From: Rubritalea profundi
Lineage (GTDB): Bacteria > Verrucomicrobiota > Verrucomicrobiia > Verrucomicrobiales > Akkermansiaceae
DNA length: 62,058 nucleotides
Reading direction: 5' to 3'
NCBI RefSeq assembly: GCF_002954445.1
Contig: NZ_MQWA01000001.1
Coordinates: 1,116,732-1,178,789 of the forward strand
Below are positions 1-62,058 of the stretch, piece after piece (the first letter of the stretch is position 1; each line of letters opens with the position of its first letter). The translations under genes were made by a program, and so were the position numbers. The notes under the pieces were generated by a model, which worked only from the letters and a program-made list of their open reading frames with translations, had not been told where the DNA came from and searched no databases.

Positions 1-160
1 CTTAAACTACCTCTCACAACCCTCTGTAAACTCAGTAAATAGGCATTTACATTTATTCCTCAAAAAGGACTAAAGTTCGTATCCAGCCATACAAGCTGGA
101 TGATTATGAATCAGAATTTAGGAGTTTCTCGGTTCGAAATCGTTTGTTAGTATATATTTC

Positions 161-1087
161 ATGTTTAAGTCCCCCAAATTCACAAATCCTTGGCTTCGAC
201 GTTTCGTCTCCGCTGGTTATATCTGGTGGAAGCGAAACCACGCGAATGAAGCAGCAGCGCTCGCCTTCTACTCTTTGTTCTCTTTAATCCCGATATTACT
301 GATCGGTTTATTTGTTGCTGCGGTCCTAGTCGGTAAAGACACAGCTACATCCAGTCTATTGGAACAAACCAACAATGTGACCGGATTTAGCACCAGCGAC
401 TACCTCCAGCAGGCTCTAAGCCGAGACATGCAGTGGATCGGCAGCAAGTACTCACCTATTATAGGCGGCCTGGTACTTGCGTTTTCAGCAACCAAAGTCA
501 TCAATGAACTAAGGAGAGCTCTAAGCAATATCTTCGGTAACCCTAAGTACAAAAAGCGTAGTCATGAGGCTCTATCAAACCTACTTGGACGATTTATATC
601 GTTGATAATTATCCTCAGCCTAGGGGTGGTCATTGCTAGTTCTGTCATTGGTGAGTCCATTCTAAATGCGATTAGAGAACAACTGACCGACTCCACCTAC
701 CTATTACTCTTCATTAACTATTTATCCCCCTTGGCTACTTTCACGGCGATGACATTTCTCACCACTATTGTGATGAGGTGGCTTCCAAAGCGCCCGCCAC
801 GCCTGAAAGAAGCCATCATAGGAGGGGTTGTTTGCTCAGTACTTATCGTTGCCCTAAAATACGGCCTAATGATTTTCTTAAGGCACGCTAACATCAGCAA
901 CATGTTCGGCGGCGCTTTGACTTTAGTATTGCTCCTGCTGTGGATCTATTTTGCGATGCAAGTTATTCTCTATAGTGCCGAGTTCTCAGCAATTTTAGCG
1001 AAAGAGCGTAGAGAGGCTGAGGGGGTGATAGACGACTCGAACACTATCGAGCCTGAAAGCGAGTGCACAAACCAGCCCCCTGAGTAA
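161..1087 (+). CDS. YihY/BrkB family inner-membrane protein
   Basis: A 308-residue polytopic membrane protein. About six hydrophobic segments are visible, at roughly residues 35-58, 97-112, 145-165, 182-205, 220-240 and 250-275. The first carries the FYSLFSLIP signature seen near the N-terminus of YihY/BrkB proteins, and FSATKVINELRRALSNIF is the conserved cytoplasmic stretch. The C-terminal 35 residues are acidic and hydrophilic. The exact function of the family is not settled; the old names virulence factor BrkB and RNase BN do not describe a proven activity here. The gene converges on proB, and the two 3' ends overlap by 44 bases (1044-1087). No terminator is visible between them. Confidence 0.88.
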   Translation: MFKSPKFTNPWLRRFVSAGYIWWKRNHANEAAALAFYSLFSLIPILLIGLFVAAVLVGKDTATSSLLEQTNNVTGFSTSDYLQQALSRDMQWIGSKYSPIIGGLVLAFSATKVINELRRALSNIFGNPKYKKRSHEALSNLLGRFISLIIILSLGVVIASSVIGESILNAIREQLTDSTYLLLFINYLSPLATFTAMTFLTTIVMRWLPKRPPRLKEAIIGGVVCSVLIVALKYGLMIFLRHANISNMFGGALTLVLLLLWIYFAMQVILYSAEFSAILAKERREAEGVIDDSNTIEPESECTNQPPE

Positions 1088-1799
1088 TTGCATCTAGTCG
1101 TTCAGGGTGCTTGCCATGAGCAACGACTGTTTCAATACCGGCATCGACAGCAATTCTCACAGCTTTGAGTTTAGAAGCCATTCCTCCAATGGAAAACTTC
1201 CCTTTATCTGCTCTGATGAAACCTAAGACATCATCCACATTTTCTACATACTCGACAACATCTGTCGACTCAGGAGCTAGTAACCCGTCGATATTAGAAA
1301 GTAAAATAAGCTGAGATGCTCCGATAAGTGCCGCAACTCTAGCTGAGAGCATATCATTATCCCCAAAGCTTAGCTCCTCCACAGCCACTGAATCATTCTC
1401 ATTTATAATAGGAATAATTTGAGGAGATTTAGATAAACGTTCTAGAGTGTCTTCCACACGAACTCGGCGTGCAGAGTCACGAAAATCATCAGCTGTGAGA
1501 AGTAATTGAGCGACATTCAACTCGAAGTTATTGAATAGATTTTCGTAGGCATGCATCAAACGAGTTTGCCCAACTGCAGCACAAGCCTGGCGCGTTGGCA
1601 CATCTGAGGGATACTCATTCAAACCTAACTGAGATATACCTGCTCCCACCGCACCACTAGACACTAGCACACACGGTTGACCAGAACGCACGAGGTCAGC
1701 AACGGCCGTCACTAACTTTGTAAGCGCTACACGATCTAACTTACCGTCAATTTCACGAGTCAGCACCCCAGTGCCAATTTTGATAACTATCGGCTTCAT
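1044..1799 (-). CDS. proB: Glutamate 5-kinase (short form, no PUA domain)
   Basis: Glutamate 5-kinase phosphorylates the gamma-carboxyl of glutamate, the first step of proline synthesis. The 251 residues match the amino-acid-kinase domain alone: KIGTGVLT at the N-terminus, SSGAVGAG near residue 47, INENDSVAVEE and FGDNDMLSARVA near residues 132-150, and SIGGMASKLKAV near residue 203. The enterobacterial enzyme is about 367 residues and ends in a PUA domain; that domain is absent, as in many short ProB proteins. The start overlaps the stop of the upstream DHHA2 reading frame by four bases (1796-1799), which suggests translational coupling in a minus-strand operon. No proA is present in the window. 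Confidence 0.93.
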   Translation of the reverse strand: MKPIVIKIGTGVLTREIDGKLDRVALTKLVTAVADLVRSGQPCVLVSSGAVGAGISQLGLNEYPSDVPTRQACAAVGQTRLMHAYENLFNNFELNVAQLLLTADDFRDSARRVRVEDTLERLSKSPQIIPIINENDSVAVEELSFGDNDMLSARVAALIGASQLILLSNIDGLLAPESTDVVEYVENVDDVLGFIRADKGKFSIGGMASKLKAVRIAVDAGIETVVAHGKHPERLDAITQGAGLCTRFQAR

Positions 1800-2362
1800 A
1801 TACTTTCAAGTGAAATTGCCGCAGCGCAACGAATTGCATCACTCACGGCCGGGAAAATTTGCTTTTTACGACTCACTACACCATCGGCATCAAGTACATT
1901 TTTTGAAATTTCATCAAAGGGCAAAGCTTCGATCACCCGAGGATCTCCAACTGCGACTATCTTGCTATAATGCTTCGTTATATCTGTCACAGCAAGCAAT
2001 GCCACATCGTAGCCTTTATTGCTGATCAACCGCTCCAGGCCAGTGATCATTTCATCAGCCCTTTCGCTAAAGCGCTCAAGATCCATTTCTTCGACCTGTG
2101 AAATACTGATAAACTTCCCTCCTTCGTTGAACTGCTTGCGATCTGTACCTATCAATTCGTCTACTGATCCTTTTCTCAGTAATGAACCTGAAGCAAAAAA
2201 GTCATGAGTGAATTGAGTAGCATCCACCTCTGCAATATTCGTCAACCAAGCCAACATATCTCTATCCAACTCAGTAGTCGTAGGTGATGTTAAGTTAAGC
2301 GTGTCTGAAATAAGACCAGCACAGAGACACATGGCAACCCCTTTTGATAGAGGTATACTCAT
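1796..2362 (-). CDS. DHHA2 C-terminal half of CBS-type Mn-dependent pyrophosphatase (frameshift fragment)
   Basis: 188 residues matching the C-terminal part of family II inorganic pyrophosphatases. SPTTTELDRD lies near residue 28, and the substrate-binding SRKKQ motif is present as VVSRKKQIFP near residue 165. The N-terminal half is encoded just upstream in another frame (2359-3501), and the two frames overlap as ATGA. Bases just upstream of this ATG, read in this frame, give GSSSTLVARKFRY, which continues naturally into the present N-terminus. This frame is therefore probably the displaced rest of one gene. If translated alone it would lack the metal-binding DHH domain. Merged, the protein would be about 568 residues, normal for the CBS/DRTGG subclass. 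Confidence 0.85.
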   Translation of the reverse strand: MSIPLSKGVAMCLCAGLISDTLNLTSPTTTELDRDMLAWLTNIAEVDATQFTHDFFASGSLLRKGSVDELIGTDRKQFNEGGKFISISQVEEMDLERFSERADEMITGLERLISNKGYDVALLAVTDITKHYSKIVAVGDPRVIEALPFDEISKNVLDADGVVSRKKQIFPAVSDAIRCAAAISLESI

Positions 2363-3501
2363 ATATCTAAATTTCCGAGCAACCAGAGTGGAGGATGAAC
2401 CACGGGCTCGTTCAAAAAACGAATGGGCTCGCGTGACATCACATCCCCACCAAGCCGGTGATGGTCGATAACTTCGATCACATTGGCCTCCTCAACCCCT
2501 CGGACAGCCTGAGCGTATTCATTGTGGTCGACTAACACCAAAGTGGTCGAGGGTGGGTCAACAAGAGCTGATTTACGAAAAACTCCGACAAGCTTACGCG
2601 TCCCCTTCTCCACTACCGGAAAAAGATCTTGGCGCGCGGCACTGAGACGCTTCCGCATATCTGAGACAGCCTCGTCAGCATTCACACAAAGAAATTCGTC
2701 ACCCAAAGCATTACTCACAGAGCGAGAACAGCGAACTAACTGCACGGTCGTAGCAGTATCAAAACGCGAAAGAATAATTGCCACTCCTTTTTCCTTTGCT
2801 TCAGAAATAACTTCGTCTTGGACTTTATAGCCACCTGTCACGACGAGCACCCGCACACTATTAGTCACTGCCGCTAAATGAATATCCTCACGATCACCGC
2901 AGATCACTACCTGTTTATCGCAGAGTCCTTCTTCTTTGGCCGCATTGATGCTCTCTAACACAGATTCCTTACTCGATGCTCCTACGAACATGATAAGATC
3001 TTCCTCATCTTCGCTCAAGTCTGCAGCCACTGAACGCCCTTTAAGAGTTTCTTTAATATGCTGCTGAGACACATGAATCGTCTTCACGCTCTGCTGCCCC
3101 TCGAGGCTATCTGGCATCAAAAGTTGCATTAGATCGGTGAAGCGCAGGATTCCTCGGATTTCATTACTCGCACTAACAACTGGGACCGACTTGACCTCGG
3201 ATTTCTGCATAGCTCGATAAACGGAATAGAAAGTCGCATCCTCGCCAACCGACACATGATCTTTGTCACAAATAAGTTCCGCAGTAGTCCTAACATCTGT
3301 GACCAGCGCTGGAGTTTCCATTCCAGCCTGTTCGAGAACCCAAGCAACGCGAGACGGCACAGCACCGCAGCGAATAGGGACTGCATCTACATTTTCAGCT
3401 CTACGAAGGTATTCAGCCTGACCTATGGCGGCACAGATTGCGTCGGTATCAGGGTTTAGGTGACCGACGACGTAGGTGGGTTTCTGGCTATTCAGAGTCA
3501 T
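2359..3501 (-). CDS. DHH-CBS-DRTGG N-terminal part of Mn-dependent inorganic pyrophosphatase (frameshift fragment)
   Basis: The family hydrolyses pyrophosphate to phosphate in the cytoplasm; the CBS domains bind adenine nucleotides to regulate it. Visible are GHLNPDTDAICAA (residues 13-25, metal-binding), a CBS region from about residue 70, a DRTGG-like domain at about 160-260, a second CBS segment ending RKLVGVFRKSALV, then VDHNEYAQAV and IDHHRLGGD. After NEPV (about residue 367) the frame departs from the family and ends in 13 unrelated residues. Adding one G at about 2400/2401 restores the family sequence and joins the frame to the DHHA2 part. The gene is either a recent pseudogene, a sequencing error, or a two-subunit enzyme. 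Confidence 0.87.
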   Translation of the reverse strand: MTLNSQKPTYVVGHLNPDTDAICAAIGQAEYLRRAENVDAVPIRCGAVPSRVAWVLEQAGMETPALVTDVRTTAELICDKDHVSVGEDATFYSVYRAMQKSEVKSVPVVSASNEIRGILRFTDLMQLLMPDSLEGQQSVKTIHVSQQHIKETLKGRSVAADLSEDEEDLIMFVGASSKESVLESINAAKEEGLCDKQVVICGDREDIHLAAVTNSVRVLVVTGGYKVQDEVISEAKEKGVAIILSRFDTATTVQLVRCSRSVSNALGDEFLCVNADEAVSDMRKRLSAARQDLFPVVEKGTRKLVGVFRKSALVDPPSTTLVLVDHNEYAQAVRGVEEANVIEVIDHHRLGGDVMSREPIRFLNEPVVHPPLWLLGNLDI

Positions 3502-3563
3502 TTTTTAATTTACTATAGGCGGGTAAGCTCAACACATTTTTCCAGCAATGCAATAGCGAGTTG

Positions 3564-4145
3564 TCACATCTTCCATATCTGACTGAAAATCGCACCCTTC
3601 CACCATTCATTTTCTCCAATCTTCGTCATTTCATGTTCAATAAGTATTTCGTCTGGCTTTGAAAACTCCACGAAGGGAACTCCTGCAAACGCGTGAAAGA
3701 ACCATTGCATGCAAACAACCAGAGCTGCGGCCTTACGGTGGGCTCTAGAATCAAAATCGCTCACTAATAATATGCCGTTAGGATTCAAGCTTGCTGATAT
3801 GGCCCCAACAAAACTCATTCGATGTTCGCAGCCAAACCCATCAAGCACAAAGTGACACACAATAGCATCGTAAGATTTTTGGCTTCCTCTCTCAAACTTC
3901 TCACAGCGCCATATCACTCTAGAGTCATGAGCGGCGCGCTTCTGAGCGACCCGAAGCATCCCAGGGCTACAATCAATGTAGTCGATTTTAAAGTCTTGCT
4001 CGGATTTCAAAAGTTCAACTAAGAATCGACCATCGCCATCGCCCACGACTGCAATAGATGGACACTCCACCTCTATCAGACTTTGAAGAAGTGCCTCCAA
4101 GTAACTCAATCTTGCTTTTTGTAAGGTTGAAGAAAAGACCAGCAT
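3564..4145 (-). CDS. Class I SAM-dependent methyltransferase
   Basis: 193 residues. The glycine-rich SAM-binding motif I is IAVVGDGDGRFLVELL (residues 32-47). It is followed by an acidic strand end IDYIDCSPGMLRVAQKRA (motif II type) and YDAIVCHFVLDGF (motif IV position). These features fit a Rossmann-fold class I methyltransferase of the Methyltransf_11/25 type. The substrate cannot be read from the sequence. The neighbour upstream on the same strand is a UbiA-like protein, so a quinone or lipid methylation role is possible, but that is inference from adjacency only. The gene lies 37 bases after the UbiA-like stop. Confidence 0.75.
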   Translation of the reverse strand: MLVFSSTLQKARLSYLEALLQSLIEVECPSIAVVGDGDGRFLVELLKSEQDFKIDYIDCSPGMLRVAQKRAAHDSRVIWRCEKFERGSQKSYDAIVCHFVLDGFGCEHRMSFVGAISASLNPNGILLVSDFDSRAHRKAAALVVCMQWFFHAFAGVPFVEFSKPDEILIEHEMTKIGENEWWKGAIFSQIWKM

Positions 4146-4182
4146 TTCAAGCCATCGGTAGGCTTCAGCACCCGTGAGTAAT

Positions 4183-5133
4183 CTATGCTAGCCACACGAC
4201 GAGGGGCACAGGAATTACCAATGCTAAGTCAGCCAAAACCCTCAAAGCCGCCACTGAAAAACGGGAACGCGAGCGGTTGATTACATGCAACAGTCCAGCT
4301 GAAGCCATCACTGCGTAACATAAAGGAGCACTGTAATCGTCAACAACAAAGGCAACTGCAAACACGGTCCCGACAACTAACATAAACAAGCCCATAGACA
4401 GAGCCACCTCACTCTCTTGCTTGACCTCGGGGTCACTCGAACGTCTGGAGCGTTCCCAAAGATCTATAGCATTGATATTCATGACACACAGCAAACCAAA
4501 CAAAAGCACATGCACTGAGAGCAATACCGTATTGAGTGTCAGCAAAACCATCCCAACGAATTTTGCAAGTGATGAAAAAAATGCGACCACGAGTTGAAAG
4601 CCCTCAGCTCCTTGAAATGGTTGAAACACATCTGAGAGCACTAGATCCAACGGCTCAGAGGCTACAACTATAGGCGCGGCAACACCATAGGCAAAGGTCA
4701 AACCAGCCACCATATTTTTGGCGTAGGCTACATCAGCCTTATCAAACAAAGAAACTAGCCAGTAACAACCGACTAGAACTGCTCCCACTACACCCACAGT
4801 GAGCAACACGCGTGACATGTGAAACAGCGCAAAATAGCTGCTATATCCTATGATTCCTACAGCCAGCAGAATCAAGATCCATCGGCTTTTCCAATGGAAT
4901 CGATGACGCCATGGCATCTCACCCTCGATTGGGTGCACGCCACGACTCACATCGCGAATACGATCGACGACGTAGATGCACCAGACAGCGGCAGCTAGAA
5001 GTAAATAGGACGAGAGTTCAAGGTATTGAACTCTCAATGCCTCGGCCACCATCCACATCCAAACCAAGGCTACGATGGGTGCATCGAGACTCAGTAGGTT
5101 AGGAAGCAACCAAGCTGGAGGACGCTTATTCAT
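4183..5133 (-). CDS. UbiA-like prenyltransferase family membrane protein
   Basis: 316 residues with about eight hydrophobic segments. The first cytoplasmic loop reads YVVDRIRDVSRG (residues 55-66), a DxxxD version of the aspartate-rich motif that binds prenyl diphosphate through magnesium. A second charged loop NAIDLWERSRRSSDPE (about residue 221) is in the place of the second UbiA motif but is degenerate. The protein therefore looks like a divergent UbiA-superfamily member; whether it is an active prenyltransferase is uncertain. It is followed by a methyltransferase gene in the same direction and preceded by a small lipoprotein gene 23 bases upstream. Confidence 0.68.
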   Translation of the reverse strand: MNKRPPAWLLPNLLSLDAPIVALVWMWMVAEALRVQYLELSSYLLLAAAVWCIYVVDRIRDVSRGVHPIEGEMPWRHRFHWKSRWILILLAVGIIGYSSYFALFHMSRVLLTVGVVGAVLVGCYWLVSLFDKADVAYAKNMVAGLTFAYGVAAPIVVASEPLDLVLSDVFQPFQGAEGFQLVVAFFSSLAKFVGMVLLTLNTVLLSVHVLLFGLLCVMNINAIDLWERSRRSSDPEVKQESEVALSMGLFMLVVGTVFAVAFVVDDYSAPLCYAVMASAGLLHVINRSRSRFSVAALRVLADLALVIPVPLVVWLA

Positions 5134-5156
5134 AAATAGGTCCTCCAGTGGAGAAA

Positions 5157-5381
5157 TTAGTGGGCAGGGTGACCGGAATGATCATGTTCCTTCTTAGAAG
5201 GAGCCTCAACTTTGTGCTCGCCGTGCTCTTTATCAGCATCGCCGTGCTCAGCATGCTGATCGTGGCCGTGCGCATCATGAGATTCGTAGAGCTGCTTTGT
5301 TTTGTCCCATTCGTGCTTTTCACAGGAAGAAAGACCTACGAAAACTGCGAGGATGCTTGCGCTAAGGATGAAAAATTTCAT
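5157..5381 (-). CDS. Small histidine-rich lipoprotein
   Basis: 74 residues. A signal peptide MKFFILSASILAVFVGLSSC ends in a lipobox (LSSC, Cys20), so lipid attachment after cleavage is expected. The mature part is highly charged and contains about a dozen histidines in HxH and EHGxH patterns, such as HDAHGHDQHAEHGD and KEHDHSGHPAH. This suggests metal binding (Zn, Cu, Ni or Fe) in the periplasm or at the outer membrane; the metal and role are inference. The antisense frame over the same stretch looks like a mirror product. Its 3' end is only 23 bases from the start of the UbiA-like gene, so they could share a transcript. Confidence 0.7.
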   Translation of the reverse strand: MKFFILSASILAVFVGLSSCEKHEWDKTKQLYESHDAHGHDQHAEHGDADKEHGEHKVEAPSKKEHDHSGHPAH

Positions 5382-5498
5382 TACGAGAAAAATCCATACC
5401 CGACATTAGACTAAAATCAAGACCTCAATATAGCTAATACTCAAATAAAGGTGACACGCCAGCCAATCCTAGCCACATTTTACTTCAGCCAAAAAGAT

Positions 5499-7196
5499 CT
5501 AGAACCTAAAGAGATTGCCACCTCGTTTCCCAACTAGAGCAAAGGCTCCAGCGAGTGCAACACCAAGGAATATCATCGCCCAAACCCCCAAAGCTGAGGC
5601 AATTTCATGACCGTTGCCTAGAGTACTCAACAAAGCGTATATCGCTTTAGTAATTGGATAGTGTTCGGCTTGCTGTGCTAGAATGAGACTATCAGAGACC
5701 TCTAACATTGCGAAAGCAAATGCTAGGATAGCACCAGCAATCAAACTAGTGCCAATCAATGGTAATCCCACGCGCCAGAATGCACGGGCAGGAGAAGCCC
5801 CCATAGACATTGCCGCCTCCTCTAGTTCAACATTACTTTGTTGAAGACCAGACACTGCTGCCCTCACTACGAAAGGTAATCGACGAACAGCGTATGCCAC
5901 AATCAAAAGTAAAGCTGGACTACCATTCGCTCCAATCAAAAAACTAAATGCTCCACCATTCTCACTCATGGACAAGTAACCAAAGGCTAACACAAGACCT
6001 GGAACAGCTAGAGGTAACATCATTAGCGCATCTAGGACGTTTCGTCCCCACATTTTACTACGGACAATAACCCAAGCAATAGCCACCCCAAGAATTACGT
6101 CCAAAAACGTAGCACCTGAGGCATACAACAAGCTATTCTTTATAGAGCCTAATACCAATGGATGCCCCAAACCTTCACCATAGTGCTGAAGTGTGAGTGA
6201 TTCAGGAAAGATCGTGCCATACCAATCCGAAGAGACAGACAAGAAGAAGACTCCGAAATGGGGAACGGTGGCCAAGATGAAGACGAAAGCAAAGCTAAGT
6301 GAGATAAGCCACCCCTTAAGCCCTTTAAGTTTTCTTTCTTGAATATCAGCTTTGGGTTTGGTCGATAAGCCCAACTTATTACGCCCTAAAATAACTTTCG
6401 AGACAGCATAAACCAGCACCGAAATAGTCAACATCACTGCGACCAAAGCGTAGGGAATAGGATTGCTACTCAGATCCTTAATTCCCTCGAAAATTTGCAC
6501 TGGCGCAACACGAGTGTAATCAAATACCAAAGGCACTCCGAGTTCCGTAAACGACCAGATAAAGACGATCGCCGCACCCGCAAATATCCCAGGCATACAC
6601 AAAGGTAATGTAATGCGCTTAAAGCGAGTCCAAGGCGAAGCACCTAGATTCTGTGCCGCTTGCTCCATTGCTGGATCCAGATTACCTAGAGCAGCCAAGA
6701 TATTCATATACAAGATAGGATAGAGGTGCAGAGCATTCAGTAGAACAATTCCCCAGAACTTGCCGGCACCTAACCAGTCCGTTGGAGCCGCTGCAGACAT
6801 AAAGCCTAAATCTATGAGCAATGCATTCAGAGCCCCCTCAACCCCTAACATATGACGCACACCCACAGCCCCAACAAATGGAGGCAAAACCAAGGGGGCC
6901 AGCACCAACACCGTGAGCCACTTTTTCCCAGGAAACGTCCAACGGTAGGACACCAGAGCCAAAGGCAACGCTATGAAAAAGGTGAAAATAGTACTCATGA
7001 CACCCAGAGCAAAGGCATTCCAAAGCCCTTCTAGATAGATTGGGTTGCTGAAAATGATCCACAGGTAAGCGATCGAGAACTGCCCGTTTTGATCCAGAAA
7101 GGCCTGCTTCAGCACATCTGCCACCGGCATTAAAAAGAACACGCCAAAAAAGAAAGTCACCAAAAACGTGATCAATACTGCCTTACCACGCTTCAT
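5499..7196 (-). CDS. Fbp-type ABC transporter permease (two fused permease modules)
   Basis: 565 residues with two BPD_transp_1 modules, as in FbpB/AfuB iron permeases. Each has an EAA loop: EQAAQNLGASPWTRFKRITL (about 178-197) and EEAAMSMGASPARAFWRVGL (about 455-475). About twelve transmembrane segments are present, and a polar linker with KPKADIQERK separates the halves. The start codon overlaps the end of the binding-protein gene by four bases (7193-7196), and the ATPase gene lies directly upstream of that, giving a complete importer operon in the order ATPase, binding protein, permease. Ferric iron is the usual substrate of this architecture, but related systems carry other anions or phosphonates, so the substrate stays open. 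Confidence 0.88.
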   Translation of the reverse strand: MKRGKAVLITFLVTFFFGVFFLMPVADVLKQAFLDQNGQFSIAYLWIIFSNPIYLEGLWNAFALGVMSTIFTFFIALPLALVSYRWTFPGKKWLTVLVLAPLVLPPFVGAVGVRHMLGVEGALNALLIDLGFMSAAAPTDWLGAGKFWGIVLLNALHLYPILYMNILAALGNLDPAMEQAAQNLGASPWTRFKRITLPLCMPGIFAGAAIVFIWSFTELGVPLVFDYTRVAPVQIFEGIKDLSSNPIPYALVAVMLTISVLVYAVSKVILGRNKLGLSTKPKADIQERKLKGLKGWLISLSFAFVFILATVPHFGVFFLSVSSDWYGTIFPESLTLQHYGEGLGHPLVLGSIKNSLLYASGATFLDVILGVAIAWVIVRSKMWGRNVLDALMMLPLAVPGLVLAFGYLSMSENGGAFSFLIGANGSPALLLIVAYAVRRLPFVVRAAVSGLQQSNVELEEAAMSMGASPARAFWRVGLPLIGTSLIAGAILAFAFAMLEVSDSLILAQQAEHYPITKAIYALLSTLGNGHEIASALGVWAMIFLGVALAGAFALVGKRGGNLFRF

Positions 7197-8698
7197 GGCC
7201 TATTAGCCTCCTCTTTTGCTAGTTCAGCAGCTTCTTTGTAGTTTCTTCGGAAAATACCGGTCATACGTTTTGCCTCTTTAGCTGATTCTATTTTATTACC
7301 AGAATTCAATTGCTCACGCATCTCACCCATCGCTTTAACATAGGACACATATGAGACATCCTGAAAACGAGACATCGTCATCTCAGGCATATCGTATTGC
7401 ACTAGCCCTACCCATGCCGCCTGCAACTCATGGTGGGCATCGATACACATACTTTTGATGATATACCGCAGCGCGTCAAAGACCGGGCCTGTGATTTCTG
7501 GCTGATAGATAAACAAAGGAGTTTCAGCATAAGGCCTCACCTCCGGATCCGTAAAGTCAGCTAAATTCTCAGGGCTGTAGACTGAGGGACGGATTGGTAA
7601 CCGGCGTAAAGCTCGCCTTTTCGGCCCACCTTCAGAGCCCACACGCTTATTCCAGAGCACCTGCCCGTCCTCGCTCAATAAGTACTCCACAAACCCCTGC
7701 GCTAATTCGGAGTTCGGAGCCCCTTTGAAAACGGCCACGGGATCAACACTCAGTGAGGAGCCACCATCTGGAGCTACCCACTGAAGCCTAGAGGAACCGT
7801 CAGGCTTCTTTAGCTTTTCATTATACGCTCTACCGTAGAAATCGATACACATTCCTGCAGCGGCATCCCCCTGAGAAACATCATGAGGAATCTTGGTTGC
7901 TGCATCGGTAAAGTAGCGAGCATTCGCTGCTATTTTTTGAATCAAATTGAGCCCATCTGCCCAACCATAACCGATAGCTCGCTGCCGGCGCATCTCCTCA
8001 GTCTCTCCTGGTTGCCTCCGGGTGCTCGCCAGAGACTGGTGGATTTTTTGCTGCACTAACATCTCGAATGCTCGCGCGACTGAGCCACTTTTCGTTGGGT
8101 CAGCCATTGCGATTGAGCCTAGATATTTAGGGTCACTAAGGTCATCCCAGGTTTTTGGTGGTTCAATGCGTAATCGCTCAAGATTATCTACATTATAACA
8201 AATACCAAATTGTGAGAGACATACACCCACCCAATATTTTTCCTTATTGTAATAGGTTTCCCCAGTGTACATCCGGGGAATCCCCAACTTACCATCGAAC
8301 CAATCCTCGTGAGTACTAAAGACATCAAGCTTCTCAAATCGTCCAGCTTTCGCCATTTTCTCAAAGATGTATTCACCGCCACCAAAAAACACATCTATCC
8401 CCACTCCACCACCTTTGGCATTGGTAAATTTACTATCTAGCACCATACGAATCTCGGATGTGCCACCTGGAGTTCTCCAGTCGATATATACCTTTTTGCC
8501 CGTTTTCTTCTGCCAATAGGCATTGAAAGCTTCGGTAAATTCACTGCGAATTGTTTCATTGTGCGGCGTAATCACCACCAATACCTCATCAGCCTCAGAT
8601 CGACTAACCGCCTCTGGCCTCTGTAAAATGAGTGGCGAAACAGCCACCAACACAAGGGCGGCGATCACTCCAATTCGTTTATTCCAGAATTTCTTCAT
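7193..8698 (-). CDS. ABC transporter extracellular solute-binding protein (Fbp-like, large)
   Basis: 501 residues, larger than the roughly 340-residue FbpA. An N-terminal hydrophobic segment (about residues 8-26) acts as a signal peptide or anchor. The mature part has the SBP_bac family look: EVLVVITPHNETIRSEFTEAF, a conserved WDDLSDPKYLGSIAMADPTKSGS block, and DAAAGMCIDFYGRAYN. The C-terminal 120 residues, with FVEYLLSEDGQVLWNKRVGSEGG followed by a helical tail, extend beyond the short ferric-binding proteins. The gene sits between the permease and ATPase genes of the same operon. The ligand could be iron or another metal complex; no tyrosine pair typical of FbpA could be assigned confidently. 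Confidence 0.87.
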   Translation of the reverse strand: MKKFWNKRIGVIAALVLVAVSPLILQRPEAVSRSEADEVLVVITPHNETIRSEFTEAFNAYWQKKTGKKVYIDWRTPGGTSEIRMVLDSKFTNAKGGGVGIDVFFGGGEYIFEKMAKAGRFEKLDVFSTHEDWFDGKLGIPRMYTGETYYNKEKYWVGVCLSQFGICYNVDNLERLRIEPPKTWDDLSDPKYLGSIAMADPTKSGSVARAFEMLVQQKIHQSLASTRRQPGETEEMRRQRAIGYGWADGLNLIQKIAANARYFTDAATKIPHDVSQGDAAAGMCIDFYGRAYNEKLKKPDGSSRLQWVAPDGGSSLSVDPVAVFKGAPNSELAQGFVEYLLSEDGQVLWNKRVGSEGGPKRRALRRLPIRPSVYSPENLADFTDPEVRPYAETPLFIYQPEITGPVFDALRYIIKSMCIDAHHELQAAWVGLVQYDMPEMTMSRFQDVSYVSYVKAMGEMREQLNSGNKIESAKEAKRMTGIFRRNYKEAAELAKEEANRP

Positions 8699-8704
8699 CT
8701 CTGA

Positions 8705-9796
8705 TTACGGCTTCAGCATCACCACGTCTTGTTGTCGCGCAGTTAGAGCCACATGCTCGTTTGGCTCACGCAAATGACGAGGATTTAACTCAGAGACCTG
8801 AATATAGACACCTTCGTCGCTTTGGACTAGATATTGGATTGTAGCCCCTTGATACACTCTCTCAATCACCATACCGTATACTTGATTTATCACGTCACCA
8901 GAATCGTCAAATCGTAATGCCTCAGGCCGCACGGACACCACAACTGAGTCCTCCACTTCTGGCTTCCATCCCGGCTCAGTCACATGACCTTGAAAAATCT
9001 CACCCGCTGCAGAAATCACGCGCACACAATAGCCGCGGTGGTCGTCATGCACGATCCAGTCAACTTTCCCTGTTAGGAAGTTCGTCTCCCCCATGAACTG
9101 AGCTACGTGTTTACTGCGCGGAGCTCTATACACCTCTTCAGGAGTTCCCACCTGTGCAATGTGTCCGTCTCGCATCACAGCGATTTTGTCTGCCACGGAA
9201 AGTGCTTCCTCTTGGTCGTGCGTCACATAGACAGCAGTGAGGCCAAACTCTTTCACGATACGGCGAATTTCAGTACGCATCTCAAGCCGCAACTGAGCAT
9301 CAAGGTTGGAAAGAGGCTCATCTAACAATAAACATTTAGGCCGCACCACTAGCGCTCTAGCCAGTGCCACGCGTTGCTGTTGCCCGCCAGAAAGCTGGTC
9401 CACTCTACGGTCTTCATAGCCCTCGAGCCGAACACCCTTAAGCGCTTCCAGAGTGCGATCCACTAGTTCATCGCCTTGGATCCCGCGTTCCTGCAGGCCA
9501 AAGGCCACATTCTCCCCCACCGACATATGTGGCCAGAGCGCATACGATTGAAACACCATGGCTGCCTCTCGCTTGTGGGTTGGCACACCAGTGACATCCC
9601 GCTCACCAAAAAATATTTTCCCCTCATCAGGTTCTTCGAGCCCAGCAATAGTTCTCAGCAAGGTGGTTTTACCGCATCCGCTAGCACCTAACAAAAAGAA
9701 CAATTCACCTTCACCGACATGAAGATTCACCTCCTTGAGCGCAACGACATCTTTGCCGTAGCTCTTTTTTACACCATCTATCTGAATCGCATCCAT
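8705..9796 (-). CDS. ABC transporter ATP-binding protein (Fbp/Pot type with TOBE domain)
   Basis: 363 residues. The ATPase core has Walker A GASGCGKTT (37-45), Q-loop VFQSYALWPHMSVGENVAFGL, signature [15 protein letters not shown], Walker B CLLLDEPLSNLD and switch YVTHDQEEAL. The last 120 residues are an OB-fold TOBE region, typical of the CUT1/Fbp/Pot ATPases that energise importers. It is the first gene of a three-gene minus-strand operon: six bases separate it from the binding-protein gene, which in turn overlaps the permease gene. It would dimerise at the cytoplasmic face of the permease. Confidence 0.92.
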   Translation of the reverse strand: MDAIQIDGVKKSYGKDVVALKEVNLHVGEGELFFLLGASGCGKTTLLRTIAGLEEPDEGKIFFGERDVTGVPTHKREAAMVFQSYALWPHMSVGENVAFGLQERGIQGDELVDRTLEALKGVRLEGYEDRRVDQLSGGQQQRVALARALVVRPKCLLLDEPLSNLDAQLRLEMRTEIRRIVKEFGLTAVYVTHDQEEALSVADKIAVMRDGHIAQVGTPEEVYRAPRSKHVAQFMGETNFLTGKVDWIVHDDHRGYCVRVISAAGEIFQGHVTEPGWKPEVEDSVVVSVRPEALRFDDSGDVINQVYGMVIERVYQGATIQYLVQSDEGVYIQVSELNPRHLREPNEHVALTARQQDVVMLKP

Positions 9797-9849
9797 TGCT
9801 TCCTCGGTATACTTCCTTATGCGCGGGGTAATGCAAGAATAGAGATTCT

Positions 9850-10293
9850 CTAATCTAGAGTAACCGGATGGAGTGGGTACTCAGCCACTTGCTCAAGCTT
9901 GATGCCGTAGACCTTCGCGATCTCTGGTGCATCAGACTTCTTGTACACATCCCTGTAGTAGATCTCCTTCACCCCATAGGCACAAAGTGTCTGCATACAG
10001 GCGGTGCAAGGCATTGTCGTTGTAGCGATCACTTTTGCCTCCCCTCGCTTGAACAAGCTGCATAGATTCACTTCGGCGTGTAGCATAAACTTCTGCCTAC
10101 TATCGCGGTCATCCCAAAATCCCTCTGGCGCATCAAAGCACGGAGCGAGCCCATTGTAGGCTGTACCAATAACTCGGTTATCAAAATCTAACGCGGCCGC
10201 TCCTACTTTACGAAATGGATCCTCACTTCGGAGGCTAGCCACATGGGCTAACGCCATTGCATATTGAGGGATGGATAGTCGTTCCGAATTCAT
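9850..10293 (-). CDS. dCMP/cytidine deaminase family zinc enzyme
   Basis: 147 residues with the zinc deaminase signature: HAEVN (His-Ala-Glu, residues 73-77) and PCTACMQTLCAYGVKEIYYRD (from about residue 95) giving the two zinc cysteines. The N-terminal region RKVGAAALDFDNRVIGTAYNGLAP matches the ComEB/dCMP-deaminase type, which converts dCMP to dUMP for thymidylate synthesis. The canonical insertion that binds a structural zinc or dCTP is not obvious, so a broader deoxycytidylate or cytidine deaminase activity is also possible. It is a single gene, with its 3' end 53 bases from the ABC ATPase start. Confidence 0.82.
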   Translation of the reverse strand: MNSERLSIPQYAMALAHVASLRSEDPFRKVGAAALDFDNRVIGTAYNGLAPCFDAPEGFWDDRDSRQKFMLHAEVNLCSLFKRGEAKVIATTTMPCTACMQTLCAYGVKEIYYRDVYKKSDAPEIAKVYGIKLEQVAEYPLHPVTLD

Positions 10294-10469
10294 GGTGAGA
10301 CTTCAACACAGCCACCACCACTAGCTCAATACTTTTTCTCACACACGTAGTAGAGCACGCAACGACCTTTCCACGAGAAACTCCTCAATGCATCACAAGG
10401 CCTTCATTTACTGCAAGTTTTTCACATTGGCTTCATCCTCTCTTCACAGTATACTAATTCTCTAGCCGC

Positions 10470-11309
10470 ATGTTTAAACTCACTCGCCGACAGACCATCC
10501 AGACTTTGCTCGCAGCCGCTCCTGTCGCTGCGGTAATCGATGCATTCCTCATTGAGCCAAACCTTCTCAGTGTCACGCGCCGCGAGATCACCCTGCCACG
10601 ACTTCCATCTGAACTAGACGGATTCACCATCGCACAACTCAGCGACTTTCATTATAAGCCGGATAAAGATCACGATCTTATGGTCAAAGCCGTGCATGCA
10701 GTGAATGCCGAAAATGTTGATTTCATCGCTCTCACTGGTGACTATGTAACAGATGACTCAGCTGTGATCACCCCACTCATGGAGCATCTTAGCCAGCTAC
10801 AATCAAAACATGGCATAGCCGCCTCCATGGGCAATCACGATGGGTGGACACACTCGGGAGATTATTACCGTAAAATCTTCACCAAAGCCGGCATCCCCTT
10901 TCTCATCAACCAGAATACCGAACTCAATATCAAAGGCACCCGGCTTCATATAGCAGGTACCGACTACGTATGGTTAGGCTCGCCAGATCCGGCAAAAACC
11001 CTCAAGGGTATCCCCGCTAATTCCCCAGTGATTGCACTCGTCCACGAACCAGACTACTTCGACACGATGCGTGCGATCCGCGACATCGACCTGCAGCTCT
11101 CTGGCCACACCCATGGTGGGCAATGCCGAGTCCCTCTCATTGGCTATGCTCCAGTGAAGGTGAAATATGGAGAAAACTACGTGTATGGGCATTATCAAGA
11201 AGCCAATTCCCAACTCTTCATCTCGCGTGGTATAGGGACCTCGGGCATGCGAGTTCGCTTTGCTTGTGCACCGGAAATCGCCATACTCACCCTCCGTTGC
11301 GCCATCTAA
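10470..11309 (+). CDS. Metallophosphoesterase with twin-arginine signal (YaeI/YkuE type)
   Basis: 279 residues. The N-terminus has a twin-arginine pattern, LTRRQTIQTLLAAAPVAAVI, suggesting Tat export. The calcineurin-like motifs are present: LSDFHYKPD (residues 56-64), ALTGDYVTDD, MGNHDGW (about 124-130), VHEPDYF and LSGHTHGGQCRVPLIG. This order matches the subfamily of YaeI (E. coli phosphodiesterase) and YkuE (B. subtilis), periplasmic or cell-surface dinuclear metal enzymes. The natural substrate is not determined by sequence. It stands alone between the divergent deaminase gene and gap. Confidence 0.88.
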   Translation: MFKLTRRQTIQTLLAAAPVAAVIDAFLIEPNLLSVTRREITLPRLPSELDGFTIAQLSDFHYKPDKDHDLMVKAVHAVNAENVDFIALTGDYVTDDSAVITPLMEHLSQLQSKHGIAASMGNHDGWTHSGDYYRKIFTKAGIPFLINQNTELNIKGTRLHIAGTDYVWLGSPDPAKTLKGIPANSPVIALVHEPDYFDTMRAIRDIDLQLSGHTHGGQCRVPLIGYAPVKVKYGENYVYGHYQEANSQLFISRGIGTSGMRVRFACAPEIAILTLRCAI

Positions 11310-11493
11310 GCCTTCCAAAACCCATCAGAGTTCGCCCACTACTCGTTAGTAATGAACAAGGCACAACCATATGCCAAACCAGAGTATTGACGTACTGGTA
11401 TTCTTCCCCATAGTCGCCGCCCGCATTCAGCGGGCAAAAAATTGATCGACTTTCCACACTGGAGAGTTCTTTCCTATTTCACCACAAATTCTT

Positions 11494-12495
11494 ATGGCTA
11501 ATTACGCAATCAACGGATTCGGGCGCATCGGACGTAACGTCCTTCGTGCACTCATTGAAAAAGGCGAACTTGAAAAAGTTGTCGCTATCAACGACCTGAC
11601 TGACAACAAGACTCTTGCTCACCTTCTTAAGTATGACTCTTCACAGGGCAAGCTCGACGCAGATGTTTCGTTCGACGAGAAGCACCTGATCGTAAACGGT
11701 CACAAGATCGTAGCACTCGCTCAGCGCGACCCGGCACAACTCCCATGGGCTGAGCTCAAGGTTGACGTTGTTCTTGAGTCCACAGGATTCTTCGCATCAC
11801 AGGCAGGTTCACAGAAGCACATCGACGCAGGCGCTAAGAAAGTTCTTATCTCCGCTCCAGCTCCTGATCCAGATCTCATGATGTGTATCGGCATCAACGA
11901 TAGCGAGTACGACGCTACTAAGCACAACATCGTGTCTAACGCATCATGCACAACTAACTGCCTCGCACCAATGGTGAAGGTACTCAACGATTCCTTCGGT
12001 CTCGTGCAGGGAATGATGGCTACCATCCACTCCTACACAAACGACCAGCGTATCCTTGACCTTCCACACAGTGACCTTCGTCGCTCCCGTGCAGCAGCTG
12101 TTAACATCATCCCAACTTCTACCGGTGCTGCTAAAGCAATCGGTAAAGTGATCCCAGAACTCGCAGGTAAGCTCAACGGTAACTCTTACCGTGTGCCAAC
12201 TCCTACAGGTTCTATCACTGACCTCGTTTGTATCCTTAAGCGCGAAGTGACACTTGAGGAAGTGAACGCAGCGTTCAAAGCAGCAGCAGACGGCCCACTG
12301 AAAGGCATCCTCGAATACACAGACGAGCCAATCGTTCTTCAGGACGTTGTATCTAACCCACACAGCTCAGTCTACGACTCAGGCTGCACAATGGTTGACG
12401 GCGCAATGGTGAAGCTCGCTTCATGGTACGACAACGAGTGGGGCTACTCAAGCCGCGCCGCAGAAGGCCTAGCCCTTCTCGGTAAAGGACTCTAA
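11494..12495 (+). CDS. gap: Glyceraldehyde-3-phosphate dehydrogenase, type I
   Basis: Oxidises and phosphorylates glyceraldehyde-3-phosphate to 1,3-bisphosphoglycerate with NAD. 333 residues, the normal length. Visible are the NAD-binding [17 protein letters not shown], the catalytic [17 protein letters not shown] (Cys near residue 150), [23 protein letters not shown] and the C-terminal [15 protein letters not shown]. The codon choice is strongly uniform, as expected for a highly expressed gene, and is shared with pgk and tpiA downstream. The gene starts the glycolytic cluster gap-pgk-tpiA and is followed by its own hairpin at 12513-12549. Confidence 0.98.
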
Positions 12496-12512
12496 TCCGA
12501 CTATCAACTTCA

Positions 12513-12549
12513 ACAGGGGAGGCTTTCATAGAGTCTCCCCTGTTTTGTT
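12513..12549 (+). terminator. Rho-independent terminator after gap
   Basis: Arms AACAGGGGAG and CTCCCCTGTT form a stem with a few inner mismatches around a TTCATA loop, followed by a T-rich tail (TTTGTTTT). It lies 17 bases after the gap stop. It probably separates gap transcription partly from pgk. Confidence 0.75.
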
Positions 12550-12630
12550 TTACAACCCGCGCTCCATCTGGCAACTCAGTGCCACCCACTTTTCAAACAA
12601 CAGTTAACCACTAACCGAAACTAATTCACT

Positions 12631-13833
12631 ATGGCTAAACTCACAATCCGCGACATCGACGTCCAGGGCAAAGAAGTCCTCATGCGTGTGGACTTCAACG
12701 TCCCACTCGACGACAATCTCCAGATCACCGACGACTCCCGCATCCTCGGAGCTCTTCCCTCTATCAAACACCTCCTAGCTGGCGGCGCTAAGCTTGTTCT
12801 TTGTTCCCACCTCGGCCGTCCAGAGGGCGAAGCTCAGGAGAAGTACTCACTGCGCCCAGTAGCAAAGCGTCTCTCTGAGCACCTCGGCGCAGCAGTAGCA
12901 TTTGCTGATGACACTATCGGCGATCACGCCACAACACTTCGCTCCACTCTCCATGCTGGTCACGTGATGGTCCTAGAGAACACACGCTTCGACAACCGCG
13001 AGACAGCAAATGCCCCTGAATTCTCCAAAGCCCTCGCTGGCAATGCTGAGATCTTCGTCAACGATGCATTCGGCACAGCGCACCGCGCACACTCTTCCAC
13101 AGAAGGCGTGACTCACTTTGTTTCCCAGTCCGTGTCAGGTTTCCTCATCGAGAAAGAACTCGAGTTCCTCCAAGACAAACTCGCTTCACCAGAAAAGCCA
13201 TTCGTGGCGATCATGGGCGGCGCAAAAGTTTCCGACAAGATCCAGGTCATCAAAGCAATGATGGCTAAGGCTGACACCTTCATCATCGGTGGAGCAATGG
13301 CCTACACATTCCGTCTCGCTCAGGGCTACAAGGTAGGTGACTCCCTCGTGGAGCCTAAGTTCGTAGAACTAGCCAAAGAGATCCTCGAAGAAGCTGAAGC
13401 AAAAGGCATCAACTTCCACCTTCCTGCTGACACACGTATCACTCAGGAGTTCAAGCCAACAGCAGTCACTAAAGTAACAGCTCCCTACTCAGACGGCGGA
13501 GAAATCCCCGACGGCTGGGAAGGCATCGACATCGGCGCCGTTGCTATCGGTGACTTCGAAAAAGTAGTAGCAGGCGCTAAGACAATCCTCTGGAACGGCC
13601 CAATGGGCGTGTTCGAACTAGACAACTTCGCAGCAGGCACAAAGGCACTCACAGCAGCAGTTGCTAAATCTGACGCACTCACCATCGTTGGTGGTGGTGA
13701 TTCAGTCACAGCAGCAAACAAGTTCTCAGACGCATCTAACTTCAGTTTCCTCTCCACTGGTGGCGGTGCTTCCCTCGAGCTTCTCGAAGGCAAGACTCTC
13801 CCAGGTGTAGCAGCACTCACTGATAAGTCGTAG
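12631..13833 (+). CDS. pgk: Phosphoglycerate kinase
   Basis: Transfers phosphate from 1,3-bisphosphoglycerate to ADP. 400 residues, normal length. The family signature RVDFNVPLDDN lies at residues 19-29, followed by SHLGRPEGE (residues 59-67), ENTRFDNRETAN, NDAFGTAHRAHSST, the hinge region MGGAKVSDKI (residues 195-204) and the nucleotide-binding TIVGGGDSVTAANKF near residue 350. It lies between gap and tpiA with the same highly expressed codon pattern. A compact hairpin follows at 13834-13854. Confidence 0.98.
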   Translation: MAKLTIRDIDVQGKEVLMRVDFNVPLDDNLQITDDSRILGALPSIKHLLAGGAKLVLCSHLGRPEGEAQEKYSLRPVAKRLSEHLGAAVAFADDTIGDHATTLRSTLHAGHVMVLENTRFDNRETANAPEFSKALAGNAEIFVNDAFGTAHRAHSSTEGVTHFVSQSVSGFLIEKELEFLQDKLASPEKPFVAIMGGAKVSDKIQVIKAMMAKADTFIIGGAMAYTFRLAQGYKVGDSLVEPKFVELAKEILEEAEAKGINFHLPADTRITQEFKPTAVTKVTAPYSDGGEIPDGWEGIDIGAVAIGDFEKVVAGAKTILWNGPMGVFELDNFAAGTKALTAAVAKSDALTIVGGGDSVTAANKFSDASNFSFLSTGGGASLELLEGKTLPGVAALTDKS

Positions 13834-13854
13834 AAGAGGCTTCCAGCCTCTTTT
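13834..13854 (+). terminator. Hairpin between pgk and tpiA
   Basis: Perfect 8-bp arms AAGAGGCT and AGCCTCTT around a TCC loop, followed by TT and CCC. The T-run is short, so partial termination or mRNA processing between pgk and tpiA is more likely than full termination. Confidence 0.5.
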
Positions 13855-13891
13855 CCCAAATCACAAATAACCAATCAAAATAACAAACATC

Positions 13892-14653
13892 ATGTCACGT
13901 AATCTAATCATCGCAGCAAACTGGAAGCTCAACAAAGGCCCAGCAGACGCAGCAGCATTCCTCGACGCATTCTGCGTAGTAGCCAAAGACTTCAAAGGCA
14001 CTGCAGACATCGTACTCGCACCTTCATTCCTCACCATCCCATCCGTTGTAACTAAGCTCGACGGTTGCGATCGTATTGCAGTGGCTTCTCAGAATGTTTC
14101 TGAGCAAGAGTCCGGTGCATTCACTGGTGAAGTGAGCACATGCATGCTCAAGGAAGTTGGCGTTCAGTACGTCATCCTCGGTCACTCAGAGCGTCGTTCT
14201 ATCTACGGCGAGTCTGATGCTCTCATCAACGCCAAGGTAAAGAAAACTCTCGCAGCTGGCCTCAAGCCAATCTTCTGTATCGGTGAAACTCTCGCAGAAC
14301 GCGAAGGCGGCAAGCTCGAGTCCGTTCTCACCACTCAAATAACTGACGGCCTCAAGGACGTTGCAGACCTCTCCGACGTAGTCATCGCATACGAGCCAGT
14401 TTGGGCAATCGGCACCGGCGTAACAGCTTCTGCTGAGCAAGCACAGGACACACACAAGTTCGTCCGTTCCGTCATTGCTAACCTCTACGGCCAGTCCGCT
14501 GCAGACGCAGTACGCATCCAGTACGGCGGTTCTGTAAAGCCAGCTAACGCAGCTGAGCTTCTCGGCCAGCCAGACATCGACGGCGCACTCGTCGGCGGTG
14601 CAGCCCTCGAAGCCGAGTCATTCTTCGGTATCCTCGAGAACTCAGCATCGTAA
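13892..14653 (+). CDS. tpiA: Triosephosphate isomerase
   Basis: Interconverts dihydroxyacetone phosphate and glyceraldehyde-3-phosphate. 253 residues. The catalytic residues are in AANWKLNKG (Lys, residue 12), ILGHSERR (His, about residue 95) and AYEPVWAIGTG (Glu, about residue 168); the phosphate-binding loop YGGSVKPANA and DGALVGGAAL are present. It is the last gene of the gap-pgk-tpiA cluster, followed by a strong terminator. Confidence 0.98.
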   Translation: MSRNLIIAANWKLNKGPADAAAFLDAFCVVAKDFKGTADIVLAPSFLTIPSVVTKLDGCDRIAVASQNVSEQESGAFTGEVSTCMLKEVGVQYVILGHSERRSIYGESDALINAKVKKTLAAGLKPIFCIGETLAEREGGKLESVLTTQITDGLKDVADLSDVVIAYEPVWAIGTGVTASAEQAQDTHKFVRSVIANLYGQSAADAVRIQYGGSVKPANAAELLGQPDIDGALVGGAALEAESFFGILENSAS

Positions 14654-14705
14654 AAGAGCGTTTCCAACCTCTTACACAACCAAGAAACAACATCTTTCAA
14701 AACAA

Positions 14706-14735
14706 AGCCTCGCACCTAACAGTGCGGGGCTTTTT
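14706..14735 (+). terminator. Rho-independent terminator after tpiA
   Basis: Arms AGCCTCGCAC and GTGCGGGGCT with a CTAACA loop, followed by TTTTT, 52 bases after the tpiA stop. It ends the glycolytic cluster. Confidence 0.88.
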
Positions 14736-14911
14736 CATCAAAGCACCTAAAACGCCTTAGCCCCCCATCAAGCTGAGAAAAAATAGTTCCGCCTCGGCAA
14801 AGAAGAATCAAGATGCAGCAATACTGAGGCAGCCAAATTCACAGAATGCTCACACAGAGTGATATCTGTAAATCCAGTGCTTCCAACATTTTCAACGCGG
14901 CCATATTTTCT

Positions 14912-16348
14912 TTAAAAGTCAGTTATTATAGCCTTTAGATCCCGGTCAGGCCTCTGGCCAACAGAGCGCACATAAAATTTGGCGCCAGTGAGACGCAACA
15001 ATTCGGCGAGACGATACAAAGCGGCTTCTTCGCGATGGTCATTCAGATCGCAAAACCAATAAATTGTATCCACCTTATATACTAGGAGCATTTCCTCCAC
15101 ACAAGACAGGGTACCAGGCTTCAGCTTAGCCACCGCGCCATATTCCAATGCTGGCGCTTTTAGTGAACAACCTACCACCTCCCGATAGACTGGGCTCTGA
15201 AATTTCTTTTTAATATCCTTTTTAAGTCGGTCTATGTGGCTAGTCATACTTCCAGAAATATCCAAAATCACCCCGAAGTTGGCGCTATATACCGAGATCC
15301 CATCAATTTCGGCCGTCCGATAATCCATTTCACCCGAGTGATCAGCCGCCTCAATCAACTTCTTGTGAATAACTTTACGCAAGGCACTTATTTCCTTACG
15401 AAGAATTTCCGCAGAGTGGTCAACCGGCCAACCTGGCTCCTGCTCCATCCATTTCCCAGGCTGAAACCCGTAAAATGCCTGGTGAATTGCAGTGATGGCT
15501 TCCTCTAAAGCTTCCCCCTTTTCTTCCAGTGAGGTAATGAGATCCTGCTTACTTACGCCCTTCCACTTCTTCTCCTGAGCTATACCTTCATTACATTTAT
15601 TGATCTCCTTGCCCAAGGGTTTGATGGAACTCTCATAAAGTTCTCTCAATTTCACGACGTTTTCCTGTCGAGTAGAGCTTCTGTCACGTTCTTTTATCTC
15701 AAAACCAGCCTTCTTGAGGACTCTTTGCCTCTCGGCATCTCTTATGCTCTGCCTCATTTCCCCCACAGCACGCTTGACCCTACTACTTGTAATTTCTTCA
15801 GGCCAGTCAATCAATATAGATGGATTTTCAGGAGAAACTACCGCAATCAAGTCCTGCTCCAAAGTAATGAGCTGCATGAGCTGCCGGCAGGTAAATACCG
15901 AATTGGGGTCTTCGAGGCTCGGTAGGCTTTCTTTGATATATTCCATCTGATTTCTGAAATACTTCAGAACTTCATTCGAAATCACCACCTCGACAGACGG
16001 TTTTTCCTCCGTATTGTCAGAGCCCAACTCAGTATTCTTAGAGTCAATCTTGTTAAAATCTTTGAGCTTTTCCCGCGAAAAATCCGAAAGCTTGGCCAGG
16101 GGTATTGAAAATTTTCGACTATCATTCGCCCTACGAACTCGGATCTCTTTTTCCTTCACTTCAAGGATGACGACCGTCAGCGACCGACCTTTCTTATCCG
16201 TGATTTCCTCGACGACTTCCCCGCCCGCCACAATGGGAGCACAAAAAACGAATGCAATCAGGGCAGCCATCAAGACAGCTATATACCGGTTAACTAGGCT
16301 AAAAATGGCTGCTAAGAACTGACTTTTGCGGTGGTGTATTGAGAGCAT
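14912..16348 (-). CDS. Exported SHD1-domain and VWA-like protein
   Basis: About 478 residues from the ATG at 16348; the frame also opens further upstream at a TTG (16399). A hydrophobic segment (RYIAVLMAALIAFVFCAPIVAGG) serves as signal peptide or anchor. Next comes an SHD1-like domain: ITDKKGRSLTVVILEVKEKE, then IPLAKLSDFSREKLKDF. The middle is charged and helical. The C-terminal part has a von Willebrand A MIDAS motif, VILDISGSMTS, and a later DLNDHREEAAL loop. The combination is common in Verrucomicrobiota and Planctomycetota, but its function is unknown. No Shine-Dalgarno sequence decides the start. It is a single gene, convergent with tpiA. Confidence 0.72.
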   Translation of the reverse strand: MLSIHHRKSQFLAAIFSLVNRYIAVLMAALIAFVFCAPIVAGGEVVEEITDKKGRSLTVVILEVKEKEIRVRRANDSRKFSIPLAKLSDFSREKLKDFNKIDSKNTELGSDNTEEKPSVEVVISNEVLKYFRNQMEYIKESLPSLEDPNSVFTCRQLMQLITLEQDLIAVVSPENPSILIDWPEEITSSRVKRAVGEMRQSIRDAERQRVLKKAGFEIKERDRSSTRQENVVKLRELYESSIKPLGKEINKCNEGIAQEKKWKGVSKQDLITSLEEKGEALEEAITAIHQAFYGFQPGKWMEQEPGWPVDHSAEILRKEISALRKVIHKKLIEAADHSGEMDYRTAEIDGISVYSANFGVILDISGSMTSHIDRLKKDIKKKFQSPVYREVVGCSLKAPALEYGAVAKLKPGTLSCVEEMLLVYKVDTIYWFCDLNDHREEAALYRLAELLRLTGAKFYVRSVGQRPDRDLKAIITDF

Positions 16349-16636
16349 TGAGCTGGGGCGGGAATTTTGAATAGAGGAAGAATACTCTGGAATGCTCAAT
16401 TATCGTAATAAGTGAGCAAACTGAACGATTCGCCAGAAAAGTCATGTGCCAGTTTACTGAAAATTAACATGACTCGCCCGTTCGCAATGCCAAGCTCTTT
16501 TTTAGTCGGACGTGCCACACCAAAACACCCCCTATTATGCCACACAATTGACGACATTGAATCGTTCCGCGATTTCAGCGCATTCAAAGATGACCGATAA
16601 ATTCAACACAAGCATTTTGTAACCTATTATGATAGA

Positions 16637-16924
16637 ATGCCGTATACATCACTGAACCCTAAACCAGAAACCCCAGCTATGTCAGTACACGTAAAATACG
16701 GCCCGATCGATATTACTCTCGAAAAAGACTCTGAAGGCTTCGCCTTTTCCTGTCCACTTTGCCACAGCATGTTCTTCTCCACCGGAGACCAAGCATCCTG
16801 TAGTAATGTCGTTCAAGACCACCTGCAACAGTTCCACCGAATCTCTCTGCCAGCAGCTACTATCTCTGAGGACAATATTGAGACACCACAGGTTCCGCTC
16901 AGAAAATCGCTCAAGCTAAAATAA
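16637..16924 (+). CDS. Small zinc-finger-like hypothetical protein
   Basis: Up to 95 residues; an internal ATG at 16679 would give 81. The centre contains CPLC, then about 18 residues later DHLQQFH, that is a Cys-x2-Cys and His-x4-His arrangement compatible with a C2H2 zinc finger. The C-terminal tail ends RKSLKLK. I do not recognise a specific family. The 3' end overlaps the convergent WalJ-type gene by nine bases. The spacing of metal ligands supports a real protein, but the role (DNA or protein binding) is open. Confidence 0.55.
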   Translation: MPYTSLNPKPETPAMSVHVKYGPIDITLEKDSEGFAFSCPLCHSMFFSTGDQASCSNVVQDHLQQFHRISLPAATISEDNIETPQVPLRKSLKLK

Positions 16925-17758
16925 CTCCTCTTGGCTGAGGTTGCCTGAGAGTTTTTCGAGAATCGCGCCACGATTGCTCTCGCCAAACTCTAGCCAGTCA
17001 GTTGGCTCTTGTTGATTGGCGCAGAGCACTTGAACTTCTGATAGTCCGCCGTCAGCTAACAATCCACTCACAGTTTTGCTGGCCACTTCTGGGCAATTGC
17101 AGTCACCACTGAGATGACCTAACACCACATGAGCAAGTCGCTCGCAACCAACGTCAGCAATCAGTTCTCCCGCCTGCGTGTTAGATAAATGTCCGTGTCT
17201 CGATGCAATACGTTGCTTGGTTGACCACGGCCGTCTAGTATCAGCTTCGAGCAATTCTTCATCGTAATTAGCTTCAACAAACAATGCTTGAGTCTCACGC
17301 AAATGCATCCGCATTGCCTGAGTCACATAGCCCACATCTGTCACTAGCCCAAATTTTGTAGTCCCACCGCGGACGGTAAACCCAACTGGCTCCGCGGCAT
17401 CGTGAGGGATTGGGAATGGATGGACTGTCAATTCGTCTAGCTGGAAATCTTGTCCAGTGTGGAAGACTTTCCAAGGCACATCACTTTTCATTCCCCACTG
17501 CAGGGCCTCCTTCGTCATCGCATTTGCGTAGACGGGGATTTTACGTTTGCGTAGCAGCACATCTAATCCACGAGCGTGGTCGCTGTGTTCGTGAGTCAGC
17601 AAAACGCCCGTCAAGGAATCTGGATCAACCCCGATATCCTCCATCCGTACAGTCAATTGCTTGGCACTGAGTCCTGCATCCAACAACAAACGGGTCTTAC
17701 CACACTCAAGAATTGTTGCATTACCACCGCTACCGCTACCTAAAACTGCCATCCGCAT
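16916..17758 (-). CDS. MBL-fold metallo-hydrolase, WalJ/YycJ type
   Basis: 280 residues from ATG 17758. The frame extends 20 codons upstream, but family members begin like MRMAVLGSGSGGNATIL, so the inner start is chosen. The metal motif is TLTHEHSDH-like (LLTHEHSDHARGL, about residue 53), with PHDAAEPVGF and GLVTDVGY further on and RHGHLSN (about residue 187) then LGHLSGDCN as late metal ligands. WalJ proteins are exonuclease-like enzymes linked to cell-wall control and DNA repair in Gram-positives; the role here is not known. Its 3' end overlaps the small zinc-finger gene. Confidence 0.85.
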   Translation of the reverse strand: MRMAVLGSGSGGNATILECGKTRLLLDAGLSAKQLTVRMEDIGVDPDSLTGVLLTHEHSDHARGLDVLLRKRKIPVYANAMTKEALQWGMKSDVPWKVFHTGQDFQLDELTVHPFPIPHDAAEPVGFTVRGGTTKFGLVTDVGYVTQAMRMHLRETQALFVEANYDEELLEADTRRPWSTKQRIASRHGHLSNTQAGELIADVGCERLAHVVLGHLSGDCNCPEVASKTVSGLLADGGLSEVQVLCANQQEPTDWLEFGESNRGAILEKLSGNLSQEELF

Positions 17759-17873
17759 TCTCACAAGCCGGATCGTAAGCCTAATTGCCCAGCACTCAAG
17801 CCAGATTGTTTGATTCAATAGAATCTAGAACTTTTGCCTTCCGTCCCTAGCTAAATACTCTACATCTAGCTCC

Positions 17874-18515
17874 ATGAATGTCATGAACGTGATCATCGGC
17901 TCCACCTTCGCACTTCTTGTTGCTGGTTTTTTTATCTCCTACAGCAGCATGAATAATCGTGAAATCAGTGATCCTGATACCCTCGAAGTAGCTCGCTTGG
18001 AAAAACGCATAGCTCAACTAGAATCAGCCAGGCTCAAAGGTACCAATGCTAACCAAGGCTTCTCTAATTCCTTTAACACCCAGTCACCACTTCAACAAGC
18101 TGCCGTCCAGCAGGCAGATACCACTGAACTCGAGCGCCTTCGTAGTGATCTCAGCGTCCTCAAGGATGAGCGTGACAAAATCGAAGATCAAGCAGCAGCC
18201 GTCATCGAAGAAGCCCTCGGCGCTCAACCTGCTAAGAACGACCGTCGAGCTAACCTTATAAAGTCAGCCCTCGTCATGGCTAAGATCACCGAGTACAACA
18301 ACGTCGAAAAAATCGCTGGAATCGAGATCGAACGCGTAGGCAACGTCAATACTGGCGACGTCCTCGGCATCCGCCGCAACTCAGGCATCATTGGCCGCCT
18401 CACTATTGGCATGATCGACCGTAACCAAGGCATCGCGGACCCACTTCCGGGATCATTCATGGGTGGCAGCATCGACATCCAACTTGGCGACGAGCTCATT
18501 CTCCCGCCTAACTAA
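17874..18515 (+). CDS. Membrane-anchored coiled-coil hypothetical protein
   Basis: 213 residues. One N-terminal transmembrane segment (about residues 6-24) is followed by a coiled coil in two parts (about 40-55 and 82-115, with LERLRSDLSVLKDERDKIEDQ). The C-terminal domain (about 125-213) is beta-rich with VGNVNTGDVLGIRRNSGIIGRLTIG and DELILPPN. The layout (anchor, coiled coil, beta domain) recalls MreC in outline, but I cannot assign it to MreC and do not recognise the family. A strong terminator follows at 18555. Confidence 0.7.
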   Translation: MNVMNVIIGSTFALLVAGFFISYSSMNNREISDPDTLEVARLEKRIAQLESARLKGTNANQGFSNSFNTQSPLQQAAVQQADTTELERLRSDLSVLKDERDKIEDQAAAVIEEALGAQPAKNDRRANLIKSALVMAKITEYNNVEKIAGIEIERVGNVNTGDVLGIRRNSGIIGRLTIGMIDRNQGIADPLPGSFMGGSIDIQLGDELILPPN

Positions 18516-18554
18516 TCCTGGACCACTATTTAAGGAACCCACCCCCCACTCTGT

Positions 18555-18581
18555 AAAAAGCGAGCATCTGCTCGCTTTTTT
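18555..18581 (+). terminator. Rho-independent terminator
   Basis: Arms AGCGAGCA and TGCTCGCT separated by TC and flanked by A5 and T6 runs, 40 bases after the coiled-coil gene stop. Confidence 0.88.
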
Positions 18582-18619
18582 GTTGCCCAAACACCACTGG
18601 TCACGACTACACTCACGGC

Positions 18620-19897
18620 GTGGATCAGCTTACTATCACTCAACTCAAACAATCCGCCGGCGACTCACCTATCAGCGCCAGCGTCGACGTCCAACTCCAG
18701 TCCTGTGTCACCAAGACGACGAAGTCTGGAAAGCCCTACTTAGAGCTCGTCCTCGCGGATTCGATTGACCAATTTACTCTCAAAATCTGGGAAAACCTGC
18801 CTCAGTTCAAATCCGCTCAGAAACTTCCAGCTGAGTCATTCCTCCGCCTCGCTGGCGACTGGACTCAAAACCAATACGGTCTCGACGCCCAACGCTGGGA
18901 TTTCAGACCACTCAATGCTAGTGAAACCGCTGACCTCCTCACTGGCGACCCAGAGACCAGCGCCAAGCAAAGACAAGACTGGCAGACCATTACGCAGCTT
19001 TGTCAGGACATTTCTGATCCTCGCCTCCACGCACTTTGCCAGCTCTTCACCGAACGCTACGGACTCAGATTCCAACGCACTGCGGCTGCGAGAAAGAATC
19101 ACCATGCTCGCCGCGGTGGTCTAGTAGAGCATGTTGCGCAAATGATGCGCTCAGCCATGGCGCTCACCACGGTCTACACCGATCTCAACACCGACCTTCT
19201 CATCACTGGTATTCTTTTCCACGATTGCGGAAAAATGTGGGAGAACACCTATCCAGAAACTGGCTTTGCCCAACCTTTCGACCTGCAAGGCGAAATGCTC
19301 GGACACATCCCGCTCGGCATCGATCTCGCTAGCCGACTTTGGTCAGAGATGATTGGCGACAGCCCGAAGGTCTGGAACGACCTTTTCCCACTCAGCTCGG
19401 ACGTCCGCATTCACTTGCTCCATCTGATCGCCAGCCACCACGGCACATACGAATTTGGCTCACCCACATTGCCACGCACCCCAGAGGCTATCGTACTACA
19501 TCATATTGACAACATCGACGCCAAGTACGAGATGTTCAAGCAAGCGTACAACGTAGCCCCAGAGCTGGCACCAGGGATTCATCAAAAGCAATTCCCACTC
19601 CCAGCCAACCTAGTCACCCCCCTCGCCCATTATCCTAAGGACGCCGAGACTCCGCGCTCAGCCGCTCCAACAATGGTAACGGCGACAGCCACTGAGCAAG
19701 TGGTCGAAACTTCAAAGGCCAAGCCAGTTCCAAAAAAGTCTCCAAAGCCGAAAACTCCTTTAGCCGAGCCTCCTCCGCAGCCAAAACTAAAAGAGGAACC
19801 CGTGAAAACGGCTCCAAAGAAAGGTAAAGAACCTGAAGACGCTCCAGAATTAGAGGACGAATTTCAGGCGCAGCCATTTACCGGCGACCTCTTTTAG
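18620..19897 (+). CDS. YhaM-like 3'-5' exoribonuclease (OB-fold plus HD domain)
   Basis: 425 residues with a GTG start. An OB-fold region occupies about residues 1-100 (ASVDVQLQSCVTKTTKSGKPYLELVLAD), as in YhaM, and an HD phosphohydrolase domain follows with RRGGLVEHVAQMM (His near residue 171), LFHDCGKMWE (His-Asp near 202), LLHLIASHHG and LHHIDNIDAK. The last 90 residues are a low-complexity Pro/Lys/Glu tail (KPVPKKSPKPKTPLAEPP) not found in YhaM. RNA 3'-end trimming is the family activity; the tail may bind partners. The gene lies between two strong hairpins, so it is probably transcribed alone. Confidence 0.83.
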   Translation: MDQLTITQLKQSAGDSPISASVDVQLQSCVTKTTKSGKPYLELVLADSIDQFTLKIWENLPQFKSAQKLPAESFLRLAGDWTQNQYGLDAQRWDFRPLNASETADLLTGDPETSAKQRQDWQTITQLCQDISDPRLHALCQLFTERYGLRFQRTAAARKNHHARRGGLVEHVAQMMRSAMALTTVYTDLNTDLLITGILFHDCGKMWENTYPETGFAQPFDLQGEMLGHIPLGIDLASRLWSEMIGDSPKVWNDLFPLSSDVRIHLLHLIASHHGTYEFGSPTLPRTPEAIVLHHIDNIDAKYEMFKQAYNVAPELAPGIHQKQFPLPANLVTPLAHYPKDAETPRSAAPTMVTATATEQVVETSKAKPVPKKSPKPKTPLAEPPPQPKLKEEPVKTAPKKGKEPEDAPELEDEFQAQPFTGDLF

Positions 19898-19930
19898 CCA
19901 AAGCCGGCTCGCTGCCTTAAATAATCACAA

Positions 19931-19967
19931 AAATGCTCCAGTGACTTATGGTCACTGGAGCATTTTT
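19931..19967. terminator. Bidirectional terminator between YhaM-like gene and alcohol dehydrogenase
   Basis: A perfect 15-bp inverted repeat (arm AAATGCTCCAGTGAC and its complement) around a 5-base loop, with A and T runs on both sides. It serves both convergent genes. Confidence 0.92.
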
Positions 19968-19991
19968 AGTTACAAATCTCGAATTACTCTC

Positions 19992-20990
19992 CTAGCGCTT
20001 TAGCACAATACGGTAATGCGCCTTACCGTCGCGCAGGTGCTTGATGGCGGCATTGACATCTTCCATAGCGAACTCTTCTACTACTGGAGCTATGTTATGC
20101 AGTTTGGCGAAATCTAACATCTGAGCAATCGTTGCTGGACTCCCTACTGGTGAGCCAGAGATCGAACGTTGGGACATGATGAGACCGAAAGCTCCGATAT
20201 CCAGCGGCTCTAGTGTTGCCCCGACAAAGTGGAGTCGCCCTTTTGCAGCGAGAGTATTTAGATAAAGATTCCAATCTAACTTCACATTGACTGTCGAGAT
20301 GATCAGATCGAACTGACCCGCAGCGGCCTCGAGCACCGCTTCATCGCGTGAGTTGAGTGTGTGATGCGCTCCTAGTTCCAATGCCTCGGTGCGTTTTGAT
20401 TCGGTCGATGTGAAAGCGGTCACCTCACACCCCCAGGCATTAAGAAACTGAACAGCCATGCTGCCCAATCCGCCAATACCGATCACACCCACCTTAGAGG
20501 TCGGCTTTATATCGAATTGAACAAGCGGGTTGAAAACTGTGATTCCGCCACAGAAGAGTGGCCCCGCTTTTGCTAGATCTACTCCATCCGGGATAGCTAC
20601 GACACTATTTGCAGCTGCGCGTACTTTGTCAGCAAACCCACCGTGACTTGCGATAGTCGGAGTGGAAGCAGCACAGAGATTCTGATCCCCAGATTCGCAA
20701 TGATTACAGTGATCACAATAGGCTGAATGCCAGCCCAGGCCAACAGCCTGCCCCACTTCGAAACCAACTACTCCATCACCGACTTGGGCAATCCGCCCCA
20801 CCACCTCGTGGCCCGGCACGAGCGGGTACTCAGAAAACGCCCATTCGTTATCAATCATACTCAGGTCCGAATGACAGATCCCACAGTAGAGCACATCGAT
20901 CTCTACATCATTTTCCCCTAGCGCACCTGGGTCGTATTGGAAAGGCTCGAGTTCAGCCCCTTGTTCGTTTGCTGCAAATGCGCTTATCAT
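19992..20990 (-). CDS. Zinc-dependent NAD(P) alcohol dehydrogenase (YahK/CAD type)
   Basis: 332 residues of the medium-chain dehydrogenase family. Catalytic zinc ligands are CGICHSD (about residues 36-42), GHEVVGR (about 60) and the later Cys; the structural zinc is held by CDHCNHCESGDQNLC (about 91-105). The Rossmann motif is GVIGIGGLGSMAVQFLNAWG (about 168). The order and length fit the cinnamyl-alcohol/YahK branch, which reduces aldehydes with NADPH. The physiological aldehyde is not known. Two near-identical direct repeats at 21097-21128 lie upstream. Confidence 0.9.
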   Translation of the reverse strand: MISAFAANEQGAELEPFQYDPGALGENDVEIDVLYCGICHSDLSMIDNEWAFSEYPLVPGHEVVGRIAQVGDGVVGFEVGQAVGLGWHSAYCDHCNHCESGDQNLCAASTPTIASHGGFADKVRAAANSVVAIPDGVDLAKAGPLFCGGITVFNPLVQFDIKPTSKVGVIGIGGLGSMAVQFLNAWGCEVTAFTSTESKRTEALELGAHHTLNSRDEAVLEAAAGQFDLIISTVNVKLDWNLYLNTLAAKGRLHFVGATLEPLDIGAFGLIMSQRSISGSPVGSPATIAQMLDFAKLHNIAPVVEEFAMEDVNAAIKHLRDGKAHYRIVLKR

Positions 20991-21096
20991 AGTGGTCCAT
21001 CATTACACCATAAACTAACATTTCGCTAGAAGAGTTCTTAAAAATTCTAGACATCCGATTCCCTAGACAGTCCGAGCCAAGCTGGATCACTTTATC

Positions 21097-21128
21097 ATAG
21101 AGGTTCGAAAATTATAGAGGTACGAAAA
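21097..21128. repeat. Two direct repeats upstream of the alcohol dehydrogenase gene
   Basis: ATAGAGGTTCGAAAA (21097-21111) and ATAGAGGTACGAAAA (21114-21128) differ at one base and start 17 bases apart, about 107 bases before the dehydrogenase start. They could be regulator half-sites. Confidence 0.35.
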
Positions 21129-21197
21129 CGGAAAACCTCTACTCAAGCTATCCGAAAGAAATTCACAGCTTCATCGCTCTCAGACCTAATACAAAAT

Positions 21198-21227
21198 AAG
21201 CCGTGCTGAATCTCAGCACGGCTTTTT
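21198..21227 (-). terminator. Terminator hairpin after rsfS
   Basis: A perfect 12-bp inverted repeat (arm AAGCCGTGCTGA) with an ATC loop. It lies 24 bases downstream of the rsfS stop on the minus strand. The T-run is actually better on the plus strand (TTTTT), so it may also stop plus-strand transcription. Confidence 0.8.
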
Positions 21228-21250
21228 AAAAAATTGATCTTTTAAGAATT

Positions 21251-21604
21251 TTACTCTTCCCACTCTACTTCCTTGGCATCTGGCCAAAGATTTTCTAGGT
21301 CGTAGAGCGAGCGTGAATCGACGTGCATGATGTGCACCATTACATCGAAGTAGTCGAGGACTACCCACTTTGTCTCAGCGCGTCCTTCACCGCTGTAAGG
21401 CTTCACACCGTGCTTTTCTAATACGATCACTTCCGTGTCACGCATGAGAGCCTTGAGATGCGGCATGGAATTTCCTGAGCAAATTACCATGTAGTCTGTA
21501 ATCGACGAGAGTCCTTTGACGTCGAGCACACAAATGTCCTCAGCCTTATTTTCGTCGATTGCACGCGCACATGCGATCGCGAGTTCTTTACCTTCTACTT
21601 TCAT
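21251..21604 (-). CDS. rsfS: Ribosome silencing factor RsfS
   Basis: 117 residues from the ATG at 21604. RsfS binds ribosomal protein uL14 and blocks subunit joining during starvation. The sequence shows DICVLDVKGLSSITDYMVICSGNS and GRAETKWVVLDYFDVMVHIMHVDSRSLYDLENLW, the core signature of the family. The frame opens 16 codons earlier at 21652, but that stretch contains a T8 tract and hairpin that looks like the terminator of the upstream tRNA gene. Family members begin close to MKVEGKELA, so the inner start is preferred. Confidence 0.93.
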   Translation of the reverse strand: MKVEGKELAIACARAIDENKAEDICVLDVKGLSSITDYMVICSGNSMPHLKALMRDTEVIVLEKHGVKPYSGEGRAETKWVVLDYFDVMVHIMHVDSRSLYDLENLWPDAKEVEWEE

Positions 21605-21637
21605 TTGTTCTGCTAGTTTGATTACCACTCGGAGGGC

Positions 21638-21660
21638 AAAAAAAAGCCTCATCAGGGCTA
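21638..21660 (-). terminator. Probable terminator of tRNA-Ala
   Basis: On the minus strand AGCC and GGCT pair around a short loop, followed by T8. It lies 75 bases after the tRNA 3' end, just before the chosen rsfS start. Confidence 0.5.
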
Positions 21661-21734
21661 TTCTTTACCAAGCATCTAGTGTTTCTACCAGAATGATTTG
21701 GAAAACCTCCCATCGCATTCACCATTTAAATGGA

Positions 21735-21810
21735 TGGTGGAGCATAACGGAATCGAACCGTTGACCTTCTGCATGCCATGCAGACGCTCTACCAATTGAG
21801 CTAATGCCCC
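21735..21810 (-). tRNA. tRNA-Ala (anticodon GGC)
   Basis: 76 bases on the minus strand with a full cloverleaf. The acceptor is GGGGCAT paired with ATGCTCC, the D arm is GCTC/GAGC, and the anticodon stem TCTGC/GCAGA encloses the loop ATGGCAT, so the anticodon is GGC. The T arm contains GGTTCGATTCC. The discriminator A is followed by an encoded CCA. Confidence 0.97.
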
Positions 21811-21881
21811 GTAATCCTTCGAGTGCGCGGAGGATTTACCCTCCGTTCCTTATCCTTGCAAGCCTTTTTTATTTATAGCTA

Positions 21882-22988
21882 CTAAAGAGTTTCAATAATT
21901 CCCATACTCTTAGCACCAGGCAAGACGGAGAGATCCATTTGATTCATAATGTAAGCATAAGATATACCAGTGTCCGGGTCTCCGAACGCGTGACTACCAC
22001 CAGCTCCAGGATGGCCGAATGCGTGCATACCTTTACCGTAATTATGACGAATCTTGTCGCCATTTTCATCGAGGGGGTCGAGCTGGAATCCACAACTAAA
22101 GCGCGTAGGCGTCATCAGAATGCGATCATCGCCTGTCACCACTGGGGTGCGCATCCAGTTTAACACATCATCTGAGAAAAATGGAATCGCTCCGATAGCT
22201 ACTTGGTAAAACTTGGCGAGCCCCTGGGCTGTACCAACACCACCCATCGCAGGGAGACCCGCTTGCCAAGCCTTTGAAGTATTCATCTCGTGCACACCTT
22301 GGAGCCCACTTGGCGAGCTAAATGCCTGACGCACGAGCGTGCCAGACTGGTTAAATTCTTTATAGAACCCACTAGCCAGATCGCTCTTATTCATTTTCCC
22401 TGGATAAAGTGTGGCTACTCGGTCGAACTCAGATTCAGGCAAGCCAATCCAAAGCTCCAAGCCCAGAGGTTCAGCAATCCGCTCGCGGAATACTTCACCG
22501 AGACGTTTCCCCGTGAGAAGCCGTACTGGCTCATCCACTAAAAAGCCAAAGGTTCTGGGGTGATAGCCATGGCCGTCGCCGAGATCCCAATTGGGTTCTT
22601 GGGCTTCGATCGCTGCAATCACTTCCTCGTGCTCAAACACGCTAGATTTTTGGTCTAGCGCGGCTAACCCACATTGGTGGCTAAGGAGCTCGGCAAATGT
22701 CGCTGAGCTATTCGGGAAGTTAGCCCACACCCGACACACTAGGTCATCTGGCGACAACCCATTTTCCTCTAGCAATATCAATAAAGTAGCGGATGCCAGA
22801 GCCTTGGTCGCTGAATAAAAGGGCACTATCGTGGCTGAGTTCCAGGGATGAACCTTCTCACGCTCGCACCAGCCATCAGCCAGATTAAGAACTTCGACAC
22901 CCTCTTTCCAAATCGACACAGAGGCACCTAGCTCGCCGAACTCTTCGAAGTTTTTGCTGAATGCCAATTCTACTGCGTCCAAATCCAT
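21882..22988 (-). CDS. Serine hydrolase, class C beta-lactamase/EstB-like esterase
   Basis: 368 residues from ATG 22988; the frame also opens at 23075, but the added N-terminus resembles no family sequence. The catalytic SxxK motif is FYSATKAL (Ser59, Lys62), and YHPRTFGFLVDEPV near residue 140 resembles the tyrosine motif region of EstB-type esterases. Near the C-terminus, FGHPGAGGSHAFGDPDTGISYAYIMNQM has the HxGxGG-like third motif typical of this group. There is no signal peptide with this start, so a cytoplasmic esterase is more likely than a beta-lactamase. It is divergent from the papain-like gene. Confidence 0.87.
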   Translation of the reverse strand: MDLDAVELAFSKNFEEFGELGASVSIWKEGVEVLNLADGWCEREKVHPWNSATIVPFYSATKALASATLLILLEENGLSPDDLVCRVWANFPNSSATFAELLSHQCGLAALDQKSSVFEHEEVIAAIEAQEPNWDLGDGHGYHPRTFGFLVDEPVRLLTGKRLGEVFRERIAEPLGLELWIGLPESEFDRVATLYPGKMNKSDLASGFYKEFNQSGTLVRQAFSSPSGLQGVHEMNTSKAWQAGLPAMGGVGTAQGLAKFYQVAIGAIPFFSDDVLNWMRTPVVTGDDRILMTPTRFSCGFQLDPLDENGDKIRHNYGKGMHAFGHPGAGGSHAFGDPDTGISYAYIMNQMDLSVLPGAKSMGIIETL

Positions 22989-23120
22989 GGCCACACCCCA
23001 CTCCGAGAGCCCTGAGGAATCAACTGAAAAATAACCCGTGCCCGAGATGCTACTCCTTTTTAGCCCTCGTCTCACGAGATTTTATTTACACTCAGCTGGT
23101 TATCATCTAGTTTTTGCCCC

Positions 23121-24008
23121 GTGAATTGGCTCATTCTCTACATCTGCCTCAGCTCAGGCGCACTGAGCGCCAAGGACTATTGGAAACACAGTGAACAACA
23201 AGGGCTAGTCGGCGCTTGCCACGCATTTGCCACCGTAGCCTTAGTTGAGGCCGAATACTGGCGTACCACTGGCAAATTTATCAACCTCTCCGAACGCGAT
23301 CTTTTCCTACGCCACTATTCAAAAAGCTTTAGCTCTAGTAGCCAAATGATTGCTCACCAGCTCAAAATCTCCACGCAAAAAAAGCTTCCAAAGGATTACA
23401 ACGAGGCTGGTCACATTGACCACGATTTCGCCTTGGCTAAGAAATATGGCATCGCGAGCGAACGCGAGCTCCCATACAACCCTCTTTTTAGCAATGGTGT
23501 CGCGATGGCTGTCAAACGCCTCCGTCACCAACGCGATCAACTTGCGACCGAGGCCTCTCAACTTAAAAAGGCACGCCAATGGTCAGACTCCGTGGCTCAG
23601 CATAAAATCCAACAGTCTCACGAGCAACTCAAGGGAATCAACAAAGCCCTAGCACTCCCCAACTCTACTCACACGCGTGACTGGACACGAAAATGGCTAG
23701 CAAATTACAAGCTTAGACAACTAAAGCCCAAGACTAGTACACAAGCTAAGTCATTGATTATTTCCCAACTCACTCATCGTCCGGTCGCTGTCGATGTCAC
23801 TAATTTCACCGAGCTCAGCAGCCATGCGCAATATTTCTCTTCCACCTACTCACGACACAGCCTAGTAGTAAGCCATTACAAACCAACTACTGATCAGTTC
23901 ACGATCCGCAGTTCGACTCACAAAGGCTCGACTAATGTCTCGGCAGACGCTCTCAGCCGTGGAACCTACCAGCTTTATTATTTGGTGAAAAATAAAGCCT
24001 CAGACTAG
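23121..24008 (+). CDS. Papain-like (C1-type) exported protein with altered active site
   Basis: 295 residues with a GTG start and a short signal peptide (about 1-17). QQGLVGACHAFATVALVEAEY (from residue 26) matches the papain oxyanion Gln and catalytic Cys (Cys33) segment. RHSLVVSHYKPTTDQFTIRSS supplies the His (about 246) and the place where papain has Asn-Ser-Trp; here it reads RSSTHKG, so the usual Asn is Ser. The middle is basic and helical. Whether it is an active peptidase is uncertain. The gene has divergent orientation to the serine hydrolase. Confidence 0.6.
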   Translation: MNWLILYICLSSGALSAKDYWKHSEQQGLVGACHAFATVALVEAEYWRTTGKFINLSERDLFLRHYSKSFSSSSQMIAHQLKISTQKKLPKDYNEAGHIDHDFALAKKYGIASERELPYNPLFSNGVAMAVKRLRHQRDQLATEASQLKKARQWSDSVAQHKIQQSHEQLKGINKALALPNSTHTRDWTRKWLANYKLRQLKPKTSTQAKSLIISQLTHRPVAVDVTNFTELSSHAQYFSSTYSRHSLVVSHYKPTTDQFTIRSSTHKGSTNVSADALSRGTYQLYYLVKNKASD

Positions 24009-24049
24009 CCTTCCACCTTGACAGTTGTTAACTGAATCTACACACCAAC

Positions 24050-24071
24050 GGGAGTCATAAATGTGACTCCC
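24050..24071. repeat. Inverted repeat upstream of Na/Pi cotransporter gene
   Basis: Arms GGGAGTCA and TGACTCCC, six bases apart, 21 bases before the start codon. It could be an operator or a 5'-UTR hairpin. Confidence 0.4.
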
Positions 24072-24091
24072 TAGACACACCCAATACATAC

Positions 24092-25834
24092 ATGCTCACT
24101 ATCCTCACGATCCTCGGCGCATTAGGCATTTTCCTCTATGGTATGAAAGTCATGTCAGAGGGCATCCAAAAAGTCGCTGGAAACGGCATGCGTACAGCAT
24201 TGGCCACGATGACAAAGAACCGCTTCAGCGCGATGCTGACCGGGCTTTTCACCACTGGATTAGTTCAATCCTCGTCAGCCACTACTGTGCTGGTTGTTAG
24301 CTTTGTAAATGTAGGCTTACTCACCTTGGTCGAATCCATCGGTGTCATCATGGGAGCAAACCTCGGAACGACAGTAACGGCGTGGATCGTAGCTATTGTT
24401 GGGGGCAAAGTAAGTCTAGCCTCTTGGGCACTACCAATCATTGGCTGTGGCCTCCCGCTCTTTTTTGCAGGTAAGGGCAAATGGAAATCTATCGGAGAAG
24501 TCCTCATTGGTTTTGGTCTTCTATTTTTCGGTCTCGGTGAACTCAAGCATGCTGTGCCAGACCTAAAGGCTGCAGCTAAGGCTGGAGATGTAGAGACGAT
24601 GGAAACCTTTAGAAGCATCATCCTCTGGATCCAAGACACTGGAATGCTTTCTACAGTTCTATTCATGCTCGCCGGAGTCCTACTCACACTTATCGTACAA
24701 AGTTCCTCTGCAGCTATGGCAATCACCATTGTGTTAGCGGTTGGTGGATACTTAGGCGAAAGTCAGGATGCTTTCAAAAACTCCGCAGCTATCGTACTCG
24801 GGGAGAACATCGGTACAACAGTGACAGCCTGGCTTGCCTCCATTGGAGCCAGCGTGGCCGCAAAACGAGCGGCCCGAGCCCACCTACTTTTTAACGTCAT
24901 TGGAGTTGTCTGGATGCTCGTCATCTTTGAGCATTTCACAAATTTCGCTTGGAACCTTACAGACGTCCTGCCTGAAAACCTCAAGGACATTATCGAATCT
25001 AAATACAAAACTGCAGGAGAAGGCTCAAAAATTGCGTTTTCAACCGCCGTTTTCCACACCCTCTTCAACCTAATCAACATAGGTGTGCTCATTTGGTTTG
25101 TCCCTCAAATTGCCAATATCGTTAAAAAAATGGTCAAGGACAAGGACGACGACTCCAATTCTGAACCAGTACGCATCAAGTACATTTCTCAGTCACTCGT
25201 CGACCTCGGTGAACTTAACATCGTGGAGGCAGAGCAGGCGGTGAGTAACCTCAGTAAGCATTGTACCAAGATGTTTGCCGGCTACAGCGAAGTCTTCGAC
25301 CACCCTGAGATCGACATGTCTGAGCAGGTCAAAAGCCTGAAGGCGATGGAAGATGAAGCGGATCTCATGATGCACGACATCACCGAGTACCTCGTCCGTT
25401 GCACCTCAAAAGAAGTTTCTCCTCATCTCTCCGAGCGCATCACTGGGCTCCTGCGCATGACCGCTGAGCTAGAAGAATGCTCCGATGCTATCTACCGCCT
25501 CATCAAAATCGCTGAGCGCCGATACAACAAAGGACGCCAATTCAGCGAGGAACAATTGTTGACCATCCGTGAACTTGCCTCGCTCATCTCAGGGTTCCTA
25601 ACCTTCTGTGAAGAACGCATTCTTGGTCAAATCAGCCCAGCTGAGACTCAGAAAGCTGAAGATATTCGCGAGAAAATCAAGTCCCTCACAAAGAGCTCCA
25701 ACAAATCAGCAATGGGCCGCATGGCTGAAGGCAATGTAAAGGTCGAGATGCTCAACATCGACACCAATAACCAGTTGAATGTCATCGCTAACCATCTGAT
25801 GCATGTGGTACAAACCTCTGCGGAGGTGAGCTAG
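24092..25834 (+). CDS. Na/Pi cotransporter family protein with C-terminal PhoU-like domain
   Basis: 580 residues. Two inverted transport repeats are marked by GLVQSSSATTVLVVSFVNVG (about 57-76) and LIVQSSSAAMAITIVLAVGG (about 203-222), the QSSS motifs of NptA/YjbB phosphate transporters; GANLGTTVTAW and GENIGTTVTAW are paired with them. The last 200 residues are cytoplasmic helices resembling PhoU. It takes up, or in some relatives exports, phosphate with sodium. It heads the phosphate block: phoB, phoR, pstSCAB and phoU follow, so phosphate-dependent regulation is likely, although I cannot point to a clear Pho box. Confidence 0.92.
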   Translation: MLTILTILGALGIFLYGMKVMSEGIQKVAGNGMRTALATMTKNRFSAMLTGLFTTGLVQSSSATTVLVVSFVNVGLLTLVESIGVIMGANLGTTVTAWIVAIVGGKVSLASWALPIIGCGLPLFFAGKGKWKSIGEVLIGFGLLFFGLGELKHAVPDLKAAAKAGDVETMETFRSIILWIQDTGMLSTVLFMLAGVLLTLIVQSSSAAMAITIVLAVGGYLGESQDAFKNSAAIVLGENIGTTVTAWLASIGASVAAKRAARAHLLFNVIGVVWMLVIFEHFTNFAWNLTDVLPENLKDIIESKYKTAGEGSKIAFSTAVFHTLFNLINIGVLIWFVPQIANIVKKMVKDKDDDSNSEPVRIKYISQSLVDLGELNIVEAEQAVSNLSKHCTKMFAGYSEVFDHPEIDMSEQVKSLKAMEDEADLMMHDITEYLVRCTSKEVSPHLSERITGLLRMTAELEECSDAIYRLIKIAERRYNKGRQFSEEQLLTIRELASLISGFLTFCEERILGQISPAETQKAEDIREKIKSLTKSSNKSAMGRMAEGNVKVEMLNIDTNNQLNVIANHLMHVVQTSAEVS

Positions 25835-25841
25835 CAAGCAT

Positions 25842-25857
25842 GTGACATCATTGTCAC
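25842..25857. repeat. Inverted repeat upstream of phoB
   Basis: GTGACA-TCAT-TGTCAC, 73 bases before the phoB start and before the terminator of the transporter gene. A possible protein-binding site. Confidence 0.3.
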
Positions 25858-25872
25858 CAACATAACTTCGAT

Positions 25873-25910
25873 AAAAGCCGAGCTGCCCTTCATAGCAGTC
25901 TCGGCTTTTT
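25873..25910 (+). terminator. Terminator after Na/Pi cotransporter gene
   Basis: AAAAGCCGAG and CTCGGCTTTT pair, with an inner CTGC/GCAG extension and a T-run ending at 25910. phoB begins 20 bases later, so read-through or a promoter within the intergenic region is needed. Confidence 0.8.
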
Positions 25911-25929
25911 ACATTAAGAACGACACACC

Positions 25930-26619
25930 ATGCAAAGAATTCTAATCATCGAAGACGAAGTAGATATTGCCGAGTTAATCTCCTTCAATCTCCAGCGCAA
26001 TCAATTCGACACCATTCTCGCTCACGATGGTTTAGAGGGCCTGAATAAAGCGCTGAGTATCGAGCCTGACCTGATCATCCTCGACATCATGCTTCCGGGG
26101 ATGGATGGCATCAATGTGAACAAGCAGCTCAAGCGCGACCCACGTACTCGTCGCATCCCTGTGATCATGCTCACGGCAAAAGCCCAGACCGAAGACCGTA
26201 TCACCGGCCTAGAAACGGGAGCTGACGACTACATCACCAAGCCCTTCAGCCCAAAGGAACTCGTGCTCCGCACCCAAGCAATCCTCAAACGCACTACCCT
26301 CAAAAGTAGCGGCGCTGTGCTAGAGCTCGGTCCCTTCAAGTTCGACAAGAACACACTCAGCTTCTATCTCAATGGCCAGTTAGAAGACCTCACAGCCACC
26401 GAGTTCAAGCTCATGATCTTTCTCTGCGAACGCGTCAATGCGCCACAGGACCGCAGTACTCTGCTCAAAGAAGTCTGGGGATACAGCGACGAGGTTCACT
26501 CACGCACGCTCGACACCCACATGAAGCGCTTACGTAAAAAACTAGAACCATATGCGGCCCACCTCGAGACCGTGCGTGGGATTGGCTACCGTATCGTCGA
26601 CAAGCCATCTGCTTCATAG
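25930..26619 (+). CDS. phoB: Response regulator, PhoB family
   Basis: 229 residues. The receiver domain has acidic residues EDE (8-10), phospho-acceptor Asp52 in LIILDIMLPG, TAKAQ and the Lys of YITKPFSPKEL. The C-terminal OmpR/PhoB winged helix is seen in LTATEFKLMIFL, SRTLDTHMKRLRKKL and VRGIGYRI. The neighbouring kinase and pst genes identify it as the phosphate-responsive regulator. The stop is 11 bases before the chosen phoR start. Confidence 0.93.
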   Translation: MQRILIIEDEVDIAELISFNLQRNQFDTILAHDGLEGLNKALSIEPDLIILDIMLPGMDGINVNKQLKRDPRTRRIPVIMLTAKAQTEDRITGLETGADDYITKPFSPKELVLRTQAILKRTTLKSSGAVLELGPFKFDKNTLSFYLNGQLEDLTATEFKLMIFLCERVNAPQDRSTLLKEVWGYSDEVHSRTLDTHMKRLRKKLEPYAAHLETVRGIGYRIVDKPSAS

Positions 26620-26632
26620 TAGTTTCCATTCG

Positions 26633-27838
26633 ATGCCCGATTCGCTTACAATCGTCCTTATCATTGCCGTGGCTGTACTAGCCTACCGGCTCAAGACTCT
26701 TCGCTCCAATTTGGCAGGGCAAATCAAAATCGCCCGAAAACTTCGCGACAATACCAACAACAAACTGGAGCAAGTCCTCACCGACAGCCAAGTCTCGCTC
26801 GACGCGATCAACGATGCCTTTTTCATCGTCAACACAGAGCTCGAGATCAGCCGCTTCAATACTCGAGCCCGAGAGACTTTCCGAGACCAGGATCTCATAG
26901 GCAGAAGCTTACCTGAAGTAATCCTCCACCCCGCTGTTAGTGAGCTCATCCAATCGTTAATTACAGCAGCGAAGCCTGCGCAAGAACGTCTAGTCATCCC
27001 CTCTAGCTCCCATAGCCTTGGCGGAAAACCCTCTGAAGGCGAAACAGCTTGGATCATTCAACTCACACCTCTCCCCAACCTCGACCGAGCACCACTCTTC
27101 TGCATCGTACTCCGAGACGTCAGTACCGAGCACAGGGCTGATCAAATCCGCACCGACTTCGTCGCAAACGCGTCGCATGAGCTGCGCACCCCACTTGCCG
27201 TCATCAATGGCTATCTGGAAAACCTGGTAGACGACGACATTCTAGAAGATCCAGCCATCTCGCGCCGGATGCTCACCACCATGCGTAAACACGGCAATCG
27301 CCTCTCTAGACTAGTCGATGACATGTTAGTTGTTTCAAGGTTAGAGTCTGGAGAAAACACAGCTCTCAACTGCGAACCGTTCGATATTACCGAGTGCGCC
27401 AATGACGTGGTAGAACGCCTCGATCAAATCATCTCCAACTCAGGTACGAAGCTGATCCTGCAGTTTCCAAGCGAACAAACTATACTCAATGGTGACAGGT
27501 TCTACTGGACTCAAGTGATGTTCAACTTGCTGGAAAATGCCATTAAGCAAAATCCCAACCGTGAACTCGAACTCACCTTCAGCATCTCAAAACTCTCTGG
27601 CGATAAACTTCAGATCGTCGTCAGCGACAATGGCATAGGCATTCCATCTTCCCACTTGCCTTTCATTTTCAAACGTTTCTACCGCGTAGACAAACACCAC
27701 AGCCAGTCCGACATCAAAGGCACTGGCCTTGGCCTATCCATCGTCAAACGCGCAGTCGAAGCCCACGATGGCACCATCGAAGCCACATCTCAGCCTGGCA
27801 TAAAAACCAGCTTCATCATCACAGTCCCTATCGCCTAG
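26633..27838 (+). CDS. phoR: Phosphate regulon sensor histidine kinase
   Basis: 401 residues from ATG 26633; the frame opens earlier at 26552 inside phoB, which is unlikely. One N-terminal transmembrane segment (about 4-20) is followed by a PAS-like domain (about 52-165), the H box FVANASHELRTPLAVINGYLENL with His182, the N box FNLLENAIKQNPN, then SDNGIGIP and GTGLGLSIV. Like other PhoR proteins it lacks a large periplasmic sensor and probably reads phosphate status through PstSCAB and PhoU, encoded directly downstream. Confidence 0.92.
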   Translation: MPDSLTIVLIIAVAVLAYRLKTLRSNLAGQIKIARKLRDNTNNKLEQVLTDSQVSLDAINDAFFIVNTELEISRFNTRARETFRDQDLIGRSLPEVILHPAVSELIQSLITAAKPAQERLVIPSSSHSLGGKPSEGETAWIIQLTPLPNLDRAPLFCIVLRDVSTEHRADQIRTDFVANASHELRTPLAVINGYLENLVDDDILEDPAISRRMLTTMRKHGNRLSRLVDDMLVVSRLESGENTALNCEPFDITECANDVVERLDQIISNSGTKLILQFPSEQTILNGDRFYWTQVMFNLLENAIKQNPNRELELTFSISKLSGDKLQIVVSDNGIGIPSSHLPFIFKRFYRVDKHHSQSDIKGTGLGLSIVKRAVEAHDGTIEATSQPGIKTSFIITVPIA

Positions 27839-27912
27839 GCCGCTACTCCCCAAGGCTCACGCTCTGTGTGTCGGTTTTGTCGCTATAGAAAATTTGAGAA
27901 ATCATTTGCCAT

Positions 27913-27928
27913 GTTGTTAAGTAACAAC
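27913..27928. repeat. Palindrome upstream of pstS
   Basis: GTTGTTA-AG-TAACAAC, perfect 7-bp arms, 43 bases before the pstS start. A candidate operator; it does not match the classical Pho box. Confidence 0.35.
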
Positions 27929-27970
27929 GTCTCAAGCAAGAAGACGTATTTCACAACAAAACATAAAACA

Positions 27971-28801
27971 ATGAAACTCAAAGAAATCGCAATTGTAGTC
28001 GCCACTGGAGCAGCAATCGCCTCCACAGCATTTGGCCAAGCTAAGCTCACCATCAAAGGTTCTGACACACTCGGCGCAAAACTCGTCCCCCAACTCAAAG
28101 CTGACTACCTCAAGTCAAACAAGGGAGTAGACATCGAGATCCTCGCACAAGGTTCCTCCCACGCATTTTCAAACCTCCTCGCTGACACAGCTGACATCGG
28201 TATGTCTTCACGCAAGGTCAAGCAGTCCGAAGTAGACAAGTTCAACGTATCGGGCAAAAAACTCGTCGAACACGTTGCTGCATGGGACATGATCGCAGTG
28301 ATTATCAACGAGAAGAACCCAGTAAAGAAGCTTAGCCTCGCACAAATTGAAGGCATCTTCACTGGCTCTATCACCAACTGGTCAGAAGTTGGCGGCAAAG
28401 CTGGGGAAATCTCTCTCTACACTCGCAACACATCATCAGGCACCTACAAGAGCTTCGCTAAACTCGCAATGTCCAAGAAAGACTACGCTTCAAACAGCCA
28501 GAAGATGGAAGGCAATCAACCAATTTGTACTGAAGTAGCTAACAACCTAAACGGCATCGGCTACGTCGGTCTCGCCTACGCAAAGGGCAATGACTACAAA
28601 ACAGTCAAAGTCGACGGCGTATCCGCTAAGCCATCAAAAGTTGCCCAATACCCGCTCGCTCGTAAGCTCTACTACTACACAGTAGGCGAGCCAACATCAG
28701 AAGTAGCAGCATTCCTCAAGTATGCTACTAGCAATGACGCCGCGAATGCTATTGTCGAAAAATTGGATTCGTTCCAACACCTGTTGCTAACGCATCCATG
28801 A
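27971..28801 (+). CDS. pstS: Phosphate ABC transporter substrate-binding protein, C-terminus frameshifted
   Basis: 276 residues from ATG 27971, which opens a clean signal peptide (KLKEIAIVVATGAAIASTAFG, split here for cleavage after Gly). Family motifs are present: IKGSDTLG, EILAQGSSHAF, DIGMSSRKVK, NTSSGTYKSF and NLNGIGYVGLAYAKG. The end AIVEKLDSFQHLLLTHP is not like PstS. Adding one G to the GG at 28765-28766 gives VEKLGFVPTPVANASMKASLTQ with a stop at 28819-28821, a normal PstS end. So the last 13 residues are probably a frameshift product. The effect on binding may be modest, because the phosphate site lies earlier. Confidence 0.9.
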   Translation: MKLKEIAIVVATGAAIASTAFGQAKLTIKGSDTLGAKLVPQLKADYLKSNKGVDIEILAQGSSHAFSNLLADTADIGMSSRKVKQSEVDKFNVSGKKLVEHVAAWDMIAVIINEKNPVKKLSLAQIEGIFTGSITNWSEVGGKAGEISLYTRNTSSGTYKSFAKLAMSKKDYASNSQKMEGNQPICTEVANNLNGIGYVGLAYAKGNDYKTVKVDGVSAKPSKVAQYPLARKLYYYTVGEPTSEVAAFLKYATSNDAANAIVEKLDSFQHLLLTHP

Positions 28802-28865
28802 AAGCCAGCCTTACTCAGTAGTAGGCTCGCTTAATCAGAAACAAGGGGTAAGCCAATTCATAACA

Positions 28866-28899
28866 GCCGCTAGAGCTCTCGCTCTAGCGGCATTTTTTT
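28866..28899 (+). terminator. Terminator between pstS and pstC
   Basis: Arms GCCGCTAGAGC and GCTCTAGCGGC around TCTC, followed by a run of seven Ts. It allows higher PstS expression than the membrane components, as is common in pst operons. Confidence 0.9.
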
Positions 28900-28997
28900 G
28901 CTCTGATAGCTCGATGAACTAAATAATTACCACTCCGAAATTCCTCAAGAAACCAGCAATGAAATCCACGTAACTAACCCTACATATACGCACTACA

Positions 28998-29023
28998 CAA
29001 ATGTGTCATTAGTGACACATTTG
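28998..29023. promoter_or_regulatory. Long perfect inverted repeat upstream of pstC
   Basis: Arms CAAATGTGTCA and TGACACATTTG separated by TTAG, ending 37 bases before the GTG start of pstC. It is the best-formed candidate operator in the phosphate block. The TGTCA core resembles Pho-box half-sites, but those are direct, not inverted. Confidence 0.55.
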
Positions 29024-29060
29024 ATCTCTTCTCCCCGACTCCCTCACCCACTATGAGTCC

Positions 29061-31049
29061 GTGGTGCCCAACACAGACAAACACAAAAGCGCCAAGCTCA
29101 AGCAAACAGCTTCGAGTGAGGTTGCTAGCAAGTCACTTTTCAAAAGAAAGAGAGGCCTCCGCATCATGGGGCTCAACTTCGGCACTGATGGTCTGGTTAA
29201 AGGCTTCTTTGGGGGCAATGCCTACCTCGCAATTCTCTTTCTCCTCTTTATCTGCTTATTCCTATGGAAGTCCGCTATCGGCTTTGTGCCACACTACAGA
29301 ACTGAGCTCAAAGATGCACGCCGCTCAGGCATCGAACTTTCGAACATCATTGCTGACGAAACCAAAGGACACCAAGGAATTTACAACATCCTCAGCACTG
29401 GTTTCGTCCACGAGAAGCGTCACAGCTTCGGTCAGCAAGAAGCTGTCATTTATGTTTACGAAGAACTAGAGGCATTAGCCGATGACGCCCTTGAAGACGA
29501 GATCGACGCCTACCTTAACCTCGATGACGGCCCTGAAAAAGCGGCAGCGGCCGTGGGATTGAAGGCCAAGATCGATGCTGCCAGCCGTGCCATCCCAGCC
29601 GCAGAACTGCTCGATCCTGTCAAGCTACGCATCGAAAGTCTCGAAAATATTTCCGAGGAAGTTCTAGCACAAGCAATCGGCTATGCGCAACAGTACGCGC
29701 TCGATGACTACACCACGCCTGCAGCCATCGCAGCCATTAACAAGGACATCAACAGCCAAATGGGAGACTACGGCAAGGCTCTCAATCACTGCAAGGCATC
29801 AGCTAAGGACCTCAATACCCTGCATGAAGCAATCGAACAAAACGCCCTCGCCACTTTCGATCTTCTTAAGAAAAATCGAGAAGCCGAAGAATCAGTAAAG
29901 ACTCTTACAACTGGATTAGAGAAAATTCAAAAAGTTGGCACCTCAGCGGAAGAGGTGGCCAAACGCAAAAAGCAAATCAACACCGCCGAATCAACCATTA
30001 TCAAAGTCGACACGAATGCCCGCATTCTACCGGTCTACGCACTGCTCAAGAAGCACGACGCCACAGTCGGCACCATGAAGGAAGAGCTAAGAGCTGGGAT
30101 TTCCATGATCCCAGTTGAAAGCATCGTCACTCAAGAAGCCAAAGACTCCGTCACACTCGCCAACAAGCTCCTAGTCGAATTCGACCCCATCATATCCGAG
30201 AACCGAGAGATCCTCAAAAATTGGAGACACGATGAGGAACTCACCACATTTGATAGCCTCAAGGCCTTCTTCTTCGGTTCAGTTTGGAACACAGGAAGCA
30301 GTCGCCAAAGTCTCTTCGGAATCCTCCCTCTCTTTACAGGCTCATTGCTCATCTCGGCAGTCGCTATGTGTTTTGCCATCCCCCTCGCTGTCGGTGCTGC
30401 TATCTATGTCAATCAATTCGCCAACAAGCGTGAAGCTGGAATTCTGAAACCAACCATCGAATTCATTCAGGCAATTCCCTCCGTTGTTCTCGGTCTCTTC
30501 GGTGTTCTTGTGGTAGCAGGATTACTCAAGGACATCAGCCAGGTTGCTTGGCTTCAATGGATCCCAGGATTTCCAATCGCCGATCGACTCAATGTCCTTC
30601 TCGCTGGAATCCTACTCGCCTTCATGGCCTCCCCCACCATCTTCACTCTCGCTGAGGATGCTCTCAACAATGTGCCCAAAGCACATGCCGAAGCATCTCT
30701 AGCGATGGGTGCCAACAAACTGCAAACCACGCTAAAGGTTATCGTTCCAGCATCTCTATCAGGAATCATCGCAGCAGTGATGTTAGGCTTCGGCCGGGTT
30801 ATAGGGGAAACTATGGTGGTTCTGTTAGTCGCAGGAAATATGGCGAAAATGCCTGACTTCACTGCCGGTTTTGACGTCATCGGCCAGTCCGTGCACACTA
30901 TGACTGGCATCATAGCTTCAGAAAATGGTGAGGCCGTCCCAGGCTCCATCCTCTGGGAAGGATTATTCATGGTAGGGCTCGTGCTGTTTATGATTTCACT
31001 TACCATCAACAGTTTATGCCAGCGCATCATCAACCGTAACAAAGCCTAA
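29061..31049 (+). CDS. pstC: Phosphate ABC transporter permease PstC with large periplasmic insertion
   Basis: 662 residues from GTG 29061, about twice the usual PstC; an ATG at 29166 would remove 35 residues. After the first transmembrane segment (about residues 53-70), roughly 320 residues of charged helical sequence follow (for example KTLTTGLEKIQKVGTSAEEV). The normal permease core starts at about residue 410 with LLISAVAMCFAIPLAVGAAIY, PSVVLGLFGV and the EAA loop HAEASLAMGANKLQTTLKVIVP. The insertion is predicted to lie in the periplasm and may contact PstS. The stop is four bases before pstA. Confidence 0.88.
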   Translation: MVPNTDKHKSAKLKQTASSEVASKSLFKRKRGLRIMGLNFGTDGLVKGFFGGNAYLAILFLLFICLFLWKSAIGFVPHYRTELKDARRSGIELSNIIADETKGHQGIYNILSTGFVHEKRHSFGQQEAVIYVYEELEALADDALEDEIDAYLNLDDGPEKAAAAVGLKAKIDAASRAIPAAELLDPVKLRIESLENISEEVLAQAIGYAQQYALDDYTTPAAIAAINKDINSQMGDYGKALNHCKASAKDLNTLHEAIEQNALATFDLLKKNREAEESVKTLTTGLEKIQKVGTSAEEVAKRKKQINTAESTIIKVDTNARILPVYALLKKHDATVGTMKEELRAGISMIPVESIVTQEAKDSVTLANKLLVEFDPIISENREILKNWRHDEELTTFDSLKAFFFGSVWNTGSSRQSLFGILPLFTGSLLISAVAMCFAIPLAVGAAIYVNQFANKREAGILKPTIEFIQAIPSVVLGLFGVLVVAGLLKDISQVAWLQWIPGFPIADRLNVLLAGILLAFMASPTIFTLAEDALNNVPKAHAEASLAMGANKLQTTLKVIVPASLSGIIAAVMLGFGRVIGETMVVLLVAGNMAKMPDFTAGFDVIGQSVHTMTGIIASENGEAVPGSILWEGLFMVGLVLFMISLTINSLCQRIINRNKA

Positions 31050-31053
31050 GCTC

Positions 31054-32202
31054 ATGAGAGAATCCATCAATCCTCCCCTCACACCTAGCTGTAATCCTTT
31101 TCAAAAGAAGAAAGGCTGGTTCCAGCGTAAGGAAATGCTCGGCATCAACCTTCTGCGCCTGGCAACCTATATCATCATAGCATGCGCTCTCTTTATCTTT
31201 AGTGACATTTTCATCAAGGGTGTACCTACCTTAGTGAAAAGCGAAGCCCCCTTCATCAATACAGAATTTTTCACAGAGAGCCCACAAATCCTCACGGTCT
31301 GGCACGACTCAGCTGGAAACGAGTATTCGATGACTCAAGAAAAACACGACATCTGGGTGATCGAAAACCCAACCATCGAAGTCATCGACATCCACAACTA
31401 CACAGCAAGTGGTGGTGGTATTCTTGGACCACTCTTAGGTACAGCCTTACTGGTTACCATCTGTATGGCCATTGCTCTATTCATTGGTGTTTCGGCTGCT
31501 ATTTACCTCAGTGAATACTGCGGTACAGGCAAGCTCATGTCTCTCATCAGACTTGCCATTCTTAACCTAGCAGGCGTCCCGTCCATCGTTTACGCGCTCT
31601 TCGGCTGGGGGGTCTTTTGCTACATGGCGCCGAACTACGTCACAGAGATTTCCGACCGCAGTCTCTTCGCATTCTCGATCGGTGGCGGCTACATCAGCTT
31701 TGAAGGTTGGGAACAATCGCTCCTCGCGGGTGGGTGTACTCTAGCCATCATGGTGCTGCCAGTCATCATCACCGCCTGTGAAGAAAGCCTCCGCGCTGTC
31801 CCTAAAGGCTTCCGCGAAGCAGCATTTGCACTCGGCGCCACCCGCTGGCAAACTATCCGCACCGCCGTTCTCCCTTACGCCCTACCAGGAGTCCTCACCG
31901 CTTCAGTGTTAGGCATCACCCGAGTTGCTGGTGAAACGGCTCCCATCATGCTCACTGCTGCTGCTAGTGATAAAAGCAAGCTCCCAACAGAAGTGCTCGC
32001 TGACGAAGGGTTTTGGTCGTTCCTAACACAGTCCGTTCAGGCTCTACCTTTTCATATCTACACTCTCGCGAAGTTCCCGGACAGCGAATACGTAAAGCCG
32101 ATGCAATACGGCTCCATCCTCGTATTCCTCCTGCTCGTCATGGGCTTCTCACTCATATCTATGGTTCTTCGTAGCCGCATCCGTAAACGCAACAAATGGT
32201 AG
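31054..32202 (+). CDS. pstA: Phosphate ABC transporter permease PstA
   Basis: 382 residues. The first transmembrane segment is at about 35-55, followed by a periplasmic stretch of about 75 residues ([11 protein letters not shown]-like) longer than in E. coli PstA. The core has [31 protein letters not shown]-type helices (given here by position, about 128-158), [15 protein letters not shown] and the EAA loop [21 protein letters not shown]. It pairs with PstC in the membrane. Its end overlaps the pstB start by seven bases. Confidence 0.93.
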
Positions 32203-32996
32203 CCTCACCCACATCTCAAGACAGCTCCACTGATCCAGCATTGATCAACATCGATGACCTTGGTTTCAGCTATAATCAGGGGAAGACAGAAACCATCCAA
32301 GGAGTTTCACTCCACTGCCCAGAAAAACAGGTGACCGCCTTTATTGGGCCCTCAGGCTGTGGTAAATCCACCCTGCTGCGCTGTATCAACCGGATGAACG
32401 ACCTGGTCGAGACATCTAAAATCACGCGTGGATCCATCAACATCATGGGACAGGATATCAATGCGCCTGATGTTGATGCCATCGAACTGCGCAAGCAAGT
32501 CGGCATGGTGTTCCAGAAATACAATCCATTCCCAAAATCCATTTACGAGAATGTCGCCTATGGTTTACGCATCCAAGGTATCAAAAATAAAAGCACCCTA
32601 GATGAAGCCGTCGAGCGAGCTCTCAAAGGTGCCGCTCTCTGGGATGAAGTTAAAGACCGCCTTAAGGACTCAGCCCTCGGACTTTCTGGAGGGCAGCAAC
32701 AACGACTTTGTATTGCTCGCACCACAGCTGTTAGCCCTAAAGTTATCTTGATGGACGAACCCTGTTCCGCGCTCGATCCGATTGCTACAGCAAAAGTCGA
32801 AGAGCTCATTTCTGAACTAAGACGCGATTTCACCATCGTCATCGTGACTCACTCGATGCAGCAAGCTAGCCGCATCTCAGACAACACAGCATTCTTCTAC
32901 CTCGGTGAACTCGTTGAATACGGTGACACTAACAAGATATTCTCCAATCCTTCAGTCAAACAAACCGAAGACTACATTTCTGGCCGATTCGGCTAA
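32196..32996 (+). CDS. pstB: Phosphate ABC transporter ATPase
   Basis: 266 residues. Walker A is [20 protein letters not shown] (from about residue 52); the family-typical [20 protein letters not shown], signature [19 protein letters not shown], Walker [22 protein letters not shown] and switch [14 protein letters not shown] are all present. It energises PstCA and is thought to signal phosphate status to PhoR through PhoU. Confidence 0.97.
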
Positions 32997-33029
32997 ACCA
33001 CATTATTCACACTAACAACTTATCACATT

Positions 33030-33713
33030 ATGCACACTGGCGGACACATCCTCAGCGAATTTGATTCAGCTCTCAAGGCATTCAAAGAAAAGACCATCAA
33101 CATCGGTTGTCTTGCGCAACAAAACTTAGAAGGCTCGCTCCAAGGACTGTTCGATCGCAACACCGAACTCTGCAATAAAGTCATCGCAGACGACGAAGAC
33201 GTAGACCAACTAGAGATCTCAATCGACGACGATGGCTTCATTATTATGTCAAAATACCGTCCCTTCGCCAGTGACTTGCGAGTGGTGGTGGCATCGATGA
33301 AAATCACCAACGTCATCGAGCGCATCTCTGACCACGCAGTCAGCATCGCGAAACGCAGCCGTAAACTCATACGTAGCCCCGAGCTACCAGAAGTCTCACT
33401 AATAGAACCCATCTTTAAGCACGCTAACAGCATGCTAACTGATGCGCTCACCGCATACTCAGACGGCAATCAAGATTTGGCTCTCTCAGTAATCAGCGCT
33501 GATGTAGAGCTCAACAAACTTCACAAGAAAGCAACAAAGCAACTCACCAAATGTCTCGAAGGTGAAGCCGCAGCCCATAAGTCCTACCTTCATTTAGTCT
33601 TCATTTCTCGCTGGCTTGAACGCGTCGGCGACCTCGCAGTCAACATCGCGGAAGACGTCGTCTACATGGAAACCGCCACCGACATCCGCCACGGCGGTGA
33701 ACTCCCAGAGTAA
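33030..33713 (+). CDS. phoU: Phosphate signalling complex protein PhoU
   Basis: 227 residues, two three-helix PhoU repeats. Metal-binding EDVDQLE-type motifs are visible (ADDEDVDQLEISIDD, and later AEDVVYMETA), with YRPFASDLRVVVASMKITNVIERISDHA in repeat one and FISRWLERVGDLAVNIAEDV in repeat two. It represses the Pho response when phosphate is plentiful, working with PstB and PhoR. It is the last gene of the phosphate block; the putative left attachment site of the integrated element lies about 130 bases downstream. Confidence 0.95.
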   Translation: MHTGGHILSEFDSALKAFKEKTINIGCLAQQNLEGSLQGLFDRNTELCNKVIADDEDVDQLEISIDDDGFIIMSKYRPFASDLRVVVASMKITNVIERISDHAVSIAKRSRKLIRSPELPEVSLIEPIFKHANSMLTDALTAYSDGNQDLALSVISADVELNKLHKKATKQLTKCLEGEAAAHKSYLHLVFISRWLERVGDLAVNIAEDVVYMETATDIRHGGELPE

Positions 33714-33842
33714 AGACCAACTGCCTTCTTATAAAGAATCTTTTCGTGGATTCCACAGGTTACTCAATCTGTGCGGTTCATTAGAAGAAGGGTTCTAGCT
33801 TCCAAGCTAGGGATTGGCGCTCCGAGCGGTCAAGCTAGCCGG

Positions 33843-33854
33843 ACGTTTCGGATA
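33843..33854. repeat. Putative left attachment site core
   Basis: The 12-bp core ACGTTTCGGATA lies in the intergenic region after phoU. Just outside it are a small palindrome (CTAGCTTCCAAGCTAG, 33796-33811) and a second CAAGCTAG copy, which could be integrase-binding arms. The whole 33714-33976 gap carries no gene. Confidence 0.55.
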
Positions 33855-33976
33855 GACGCACGACACCCCCTGAAGCGCCTTTATCTATAAAGAAAAAAAC
33901 TTTCAAGAAATGCACGCGCACGCTTTCGGCAAGTTATTTTCTTGCCCTATTCCCCTTTTGTGACTACGTTTTCGCC

Positions 33977-35194
33977 ATGAACACCTTGAAAAAAGCAGTC
34001 TACCACAAGGTCGTGGGCGGAAAAGATGCTGGCAAGTATCGAATCAGCTATTCGATTTTATGCCCTGAAAGTGGGAGAGCTAAGCGCAGGAAGATGATAA
34101 GAGCCACAGAGAAGGAAGCAAAGAAAATCACAGCCAAGGCAAATCGAAGCCTTGCGGATAATGGGAGCAAGTGGGACGTAGCCCCCGACGACGTGCTAGG
34201 CTTGCGCTTGTTTCACAGTTTGCTTGAGTCTGGCGCGATAGAGAGCGGAACCACTCTAGCCCATGTGGTCAATTCATATACTCATGTGGCGATAGCAAAA
34301 GCTAACAAGGTCAACAATCAAGAAGCCATCGACGAGTTTATGCTATCCCTTGAAAAGCGGACAGGCACGCGCCACGTCTCCACGATCCGCGGCGCTCTTG
34401 CTAGGTGGGCTAAATTTAAACCCTCAAACTCTCAGTTGGAGATAGGCAAGCTCTCGATAGGCAAGACAACGCGAGCGCATGCCGAGGAGTTCCTCGATTT
34501 GATAAAAGTCCCCATTACGCGGAATGCTGCCCTAACACGCACAAGCTCCCTGTACTCTTGGCTAATATCCTCAAAAGGAGGCGAGAGGATTTTAGAGAGC
34601 GATAACCCCTACAAAGCCATAGAGCACGTAAGGATCGAACACACGCGCCCCCAGTCTCATTCGCCTGAGGATGTGGCTACGTTCTTAGGAGATGGATTCT
34701 TAAACATTCTCGATGCGATACCATTTGCCCTAGGCTTCGCGCTTGGGCTCCGCACGTCCGAGATAGAGAGATTAGATTGGTCAGACATTGAGCTTGGCGA
34801 AGATTGCGAAAGCAGCCTTGTACGTGTGTCAGGAAAGACGGGCTATCGAGCCGTCCCGATTAACGAAATGGCGTTCTCTTTTATTGAGCTTGTCCCCGCG
34901 GAAAATCGCATCGGCAAAATTACAGAATATCGAATCGAAAACGCGCGCAATAAGGCGACCGCGAGAAGCGGGGTCGCGATTCTTAACAACGGCATGAGAA
35001 AGACTTGCATCACCTACAGCGCCGCGCTGAATGGGATTGAAGCCACGGCAACCGCCTGTGGCAATAGCCCGAGCGTCATCCGTGCACATTATGACGGGCT
35101 AGCCACTAAAGCCCTGAGCAAGGAGTATTTCAGCTATCGCGCGCCCGCGACGTATAAGCAAAACCTGAGCCTGTTTGACATCCACGGAATCTAG
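33977..35194 (+). CDS. Tyrosine recombinase (site-specific integrase)
   Basis: 405 residues. The N-terminal half is basic with a core-binding helical domain (about 85-200). The catalytic domain shows Arg259 in LGLRTSEIERLDW, a Lys in SGKTGYRAVPI, Arg341 in NNGMRKTCIT (the usual His of HxxR is Asn) and the nucleophile Tyr372 in RAHYDGLA. The Asn substitution suggests a divergent but complete catalytic set. Position next to the left repeat and inward orientation fit an element integrase. It would cut and rejoin DNA at the 12-bp core. Confidence 0.9.
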   Translation: MNTLKKAVYHKVVGGKDAGKYRISYSILCPESGRAKRRKMIRATEKEAKKITAKANRSLADNGSKWDVAPDDVLGLRLFHSLLESGAIESGTTLAHVVNSYTHVAIAKANKVNNQEAIDEFMLSLEKRTGTRHVSTIRGALARWAKFKPSNSQLEIGKLSIGKTTRAHAEEFLDLIKVPITRNAALTRTSSLYSWLISSKGGERILESDNPYKAIEHVRIEHTRPQSHSPEDVATFLGDGFLNILDAIPFALGFALGLRTSEIERLDWSDIELGEDCESSLVRVSGKTGYRAVPINEMAFSFIELVPAENRIGKITEYRIENARNKATARSGVAILNNGMRKTCITYSAALNGIEATATACGNSPSVIRAHYDGLATKALSKEYFSYRAPATYKQNLSLFDIHGI

Positions 35195-35245
35195 CTTTGT
35201 AAGCTCCCAATCTTGCCAGATTCGGTTGAAATCTTCTCTTTGGTA

Positions 35246-35539
35246 ATGGATAAAACGAATTTGAATAAGAAGGTCACAACAATAACTCTCAGTGTGGCAA
35301 TCACACTTGCGGCGGCCATTGGCAGCTTACACCACGACAACCGCAAGTTTATGCAAGGTGGCTTGCATACAGTACGCGCCAAGATTTCAAAACTCGAAGC
35401 GGCAACAATGGACTACGAGAATGACCGCAAGGAATTGCGGGGCGACTTAGTAGACCTCACGAAGAAAGTAGCACGCCAGCAAGGGTTCATCGATGGTCAA
35501 ACAACTAGCAAACCTAAATCTAGCCTTTCAAAAAACTAG
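35246..35539 (+). CDS. Small membrane-anchored coiled-coil protein
   Basis: 97 residues from ATG 35246; the frame opens 11 codons earlier at 35213. One transmembrane segment (about residues 12-28, TITLSVAITLAAAIGSL) is followed by a coiled coil (ISKLEAATMDYENDRKELRGDLVDLTKKV). The layout resembles phage i-spanin or small lysis accessory proteins, but that is only a resemblance. It is followed after three bases by a tiny proline-rich frame. I do not recognise the family. Confidence 0.5.
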   Translation: MDKTNLNKKVTTITLSVAITLAAAIGSLHHDNRKFMQGGLHTVRAKISKLEAATMDYENDRKELRGDLVDLTKKVARQQGFIDGQTTSKPKSSLSKN

Positions 35540-35542
35540 ATC

Positions 35543-35671
35543 ATGCGCTTTCACTTCCCACCACTCGCCACGCCACCACTCGACACGCCCCCAGTTGACA
35601 CGCCGCTCGACACGCCGCTGGATTTCCCTTTGCCACTAGACGAGCCCGTGGAACCTATTCCTGAGCCTTAG
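35543..35671 (+). CDS. Tiny proline/aspartate-rich repeat peptide (candidate)
   Basis: 42 residues beginning MRFHFPPL, then repeated PPLDTP, PVDTP, PLDTP and PLDFP units, ending EPVEPIPEP. It starts three bases after the preceding stop and ends just before a strong terminator, so it would be the last frame of a short transcript. It is too short for certainty and could be a C-terminal extension reached by read-through, but the codon phase is coherent with the Pro/Asp repeat. Confidence 0.35.
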   Translation: MRFHFPPLATPPLDTPPVDTPLDTPLDFPLPLDEPVEPIPEP

Positions 35672-35689
35672 AAGCATTATAAGACACGA

Positions 35690-35717
35690 AAGCCCGCGAC
35701 TCTATCGCGGGCTTTTT
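35690..35717. terminator. Terminator between convergent small genes
   Basis: AGCCCGCGA and TCGCGGGCT around CTCTA, followed by T5. It serves the plus-strand small genes; the minus gene 35724-36218 ends just beside it. Confidence 0.88.
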
Positions 35718-35723
35718 TATGCC

Positions 35724-36218
35724 TTACTCTTGAGACTCTTTCAGGATCTGCAAATAGGGCGCGAGCGATCGCTTGAAGTTCTCCTTCTCTTCGACTGTCC
35801 ACGCGGTGACGGGTCGCTGTCTGAGTTTTTTCGTGAGCTCCTTGCTGGTTTTTGTCATAATCGTGCTCACGGTTTTCGATGGCTGAACCTTCGTGGCCAC
35901 GTTGCGGACGCTTTTGTCCAGTAGCCCAACGATAGAAAGCTGTCTTTTGTCAGATTTTAGGGCCCGCCGCTTGGATATGCGATGTAAACACATATGGTCT
36001 TTTACCTCTTCGCCGCTCATGATGCCCCTCAGATCGTGGCAAATCGTATGCTTGGCCTTTCTTGAATAAGTTTCCGTGAGCGCAGCAGTCTCCAGCTTGC
36101 TAGCTATTGCCTTGTCCATTGCGCGTCTAGCCCATGCTACGTCGTGCTCAGCTTTCGCGTGAGACGCCCTTATCGCTTGGATTAGATTCTCTCTTGATTC
36201 TGTGTGTTTATTTGCCAT
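35724..36218 (-). CDS. Hypothetical basic helical protein of the element
   Basis: 164 residues, rich in Lys, Arg, Thr and Ser and predicted mostly helical; no transmembrane segment or signal peptide. The stretch RKAKHTICHDLRGIMSGEEVKDHMCLHRISKRRA contains Cys and His residues that might bind metal but form no known motif. The C-terminus (TVEEKENFKRSLAPYLQILKESQE) is amphipathic. I do not recognise a family. It follows the next gene on the same strand by ten bases, so the two are probably co-transcribed. Confidence 0.55.
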   Translation of the reverse strand: MANKHTESRENLIQAIRASHAKAEHDVAWARRAMDKAIASKLETAALTETYSRKAKHTICHDLRGIMSGEEVKDHMCLHRISKRRALKSDKRQLSIVGLLDKSVRNVATKVQPSKTVSTIMTKTSKELTKKLRQRPVTAWTVEEKENFKRSLAPYLQILKESQE

Positions 36219-36228
36219 AAATTTTTGA

Positions 36229-36834
36229 TTAGTTTGCTAGTGCTGTTTGAAGCTTGAGAACTGACGTTTCCACATTTGCTTGAATCGCTTGAGTTAACTC
36301 GCTCACTTCGAGGTTTATCAGCAAGCGGGGAAGGTCGAGATAAAGCGGGGCTAGATGCTTGCGAACTAATTGCATCGCCTGAGCCTCTTGCTTATCGACC
36401 ACGCCGCGGGGGACGAGCGAATCGAGCCTGGCTTGCGTGACCACAGATTTGTGCAGGCTCGAAATCTTCTTGGCGAGCATGTCAACCGTGTCGGGATCTG
36501 TCGTCTCTGAAAGCAAACTATTCAAGCGCTTGAGTTCCTGATCCATATCGATCTCGGGTAAGCCCTCAAGCTCTAGAGCCTCGAGCGCGTCCACTTGCTC
36601 GCGAGCTTCTCCCCTACTTGAGAACTCAGCCACAAATCCAAACCGCCACGATTTTGGCCTTCTGTTCGCTGGCTGATTCAAGATTTCCTCAGCTATTGCC
36701 TCATGGCTGTGGATGTTTACTCCGCGATTCAGCATAGCCCGGAGCGCGGTCACGCCGATGAAACTCCGCTTACTGATCGTCGCTAGTTGTTTGCCTGATA
36801 TTTTAACCGTGCTCGCCGTTTTACTCTTCGCCAT
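36229..36834 (-). CDS. Hypothetical protein of the element, possible DNA-binding N-terminus
   Basis: 201 residues from ATG 36834; the frame opens at 36900. The N-terminal basic part (AKSKTASTVKISGKQLATIS) leads into a helical region (RSFIGVTALRAMLNRGVNIHSHEAIAEEIL) that could hold a helix-turn-helix. The second half is acidic and helical. No known family could be assigned. It is divergent from the gene at 36954, and the about 120-base gap between them may hold both promoters. Confidence 0.55.
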   Translation of the reverse strand: MAKSKTASTVKISGKQLATISKRSFIGVTALRAMLNRGVNIHSHEAIAEEILNQPANRRPKSWRFGFVAEFSSRGEAREQVDALEALELEGLPEIDMDQELKRLNSLLSETTDPDTVDMLAKKISSLHKSVVTQARLDSLVPRGVVDKQEAQAMQLVRKHLAPLYLDLPRLLINLEVSELTQAIQANVETSVLKLQTALAN

Positions 36835-36953
36835 GCTAAAGGGTGGCTTTTCAATCATCGGGACGATTTGGGAAGAATCAGGACAAAAGCAGGGTTGCAT
36901 TCAGATCTTAAGTGACGGCTCTCGACTAACGCGAGCTACACCAAGAAAAGAAA

Positions 36954-37475
36954 ATGAATACAGACACAGAAAACGACAAGGCAATTTCACTCCCACTCGT
37001 GGGCAAGGCTGGCGGAACTTACACGCCCAAGGCTATGATTTTAGGACAAAGCACCATTATTATGGGTGACGATACCCCTTCATTTAAGTGTATCGCTATT
37101 AGCCGCGAAACTCCAATTTTAAAGAAAGCCTATAAGAAGCTCATCAGCTCAGTCGCCGCTTTTGATGAACACGATTGCGAGGAGTTCCTTTATGTGGAAT
37201 TTGCTCACGCAGCCACCCGCCGCAAGCGTCGCTTACAAGCGGCGCTAAATCAGCCACTGAGCCCCGAGGAGAAGGACGCCCGCGACGCGGCACGGATCAA
37301 GGCTGCTACCAAGCTGGCAAAATCTCAAGCGAAGGCCGAGGCTGATGCTAAGGCACGAAAAGACGCTGAATTTCAAGCGTCACCGGCAGGAATCAAACTC
37401 GCCGAGGCGCGGCGCGCAGCAAATCAGGTGGTTCAGCGCCGCAACGCGCGCATTGCATCCATCTGCAAAGCGTAA
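36954..37475 (+). CDS. Hypothetical protein with basic Ala-rich helical tail
   Basis: 173 residues. The N-terminal half is compact (LVGKAGGTYTPKAMILGQSTIIMGDDTPSF). The C-terminal half, from about residue 90, is a long Ala/Lys/Arg helix (KAATKLAKSQAKAEADAKARKDAE), such as is found in DNA- or RNA-binding tails or coiled coils. No family recognised. It is followed, in a different frame, by a second small gene at 37567. Confidence 0.5.
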   Translation: MNTDTENDKAISLPLVGKAGGTYTPKAMILGQSTIIMGDDTPSFKCIAISRETPILKKAYKKLISSVAAFDEHDCEEFLYVEFAHAATRRKRRLQAALNQPLSPEEKDARDAARIKAATKLAKSQAKAEADAKARKDAEFQASPAGIKLAEARRAANQVVQRRNARIASICKA

Positions 37476-37566
37476 AAATTTCTTGGCATGTGGCGGCGTG
37501 GACTTCGGTTCGCGCCGCTTATGCCAAAATCACACAAACACAAAACACATACAAATAGATAAAATT

Positions 37567-37932
37567 ATGTCCCTCGTTTTCACCGACAAAATAAGCACCG
37601 ATAAGATCGCAGAGCAAAAGCTCGAAATCGCCGCCTTAAAAGCTCAAATTGCAAATCCTGAGATTAAGAAACAGGACGAACCCAAACAGGACGAGCCCAC
37701 AGCTCCCGCGTCTAATCCCGTGGAAACTCCAAAGCCAGCGCCAAAGCAGGATGACAAGCCTAAGCCCGCGCCTGTCAGCACTCTCAGCCCCCTCGAGAGC
37801 AAGCGTGCCGAGCTTGAGACAGAAAAGAAAGCCTTGTCGTTGATGTATGCCAGCCTTTCAGCCGGCGCGAAACGAATTGAAGCACGCAAAGCGGTCAAGT
37901 TATTGGACTGCAAAATCAAAGCCCTCGGCTAG
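37567..37932 (+). CDS. Hypothetical protein with Pro/Lys-rich linker
   Basis: 121 residues from ATG 37567; the frame is open further upstream, where it overlaps the preceding gene out of phase. A short coiled coil (KIAEQKLEIAALKAQIA) is followed by a low-complexity linker of Asp, Glu, Pro and Lys (about residues 38-75), then a helical pair (KRAELETEKKALSLMYASLSAGAKRIEARKAVKLL). No family recognised. A strong terminator follows. Confidence 0.5.
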   Translation: MSLVFTDKISTDKIAEQKLEIAALKAQIANPEIKKQDEPKQDEPTAPASNPVETPKPAPKQDDKPKPAPVSTLSPLESKRAELETEKKALSLMYASLSAGAKRIEARKAVKLLDCKIKALG

Positions 37933-37950
37933 GAGCTAAACAACTTTCAC

Positions 37951-37984
37951 AAGCCTCACGCGACTTGATCGCGTGGGGCTTTTT
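37951..37984 (+). terminator. Terminator after the Pro/Lys-rich protein gene
   Basis: AGCCTCACGCGA and TCGCGTGGGGCT around CTTGA, followed by TTTT. Confidence 0.88.
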
Positions 37985-38054
37985 GCGTGTCGCGCGGCGC
38001 TCTCGTAGCTGATCCGCGATTGGTGCCGCGTCTTCCATGAGAAGGTTATGCAAA

Positions 38055-38597
38055 TTAGATTATGGATACGTAGCAAGCTCGTACCCCAAGACATAGAGAA
38101 ATGTAACACGCTACAACTAAGAAAATAATGGCACCTCGCAGGATACTCCCTCGAATATTCCAGTCCAGCTCATGAAAGGACAGTAAGGTCAAATATGTTA
38201 GTCCATAAGCGAGAGATGCTCCAATCAAAGCTCCTCCAAAATATGCTAATCCATCGGCTAAGCTAGCCTTTGTTTCAGAGTCGGCCTTAGTCCAAATAGA
38301 TCCTAAGAATGCCAACAATGCAGCTGATGATCCTCCAGCTACAATTACTAATGTTCTGAGTGCGTGAAATGCTGATTCATTTACTACACGTGCTGATTCT
38401 CGTAAATCGATAGAACCTTCACGCCACAGCTCCATATCATGCTCATATTGACCTCTTCGTGCTTCACTAGCATCATCATCATTGGTCTCAGTGTCTTTTA
38501 GATCACAGTAATCGACTACATGGTCTAAGGAAATAAATTTACGCCCTTGCTGCTTCAATAAGAGAAGCTCTCGTTTCAAATCTAAAAGGTTAGACAT
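38055..38597 (-). CDS. Four-helix membrane protein of the element
   Basis: 180 residues. A soluble, acidic N-terminal part (about 1-75, with LLDLKRELLLLKQQGRKFISLDHVV) is followed by about four transmembrane segments (77-97, 112-135, and two in 140-178). No motif identifies a family. It is the last of four minus-strand genes (BRCT protein, exported HNH protein, exported SHD1-like protein, this one) that may form the cargo unit of the element. Confidence 0.55.
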   Translation of the reverse strand: MSNLLDLKRELLLLKQQGRKFISLDHVVDYCDLKDTETNDDDASEARRGQYEHDMELWREGSIDLRESARVVNESAFHALRTLVIVAGGSSAALLAFLGSIWTKADSETKASLADGLAYFGGALIGASLAYGLTYLTLLSFHELDWNIRGSILRGAIIFLVVACYISLCLGVRACYVSII

Positions 38598-38791
38598 ATT
38601 TGTAATATTTTAAGCTAACGTAAAGCGCACCAATCGCTGATCTTCAGTGCACTTAGGTTTTGGGTTATGTTGAATATATTAAATGAACTCTGAATCCTTG
38701 AATCAAAAAATTAGTTAGAATCAACACATGGAAGCTCTAGTCTGACTTCGTATCTGACGTGGACTCATAAACAGCCCTATACCGTAAGGTC

Positions 38792-39490
38792 TTATTTTAT
38801 ATTCTCCGCGAGGCGATATGCTTGAATCGTCTTGCCTGAACCAGTAACGCTTTTATATTTATAGACTCCATCTTCAATAATCGTCGCATTGAAAATATCA
38901 CCGTCTATAACCTTGTAGTCACCTCTCAGTAGAATCCACTCGTCCTGATACATCTGGTAATTCATGTTTTTTGTCGGTTTTGAGTAAACTGTTTTAGTTC
39001 GACCGAAAGCATCTGTAACCAGTTTTGAGTTTCTGTTAGTGGATTCATACCCCCACCCAACTTTACACAATAAACCACCATCAGTGACTTGAATGACTTT
39101 TAGTCGGGCATTAACGCTTAATTTTTGTTCTCTGTCGGATGTTTCTTTTGCTAACTTGGCAGCCTTTTTTTTCTCATTAGCTTCTTGGTAGGCCTTGTGA
39201 TCAGCCTTGGCTTGCCTTTTTCTTGCTGCATTAACTTTCACTCTGTATTCCTTAGCTTCGTCATTCAGCTCAATACCTAGTTCCTTCTGTAGATCGGCCG
39301 ATAGATCCTCTACCTTGATATTACGGCCTCCATCTCGGTGCATGATAAAGATACTATCTGGTTTGACAGTCATCACTGTTACAGCGTGGTAAACATCCCC
39401 CTTCTCAGTGGTCAATGTTTCAAAAGTAGGTTTCTCAGCTGCTAAAAGAGAACAGCTACAAGCAATCAACAATAGGGAGATAAGTTTCAC
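38792..39490 (-). CDS. Exported protein with SHD1-like N-terminal domain
   Basis: 232 residues with a signal peptide (MKLISLLLIACSCSLLAA). The N-terminal domain (about 20-75) reads FETLTTEKGDVYHAVTVMTVKPDSIFIMHRDGG, then IKVEDLSADLQKEL, a pattern that recurs in exported Verrucomicrobiota proteins and resembles SHD1. A Lys/Ala-rich helix (about 85-125) leads to a beta-rich C-terminal domain. Its function is unknown. This taxon-typical domain shows that the element is adapted to verrucomicrobial hosts. Confidence 0.65.
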   Translation of the reverse strand: MKLISLLLIACSCSLLAAEKPTFETLTTEKGDVYHAVTVMTVKPDSIFIMHRDGGRNIKVEDLSADLQKELGIELNDEAKEYRVKVNAARKRQAKADHKAYQEANEKKKAAKLAKETSDREQKLSVNARLKVIQVTDGGLLCKVGWGYESTNRNSKLVTDAFGRTKTVYSKPTKNMNYQMYQDEWILLRGDYKVIDGDIFNATIIEDGVYKYKSVTGSGKTIQAYRLAENIK

Positions 39491-39547
39491 ACCTTATTGT
39501 TAGAGTATTGCTTTATAGCTGGCAAACATTTTCTAGGAAAACAAGAA

Positions 39548-40132
39548 TCACTTACCCTTCCATACCCAGCCCACTTCAGCCTTCAAAGCCTTCTCACGCC
39601 TCAAGGCTCCATTAGTCACCTTAGCCGATTTCTTGCGGTTCAGAGTACGTGGAAGCCAAGTTAAATTTGCCATCGAGTTCTCTAACTCAGGTGCTTTGCT
39701 GTATGGTATTAAGTGATCTATTTCGATCTTCTCGCCAGTATACTTCCCCTTGCTAACAATAGCGGCATTACCTTTTCTTAAAAGGACTAGATTGCTTGCG
39801 GTGTAGAGTCCGTAAGCTCTGCCAAGTCTGTATTGTGCTTCAAGGTTCAGCTTCTCAGTCAAAGGCGCGTAGACGTGGCGAGTGTTAGCGTATGGGGCGG
39901 AGTCGTGGCAATTGTAGAGTTCAGCAAGGAAAGCTTTAGGTTTGATGCCTTGAACCTCGTATTCGTGAATCCAGTACATCAACTTCTTGAACCTAGCATT
40001 ACCTGAGCGATTGCCTTTTTTGAGTGTGGCTAGTTTCTCTGGATTCGTTAGTGAGGATAAATCCTGATAGCTTGGAAGCTCGGAAGCCACCAAGGGCAGA
40101 ATGAGCGCGATGAGCAGGATGATTGATTTCAT
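39548..40132 (-). CDS. Exported HNH-type nuclease
   Basis: 194 residues. A signal peptide (MKSIILLIALILPLVAS) precedes a helical region and an HNH core: IEIDHLIPYSK (Asp139-His140), ENSMANLTWLP (Asn156) and LNRKKSAKV (Asn165). The His-Asn-Asn pattern suits HNH/DUF1524-like nucleases. Export of a nuclease from a mobile element is unusual: it may degrade incoming DNA in the periplasm, scavenge DNA, or act on competitors; all three are inference. A matching immunity protein is not evident. It lies 24 bases after the BRCT gene on the same strand. Confidence 0.7.
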   Translation of the reverse strand: MKSIILLIALILPLVASELPSYQDLSSLTNPEKLATLKKGNRSGNARFKKLMYWIHEYEVQGIKPKAFLAELYNCHDSAPYANTRHVYAPLTEKLNLEAQYRLGRAYGLYTASNLVLLRKGNAAIVSKGKYTGEKIEIDHLIPYSKAPELENSMANLTWLPRTLNRKKSAKVTNGALRREKALKAEVGWVWKGK

Positions 40133-40156
40133 GAACTTGAATCAGCTAGGCAACCC

Positions 40157-40753
40157 CTAGAGGGATTTAGACCAATGACCTTCACCAACGATAACGGGAG
40201 ATCCTTTCTTGACTCTAGTCAAAATGGCTTTCTCAATTTTCGATCCATAATTACCCTTTTTCCATGTGGGGTTCCCATTCTCACCGATCACCAAATAGTC
40301 CACAGATGAGGCTGACTTAGATTTTGAGGCAATCCCACCTTTGGATTCTATCGCAGCTTCACAATCGGTACGTTTACCAAAAGAGAATTTACCCGTGAAC
40401 ATGAAGGTTTTGCCCTCAAATTCTATGGCTGGCTCAGGCTTATCAAATGGGCTCTGATCTTCACCCATTTCATTTTGAATCTGCTGATCCTTCCAATTCT
40501 GGACTCCATCAGCCTCATTCCATTCATCAGGGATTTCTAGCGCATCCAGTTCTTTTGGGTCAAATGCTTTCAATTCAAGATCTTGTCCATAATCCCCAGT
40601 CAAATAAACGTACTTTTGCCAACGCTCCAAATATTCTGGAGTCGAGCTGATTTTTCCTATCATCAATCCAATCTGACCAACCCTTAAATTAGGCGGGTAT
40701 TGAATCTTGAAGAAGTTGAGAAACTTGAGCTGTCTATTTGAGGGAGTGTCCAT
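40157..40753 (-). CDS. BRCT-domain protein
   Basis: 198 residues. The N-terminal part (about 1-60: PSNRQLKFLNFFKIQYPPNL, then ERWQKYVYLTGDYG) is a helical domain met in verrucomicrobial proteins of DNA metabolism. The C-terminal BRCT domain (about 110-198) reads EFEGKTFMFTGKFSFGKR, AIESKGGIASKSKSASSVDYLVIG, then KKGNYGSKIEKAI, close to BRCT of NAD-dependent ligases. It probably binds DNA ends, nicks or phosphopeptides; no catalytic domain is present. It heads the four-gene minus-strand cargo unit. Confidence 0.75.
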   Translation of the reverse strand: MDTPSNRQLKFLNFFKIQYPPNLRVGQIGLMIGKISSTPEYLERWQKYVYLTGDYGQDLELKAFDPKELDALEIPDEWNEADGVQNWKDQQIQNEMGEDQSPFDKPEPAIEFEGKTFMFTGKFSFGKRTDCEAAIESKGGIASKSKSASSVDYLVIGENGNPTWKKGNYGSKIEKAILTRVKKGSPVIVGEGHWSKSL

Positions 40754-41383
40754 AATCCAAACATCTAGCAGATGTTTTCCTCGGTGTCACTCAATATGAC
40801 CTAATACACCGCTTGAGCCCGTGGAAGTCAGGAGAGAGGCCACAAAAGAAGACGCCAGCCGCTTGGCCGTTTGGGATAGCAGGCGGGCGCGGCGCGCGCG
40901 TTCGCTCGTAGCGCGCGTGCGGTCGTGGTGTGTCTTGAACTTGTCAGGAATAGCGCCCGCGCGCGCGTGCGCGATTGTAGCAAACCCTTGCGGCTAGTGT
41001 ATTGGCCACATTGTGAGGTTGCGCGTACTCGCCCCGAGGATCGCTCTCACGGGCTCGCGACTTGGCGCGGGTGTACTGGTGAGCTCCGAGGCGCTGGCGG
41101 GCGCTAATAGGTCGAGGAACGAATTTTCGAGACTTTCTCGATTTTTGACCAAAGCCTTCAGCACACTCACCATAGAGGGTACCCAAAGAGGTGTCCTTAC
41201 GGGGGGTATAAGTGCCTACACCTTAAGCACTTACGCGACATGCTCACTCGATGACTTGACCCGACTCGACTCACTCGCCTCGAAACGTGCGTGCCGATTT
41301 TATACAATTTTGTGCACCCGTGCCCGTGTTAGAAACGCACGACCCGTGACGTAAGACACACCCCCGCGCATTCACCTGGTGCC

Positions 41384-41711
41384 TTTCACGCCCTCATTCC
41401 TGACATGTAAAGGAAATTGAGTTTTCTTTACGTGTTGGCACTAACACACCTCCACGCCCTCATGCCGTAGGCCCTCATGCCCTCATGCCTATACCCTGAG
41501 CCCTGTGCTATAGACCTCCACGCCTCATGCCGTAGGCCCTCACGCCCTCACGCCTCATGCCCTCACGACCTCATGCCTTCTAGCTCTATAGCTCATGCTC
41601 CATGCCTCATGCCTCACGCCATCATGCTTCACGCCCTCATGCTTACACCTTCATGCTTCACGCCCTCATGCTTCACGCCCTATACCACGGCCCTCACGCT
41701 TACGCTGGCAG
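41384..41711. repeat. Degenerate C-rich tandem array (GCCCTCATGC and CACGCCCTCATGCTT types)
   Basis: Dozens of imperfect units around CCTCATGC or CCTCACGC, with C far above G on the plus strand. Spacing is irregular, so this is not a CRISPR. Strong strand asymmetry suggests single-strand structure or a replication-related role. Confidence 0.7.
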
Positions 41712-41994
41712 CCTATTGACTAGACCTGTCGATGAAAAGGGCTTTAGTAGCTATCATGACAACTAATCTCTTACAATCGTCCATATTCGCCCGTGAGCGC
41801 GTCGCAAGCGCTCGCCATTAGTATGGAGTCGCGAAATGCAATACAAGTCCGTGTCGCGTACCTCAGCCGGCAAGAGTCGAGTTCTACGCGTTTGCATACG
41901 TGCGGGTGTCGCTTGTAGGATCGCGTGCGTGCGTGTGTGTGCGATCGCGCGTGCCTTCATTGGTCACGATTCACGATGCATGATCTTGATACAG

Positions 41995-42036
41995 AAAAAG
42001 CGCTCACCCCCAAGTAACCAAACTGGGAGTGAGCGC
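41995..42036 (-). terminator. Terminator-like hairpin with no gene upstream
   Basis: GCGCTCACCCCCA (42000-42012) pairs with TGGGAGTGAGCGC (42024-42036) except one position. On the minus strand the hairpin is followed by T5. No minus-strand gene lies just upstream, so it may end a noncoding RNA or a long transcript. Confidence 0.6.
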
Positions 42037-42362
42037 CTAAACAAGATAAACAAACAATAATAACAAGAAGATGAAACTTATTATAATAAAGAACACGATT
42101 CAACTCGAATAAAGCCCGATACCGTGATTTCGACATCGGGATTCCTTAGTCACAGTTTGAGACGAGACGCGCGGCGCTTGGCTATTAGCTATTGGCGCGC
42201 GGCGGGTGTCAGCTATTAGCTATTGGCTATTGGCTACAGATAGTAGGCTCAAACAGATAGCAGTGGTATCTGTTTACTTAGTTATCGAGCGATTCATGAC
42301 CAAACCGCGCGGCAAGAGCGCGAATGGTCGTTTCTGTTAGCCACTTAGGGCTTTTGAAGTAT

Positions 42363-42742
42363 ATGGAATAAGGGCGCGGGCGTTTCGTTGTTAGAAATGA
42401 AAGGAACGAGCGGCGCGGGATTATGGAACACCTAGGCTATATGCCACAAGGGTTTATTCGTTTCATTCTCTAACATTCCATAGTTTCCATAAATTCTTAT
42501 GGAAAGATTGGAGTATACACAGTAAGGGTTAGAGTCTAGTTTCCATACTTTCTATAATATATAGATAGATATATATATATGAGATTACTCTCCCCTCTCT
42601 CCCTCTCTTGGGGTGTGTTCTCTCCCTTTATAAGGAAATTCATGGAATTATGGAATTATCGCTCTAGCCCTTACGTGGTATGCTCTAAACCTTCCATAAG
42701 TGATTATGGAAAGCATGGAAAGTATGGAAAACGCTCATGGAA
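42363..42742. repeat. Iteron-like ATGGAA/TTCCAT hexamer cluster
   Basis: Nine ATGGAA (starts 42363, 42423, 42499, 42642, 42650, 42706, 42715, 42724, 42737) and four TTCCAT (42476, 42485, 42541, 42692) in 380 bases; well under one would be expected by chance. Many are preceded by TT or TA. An AT-rich tract of alternating TA and GATA (42547-42580) sits in the middle. This is typical of replication-initiator binding sites. Confidence 0.7.
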
Positions 42743-42816
42743 AACGGCAAAACTCACGAATTGCACAGCGTGGCCTCCATTTTTGCCACACGCGCGGCAA
42801 TGCGCTGATGGCTAGG

Positions 42817-42939
42817 TTACCACGCGAGCGCGGCGCTGATGGCTGGTTACCACGCGGCAAGGCACAGCAAGCGCGCGCGGCGTGCGGCGTGGGGGTTAGT
42901 TTACCACGTAAAGCGGGGCAGGAAGGCTGGTTTACCACG
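42817..42939. repeat. TTACCACG repeats
   Basis: Four copies at 42817, 42847, 42901 and 42932. The first two are within a longer repeat (GATGGCT, then GGTTACCACGCG). Confidence 0.65.
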
Positions 42940-42965
42940 TTAAATAGTTAAAACCCGCTAAAAAA

Positions 42966-43311
42966 TAGGGATATATAGGGAAAAATAGGGACGAGTCCCT
43001 ACACGCCTTTTCTTATACCACGTATGGTCTGTAGAAGATTATGTAGATAGAATAGATATATAGTATAGTATATTATTATTTATTTATTCATTGTGACCTA
43101 TGGGAGTGAGCATTTTTTCTCGCAAGTTTCGTGAATGATATTTCAGAAACCTGTGATCATTTTTTCAATCCCGTGAATAATATTTTTTACCCCCATTTAG
43201 AGGGAAAGTCCCTATTTCCCTACACAATCCCCTGTAGCCCATACCCCGTATAAAGAAAGTAGTGTAGGGAACGTCCCTACACATCCCTATTTTTCCCTAT
43301 TTTCTTCCCTA
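42966..43311. repeat. Helically phased TAGGGA/TCCCTA iterons in two clusters
   Basis: Cluster one starts at 42966, 42976, 42986 and 42996 (exactly 10-bp steps). A pair follows at 43209 and 43217. Cluster two starts at 43265, 43274, 43284, 43294 and 43306. Cluster two contains the perfect palindrome GTGTAGGGA-ACG-TCCCTACAC (43262-43282). A TA-rich tract (43037-43090) lies between the clusters. Confidence 0.72.
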
Positions 43312-43430
43312 TTTTTGACTATTTTCTGTCATTCTGTGGTAAATTGGCCACCGCAACCCGTCACCAGGTCACCACACACACACGCGCGCGCGACTTGACA
43401 TGCAACGCTCAGCCTATCGATTCCCCCAAA

Positions 43431-43482
43431 GCTAGTCACCACGCGCGCAAGGGGCTTGCGGCTAGTCACCACGCGCGCAAGG
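43431..43482. repeat. Tandem direct repeat GCTAGTCACCACGCGCGCAAGG
   Basis: Two exact 22-base copies at 43431-43452 and 43461-43482 (motif starts GCTAGTCACC, ends GCGCAAGG), 30 bases apart. Confidence 0.75.
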
Positions 43483-43667
43483 TGCTAGAAGGCTAGGATG
43501 TCTCAAACGCGCGCGCGCTCGATTATGTGGTCACCCAATTAAGCCACGCGCCGCTATTAGGTCAATAATGCCCCGAGGATCGCTCACACGGGCTCGCGGC
43601 CCGTCTCATGACTTCTCATGTGCGCGCGCCTCGCGCCTCGTCAGCACGCCTTGATGCTCATAGACGT

Positions 43668-43699
43668 GAAAAGCCCCGCACGTGTGAACGCGCGGGGCT
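43668..43699 (-). terminator. Terminator of the DUF3987-type gene
   Basis: On the minus strand AGCCCCGC pairs with GCGGGGCT, followed by TTTT. It lies 30 bases after the stop at 43729. Confidence 0.8.
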
Positions 43700-43728
43700 G
43701 GTGATTGGTGGTTAGTGTTAACCCGTGG

Positions 43729-45381
43729 TTATGCTGGCAAGCCGTGCGGCAATACATCGGGCTTGACTAAATAGTAGATGCCCTTAGGTAACCCATGTGT
43801 GTCCGCTTTCACTGACTGTATAAAGCCCTCGTCACATAGGGCCAGAACAGCCCCCTCTACAGCGTCCTTTCTCCTTGATAGTCCCTCAATAGCGCTGAAC
43901 GCGTAATTGGCCCGCGCAACTGCCTTGATCATTGACTCACTGAGCACCCCTTGAATTAATAGAGCTTTGCCTGTTTGTCGTTTCCAGCTGTTTATTGATG
44001 TAGTTTCTTTTTGGTCAATCGTGCGAACCAGTGCCTCCTTTAGTGCTTTGCTTTGCTTGGCAAGGCTTCCCCCGCCAATCTCGCCATTGTCAACTGATCT
44101 CGATAGTATCTTTGCCTGACCGTCAACCCATTTGAATGCCCACTCCATTTGCTCCAAAGTAATGATAGGCAATGTGGGGTTCTCAAGAATAGCGAGAAGT
44201 GAAGCGACTTTCTTACTTTTGAGCGTAACTCTTGTCCACGCGGCGCCGCGAGTTGTACCTTCCAAAGTTAGCTGTGCGTCAATTCCATCGTCCATCTTGT
44301 CTATAAAATCCTTAGCATCAGGGGAGAAGATCACGGATCTCGTGTTAGGCGCGCTAGTAGTTGGCCGCGTGATGACTTCTTGCGAGCCTTTTGGATCTTG
44401 CACATCTTCACTCGTGCCTGTGATGTCATAATAATCACTATGCGGGGGCTGGTTTCTAGTGTAACAGCATAAAGCCTCGGCTTCATCCCCTAGGCGACTC
44501 AACGACTCTAGGACTTTTACGGGTATTGGTAGCCGCCCGTTTTCATCTCTCCCTTTGAACTCGTCAAAAGCTTTGCGAGCTTTCGCGATCTCCGTAGCTG
44601 TGCCCACGGCTTCGCAGTACTTCAGGTTCTCGACTGCCTTGCTCATACTCATTGTGGAGGATTGAATTTTGCGGCCTTTCTCTTTTCTCTCGATCAGTAA
44701 GAGCCTAGAAACGAACCCGCCCGTGAGTGAGTCTTGAGAAAGTGAGTCATACATAATCTCACGCGTGCCCTCGCCGACAAGTGTCACACAAGGTGCACAA
44801 ATATCAGGCGCAATATTACCCTTATCAGCGCGCGCGGGCGCTCGTTTGATGTAGCTAGCGCTCGATTGTGAATAAAGCTCCAGTAGCTCGTCAATGATCT
44901 CCTTTTGCTTGCTCGTCTCGTTCGCCTGTGCTTTGGCTAGATATTTGTCAATCTCTGACTTCATGAAAGTGACCGAGCCAATACCGCGATCTGCTAAAGC
45001 GGTTGTGACTCCCTCTTTACTTGCTGGCATAGTTTGGCACATACGTCCAAGAAAGTTTGTCCTGTTGTTTTTGTCTATAGCCTCAAGAGTCCTAGAAATA
45101 TTCTTTGTGATGTCGTCTTTGCCTGCTCCCGAGTCACCAAGTACAGCCATATACAGGTTGCAGCTCGTGTCTTGGTCGAAATGGTACGAGCGCGACGCGA
45201 TACTAGAAGCCACGCCTAGCATTGCAGCTATGCTAAACTCCACATCTGAGTAACGTGCGTTAGCTGTGAAGTTTCGCGCCAATGCCCCAGCCACGCCGCT
45301 CGGATAACCCTCTTTTTGGCTAGCTATTAGCTCGGTCAATCCTTTGTGAATATCAATCTTTTCATTCTCTGTATTTCTCAT
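43729..45381 (-). CDS. DUF3987-type P-loop replication ATPase
   Basis: 550 residues. A P-loop LGDSGAGKDD (residues 81-90) follows NLYMAV, as in the DUF3987 helicase/primase-associated ATPases found in plasmids and phages. The final residue of the usual GKS/GKT is Asp, a notable change. SVTFMKSEIDKYL, then IAPDICAPCVTLVGEGTREIMYDSL and GGFVSRLLLIERKEKGR match the later family segments. No primase active site is visible. It is the best candidate for the replication protein acting on the adjacent repeat-rich region, which lies directly after its stop. Confidence 0.72.
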   Translation of the reverse strand: MRNTENEKIDIHKGLTELIASQKEGYPSGVAGALARNFTANARYSDVEFSIAAMLGVASSIASRSYHFDQDTSCNLYMAVLGDSGAGKDDITKNISRTLEAIDKNNRTNFLGRMCQTMPASKEGVTTALADRGIGSVTFMKSEIDKYLAKAQANETSKQKEIIDELLELYSQSSASYIKRAPARADKGNIAPDICAPCVTLVGEGTREIMYDSLSQDSLTGGFVSRLLLIERKEKGRKIQSSTMSMSKAVENLKYCEAVGTATEIAKARKAFDEFKGRDENGRLPIPVKVLESLSRLGDEAEALCCYTRNQPPHSDYYDITGTSEDVQDPKGSQEVITRPTTSAPNTRSVIFSPDAKDFIDKMDDGIDAQLTLEGTTRGAAWTRVTLKSKKVASLLAILENPTLPIITLEQMEWAFKWVDGQAKILSRSVDNGEIGGGSLAKQSKALKEALVRTIDQKETTSINSWKRQTGKALLIQGVLSESMIKAVARANYAFSAIEGLSRRKDAVEGAVLALCDEGFIQSVKADTHGLPKGIYYLVKPDVLPHGLPA

Positions 45382-45493
45382 CTTATTTTGTGTGTTTCGA
45401 TTTTAACTTAGTATTGGCTTTGTCGCCTTGCTGAGTCCCGTGGTCAGTGGTTCGGTCTGTTTATGGTCGGTTGTGTTGCGTATTATCAAAAAT

Positions 45494-45817
45494 TTATTGA
45501 AAGCTTTTAAGCTCTGGGATTAGCGCTTTATTGAACGCATCAGCATGAAAAGGGTGGTTCGTTGGCGCTTCCTTAAGAGCTGGCAACCCGAAAATCTCTA
45601 GCAGATTCGAGAGGCCCGAGACGCGATGTTTGAACTTGATTGAGCCGCCACCTAAAAAATTAACCTCCACACCTCCTGAGAAGCTAACCGAGCGAACGGC
45701 TTCAAGATTGATAGAGTGGACACCCACGCGTAAAAGCCCCGTTGGAGCATCTTTCGTTATTGCCGCTTTTGTTGGAGCTGCTTTTGTCGTTGTGCCTGTT
45801 GTGTTGTAGTTTTTCAT
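45494..45817 (-). CDS. Small hypothetical protein of the element
   Basis: 107 residues. A Thr/Ala/Lys-rich N-terminus (about 1-25) precedes a compact beta-rich segment (LLRVGVHSINLEAVRSVSFSGGVEVNFLGGG) and a helical end. No family recognised. It is upstream of the DUF3987-type gene by 112 bases on the same strand, so it could be co-transcribed and take part in replication control. Confidence 0.5.
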   Translation of the reverse strand: MKNYNTTGTTTKAAPTKAAITKDAPTGLLRVGVHSINLEAVRSVSFSGGVEVNFLGGGSIKFKHRVSGLSNLLEIFGLPALKEAPTNHPFHADAFNKALIPELKSFQ

Positions 45818-46148
45818 ATCGTATTTGTTATTTTTCGTTATTTGCTTTATTTGCTTTACATTGAGTGAGGTGCTGCTGTGTAAACGTCGCTCTCTACTAA
45901 CGGGTGACTTTTTTTAGATCTCTTCACGTTTTACTACTCTAGCGTGTTACATTTTGCGCCAGAAAACTCACTAACCCCTTGTCCTATTGGTTTTCATTTT
46001 GCTAAAACGAGGAAAAAACTTCCAAATTCCACGGGGTGAAAAGAGCTAAATCAAACGGCTGTTTGTCGGGATCTTGAGAGATCACACGCTAAATCATCTT
46101 GCGGGTTAGCCCTCTGTAGGTTGTCATAAATCGCCAAAGTGATTAGCC
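45818..46148. other. Gene-free spacer (331 bases)
   Basis: No frame with coherent coding character. It is AT-richer than its neighbours and probably holds the promoter for the replication genes. No specific site is recognised. Confidence 0.4.
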
Positions 46149-46430
46149 CTAGCGCTTTGTTTTCTTAGCATACGAGAAAGCGGTCTTGCGATCCTCGAAG
46201 ACTTTAGCGCCGTATCGGGCCGCGCGCGCTCGCGTCAGAATCAAGACCTTGCCACGCTTGACCGCGTAAACCTCGCCGTCTCTTAGTACGGGCACGATAT
46301 AGCGGATAGAGCGCTTGCCCGTGTAGGGATTCTTTGCACCGCTCGCCTCGGGCTGGCAAGTCGCTGAACGAGCTGACACCAAGGGCGCGAGCGTGGTCAA
46401 GATAGCTAGGATGGGTAAAATTTTCTTCAT
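46149..46430 (-). CDS. Small exported basic protein
   Basis: 93 residues with a signal peptide (MKKILPILAILTTLAPLVSA). The mature part is basic, with YIVPVLRDGEVYAVKRGKVLIL and a Lys/Arg-rich end. An overlapping frame on the same strand (46204-46488) has no signal peptide and is not preferred. Function unknown. Confidence 0.5.
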   Translation of the reverse strand: MKKILPILAILTTLAPLVSARSATCQPEASGAKNPYTGKRSIRYIVPVLRDGEVYAVKRGKVLILTRARAARYGAKVFEDRKTAFSYAKKTKR

Positions 46431-46491
46431 ATTTAAGGCGCAAAATCAACTCTTTCTTACTTGTTTTCGCTAGAATTGGAGCAATCAAGCC

Positions 46492-46524
46492 AAAAAAAAG
46501 AGCCCCGAGCTAAACTCGGGACTC
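46492..46524 (-). terminator. Terminator after the excisionase-like gene
   Basis: On the minus strand GAGTCCCGAG and CTCGGGGCTC pair (one mismatch), followed by T8. It lies 34 bases after the gene stop. Confidence 0.88.
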
Positions 46525-46557
46525 CATGAACCCACACAAATATAAGAGGTTTGAAAT

Positions 46558-46755
46558 CTATTTAGAGTTTGCGCCGAGCGCTTCGAGAACAGCCTTTAAG
46601 TCATAGCGGCGGGACTTACCCAGCGTTACAAAAGGGATTCGATTGCTGAGACTCTCTTGCGAGACCACGCGGGGGCAAATACCGAGCCGCTTCGCTAACT
46701 CGATACGAGAGAGGAGAACTGGTTGTTCGTTTGTGATGTTTTTTTGAAGTTCCAT
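46558..46755 (-). CDS. Excisionase-like MerR-type HTH protein
   Basis: 65 residues. LLSRIELAKRLGICPRVVSQESLSNRIPFVTLGKSRRYDLKAV (described over residues 14-56) is the HTH_17 pattern of phage and plasmid excisionases: a winged helix-turn-helix with the RxY-D wing. It is close to the right end of the element, where it could steer the integrase toward excision or act as a repressor. Confidence 0.72.
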   Translation of the reverse strand: MELQKNITNEQPVLLSRIELAKRLGICPRVVSQESLSNRIPFVTLGKSRRYDLKAVLEALGANSK

Positions 46756-47387
46756 ATACTCTCTGCTGAGGATTCAACTCTTTTCCGCTTAATCCCTCCC
46801 GCATCGCGCTTTTTTCTATAATGAATGACAGCGCGCCCGTGAACGATAAACCTAGGCCGTGTTCTCGTTCCTTTCCGCGTTAGCCCCGCGTCACCATAAG
46901 AGCCACTAGCGCGCCCGTGAGCGCGTCGCCCGCCTCCCGTGACAACTTGCCAGCAAACTGGATCGCGAGCTCTATTTCCGTATTTTAGCCAACTTAATCG
47001 GCACGGTTACGGCACGCTAGATCCCTTATTGCCGCCTTATTTGATAAATCCCGAGAGTAGAGAGGACTCCGCAAAATGGCGAGAAAGGCGCTTTAACTGC
47101 TTAATCTAAAAGGATTTAAAGCCAGTCAACAATAAAAGCCCCGTGACGTGTCGCACGTTTCGGATAAACTTCCCTACTTTTCAATTCGTCGAATGACTGC
47201 AACTATTGACTGCAACTAGTTCATCGCGCTGGTCACTTAAAAAGCTTTCGTCCTTTTTCGCATTTTCGCGGTTGGAATTTTCTTCAGAGTGCTGGTCTGG
47301 AAACTGAACTCAGCCCACTGAACACCTCCCCCACCCTAGAGTCAGCGTAGACTTTTCTTTACCTCTCTAACCAGAGCACTCAGTATT
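46756..47387. other. Gene-free right end of the element and upstream region of the TamB-like gene
   Basis: Contains CGCCCGTGAGCGCGTCGC (46912-46929), also found at 41788-41805, then the right attachment repeat (47155) and, outside the element, a tandem TGACTGCAACTA repeat (47194-47205 and 47207-47218). No gene seen. Confidence 0.55.
47155..47166. repeat. Putative right attachment site core
   Basis: Second copy of ACGTTTCGGATA in the same orientation as at 33843-33854. The chance of a 12-base match between two stretches of about 200 bases is roughly 0.2 per cent. Confidence 0.55.
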
Positions 47388-50300
47388 GTGGAGATAAGCG
47401 AAAACTGTATGCTTGATGATCCCTGCCCAATAACCAAACCAAAACGCAAATGGCGTAAGCGACTGCTTTGGCTCACTGGCTTCCTATGTGTTTTAGTCTG
47501 GGCGCTCAATGGCCCGCTCGCCCGCTGGGGTGTGCACTACGCGATTGATCAAGCATTGCTGAGTCAAGAGATGGAAGGCGATTGTAAAGTCAACGGCACC
47601 TTGAGAACTGGCTTCACCCTCAGCCAATTTGACTACATTGGAACAGGAGGTTTGCAGAAAATCCAGTTTAGCCAAGCTTCAGCCGACTACCGGCTATTCA
47701 GAGAGCTGATTCATGGGCAAGTACGTGGAGTCACCCTCCACGATGCCACCATGGTGATCGACCTCTCCAAATTTGTCTCCTCTGAATCTGATGAAGAAAC
47801 CAGTATTCAAAAAATCAAGAAGACTCTCTTTCTAGTCAGGGAATGGGTACGCCAGCCAGCAATTCAGCTGAGTGACATTGATGTCTCACTTCTCAGAGAC
47901 GACGAACTTTTTGCTGAATTCCAATTGCAGTCGCTCCATCATACTAAGCAGAGCGATAGCTACCATCTAGTAGGGTTCCAAACTAAGGATAGCGAACATA
48001 TAGAAACTCCCCTGCAAGATGTGGATCTCATTTGGACTGACTCGAAAATTGACCTCGGCAGGCTAGAAATTTTACCCGATGTGGCTCTACTCGAAGCGCA
48101 TGCTGATTGGTCAGCTAAGCTCAAAGGCTCGGCCCAATTACAGATTCTTACTGCGGAAATATCAGTAGAAATGAGTGAGGAAATTTCAGCCAAATTGCAT
48201 AGTGGGTCGCTCGATGCAGCAACCTTGGCTCAACGGTTTCAGCTAGAACTCCCATTCGATTTCTCACTCAACGCGCTCGATGCCAGAGTCGACAACTGGC
48301 TCGACCCTATACCCACATGGAAAATCTCCTGTGGGCTAGATCTCGCAAATATCGAATACGACGAGTACCAACTCGAATACACCAAGCTTCATTTCAGCCA
48401 AAATGAGGGAGACTACGATCTAAAGCTCGATACCGTGTTTAAGAAAGCGCCGCTACACGCTGAGCTCGTGGGAAGATGGACGAACTTGGCAGCCGAGAGC
48501 TGGTGGAGCTACACCGATCTAAAGTATCAAATCAACTGCGCCAAACTCGCCAACATCTCAAGCCTCATTCCCACACTTCCTGAAAAACTGGAGTTAGGAG
48601 AGACTAGCGTAGCTCTCGAGGGTGTGATCAAAATCGCCGACCTCAAGCTGGTAGACCTCGACACTCAGTTGAAAATCGATGGTGCTAAAATCGACCAGAC
48701 TCCCATTCCCTCTATCCAGATCGACGCCGTCTATAGCCACCTAAAAAAGGGGGCGGTAAAAGTGACAGCCAAAGATGAGGACGCCATTCCCATCCAAATT
48801 GATGCGAGTTACACCTTCGAGAACGACAAGTATGAAGCCGAAATCTCCGTCGTAGAAAAACACCCACTTTGGATCAATAAAATCCTCGCAGCCTACGACA
48901 CTGGCCTGGAAATTGAAAACTCTCTCAATCTCCATTGGAAAGGGAATGGCCACTCAGACCTCGCCGCCCCACAGACAGGCAAGCTTGCCGTTGCACCACT
49001 GAGCATCAGCTATAAAGACGAGAATTACCAACTCGAAGACACTCATCTTCATTTCACCCAAAATGATGGATCATACGAACTAAAGCTAGACAGCCTCTAT
49101 AAGAAGGCACCGCTACAGGCTGAGTTTGTGGGTAAATGGACTAACTTAGCTGCCGAGAACTGGTGGAGTTACACCGATTTAAAGTATCAAATCAGCTGCG
49201 CCGAACTCGGCAACATCCCAAGCCTCATCCACGCACTTCCTGACGCGCTAGAGCTAGGGAAAACCAGCGTAGCGCTAGAAGGAAAGATCAAAGTCGACGA
49301 CTTCGAGCTAGTAAGCCTCGATACTCAGTTGAAAATCGACGGAGTCAATATCGACCAGACTCCCGTTCCCTCTATCCAGATAGATGCCGTCTATAGCCAG
49401 CTACAAAAAGGAACTGTAAAAGTGACAGCCACAGACGGAGAGTCCATTCCTATAGAAATAGAGGCTAGCTACACCTTCGACGACGACAAGTATCAGGCTG
49501 AGATCGCCGTCGTAGAAAAACACCCGCTTTGGATCAATAAATTCCTCGCAGCCTACGACACTGGCCTTAAAGTTGAGAACTCACTCAGTCTCCACTGGCA
49601 AGGGACCGGTCACTCAGACCTGGAAGCTCCTCAAGTTGGCAAGCTTACTCTTGAACCACTAAAGCTCAGCTATAAAGAGGAGGCCTTCGAACTCACCACT
49701 GGATTAGAGTATCAATGGCCAGAATCAGTCACCCTCAAACCCCTGCAAATCAGACATGACGATTTCACAGCCAATGCTGAACTCCACTGGGATGGACAGT
49801 TTATCCACCTCAATAAGGGTTCAGTTTCTAAGGGCGAGGAGAGTATCTCAACCATTATTGCCAAGATCCCATTCACACGTGAGATCAACTCACTCGAGAG
49901 TTTTTTGGCGCAAGAAAATCCATGGTTAGTCGATGCCGACTCCAAACTCTTGCCTATTCAGAAAATCAGCCAATGGCTAAAACTCGATAACATCAAACAG
50001 ATGCATGGTCTTGAAGGCTCAGTCTCTCTTAGCCTTGACCTTATTGGATCGCCTCACAAACCTGACATCAAAGGAAATCTAAAGCTTGAGGGGCTTCGAG
50101 GAATTGCCAATAAAGATCTCGCTCCGCTCCACATGCTCGCCGACTTTGAAACCCAAGACCAACGTCTCAGCTTCACAGGTGTGCTAACCGAAGCAAAGAC
50201 CCAAAGGATGAAGCTAGATTTAGCTATCCCTCTCACCCCCCTTCAATGGGTTCAAAAATCTGAAAATCTAGACGCTATCCTCAAAGAGTCCAAGGTCGAC

Positions 50301-51539
50301 GGCAAGCTCAAGATAAACACACTCCCACTCAACCGCATAGCGAGGTTTCTTCCCCAACTCAAAGAGGTCACCGGCCACCTCGATGGCAATGCAACGATCA
50401 CCGGCACCTTGCTTGACCCTCAGATCGAGCTCGACACACGCATTGAAATCCCGCTCCTCGTCATTGCTGATGATACTGTCGATGACATCAGCGATATCCT
50501 CATAGAATTCAAAGCGAACTCCGACCGGAAAATCACCGCAAACTTGAAAGCCTCAGTCAATGGTGGCCTGTTCCAAGCCGATGCTAAAGTGGACCTTGCA
50601 GACCTCAAAAATCCACTCTTTGAAGTCAACGCCAAGACCGACTATGCAATGGTCTTCCGCAATGACTCCATTTCTGTCAGAGCCAACGCTAAGCTCAAAT
50701 TAGCTGGCACCTTAGAAGACGCAACGCTCAGCGGCGACATTGGATTCGTCGAATCGCTCTTCTATAAGGATATCGATATTTTACCCATCGGAGTTCCCAG
50801 TTCAGCCGTCTCAAAGGTTGAACTTCCAGCCATCGATTCAAAGAATTTCACGATCCCTATCCCCAAGCCATTCGACGCATGGAAGCTCGGCCTCAAAGTG
50901 AGTATGCAGGATCCTCTGCTTATTCGGGGCAACATCGCCGGCGGCCAGATCGAAGGGGGCGTCAAGGTCACTGGAACCTTTGCCGAACCAGCCCTAGACG
51001 GGACTATTTACGCCAAATATGTGGTCGCTAAACTACCCTTCAGCACACTCAAAATCCACAAAGGTGAAATCAAATTCCACCCAAAGAACGGCCTCATTCC
51101 CACCCTCGACATCCAAGGCAAATCAGTCGTCAGTAACTATGACACCAGCATCTTCGTCTATGGACTAGCGACATCTCCTAAAACGACTTTTACCTCCTTC
51201 CCGCCACTCGCCAAAAATGACATCATGACCTTGCTCGCCACGGGAGTCACAGCCCAGGATCTGAGTAATAATAAGGAAGCAGCTACACTCCGTGCTCTCC
51301 AACTTTTTCTAGCCAAAATCAAACAGGAATCTGGCCAGTCGCATAGCACTAAAATACTGGAAGTCATCCTCTCTAGCATCGATGACTTCGAGTTCAACAT
51401 TAACGAAACTAACGGATTCACTGGGCGAAAGTTTTCCTCCGCAAAAATCAAACTCAACGACCGCATCTACATCACCGCCCAAGTGGACGAGAAAAAGCAA
51501 ACTCGTGGCCTCGTTGTCTTTGTTCTGAAGTTTCGCTAA
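47388..51539 (+). CDS. TamB-like translocation/assembly protein with internal duplication
   Basis: 1383 residues with a GTG start. An N-terminal anchor (about 25-45) is followed by long repetitive beta-strand sequence of the AsmA/TamB type and a C-terminal TamB domain (about 1000-1383: IRGNIAGGQIEGGVKVTGTF, GEIKFHPKNGLIPTLDIQG, NDIMTLLATG). Residues 327-546 and 547-766 are a tandem duplication, about 73 per cent identical by hand count. TamB-like proteins span the periplasm and move lipids or help outer-membrane proteins. The stop overlaps the next start (TAATG), a TamA/BamA-family gene, supporting the pairing. Confidence 0.88.
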   Translation: MEISENCMLDDPCPITKPKRKWRKRLLWLTGFLCVLVWALNGPLARWGVHYAIDQALLSQEMEGDCKVNGTLRTGFTLSQFDYIGTGGLQKIQFSQASADYRLFRELIHGQVRGVTLHDATMVIDLSKFVSSESDEETSIQKIKKTLFLVREWVRQPAIQLSDIDVSLLRDDELFAEFQLQSLHHTKQSDSYHLVGFQTKDSEHIETPLQDVDLIWTDSKIDLGRLEILPDVALLEAHADWSAKLKGSAQLQILTAEISVEMSEEISAKLHSGSLDAATLAQRFQLELPFDFSLNALDARVDNWLDPIPTWKISCGLDLANIEYDEYQLEYTKLHFSQNEGDYDLKLDTVFKKAPLHAELVGRWTNLAAESWWSYTDLKYQINCAKLANISSLIPTLPEKLELGETSVALEGVIKIADLKLVDLDTQLKIDGAKIDQTPIPSIQIDAVYSHLKKGAVKVTAKDEDAIPIQIDASYTFENDKYEAEISVVEKHPLWINKILAAYDTGLEIENSLNLHWKGNGHSDLAAPQTGKLAVAPLSISYKDENYQLEDTHLHFTQNDGSYELKLDSLYKKAPLQAEFVGKWTNLAAENWWSYTDLKYQISCAELGNIPSLIHALPDALELGKTSVALEGKIKVDDFELVSLDTQLKIDGVNIDQTPVPSIQIDAVYSQLQKGTVKVTATDGESIPIEIEASYTFDDDKYQAEIAVVEKHPLWINKFLAAYDTGLKVENSLSLHWQGTGHSDLEAPQVGKLTLEPLKLSYKEEAFELTTGLEYQWPESVTLKPLQIRHDDFTANAELHWDGQFIHLNKGSVSKGEESISTIIAKIPFTREINSLESFLAQENPWLVDADSKLLPIQKISQWLKLDNIKQMHGLEGSVSLSLDLIGSPHKPDIKGNLKLEGLRGIANKDLAPLHMLADFETQDQRLSFTGVLTEAKTQRMKLDLAIPLTPLQWVQKSENLDAILKESKVDGKLKINTLPLNRIARFLPQLKEVTGHLDGNATITGTLLDPQIELDTRIEIPLLVIADDTVDDISDILIEFKANSDRKITANLKASVNGGLFQADAKVDLADLKNPLFEVNAKTDYAMVFRNDSISVRANAKLKLAGTLEDATLSGDIGFVESLFYKDIDILPIGVPSSAVSKVELPAIDSKNFTIPIPKPFDAWKLGLKVSMQDPLLIRGNIAGGQIEGGVKVTGTFAEPALDGTIYAKYVVAKLPFSTLKIHKGEIKFHPKNGLIPTLDIQGKSVVSNYDTSIFVYGLATSPKTTFTSFPPLAKNDIMTLLATGVTAQDLSNNKEAATLRALQLFLAKIKQESGQSHSTKILEVILSSIDDFEFNINETNGFTGRKFSSAKIKLNDRIYITAQVDEKKQTRGLVVFVLKFR
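48366..49685 (+). repeat. In-frame 660-bp tandem duplication inside the TamB-like gene
   Basis: Copy one 48366-49025, copy two 49026-49685, period exactly 660 bp (220 residues). Both contain WWSYTDLKYQI, DTQLKIDG, PSIQIDAVYS and VVEKHPLWINK. Confidence 0.93.
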
Positions 51540-53521
51540 TGAAAATTGTCTTCGCCATTTGTAGCCTACTCCTCTGCGGCATAGCGTCCGCAGCTGAAGT
51601 CCGAATTGTCGGGGTTGATAAACTGAGCCTCCCGCTCTACCAAGACCAACTCAAGCCTAGGCTACAGTATATTTCGGCTCGACCAGCCACCTCATGGCGT
51701 GCCGATGATGCTGCATTTTACCTCGAACGTCTCATTCTTAGACGCGGCTATTCACAAGTAGATGTTCAATGGAGTATCAGCGGCAATACCATCATTCTCA
51801 AGGTCAACAACGGTCCTAGACTATTCTATGGTGCTGTGCAGTCACAAACTCAGACAACTCTCGATAATGAAACTCTGACTAACTACTTCTACCAGCCTAT
51901 CGTTGAAGGGGAACTCGTCGGCCTCAAGAACGCCCCCTACATCAAAGAATACACCCAGCGCGGAGCTAGCAATGTTGAAAACTACCTGAAGTCCTCCGGC
52001 TTTTGGCAAGCTGAGGTTAGAGTCGAAAATGAATACGTTGATATAGAAACTGGCAGAATCCACGTCTTGCTCGACATCGACCAAGGTGGTCTCCACTCCC
52101 TCACTCGTCCGAGATTTACAGGGATTTCAAGCACGACTGAACAAGAGATGATCAAAGAATTTAGTACTTTGATTGGGCAACCCTCCACTACTGAAAATAT
52201 CGTCAAAATAAACAATGACGTCAGTAATTACTTTCGTAGAACTGGGTACCATTTCGCCGAAGTAAATGTAACCACAGAACACCACAACAGTCGTACAACA
52301 CTTGCCTTCCAAATAAAGCAAGGCAAGCGCTACATCCTTCGAGACGTCTCAGCCTCCGGACATCAAGACACGCAAACTCGCAGGATTCTTCGATTTTTCA
52401 AACCTATGCGGAATAAGGTTTATGATGCTGATGCAGCAGATAAGGCCACTAACAGGTTACTCAATACCGGTGTTTTCAAAAAAGTAGTAGTCACACCGGT
52501 ACCACACGATGATGGATTTCTGGATTTGGACATTGAACTCGAGGAAGGAAAAACGGTCACAACCAGTGCCTACATTGGAACGGATTCCTATGAAGGTCTC
52601 GTGTTAGGAGTTACCTACAGCGACCTCAACCTGAGCGGTAAGATGTGGCAGTTCAGCTCTCGTGCTGAGTACACCGGACGTGGCTTGCTTGGTGAAGTGG
52701 GAATCACTGAGCCGTTCTTTGCAGGAGAAGACATCAGCTTCAACCTCCGAGCCTTCGCCCTACAGCGCAGCCCAGATGGTTACGAGAAATATGAACTTGG
52801 CTCAGAAGCATCCTGGACTTGGCAGCCAACGGACAACTACTCAATACGAGGATACTTAGGTAGTTCCTTTGTCAGCACTTCATCCTCATCCATGACACAA
52901 GAGGAACTCGGCCCAAATGACTACCTCAACACACGGATCGGTATCATACAAAGCCTCGATCTTCGCAACGACCCCATCCTCCCCAACCAAGGCTACAATG
53001 GTGAACTACTCACCGAGTTCGGCTCTATCATCGGTGACGCCGACACATCCTACTTTAAAATCGACCTCAACAACTCCTACCGCAAAAAACTACTTGAAAA
53101 TACCTACCTCATCTCCCGCTTTGACGTCGGCGCCATTGTCCCGGCCAATTCAGAGAAACTGCCAATCGATAGACGATTTTTCAGCGGTGGTACCAACTCC
53201 GTCCGTAGCTTTGACGAACGCGGTTTAGGCCCCCGCTCAGGCTCAGGCGACCCGCTCGGCGGTGAATCCTACTGGGTCGGCAGCGCCGAGCTCGTTAGGG
53301 AAATTAGAAAACCCTTCCACCTCGCACTCTTCTACGATCTAGGCCAAGTCTATAGCGACTATGAAGACCTCAACTTCAGTAGCCCCAGCCAAGCCGTAGG
53401 TCTCAGCGCTCGCATCCACCTCCCTATCGGTCCGATTCGTTTCGAGTACGGGTACAATCTCAACCGAAAGGTCAAAGAGCCAAAAGGCACCTTCCACTTC
53501 ACCATCGGCGCCAGCTTCTAA
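51539..53521 (+). CDS. TamA/BamA-family outer-membrane protein
   Basis: 660 residues with a signal peptide (MKIVFAICSLLLCGIASA). Several POTRA-like repeats fill about residues 20-340 (for example ENYLKSSGFWQAEVRVENEYV, VSNYFRRTGYHFAEVNVTTE, ADKATNRLLNTGVFKKVVVTPV). The C-terminal half is a 16-strand-type barrel with LDLRNDPILPNQGYNGEL, the conserved loop SFDERGLGPR and a final aromatic IGASF. It inserts outer-membrane proteins or forms the outer partner of the TamB-like protein encoded just upstream. Confidence 0.93.
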   Translation: MKIVFAICSLLLCGIASAAEVRIVGVDKLSLPLYQDQLKPRLQYISARPATSWRADDAAFYLERLILRRGYSQVDVQWSISGNTIILKVNNGPRLFYGAVQSQTQTTLDNETLTNYFYQPIVEGELVGLKNAPYIKEYTQRGASNVENYLKSSGFWQAEVRVENEYVDIETGRIHVLLDIDQGGLHSLTRPRFTGISSTTEQEMIKEFSTLIGQPSTTENIVKINNDVSNYFRRTGYHFAEVNVTTEHHNSRTTLAFQIKQGKRYILRDVSASGHQDTQTRRILRFFKPMRNKVYDADAADKATNRLLNTGVFKKVVVTPVPHDDGFLDLDIELEEGKTVTTSAYIGTDSYEGLVLGVTYSDLNLSGKMWQFSSRAEYTGRGLLGEVGITEPFFAGEDISFNLRAFALQRSPDGYEKYELGSEASWTWQPTDNYSIRGYLGSSFVSTSSSSMTQEELGPNDYLNTRIGIIQSLDLRNDPILPNQGYNGELLTEFGSIIGDADTSYFKIDLNNSYRKKLLENTYLISRFDVGAIVPANSEKLPIDRRFFSGGTNSVRSFDERGLGPRSGSGDPLGGESYWVGSAELVREIRKPFHLALFYDLGQVYSDYEDLNFSSPSQAVGLSARIHLPIGPIRFEYGYNLNRKVKEPKGTFHFTIGASF

Positions 53522-53577
53522 GCTGGGGGAGCCGACCCCTCAAGTCAGTGCGCCCTGTCGTCCACACCAAATAAAAC

Positions 53578-53603
53578 GAGCCACGGGTCTTGACCCATGG
53601 CTC
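53578..53603. terminator. Terminator-like hairpin after the TamA-family gene
   Basis: GAGCCACGGGTC and GACCCATGGCTC with one mismatch; only a weak T-run follows. It lies between convergent genes. Confidence 0.6.
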
Positions 53604-53663
53604 ATCACTATTTCACCCTCGGCAAAGGGTAGTTTCAACACAATCTATGGCGTAAAATATTTG

Positions 53664-54059
53664 CTACGCGGCTTGCTCTTCTATCGCGCCGTAACCGGCA
53701 AGATTGGCACTTTGCTGCAGAGCGCAGAGCAGCACCTGCCGCGCTCGGACACGCGGGGCATTTGCCACAGATTGGTAGGCTGCAAGGTAGTCAGCCTTGG
53801 TCACCACGCTGAAGTCACGGTTTGAATCAGTCAACTGAAGCACCGTGTCCACCAACAAGCCTGGCTCTTCATCAAGAATTGCCAGAACGTTGCGCACCAG
53901 CATCACTGGCCCGATTCGCTCCTTGGCGGTTAGTTCAATCAAAAGATCAAGCTCGCTAGGAGCCGTTACTGGTACATTTTTCGTAGTTTCTAATAAAGTT
54001 GTCATTTTGGATAATTGGTTTTGAGGACTCGCCTCGGATTTAAATTTTGGAGATGGCAT
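53664..54059 (-). CDS. Hypothetical alpha-helical protein
   Basis: 131 residues, or 113 from an inner ATG at 54005 (MTTLLETTKN). Helical and acidic, with ELDLLIELTAKERIGPVMLVRNVLAILDEE and a C-terminal RARQVLLCALQQSANLAGYG. No signal peptide, membrane segment or known motif. I do not recognise it. It is convergent with the TamA-family gene and separated from tgt by 625 bases. Confidence 0.6.
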   Translation of the reverse strand: MPSPKFKSEASPQNQLSKMTTLLETTKNVPVTAPSELDLLIELTAKERIGPVMLVRNVLAILDEEPGLLVDTVLQLTDSNRDFSVVTKADYLAAYQSVANAPRVRARQVLLCALQQSANLAGYGAIEEQAA

Positions 54060-54245
54060 TTTATAACCACAGGTATATAGACACCTGTGATTTTATTGAC
54101 CTACTCATGGTAGGCTTATTGTTGATTGACCCTTCTCGGGCAGCAATTGTCGCACAGTTAGAAACGCGATCGGCCGCTTGCGTCTTTCATGGAAGTTCGA
54201 CATCCGACTCAGTGAGGAGGCTTACCTAACCAGAAATCGAGCACA

Positions 54246-54276
54246 AAAAAACTCGCTTCCAGTTTTGGAAAGCGAG
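54246..54276 (-). terminator. Minus-strand terminator without an annotated gene upstream
   Basis: On the minus strand CTCGCTTTCC pairs with GGAAGCGAG (one bulge) around AAAACT, followed by T7. It implies a transcript coming from 54280-54680. Confidence 0.75.
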
Positions 54277-54311
54277 CAACATTGAATTCGTATCTATTGT
54301 AGTATACTTGT

Positions 54312-54455
54312 TTATGTAGCTCGCATTCCTCCTTTCGATTTAAAGGACCAATGGCAAATAAAGGAATATTCCTGAATACCACCCGCCATCATACCCGACC
54401 AAGATCCCCCAGAGGAGAACTTGCTAAAATAAGAATGTGGATAATTGTTTGGCAT
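54312..54455 (-). CDS. Candidate small protein (47 residues) or leader peptide
   Basis: Begins MPNNYPHSYFSKFSSGG, rich in Ser, Gly, Tyr, Phe and Trp, with one Cys near residue 33, ending SKGGMRAT. It is followed within 36 bases by a strong terminator on its strand, and its leader has two stable hairpins. No clear ribosome site precedes the ATG. It may be a real small gene, a peptide precursor, or the accident of a structured noncoding RNA. Confidence 0.3.
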   Translation of the reverse strand: MPNNYPHSYFSKFSSGGSWSGMMAGGIQEYSFICHWSFKSKGGMRAT

Positions 54456-54684
54456 CAGTTGATTTGCTTTACGTAGAAAGAACTACGCGCAGATTTCAAA
54501 CTGCGCAACCCTAAAGTTATTATTTTGTATCACTACTCCATCACAAACACAGAAGAAAACCCTCTAAATAAAGATATAGCAATCCACCATTTGGCTACCA
54601 CTGACGCTACAAACGACCGTCGACCACTGCCATTGACCACCAGCCCATTCCATGCTTAGAAGTCTTTAAGCAAATTTTCAAGGA

Positions 54685-55860
54685 ATGTTCAAACTTCTCA
54701 AGACCGACGAAAAAACTAAGGCGCGCCGCGGTGAACTCACCACCGCGCACGGAGTCATCCAGACCCCGATCTTCATGCCAGTTGGTACCCAGGGCACCGT
54801 CAAGACCCTCCACCCAGACGACCTCGTCGATCTAGGATCTCAAATCATCTTAGGTAACACCTACCACCTCAACCTCCGTCCGGGACTTGAAGTCATTCGT
54901 GCCGCTCAGGGGCTCCACAAGTTTTCTAGCTGGGACGAACCAATCCTCACCGACTCAGGTGGGTTCCAAGTGTGGTCGCTCGCTAAGCTTCGCAAAATTT
55001 CTGAGAAGGGAGTCGAGTTCGCCAACCACCTCGACGGCTCGAAAATGATGATGACTCCAGAGAACAGCATGGAAATCCAAGCGACCCTCGGTTCTGACAT
55101 CGCCATGCTCTTCGACGAATGCCCACCGTACCCATGCGACGAGAAGTACGCGGAGGAATCACTTGCTCTCACCACTCGCTGGGCAAAGCGCTGTAAAATC
55201 TGGCACGACGAGAACATCGACACAGTCGTCCCGTGGCAGGTCGACCCCAGCCAGATCGACGACGATAAGAAGACTCCAGTGAAGCGCCAGCTCGCATTCG
55301 GCATTGTGCAGGGCTCTACTTTTGCTCACCTCCGCGAGCGCTCCGCCAAGGAACTCATCGAAATCGGTTTCGACGGTTACGCTGTTGGCGGAATATCCGT
55401 TGGTGAGCCAGAGCACGAAATGATCCGCGCTATCGACAATGCCGTCCCTCACCTGCCTGAAGACAAGCCACGTTACGCTATGGGACTAGGCACTCCGCCA
55501 CAGATGTTAGAAATGATCGCTCGTGGTGTTGATATGTTTGACTGCGTGATGCCTACCCGCGTGGCGCGCCACGGACTCGCATTCACCCACGATGGTCCCA
55601 TCCACATTAAAAATAAAGAGTTCGAGCTCGATCAACGACCACTCACCGAAACCACCCACCCCAGCGTAAGGCGTTTTACCCGCAGCTACATCCGCCATCT
55701 TTGGCGCGCCAAGGAAATGCTCGCTTTAAGATTGCTTTCCTACCACAATCTGCATTTTTACTTACAACTCATGGAGCAAGCACGTGAAGCAATCGAGGCG
55801 GGAACGTTCTCGGAATTCAAAGATGCCTTCATAGGTCGCTACACCGCAAATTCTAAATAA
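54685..55860 (+). CDS. tgt: Queuine tRNA-ribosyltransferase lacking the usual zinc cysteines
   Basis: 391 residues. TGT exchanges guanine 34 of GUN-anticodon tRNAs for preQ1 or queuine. The barrel motifs are intact: GNTYHLNLRPGLEVI, TDSGGFQVWSL (catalytic Asp), YAVGGISVGEP, and MFDCVMPTRVARHG with the second Asp. The zinc site is not: bacterial TGT reads ECDCYTC after PL, whereas here it is PLTETTHPSVRRFTRSY, without any Cys. The late His of YHNL is kept. The fold may be stabilised differently, or specificity changed. yajC follows after 11 bases, the common gene order. Confidence 0.92.
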   Translation: MFKLLKTDEKTKARRGELTTAHGVIQTPIFMPVGTQGTVKTLHPDDLVDLGSQIILGNTYHLNLRPGLEVIRAAQGLHKFSSWDEPILTDSGGFQVWSLAKLRKISEKGVEFANHLDGSKMMMTPENSMEIQATLGSDIAMLFDECPPYPCDEKYAEESLALTTRWAKRCKIWHDENIDTVVPWQVDPSQIDDDKKTPVKRQLAFGIVQGSTFAHLRERSAKELIEIGFDGYAVGGISVGEPEHEMIRAIDNAVPHLPEDKPRYAMGLGTPPQMLEMIARGVDMFDCVMPTRVARHGLAFTHDGPIHIKNKEFELDQRPLTETTHPSVRRFTRSYIRHLWRAKEMLALRLLSYHNLHFYLQLMEQAREAIEAGTFSEFKDAFIGRYTANSK

Positions 55861-55871
55861 CCATTATCACT

Positions 55872-56195
55872 ATGACTAACACATTTCTCACTCTAGCCCA
55901 AGCCGCACAAGGCGGCGACCCAATGAAAACCATCATCATGTTCGGCATTCTCTTCGTCGTCATGTGGGTGGTCATGATCCGCCCGCAACAAAAACGTCAA
56001 AAAGCACTCAAAGCAAAGCAAAGCTCACTCAAAGTGGGAGACAAGGTCATCACCATCGGTGGCATGCATGCTGCAGTAAATTCTATTGGCGACACAACCG
56101 TATCACTCCGCATCGCTGACAACACATTTGTGAAGTACGATCGCTCAGCTATCGCTACTGTTGTCACTAACAAGGACGAAAAGGCGGCTAAGTAA
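55872..56195 (+). CDS. yajC: Preprotein translocase accessory subunit YajC
   Basis: 107 residues. One transmembrane segment (about 19-38, TIIMFGILFVVMWVVMI) is followed by RPQQKRQKALKAKQSSLKVGDKVITIGGMHAAVNSI, the YajC signature. It associates with SecDF near the SecYEG channel. It is co-transcribed with tgt; secDF is not in the window. Confidence 0.95.
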   Translation: MTNTFLTLAQAAQGGDPMKTIIMFGILFVVMWVVMIRPQQKRQKALKAKQSSLKVGDKVITIGGMHAAVNSIGDTTVSLRIADNTFVKYDRSAIATVVTNKDEKAAK

Positions 56196-56217
56196 TCTAC
56201 CCGTTCGCATATATTTT

Positions 56218-56251
56218 AAAAGGCCCCCTCGCATAGCAGTGGGCCTTTTTT
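56218..56251 (+). terminator. Terminator after yajC
   Basis: AAAGGCCC and GGGCCTTT pair around a 14-base loop, followed by T-run. Confidence 0.78.
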
Positions 56252-56309
56252 ATTGCATCCGCGCACTTCACTCTTCTCTCCTCCCTCATAGCACTCTATA
56301 ACCTAACCA

Positions 56310-57443
56310 GTGAGAAGCACTTCCATCTATCTAATCGCAGGTGAAGTCAGCGGCGACACCCATGGTGCCGAGCTGATGCTCGCACTCAAGGACGCTATCC
56401 CTGGAGTCCAACTCCTAGGAACCGGCGGTCCTGAGATGCGGGAATCTAGCGGCGGCAACACTCGCGACTGGGTGGAAGATGCCGCAGTCATGGGTATTTG
56501 GGAAGTACTCAAGCACTATTCTTGGTTCAAGGAACAATTTGATCACATGCTCAAAGAGGTTATCGAGGCTAAGCCCGATGCTCTTGTGCTCATTGACTAC
56601 CCTGGTTTCAACCTTCGTATGGCCAAAGCCGTTCGCGAAGCTCTGCCAAAAACCAAGATCATCTACTATATAAGCCCTCAAGTCTGGGCATGGAATAAGG
56701 GCCGCATCCCTAAGATGGCCGAATTGCTCGATCAAATGATCTGTATTTTCCCCTTCGAAAAATCCATTTTTGAAGGCGCTGGCCTGCCCACTGATTTTGT
56801 CGGCCACCCCATCGTCGATGAGCTCATTGAAAAGAAAACCACTGTCGAGCGTGACCCTAAGCTAGTAGGACTCTTCCCTGGTAGCCGCGAGCGTGAAGTC
56901 GCCCGGCTATTCCCGGTGATGCTGGAAACCGCGCGGAGACTCAGCGGCGAACACCCATCGCTCAGATTTCAAGCCCCAGCCGCCTCAGAAAAGCTCGGCG
57001 AGCAAATGCACTTGTTACTCGACAAAGCCAAGTTTCCTAATGAGCTCGTAAAAATCACAGTGGGCGACAGCCACGCACTCATGCAAAACGCCAGCTGCGG
57101 AGTGATCGCCAGCGGTACAGCCACTTTAGAAGCCGCGTATTACGGCTTACCCTACTGCCTTATATACCGCATCGCTTGGCCAACCTACTTCATCGGCAAG
57201 GTGCTCATTAAGGTCGACTACATTGGACTAGTGAATATTCTAGCAGGCAAGCAAGTCGTGGAGGAATTTATCCAGGGAGATGCCGACCCATGTCACATCC
57301 AGCACGCTCTCGATAAATTCTTGGCAGACTCAGAATTCACAAAAAAGGTCCAAACTGAACTCGCAAAAACAGCGGCAAAGCTCGGTGAGCCAGGATGCCA
57401 CAAACGTGCTGCTGAGAGCATTGTAAAAGTGCTTGCAAGATAG
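56310..57443 (+). CDS. lpxB: Lipid-A-disaccharide synthase
   Basis: 377 residues with a GTG start. LpxB joins UDP-diacylglucosamine and lipid X in lipid A synthesis at the inner membrane. The motifs are IYLIAGEVSGDTHGAELM (residues 5-22), VLIDYPGFNLRMAKAV, YYISPQVWAWNKGRIPKMA, FPFEKSIFEG, VGHPIVDE, LFPGSREREVARLFPVM and ASGTATLEAAYYGLPYCLIYR. It shows that the host makes lipid A, so it is a diderm with LPS. Other lpx genes are not nearby. Confidence 0.96.
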   Translation: MRSTSIYLIAGEVSGDTHGAELMLALKDAIPGVQLLGTGGPEMRESSGGNTRDWVEDAAVMGIWEVLKHYSWFKEQFDHMLKEVIEAKPDALVLIDYPGFNLRMAKAVREALPKTKIIYYISPQVWAWNKGRIPKMAELLDQMICIFPFEKSIFEGAGLPTDFVGHPIVDELIEKKTTVERDPKLVGLFPGSREREVARLFPVMLETARRLSGEHPSLRFQAPAASEKLGEQMHLLLDKAKFPNELVKITVGDSHALMQNASCGVIASGTATLEAAYYGLPYCLIYRIAWPTYFIGKVLIKVDYIGLVNILAGKQVVEEFIQGDADPCHIQHALDKFLADSEFTKKVQTELAKTAAKLGEPGCHKRAAESIVKVLAR

Positions 57444-57520
57444 CCGTTCCGAGGTGACAGCTTCTGCGTAGAGATTGATCTCTCCATTGAGTCTTCTCTA
57501 AGACAACTAAACATTTTCAC

Positions 57521-58354
57521 ATGTCTAAATCTATCGACAAAAAAAGTGCGCGCAAATTTTGGTGGATCATCATGATCCTTCCCATCGGCCTCGTCGTCGG
57601 CTCTATCACCAGTGTCGTTCACCACCTTCGCCAGAACGATGAAAAGGAAGCTCAACTAGAATTTCAAGTCGCGGTAGCCATCAACGCTGATGACATAGAG
57701 TCAGCTATGGATCGTTCCCTTCTCATCGGCAAACGAAACATCGTCACCGAAGTGGGCAGAAATAACACCCAAGCTGTCAATCGCTTCATCCAAGGAACTG
57801 TGAGCCCAGGCGGCATAGGCATCCAATTTACAGAAACTAACATTACCTCCAACGGGCAGAAAAAACTCAAACTCACATACACCGATATAGCAGGAATTAA
57901 AGAAAATGAGTTCGTCGTGCTCGTCATCGAACTCGTCGGAGAAAAAGGCCCAGCTGACGCCGCAAAAATAGGTCTCACACCTTCTTTGATACGCTCCCTA
58001 ACCGCAGAAAAGCCCTTGTATTCTCTTCGATTCGTCTTCAGCCCTGAAACGCAAAGTGCCAGTAAACACGCTCAGTCGCTGCGAAAGAACACCCTCACTT
58101 CAAAGAAGCAAAAGATCCGTAAAGTCATCGTTCTCAAGGAACAGAGTGACGTCAAAATTACCGACCCGAACGACTGGAAACTTATTGTATCTGAACCTGT
58201 CAAACTAGCATCAAAGAGTGAGGCAAACTTCCTAGAGATCACGCATCCAGTTCTTCGCAAGAAAGCCACCCAAGAGATCACCCCTGAGTTCAGCAAAGCA
58301 ACACTCAAGGCCGCCGACCAACTCCGCCTGCTTTTGCTAAAGTTGGCGAACTAG
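57521..58354 (+). CDS. Membrane-anchored hypothetical protein
   Basis: 277 residues. One N-terminal transmembrane segment (about 11-29, WWIIMILPIGLVVGSITSV) precedes a beta-rich exported part (about 45-180) and a basic C-terminal region (SLRKNTLTSKKQKIRKVIVLK). No catalytic motif is visible and the family is not recognised. It stands between lpxB and a repeat-rich spacer. A periplasmic structural or binding role is possible. Confidence 0.6.
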   Translation: MSKSIDKKSARKFWWIIMILPIGLVVGSITSVVHHLRQNDEKEAQLEFQVAVAINADDIESAMDRSLLIGKRNIVTEVGRNNTQAVNRFIQGTVSPGGIGIQFTETNITSNGQKKLKLTYTDIAGIKENEFVVLVIELVGEKGPADAAKIGLTPSLIRSLTAEKPLYSLRFVFSPETQSASKHAQSLRKNTLTSKKQKIRKVIVLKEQSDVKITDPNDWKLIVSEPVKLASKSEANFLEITHPVLRKKATQEITPEFSKATLKAADQLRLLLLKLAN

Positions 58355-58458
58355 CCAAGCATAGAGGCTAGAGGAGTGAGGAAAAAGTTCTCCCTCGCAG
58401 AAGCGTGCTTCCAGCCGCTTTCATCTACACCTCGCCAGACATTTCGGAGAAACGTCCC

Positions 58459-58531
58459 ATCCTCGTCATCCTCGTCATCCTCGTCATCCTCGTCATCCTC
58501 GTCATTCGTGTCGATTCGTGTCGATTCGTGG
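58459..58531. repeat. Two adjacent short tandem repeats
   Basis: Five exact copies of the 9-mer ATCCTCGTC (58459-58503) followed directly by nearly three copies of the 10-mer ATTCGTGTCG (58504-58531). Noncoding spacer. Confidence 0.92.
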
Positions 58532-58606
58532 TAAAAATTTCATCGTACTAGATTTTCGAATCTTTCGCGGTAGAAATCACTTCATCCTACTGGCTCTAAA
58601 AGCATT

Positions 58607-59380
58607 TTACTGAACAGCGCAACGGCTACGCACTGTTGCTCTTGAATAACTACGTCTGAGCATGCCGCTCAAAAACGTATCTTCATGGGACAAGCTATCC
58701 ACATTCTTAATATTAGTGATGTTAGTAATTCGAGTGAACACGGCCCACTTGATGGCCCTTTTCGGCACCGACTTTACACCGTAACCCCGTGGTTGATTAC
58801 TTGACCAAAACTTCACGTATTCCTCGCCGTGCAATTGGTGAGTTCCTAGATAGACCACCAAATGCCCGTATTCATGTTTGCCAATCTGGTCGGACCAAAA
58901 TATCTTCATAAAGTCACCCGCTTGTGCTTTTTCGTACGATTCAAAGTTGATCCCCATCCTTAAGTCTTTCACTAGCTTTGCAGCACCAGGACCATTGGAA
59001 TTCCAGCGTCCCCAGATTCCTATCCCATCGCCCTGACCTTGCATCATCAATGCCTGAACCTCACTAGAACTCAGCTCTAACACACCAGCATCGATCCCCT
59101 CCTGAACCATCGATAGCAACACATGATAGGTAGCCCCCGAGCAATAACTAGGCTTCGCTTTGCCCGCCCTAAGATCTAAGCCCCCCCTTCGCCCAGCTCG
59201 GATGGAATGGCTCAGCCCGTGATGTGCCTTTGGTCGCGTCGAGTATCCACCGCCACGTGGCATTTTCTCTACAGCTCGAATCACCGGTTCATTCTGAGGA
59301 ATAGTCACCACATCGAGTTGGGTCGTGCAACTGGCACAAAGCGCTAACAGCGTAGTCAGCAGAAAATTTACATATCGCAT
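58607..59380 (-). CDS. Lipoprotein with papain/NlpC-like fold
   Basis: 257 residues. The signal peptide ends in a lipobox (CASC, Cys18). A conserved Cys in KPSYCSGATYHVLLSMV (Cys80) and a His in IGKHEYGHLVVYLGTH match the NlpC/P60-like arrangement of a Cys near an N-terminal helix and a His on a later strand. This suggests a cell-wall peptidase or amidase on the outer membrane; substrate unknown. The start overlaps the end of the glycerophosphodiesterase gene by 13 bases, so they are co-transcribed. Confidence 0.7.
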   Translation of the reverse strand: MRYVNFLLTTLLALCASCTTQLDVVTIPQNEPVIRAVEKMPRGGGYSTRPKAHHGLSHSIRAGRRGGLDLRAGKAKPSYCSGATYHVLLSMVQEGIDAGVLELSSSEVQALMMQGQGDGIGIWGRWNSNGPGAAKLVKDLRMGINFESYEKAQAGDFMKIFWSDQIGKHEYGHLVVYLGTHQLHGEEYVKFWSSNQPRGYGVKSVPKRAIKWAVFTRITNITNIKNVDSLSHEDTFLSGMLRRSYSRATVRSRCAVQ

Positions 59381-60084
59381 AAGAAATCTATTACCATTTT
59401 AGGGTCATCTGCAAAGCACGCATCCGCGCCAGAGGCTAATACTTTTTTTAAGTCCCCAACACTTTTCACCGTGTAACTGGCCACCTGCAAACCTCGACCG
59501 TGAGCACTAGCCACTCTCGCTGGGGTTAGAATTTTTAGACCTAGATTGATCCATAGCGCACCCAAGCTCTCCGCTAGATCCAACCCTTCAGGAAACTGCC
59601 GAGCATGTTGAACCAGTACAGCGACTGAAACATCGCTAAGCTCACGCACTTCGCCAAGCTGCTCCCATTCAAAGCTAGAGAGAATCACTCTATCTACTCG
59701 CTCACGCCTTAACAGCAGAGACACAACTGGAGCCGCTGTCCGTGGTCCCTTCAGCTCAATATTCACCTCAGTACGTCCCAAACAAAGATCTAGCACCTCT
59801 TCTAAAGTAGGTATAATTTCACCTTTACCAAAATCTAACTCTCTCAACGACTCGAAGGTGTATCCATCCAGTCTCCCCCGACCATTACTAGTGCGGTCCA
59901 CTCTTTGATCATGATGAACTACCAATTCTCCATCGACAAAATAGACGTCGACCTCTACCATCATACAGCCCAACTCTATAGCTCTGCGTATTGCTCTGAG
60001 CGTATTTTCAGGCTCTGCTCCTACACAGCCGCGGTGACCAATCACTAGAAATGGGAGTTTCTCATTCACATCTAACTCTTTCAT
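59368..60084 (-). CDS. Glycerophosphodiester phosphodiesterase
   Basis: 238 residues from ATG 60084; the frame also opens at 60177 but would then overlap the divergent dehydrogenase gene by 55 bases. The active-site segments are VIGHRGCVGAEPENTLRA, MVEVDVYFVDGELVVHHD and NIELKG. It cleaves glycerophosphodiesters to glycerol-3-phosphate, which the divergent FAD dehydrogenase gene next door could oxidise. No signal peptide, so it is cytoplasmic. Not clearly assignable to ugpQ. Confidence 0.9.
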   Translation of the reverse strand: MKELDVNEKLPFLVIGHRGCVGAEPENTLRAIRRAIELGCMMVEVDVYFVDGELVVHHDQRVDRTSNGRGRLDGYTFESLRELDFGKGEIIPTLEEVLDLCLGRTEVNIELKGPRTAAPVVSLLLRRERVDRVILSSFEWEQLGEVRELSDVSVAVLVQHARQFPEGLDLAESLGALWINLGLKILTPARVASAHGRGLQVASYTVKSVGDLKKVLASGADACFADDPKMVIDFLCDM

Positions 60085-60122
60085 AGAGTAGTCTACTAGA
60101 GCAACTCCTAGTTTTAACTTCC

Positions 60123-61553
60123 ATGCCAGCAGACCCACGCACAATACTAATCGATCAAGCTCAGAATGACGGTCCATGGGACATCATCGTCATTGGAGGT
60201 GGCGCCACTGGGCTAGCCACAGCTTGGGACGCAGCCTCACGGGGCTACAAAGTCGCCTTATTAGAGCAAGCTGACTTCGCTACAGCAACTTCTAGCCGCT
60301 CCACAAAACTTCTGCACGGAGGAGTGAGGTATCTACAAAATGGGGAAATTGGTCTCGTCCGCGAAGCTCTGCACGAGCGCTCACTACTGTTAAAAAACGC
60401 TGAGGAATTCAGTCAACCGATGCGCTTCATTTTGCCGACTCACACTCCACTCTCTCGCTATTACTATCGATTCGGGATGTGGATTTACGATTCGCTCGCC
60501 GGAAAGTCCAATATCAGACCTGCCGAGTTACTCTCCCAGCGCGAACTCATGGCTCAGCTACCGCGCTATAAAAAAACCAAGCCTACAGGTGGAATCGCGT
60601 ACACCGATGCCCAGTTTGATGATGCCGCACTTGCTATAGCATTTGCCCAATGCATCAACGCCTCTGGCAACTTAGCTATCAATTATGTCTCCGCGGAAAA
60701 ACTTAACATCGAGAACGGAAAAATCACTGGCGTCATAGCCAAGGACATAGAGACGGATACATCATGGCGAATGGACGCTAAGCTTGTCATCAATGCTACT
60801 GGAATATTTTCTGATGTGTTCCGTCAGGCAAACGACAGCCAGATCAAATGGTCAATCCGCACATCAAGAGGCTCACACATCGTCGTTCCAGGTGAACCAT
60901 TAGGCTCAAAAAACGCACTTATTATCCCAAAAACAAGCGACGGCAGAGTGCTTTTCGCAGTGCCGTGGAAAGGTCACACACTCATCGGCACCACAGATGA
61001 GCCGACTAAGCTCCCAGAACTCCATCCGATCCCTACTGAGCAAGAAATTCAATTTCTCATCAAAGAAGCCCAGTCGACATTCAACCTCGATACTCAGTCC
61101 ATCACCAGCAGCTGGGCTGGGCTAAGGCCGCTTGTCAGTCGTGCGAGTAAAAGCTCTACGGCATCACTGTCCCGCAAACACATCATCGACATCTCAGACA
61201 ATGGCCTCATTTCTATTCTTGGAGGAAAATGGACGACTTGCAGAAAGATGGCAGAAGACACTATCGATGCGGCCATTCTCAGACATGGACTCCCTCTCCG
61301 CATCTGTAATACCAAAGATCTCAAACTTACAGACCACGGTGCACTCCCTCCCCTAAGCCCAGTGGACACAGCTCCCTCTGTCGAACTTTCACTATCAATC
61401 ATAGAATCTTGCTTTCGAGACAGGTATGCCAGAAATGCCGATGACATCCTAGCTCGTCGCACTCGCACAAGCATGCTGGACACTCAGCTCGCAAAGAATC
61501 AAGCAGCTACAGCGGAACTCGCTATCCAAAAACTTCGAGCTAACGCTGACTAG
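60123..61553 (+). CDS. glpD: FAD-dependent glycerol-3-phosphate dehydrogenase
   Basis: 476 residues. The FAD site is IVIGGGATGLATAWDAASRG (about residues 21-40), followed by STKLLHGGVRYLQNGEIGLVREAL, SRGSHIVVPGEPLG, LFAVPWKGHTLIGTTDEP and SWAGLRPLV, all typical of GlpD/GlpA. It oxidises glycerol-3-phosphate to dihydroxyacetone phosphate at the membrane, feeding electrons to quinone. The gene is slightly shorter than E. coli GlpD (501) and lies 38 bases from the divergent phosphodiesterase gene, so a shared control region is likely. Confidence 0.93.
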   Translation: MPADPRTILIDQAQNDGPWDIIVIGGGATGLATAWDAASRGYKVALLEQADFATATSSRSTKLLHGGVRYLQNGEIGLVREALHERSLLLKNAEEFSQPMRFILPTHTPLSRYYYRFGMWIYDSLAGKSNIRPAELLSQRELMAQLPRYKKTKPTGGIAYTDAQFDDAALAIAFAQCINASGNLAINYVSAEKLNIENGKITGVIAKDIETDTSWRMDAKLVINATGIFSDVFRQANDSQIKWSIRTSRGSHIVVPGEPLGSKNALIIPKTSDGRVLFAVPWKGHTLIGTTDEPTKLPELHPIPTEQEIQFLIKEAQSTFNLDTQSITSSWAGLRPLVSRASKSSTASLSRKHIIDISDNGLISILGGKWTTCRKMAEDTIDAAILRHGLPLRICNTKDLKLTDHGALPPLSPVDTAPSVELSLSIIESCFRDRYARNADDILARRTRTSMLDTQLAKNQAATAELAIQKLRANAD

Positions 61554-62058
61554 CTGACACAGGTTATGCATAATTCTTATTTTAAACTCTAATTGTTAGC
61601 GATTCCTGTTGCTCAAAACCCATTTCCATCTATATTTCAGGTGCTACCATGTTCGTCCCTATATAGAACGAGTCCAGGCCGATATTTAAATTACGGGAGC
61701 TGCCCCAGAGGGTTGATGTCATGCCTTTTCAGGAAGACAAAGACCCAATGGACGTTCCCACCTACTGAGCTTTCGGATCAGTGGCTTCAGTTCTATGGAC
61801 GGCATGGCGGTATTTTTTAAGTTTTTGCTACATCTATTGATGTTAGCTATATACTTGGACAACTCATTATACCATTTGAATAGTCAGATTATCGGAATGA
61901 CGTCGAGGGATTGGTTTGCAACAAGGTACAAGGAAGGAACATAGCAGCCTGCGCGCCGTAGTCTTTACGAAGGAGCTGGCTATGTGACTGAGGCGCAACG
62001 CCGCTAGAATCTAATTATTCGGCGTCCCCTCCATCTCAGCTCAGCTGACTATTAACCC
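61554..62058. other. 505-base unexplained right edge
   Basis: One open frame (61593-61820, 75 residues) has no recognisable motif and probably is not a gene. Toward the window end, a GC-rich stretch with GCCGTAG and CGCAACGCCGCTAG segments could be an intergenic repeat. The window stops before a further gene appears. Confidence 0.4.

Follow-up and report, generated by a model that had tools for sequence, protein, structure and literature searches.

Helper-dependent elements have, to our knowledge, been described from few bacterial groups. The portion of PMC11389934 drawn on here points the same way, and none of the papers listed on satellites, DUF3987 or Akkermansiaceae elements, judged by titles and opening abstracts, describes one from the Verrucomicrobiota. 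The closest described systems are the PICMI satellites, which, according to the parts of PMC10803314 used here, are packaged by a virulent helper phage. In the same parts, a loose model gives 135 elements in all, 67 of them in Vibrionaceae and some outside, and complete PICMIs are reported in Vibrio only.

We analysed 62,058 bp of the Rubritalea profundi genome, called the window below, in which an element of 13,312 bp (33843-47154, followed by a second core copy) occupies the phoU-tamB interval. Our best reading, with a probability of roughly 0.55, is a satellite-type hitchhiker island that works in a PICMI-like way without being a PICMI.

That the 13.3-kb segment is an integrated mobile element is close to certain. 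Two of the nine relatives read at length have an empty phoU-tamB junction. In these two congeneric genomes, the order pst-phoU-tamB-Omp85 is kept and the gap between phoU and tamB is just 158 and 117 bp; therefore, the segment is an insertion. Among the matches listed from a PhoU scan of the genome_contigs collection, Akkermansiaceae relatives have at most 55% identity. The flanks, which the initial annotation had called phoU and TamB-like, are indeed PhoU, TamB and Omp85/POTRA by Pfam. The GC content of the element (48.4% against 49.0%) is not distinctive. Its GC skew is -0.053, whereas 46 overlapping backbone slices as long as the element range from -0.142 to -0.176; this break is supportive only, because gene direction contributes to skew. 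A tRNA as integration target was considered and rejected, the sole tRNA in the window being at 21735.

The initial annotation had also proposed an integrative element with an integrase and an HTH excisionase-like gene at opposite ends, a proposal well supported by the empty junctions, the placement of the two genes and the symmetry of the joined ends described below. The tyrosine integrase (33977..35194, forward strand, 405 aa) starts 122 bp inside the left 12-mer and matches phrog_1 at 1.7e-18, with PF00589 at 7.8e-4, below cut-off. Its residues R259, K287, N338xxR341, N363 and Y372 stand at alignment positions that 27 to 30 of the 30 proteins conserve. Ranked by E-value, the top integrase apart from this one is 31% identical among 195 family genomes and 27% identical among 384 class genomes. 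No close integrase relative was found in viral_contigs or genome_contigs, nor did tblastn at 1e-5 match phages or plasmids, collections that may omit records of or near this genome. At the far end, about 400 bp inside the right 12-mer, lies a 65-aa HTH_17 excisionase/AlpA-like protein (46558..46755, reverse strand), with a PF12728 match (5.9e-4; 20.5 bits against a cut-off of 27) that is below the Pfam cut-off and with matches to phrog_57 (3.6e-4) and phrog_66 (7.2e-4). The phrog_57 label, "terminase small subunit", was attributed to the HTH fold.

The replication ATPase noted initially inside the element is a DUF3987 helicase/primase-like protein of 550 aa (43729..45381, reverse strand), with PF13148 at 4.9e-11 (42.9 bits against a cut-off of 27) and phrog_3022 at 3.5e-60. 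Genome-wide PF13148 searches did not recover it. Residues 25-529 align to positions 357-778 of the 788 in phrog_3022, i.e., to its C-terminal part; the N-terminal primase half is missing, and no CHC2 or Toprim match was found by Pfam among the ORFs scanned. The protein matched 108 phage records, at 22-28% identity among the 20 listed. No close relative was found in viral_contigs or plasmids, and 387 phylum genomes gave five weak other matches. Searching 384 class genomes with the phrog_3022 profile gave matches on, among others, a contig that also encodes terminase, portal and major head proteins (G788) and a contig carrying phage-type replication genes (G780); the DUF3987 proteins of these two are 24-25% identical to that of the window over about 210 aa. 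Two archaeal control genomes match the profile as well.

Next to this gene, an iteron-like repeat zone, a candidate replication origin, spans 42362..43480, with 10 copies of TTCCATA, 11 of TCCCTA and 8 of ACCACG. The shuffle means are 0.25, 0.68 and 0.33, and none of 1000 shuffles reaches any observed count. The zone lies within about 3 kb (40754-43728) in which no convincing genes are seen, and simple CTCAYGCC-type repeats occupy 41385-41680. DUF3987 and the repeats together probably form a replication module.

Families were sought in 14 ORFs with Pfam, 10 with PHROGs and 10 with NCBIfam, small and overlapping ORFs being left out. Among these there is no convincing match to capsid, portal or large-terminase genes, and Pfam and NCBIfam give no relaxase, mobilisation or conjugation family, in agreement with the initial statement that capsid, packaging and conjugation genes are lacking. 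Since no capsid, large-terminase or relaxase gene is recognised, a helper would be needed for transfer. Neither Phage_portal nor Terminase_6N has a match in the element's own genome (95.8% complete), which thus has no obvious resident tailed-phage helper. A phage could well be the helper, though this is tentative; a conjugative one seems unlikely. The initial suggestion of an integrating plasmid, or of a satellite that relies on a helper, is likewise an inference.

A conjugative helper is what a second explanation invokes, in which the element is a mobilizable or integrating plasmid-like element, with the iteron zone served by DUF3987 as initiator/helicase and with mobilisation from an oriT somewhere in the 3-kb noncoding stretch. 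The adjacency of iteron-like repeats and replication gene would suit it, as would the 40754-43728 stretch and the lack of recognised phage structural genes. However, the scanned ORFs include no relaxase or mobilisation family, integrase and DUF3987 have no plasmid match at 1e-5, and the DUF3987 is of the tailed-phage type, although two archaeal controls match phrog_3022. We regard this explanation as doubtful.

The remaining genes are mostly without family. After the integrase, the next forward-strand ORF (35213..35539) follows a gap of 18 bp without overlap; it has, by eye, one hydrophobic stretch and a coiled-coil-like region, and no Pfam match above cut-off. There follow ORFs of 164 aa (35724..36218, reverse) and 201 aa counted from the third Met (36229..36834, reverse), the latter without family match and all-helical in a poor single-sequence structure model (mean pLDDT 53). 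The possibility that it is a small terminase was rejected: it has no family or phage match, and its best PDB match has an E-value of 0.34. An ORF of 173 aa (36954..37475, forward) is overlapped by a doubtful low-complexity ORF (37345..37932, forward). Farther along, all on the reverse strand, are an ORF with a signal-peptide-like start by eye (38792..39490); an HNH nuclease-like protein (39548..40132; PF13395 8.2e-6, above cut-off), also with such a start by eye; a BRCT-domain protein of LigA type (40157..40753; PF00533 0.0061, below cut-off), which matches the LigA model at 1.9e-7 over residues 107-161, far below the whole-protein cut-off; an ORF at 45494..45817; and a small one (46149..46430), again with a signal-peptide-like start by eye. 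PADLOC at 0.01 found no defence genes in 10 ORFs, and no known RNA family reached gathering scores in 33000-47500.

A search of the own genome for a second copy of the element found none; it gave only short repeat matches, and these led to attC sites. A probable integron cassette gene for a membrane protein by eye (38055..38597, reverse, 180 aa) lies between two attC halves, each truncated and both on the reverse strand. The left half (37999..38057) has 95% identity to G000:C1:1850400 (8.5e-18) and 92% to a second own-genome copy at 292439; in the right half (38605..38674), bp 38605-38671 have 87% identity to G000:C1:3007562 (5.7e-14). IntI (TIGR02249) is above cut-off at two places in the own genome and in none of 14 controls. 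Both marks of an integron cassette, attC beside the gene and IntI in the genome, are thus present.

The truncated cassette could also speak for a decayed island, formerly mobile as a prophage remnant or satellite and now inherited vertically along with its cargo and noncoding remnants. The 3 kb with no convincing genes and the CTCAYGCC-type repeats agree with this, as does the lack of another copy in own, family or class genomes, viral_contigs and genome_contigs; with no second copy and no close integrase relatives, nothing points to recent movement. Against decay, the integrase is open with its conserved positions kept, the DUF3987 and HTH frames are open, and the attP arms are still symmetric. 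We consider a decayed island unlikely, and likewise that the element is no longer mobile.

Where does the element end? The 12-mer ACGTTTCGGATA, reported initially as a direct repeat at 33843 and 47155, is at both places, as attL (33843..33854) and attR (47155..47166), both read on the forward strand, and these are its sole occurrences in the whole window. Allowing one mismatch, the window still has two matches (shuffle mean 0.17; 0 of 100 shuffles with two). A fairer test compared the intergenic stretches at the two ends, 33714-33976 and 46756-47387, for the longest direct repeat that they share; one of at least 12 bp arose in 24 of 2000 dinucleotide shuffles, which puts the repeat by itself at about 0.012. 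Apart from it, no direct repeat of at least 9 bp links these stretches. An inverted 10-mer is also present between them, for which there is no shuffle figure.

The congeners do not fix the boundary: the 12-mer has no match at two or fewer mismatches in either gap, the gaps having diverged, so the precise boundary has to be judged otherwise, by the symmetry of the joined sites. The joined element ends (attP) have 13-bp inverted arms around CGGAT, the left arm at 47148..47160 (right end of the element) and the right arm at 33854..33866 (left end), with 10 of 13 positions paired, equalled by 3 of 1000 shuffles. The joined flanks (attB) have 8-bp arms around the same CGGAT centre, at 33841..33848 and 47166..47173, where GGACGTTT faces GGAAGTTT with 7 of 8 paired; taken alone, this symmetry is weak (36 of 1000 shuffles equal it). 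All arms are given on the forward strand. Symmetry is poorer in attL and attR (146 and 260 of 1000 shuffles). Arms around one shared centre in attP and attB are as expected of a tyrosine-recombinase core, and the locus has both the direct-repeat core and the inverted arms around a short spacer that mark such integration. The boundary is very probably at the 12-mer. Deleting the element in silico leaves 362 bp from phoU to tamB (383 with a later tamB start), whereas the relatives have 117 and 158 bp; some 200 bp beyond the 12-mers are thus unaccounted for. A real insertion with ends elsewhere, the repeat being due to chance and part of the extra 200 bp also inserted, would fit the 24 of 2000 shuffles and the relatives' shorter gaps without the 12-mer, but is improbable, since both joined sites have arms symmetric around one centre and no further direct repeat of at least 9 bp is present.

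The attB 15-mer spells Gly-Arg-Phe-Gly-stop, the terminus of PstB, and attP spells Arg-Phe-Gly-stop. In the idea of pstB as target, the pstB 3′-end version of attB is TTCGGATAA. It is tempting, though quite speculative, to propose jointly that the element founds a new Verrucomicrobiota phage-satellite family, iteron-replicated through a primase-less phage-type DUF3987 helicase; that the primary target of its integrase is the pstB 3′ end, a look-alike site one gene downstream being used here; and that it picks up host integron cassettes.

Returning to the hitchhiker island, we infer that it is excised, replicates and depends on a helper. The tyrosine integrase would have recombined the CGGAT-centred core of a circular attP with the chromosomal attB, with the 12-bp direct repeat as the result. 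At the opposite end, the HTH protein is probably an excisionase or an AlpA-like switch. To copy the excised circle, the phage-type DUF3987 helicase would probably load at the adjacent iteron-like repeats, and spread to other cells would occur through a helper only, most likely a tailed phage, as with PICMI satellites. The attC-flanked gene, a probable cassette, suggests that a host integron cassette can reach such an element. Together with the same-family integrase-DUF3987 islands, the window island provides defined att sites, together with genes and genomes in which to ask whether a PICMI-type strategy is widespread.

Compared with PICMIs as set out in the parts of PMC10803314 used here, the element shares an integrase, a candidate AlpA/HTH_17-type regulator (here a sub-cut-off match), DUF3987, large noncoding regions, the lack of capsid genes and a direct repeat beside int. 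The same parts give integration at fis as a hallmark, an average of 6.7 kb and Vibrionaceae hosts, whereas our element sits between phoU and tamB, measures 13.3 kb and has a verrucomicrobial host of the Akkermansiaceae. Moreover, int and DUF3987 are far apart on opposite strands, unlike in PICMI, and no gene overlaps int, while iolg does so in 21 of 35 PICMI subfamilies (PMC10803314, same parts). With the wrong site and twice the size, it is not a PICMI. Its DUF3987 protein aligns C-terminally with the tailed-phage primases of phrog_3022 (Stenotrophomonas phage Salva, Vibrio phages) but is without their N-terminal primase half, and it belongs to a small island in which no structural genes are recognised. 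Also comparable are 12 same-family islands, whose integrases are caught by one HMM of the window integrase and its relatives and which all have DUF3987. Their DUF3987 proteins have no phmmer match to that of the window at 1e-3; several encode a zinc-finger primase as a gene of its own, unlike the scanned ORFs of the window element, and one has an AbiE-type pair. HTH_17 is present in three of five tested, and in 11 of the 12 int and DUF3987 share a strand, with int upstream.

The interval between phoU and tamB is empty in two genomes of the same genus, G010 and G006, whose PhoU proteins are 77% and 69% identical to that of the window. In both, the pst genes, phoU, tamB and an Omp85 gene form an uninterrupted row, phoU and tamB being separated by 158 bp in G010 and by 117 bp in G006. 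Compared with these, the window has some 13.3 kb more, as the initial annotation had claimed, and the element is real; it is probably mobile, or was once. PhoU matches were found in 49 of the 58 genomes searched, that of R. profundi included, and a TamB match stood beside phoU in two of 29 short loci from other genomes (about 1.5 kb on each side of phoU, contig permitting). Nine relatives were picked among the best PhoU matches, and the stretches of 15–19 kb read from seven of them hold no TamB match. The annotation had further proposed an empty site with a single copy of the terminal 12-mer. The empty junctions exist, but the 12-mer, sought with up to two mismatches, is not in the diverged gaps of G010 and G006. 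Since, in addition, removal of the element leaves 362 bp between phoU and tamB, more than in either relative, the empty site does not prove the boundary.

The 12-mer itself, ACGTTTCGGATA, does occur as a direct repeat, at 33843–33854 and 47155–47166, and the window contains no third match with up to one mismatch (shuffle mean 0.17). In a stricter test, the longest direct repeat was sought between the terminal stretches, phoU to the integrase gene (33714–33976) and the HTH gene to tamB (46756–47387). The 12-mer is the sole direct repeat of at least 9 bp between them, and a repeat of 12 bp was attained in 24 of 2000 dinucleotide shuffles. Taken alone, the repeat is suggestive, short of conclusive.

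Joining the element's own ends (attP) gives GTGTCGCACGTTT-CGGAT-AGACGCACGACAC, with 13-bp arms complementary at 10 of 13 positions, which 3 of 1000 shuffles equal. The joined chromosomal flanks (attB) give GGACGTTT-CGGAT-AAACTTCC, with arms complementary at 7 of 8 positions (equalled in 36 of 1000). The outer flanks were shuffled with the core kept, and centres, spacers and arm lengths were searched in the same way. The attP and attB optima coincide in centre and spacer. At the junctions as they now stand, attL and attR, the symmetry is unremarkable, with 146 and 260 of 1000 shuffles as good. The core of a tyrosine recombinase site usually consists of inverted arms round a short spacer. Given this layout and the symmetry of the arms, the predicted crossover is placed within CGGAT.

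The joined attB reads GGACGTTTCGGATAA, the codons of which, Gly-Arg-Phe-Gly-stop, are those of the PstB terminus. With up to three mismatches, GGACGTTTCGGATAA matches eight places in 159 kb from the nine relatives, seven of them the 3′ end of pstB, and is absent in two relatives. The relative G011 (L168) matches 14 of the 15 bases of attB (33841–33855); the window's own pstB end (32982–32996) matches 12, with three mismatches, as do places at 40865 and 58437. Because the pstB ends of the relatives are homologous, this is one coincidence observed repeatedly, not seven, and the adjacency of pstB and phoU, without insertion, in all nine relatives counts against common use of the pstB site. The resemblance may nevertheless be kept as a testable lead.

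When the integrase is aligned with 29 family relatives, R259, R341 and Y372 are invariant, K287 is conserved in 29 of the 30 proteins, and N338 and N363 in 27. We take these six to be the catalytic positions, with N in place of the H of HxxR. The other domains recognised are HTH_17 and a LigA-type BRCT (both below model cut-offs), DUF3987 and HNH_4; the remaining ORFs scanned gave no family over cut-off (Pfam was run on 14 ORFs, each of the other libraries on 10). No relaxase or structural gene was recognised in these ORFs, which bears out the reported lack of capsid, packaging and conjugation genes. The DUF3987 protein aligns only to positions 357–778 of the 788 of the phage primase profile phrog_3022 and so represents the helicase-like part. 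At 1e-20, this profile matches six of 384 genomes of the class, R. profundi included, and two of 14 controls, both archaeal. One match is split across both ends of a 57.9-kb contig, G788:C82, where three of five proteins scanned are major head, portal and terminase. We read the contig as a tailed phage in a verrucomicrobial assembly, its genome probably circular and complete. In G780, the match adjoins phage-type helicase, exonuclease, SSB and annealing genes (five proteins scanned).

Adjoining the DUF3987 gene, the zone 42362–43480 holds ten copies of TTCCATA, 11 of TCCCTA and eight of ACCACG, none of these counts being attained in 1000 shuffles, with motifs selected after inspection of the sequence. 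The commonest 7-mer of the zone has ten copies, against a maximum of seven in 500 shuffles. The 48.7 kb of the window outside the element contain 3, 20 and 22 copies of the three motifs, respectively. The zone is a candidate replication origin. Degenerate short repeats of the CTCAYGCC type lie at 41385–41680, and a palindrome around ACATGTAAAGGAAA at 41395–41446; elsewhere in the R. profundi genome the palindrome recurs once, at 87% (L075), by eye apparently upstream of a Fic-like gene. The palindrome is possibly a captured operator.

A DNA search of the R. profundi genome with the whole element returned short matches to 37999–38057 and 38605–38674, on either side of the gene at 38055–38597. 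Their genomic counterparts are parts of sites some 120 bp long. Nine such sites, all complete, align at 82% mean identity. The genome has two IntI genes that exceed the TIGR02249 cut-off, and three of the nine sites sit 2–3 kb from one of them; near two further sites there is a partial match below cut-off. We take the 120-bp sites to be attC. The element keeps just the gene-proximal half site on each side of the gene, so the island probably captured a cassette, or part of an array, from the host's integrons.

The proposed joint search for integrase and DUF3987 in other genomes was fruitful within the family. Pfam DUF3987 at 1e-5 matches at least 20 places in at least 18 of 195 genomes, a lower bound because the DUF3987 gene of the window itself escaped that search. 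With three partial matches excluded, 17 stretches were fetched, and 12 (L201, L202, L205–L211, L213, L214 and L216) hold an integrase that is detected at 1e-6 by an HMM derived from the integrase of the window and those related to it. In all but L207, the integrase gene precedes DUF3987 on the same strand; in L216, more than 7 kb separates the two. An ORF overlaps the end of the integrase gene by 4 nt in L202, L205 and L206. Of the island ORFs tested, three of five small ones were confirmed as HTH_17, and four of five larger ones have a CHC2 zinc finger, one of the four below cut-off. In L210 (5718–7372; G002, same genus), a DUF6088 and AbiEii pair, to all appearance defence or toxin-antitoxin-type cargo, stands between integrase and DUF3987. 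In domain content, these islands appear PICMI-like, several of them combining HTH_17 and a CHC2/Toprim gene with DUF3987. In the part of PMC10803314 available, complete PICMIs are reported in Vibrio only, with looser variants elsewhere.

A phage is the likeliest helper, given that no relaxase or structural gene was recognised in the ORFs scanned, that the helicase is of phage type and that the trio of domains resembles that of PICMIs. Such a helper would have to be external, since the R. profundi genome has no Phage_portal and no Terminase_6N match; the virulent helpers of PICMIs likewise come from outside (PMC10803314). The hallmark of PICMIs is integration at fis, and the element, which lacks a fis site, is therefore not a PICMI. 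It belongs to a known general kind, the helper-dependent integrative islands, and is an orphan within that kind; much diversity is still expected among such hitchhikers, as far as the available text of a review goes (PMC11389934).
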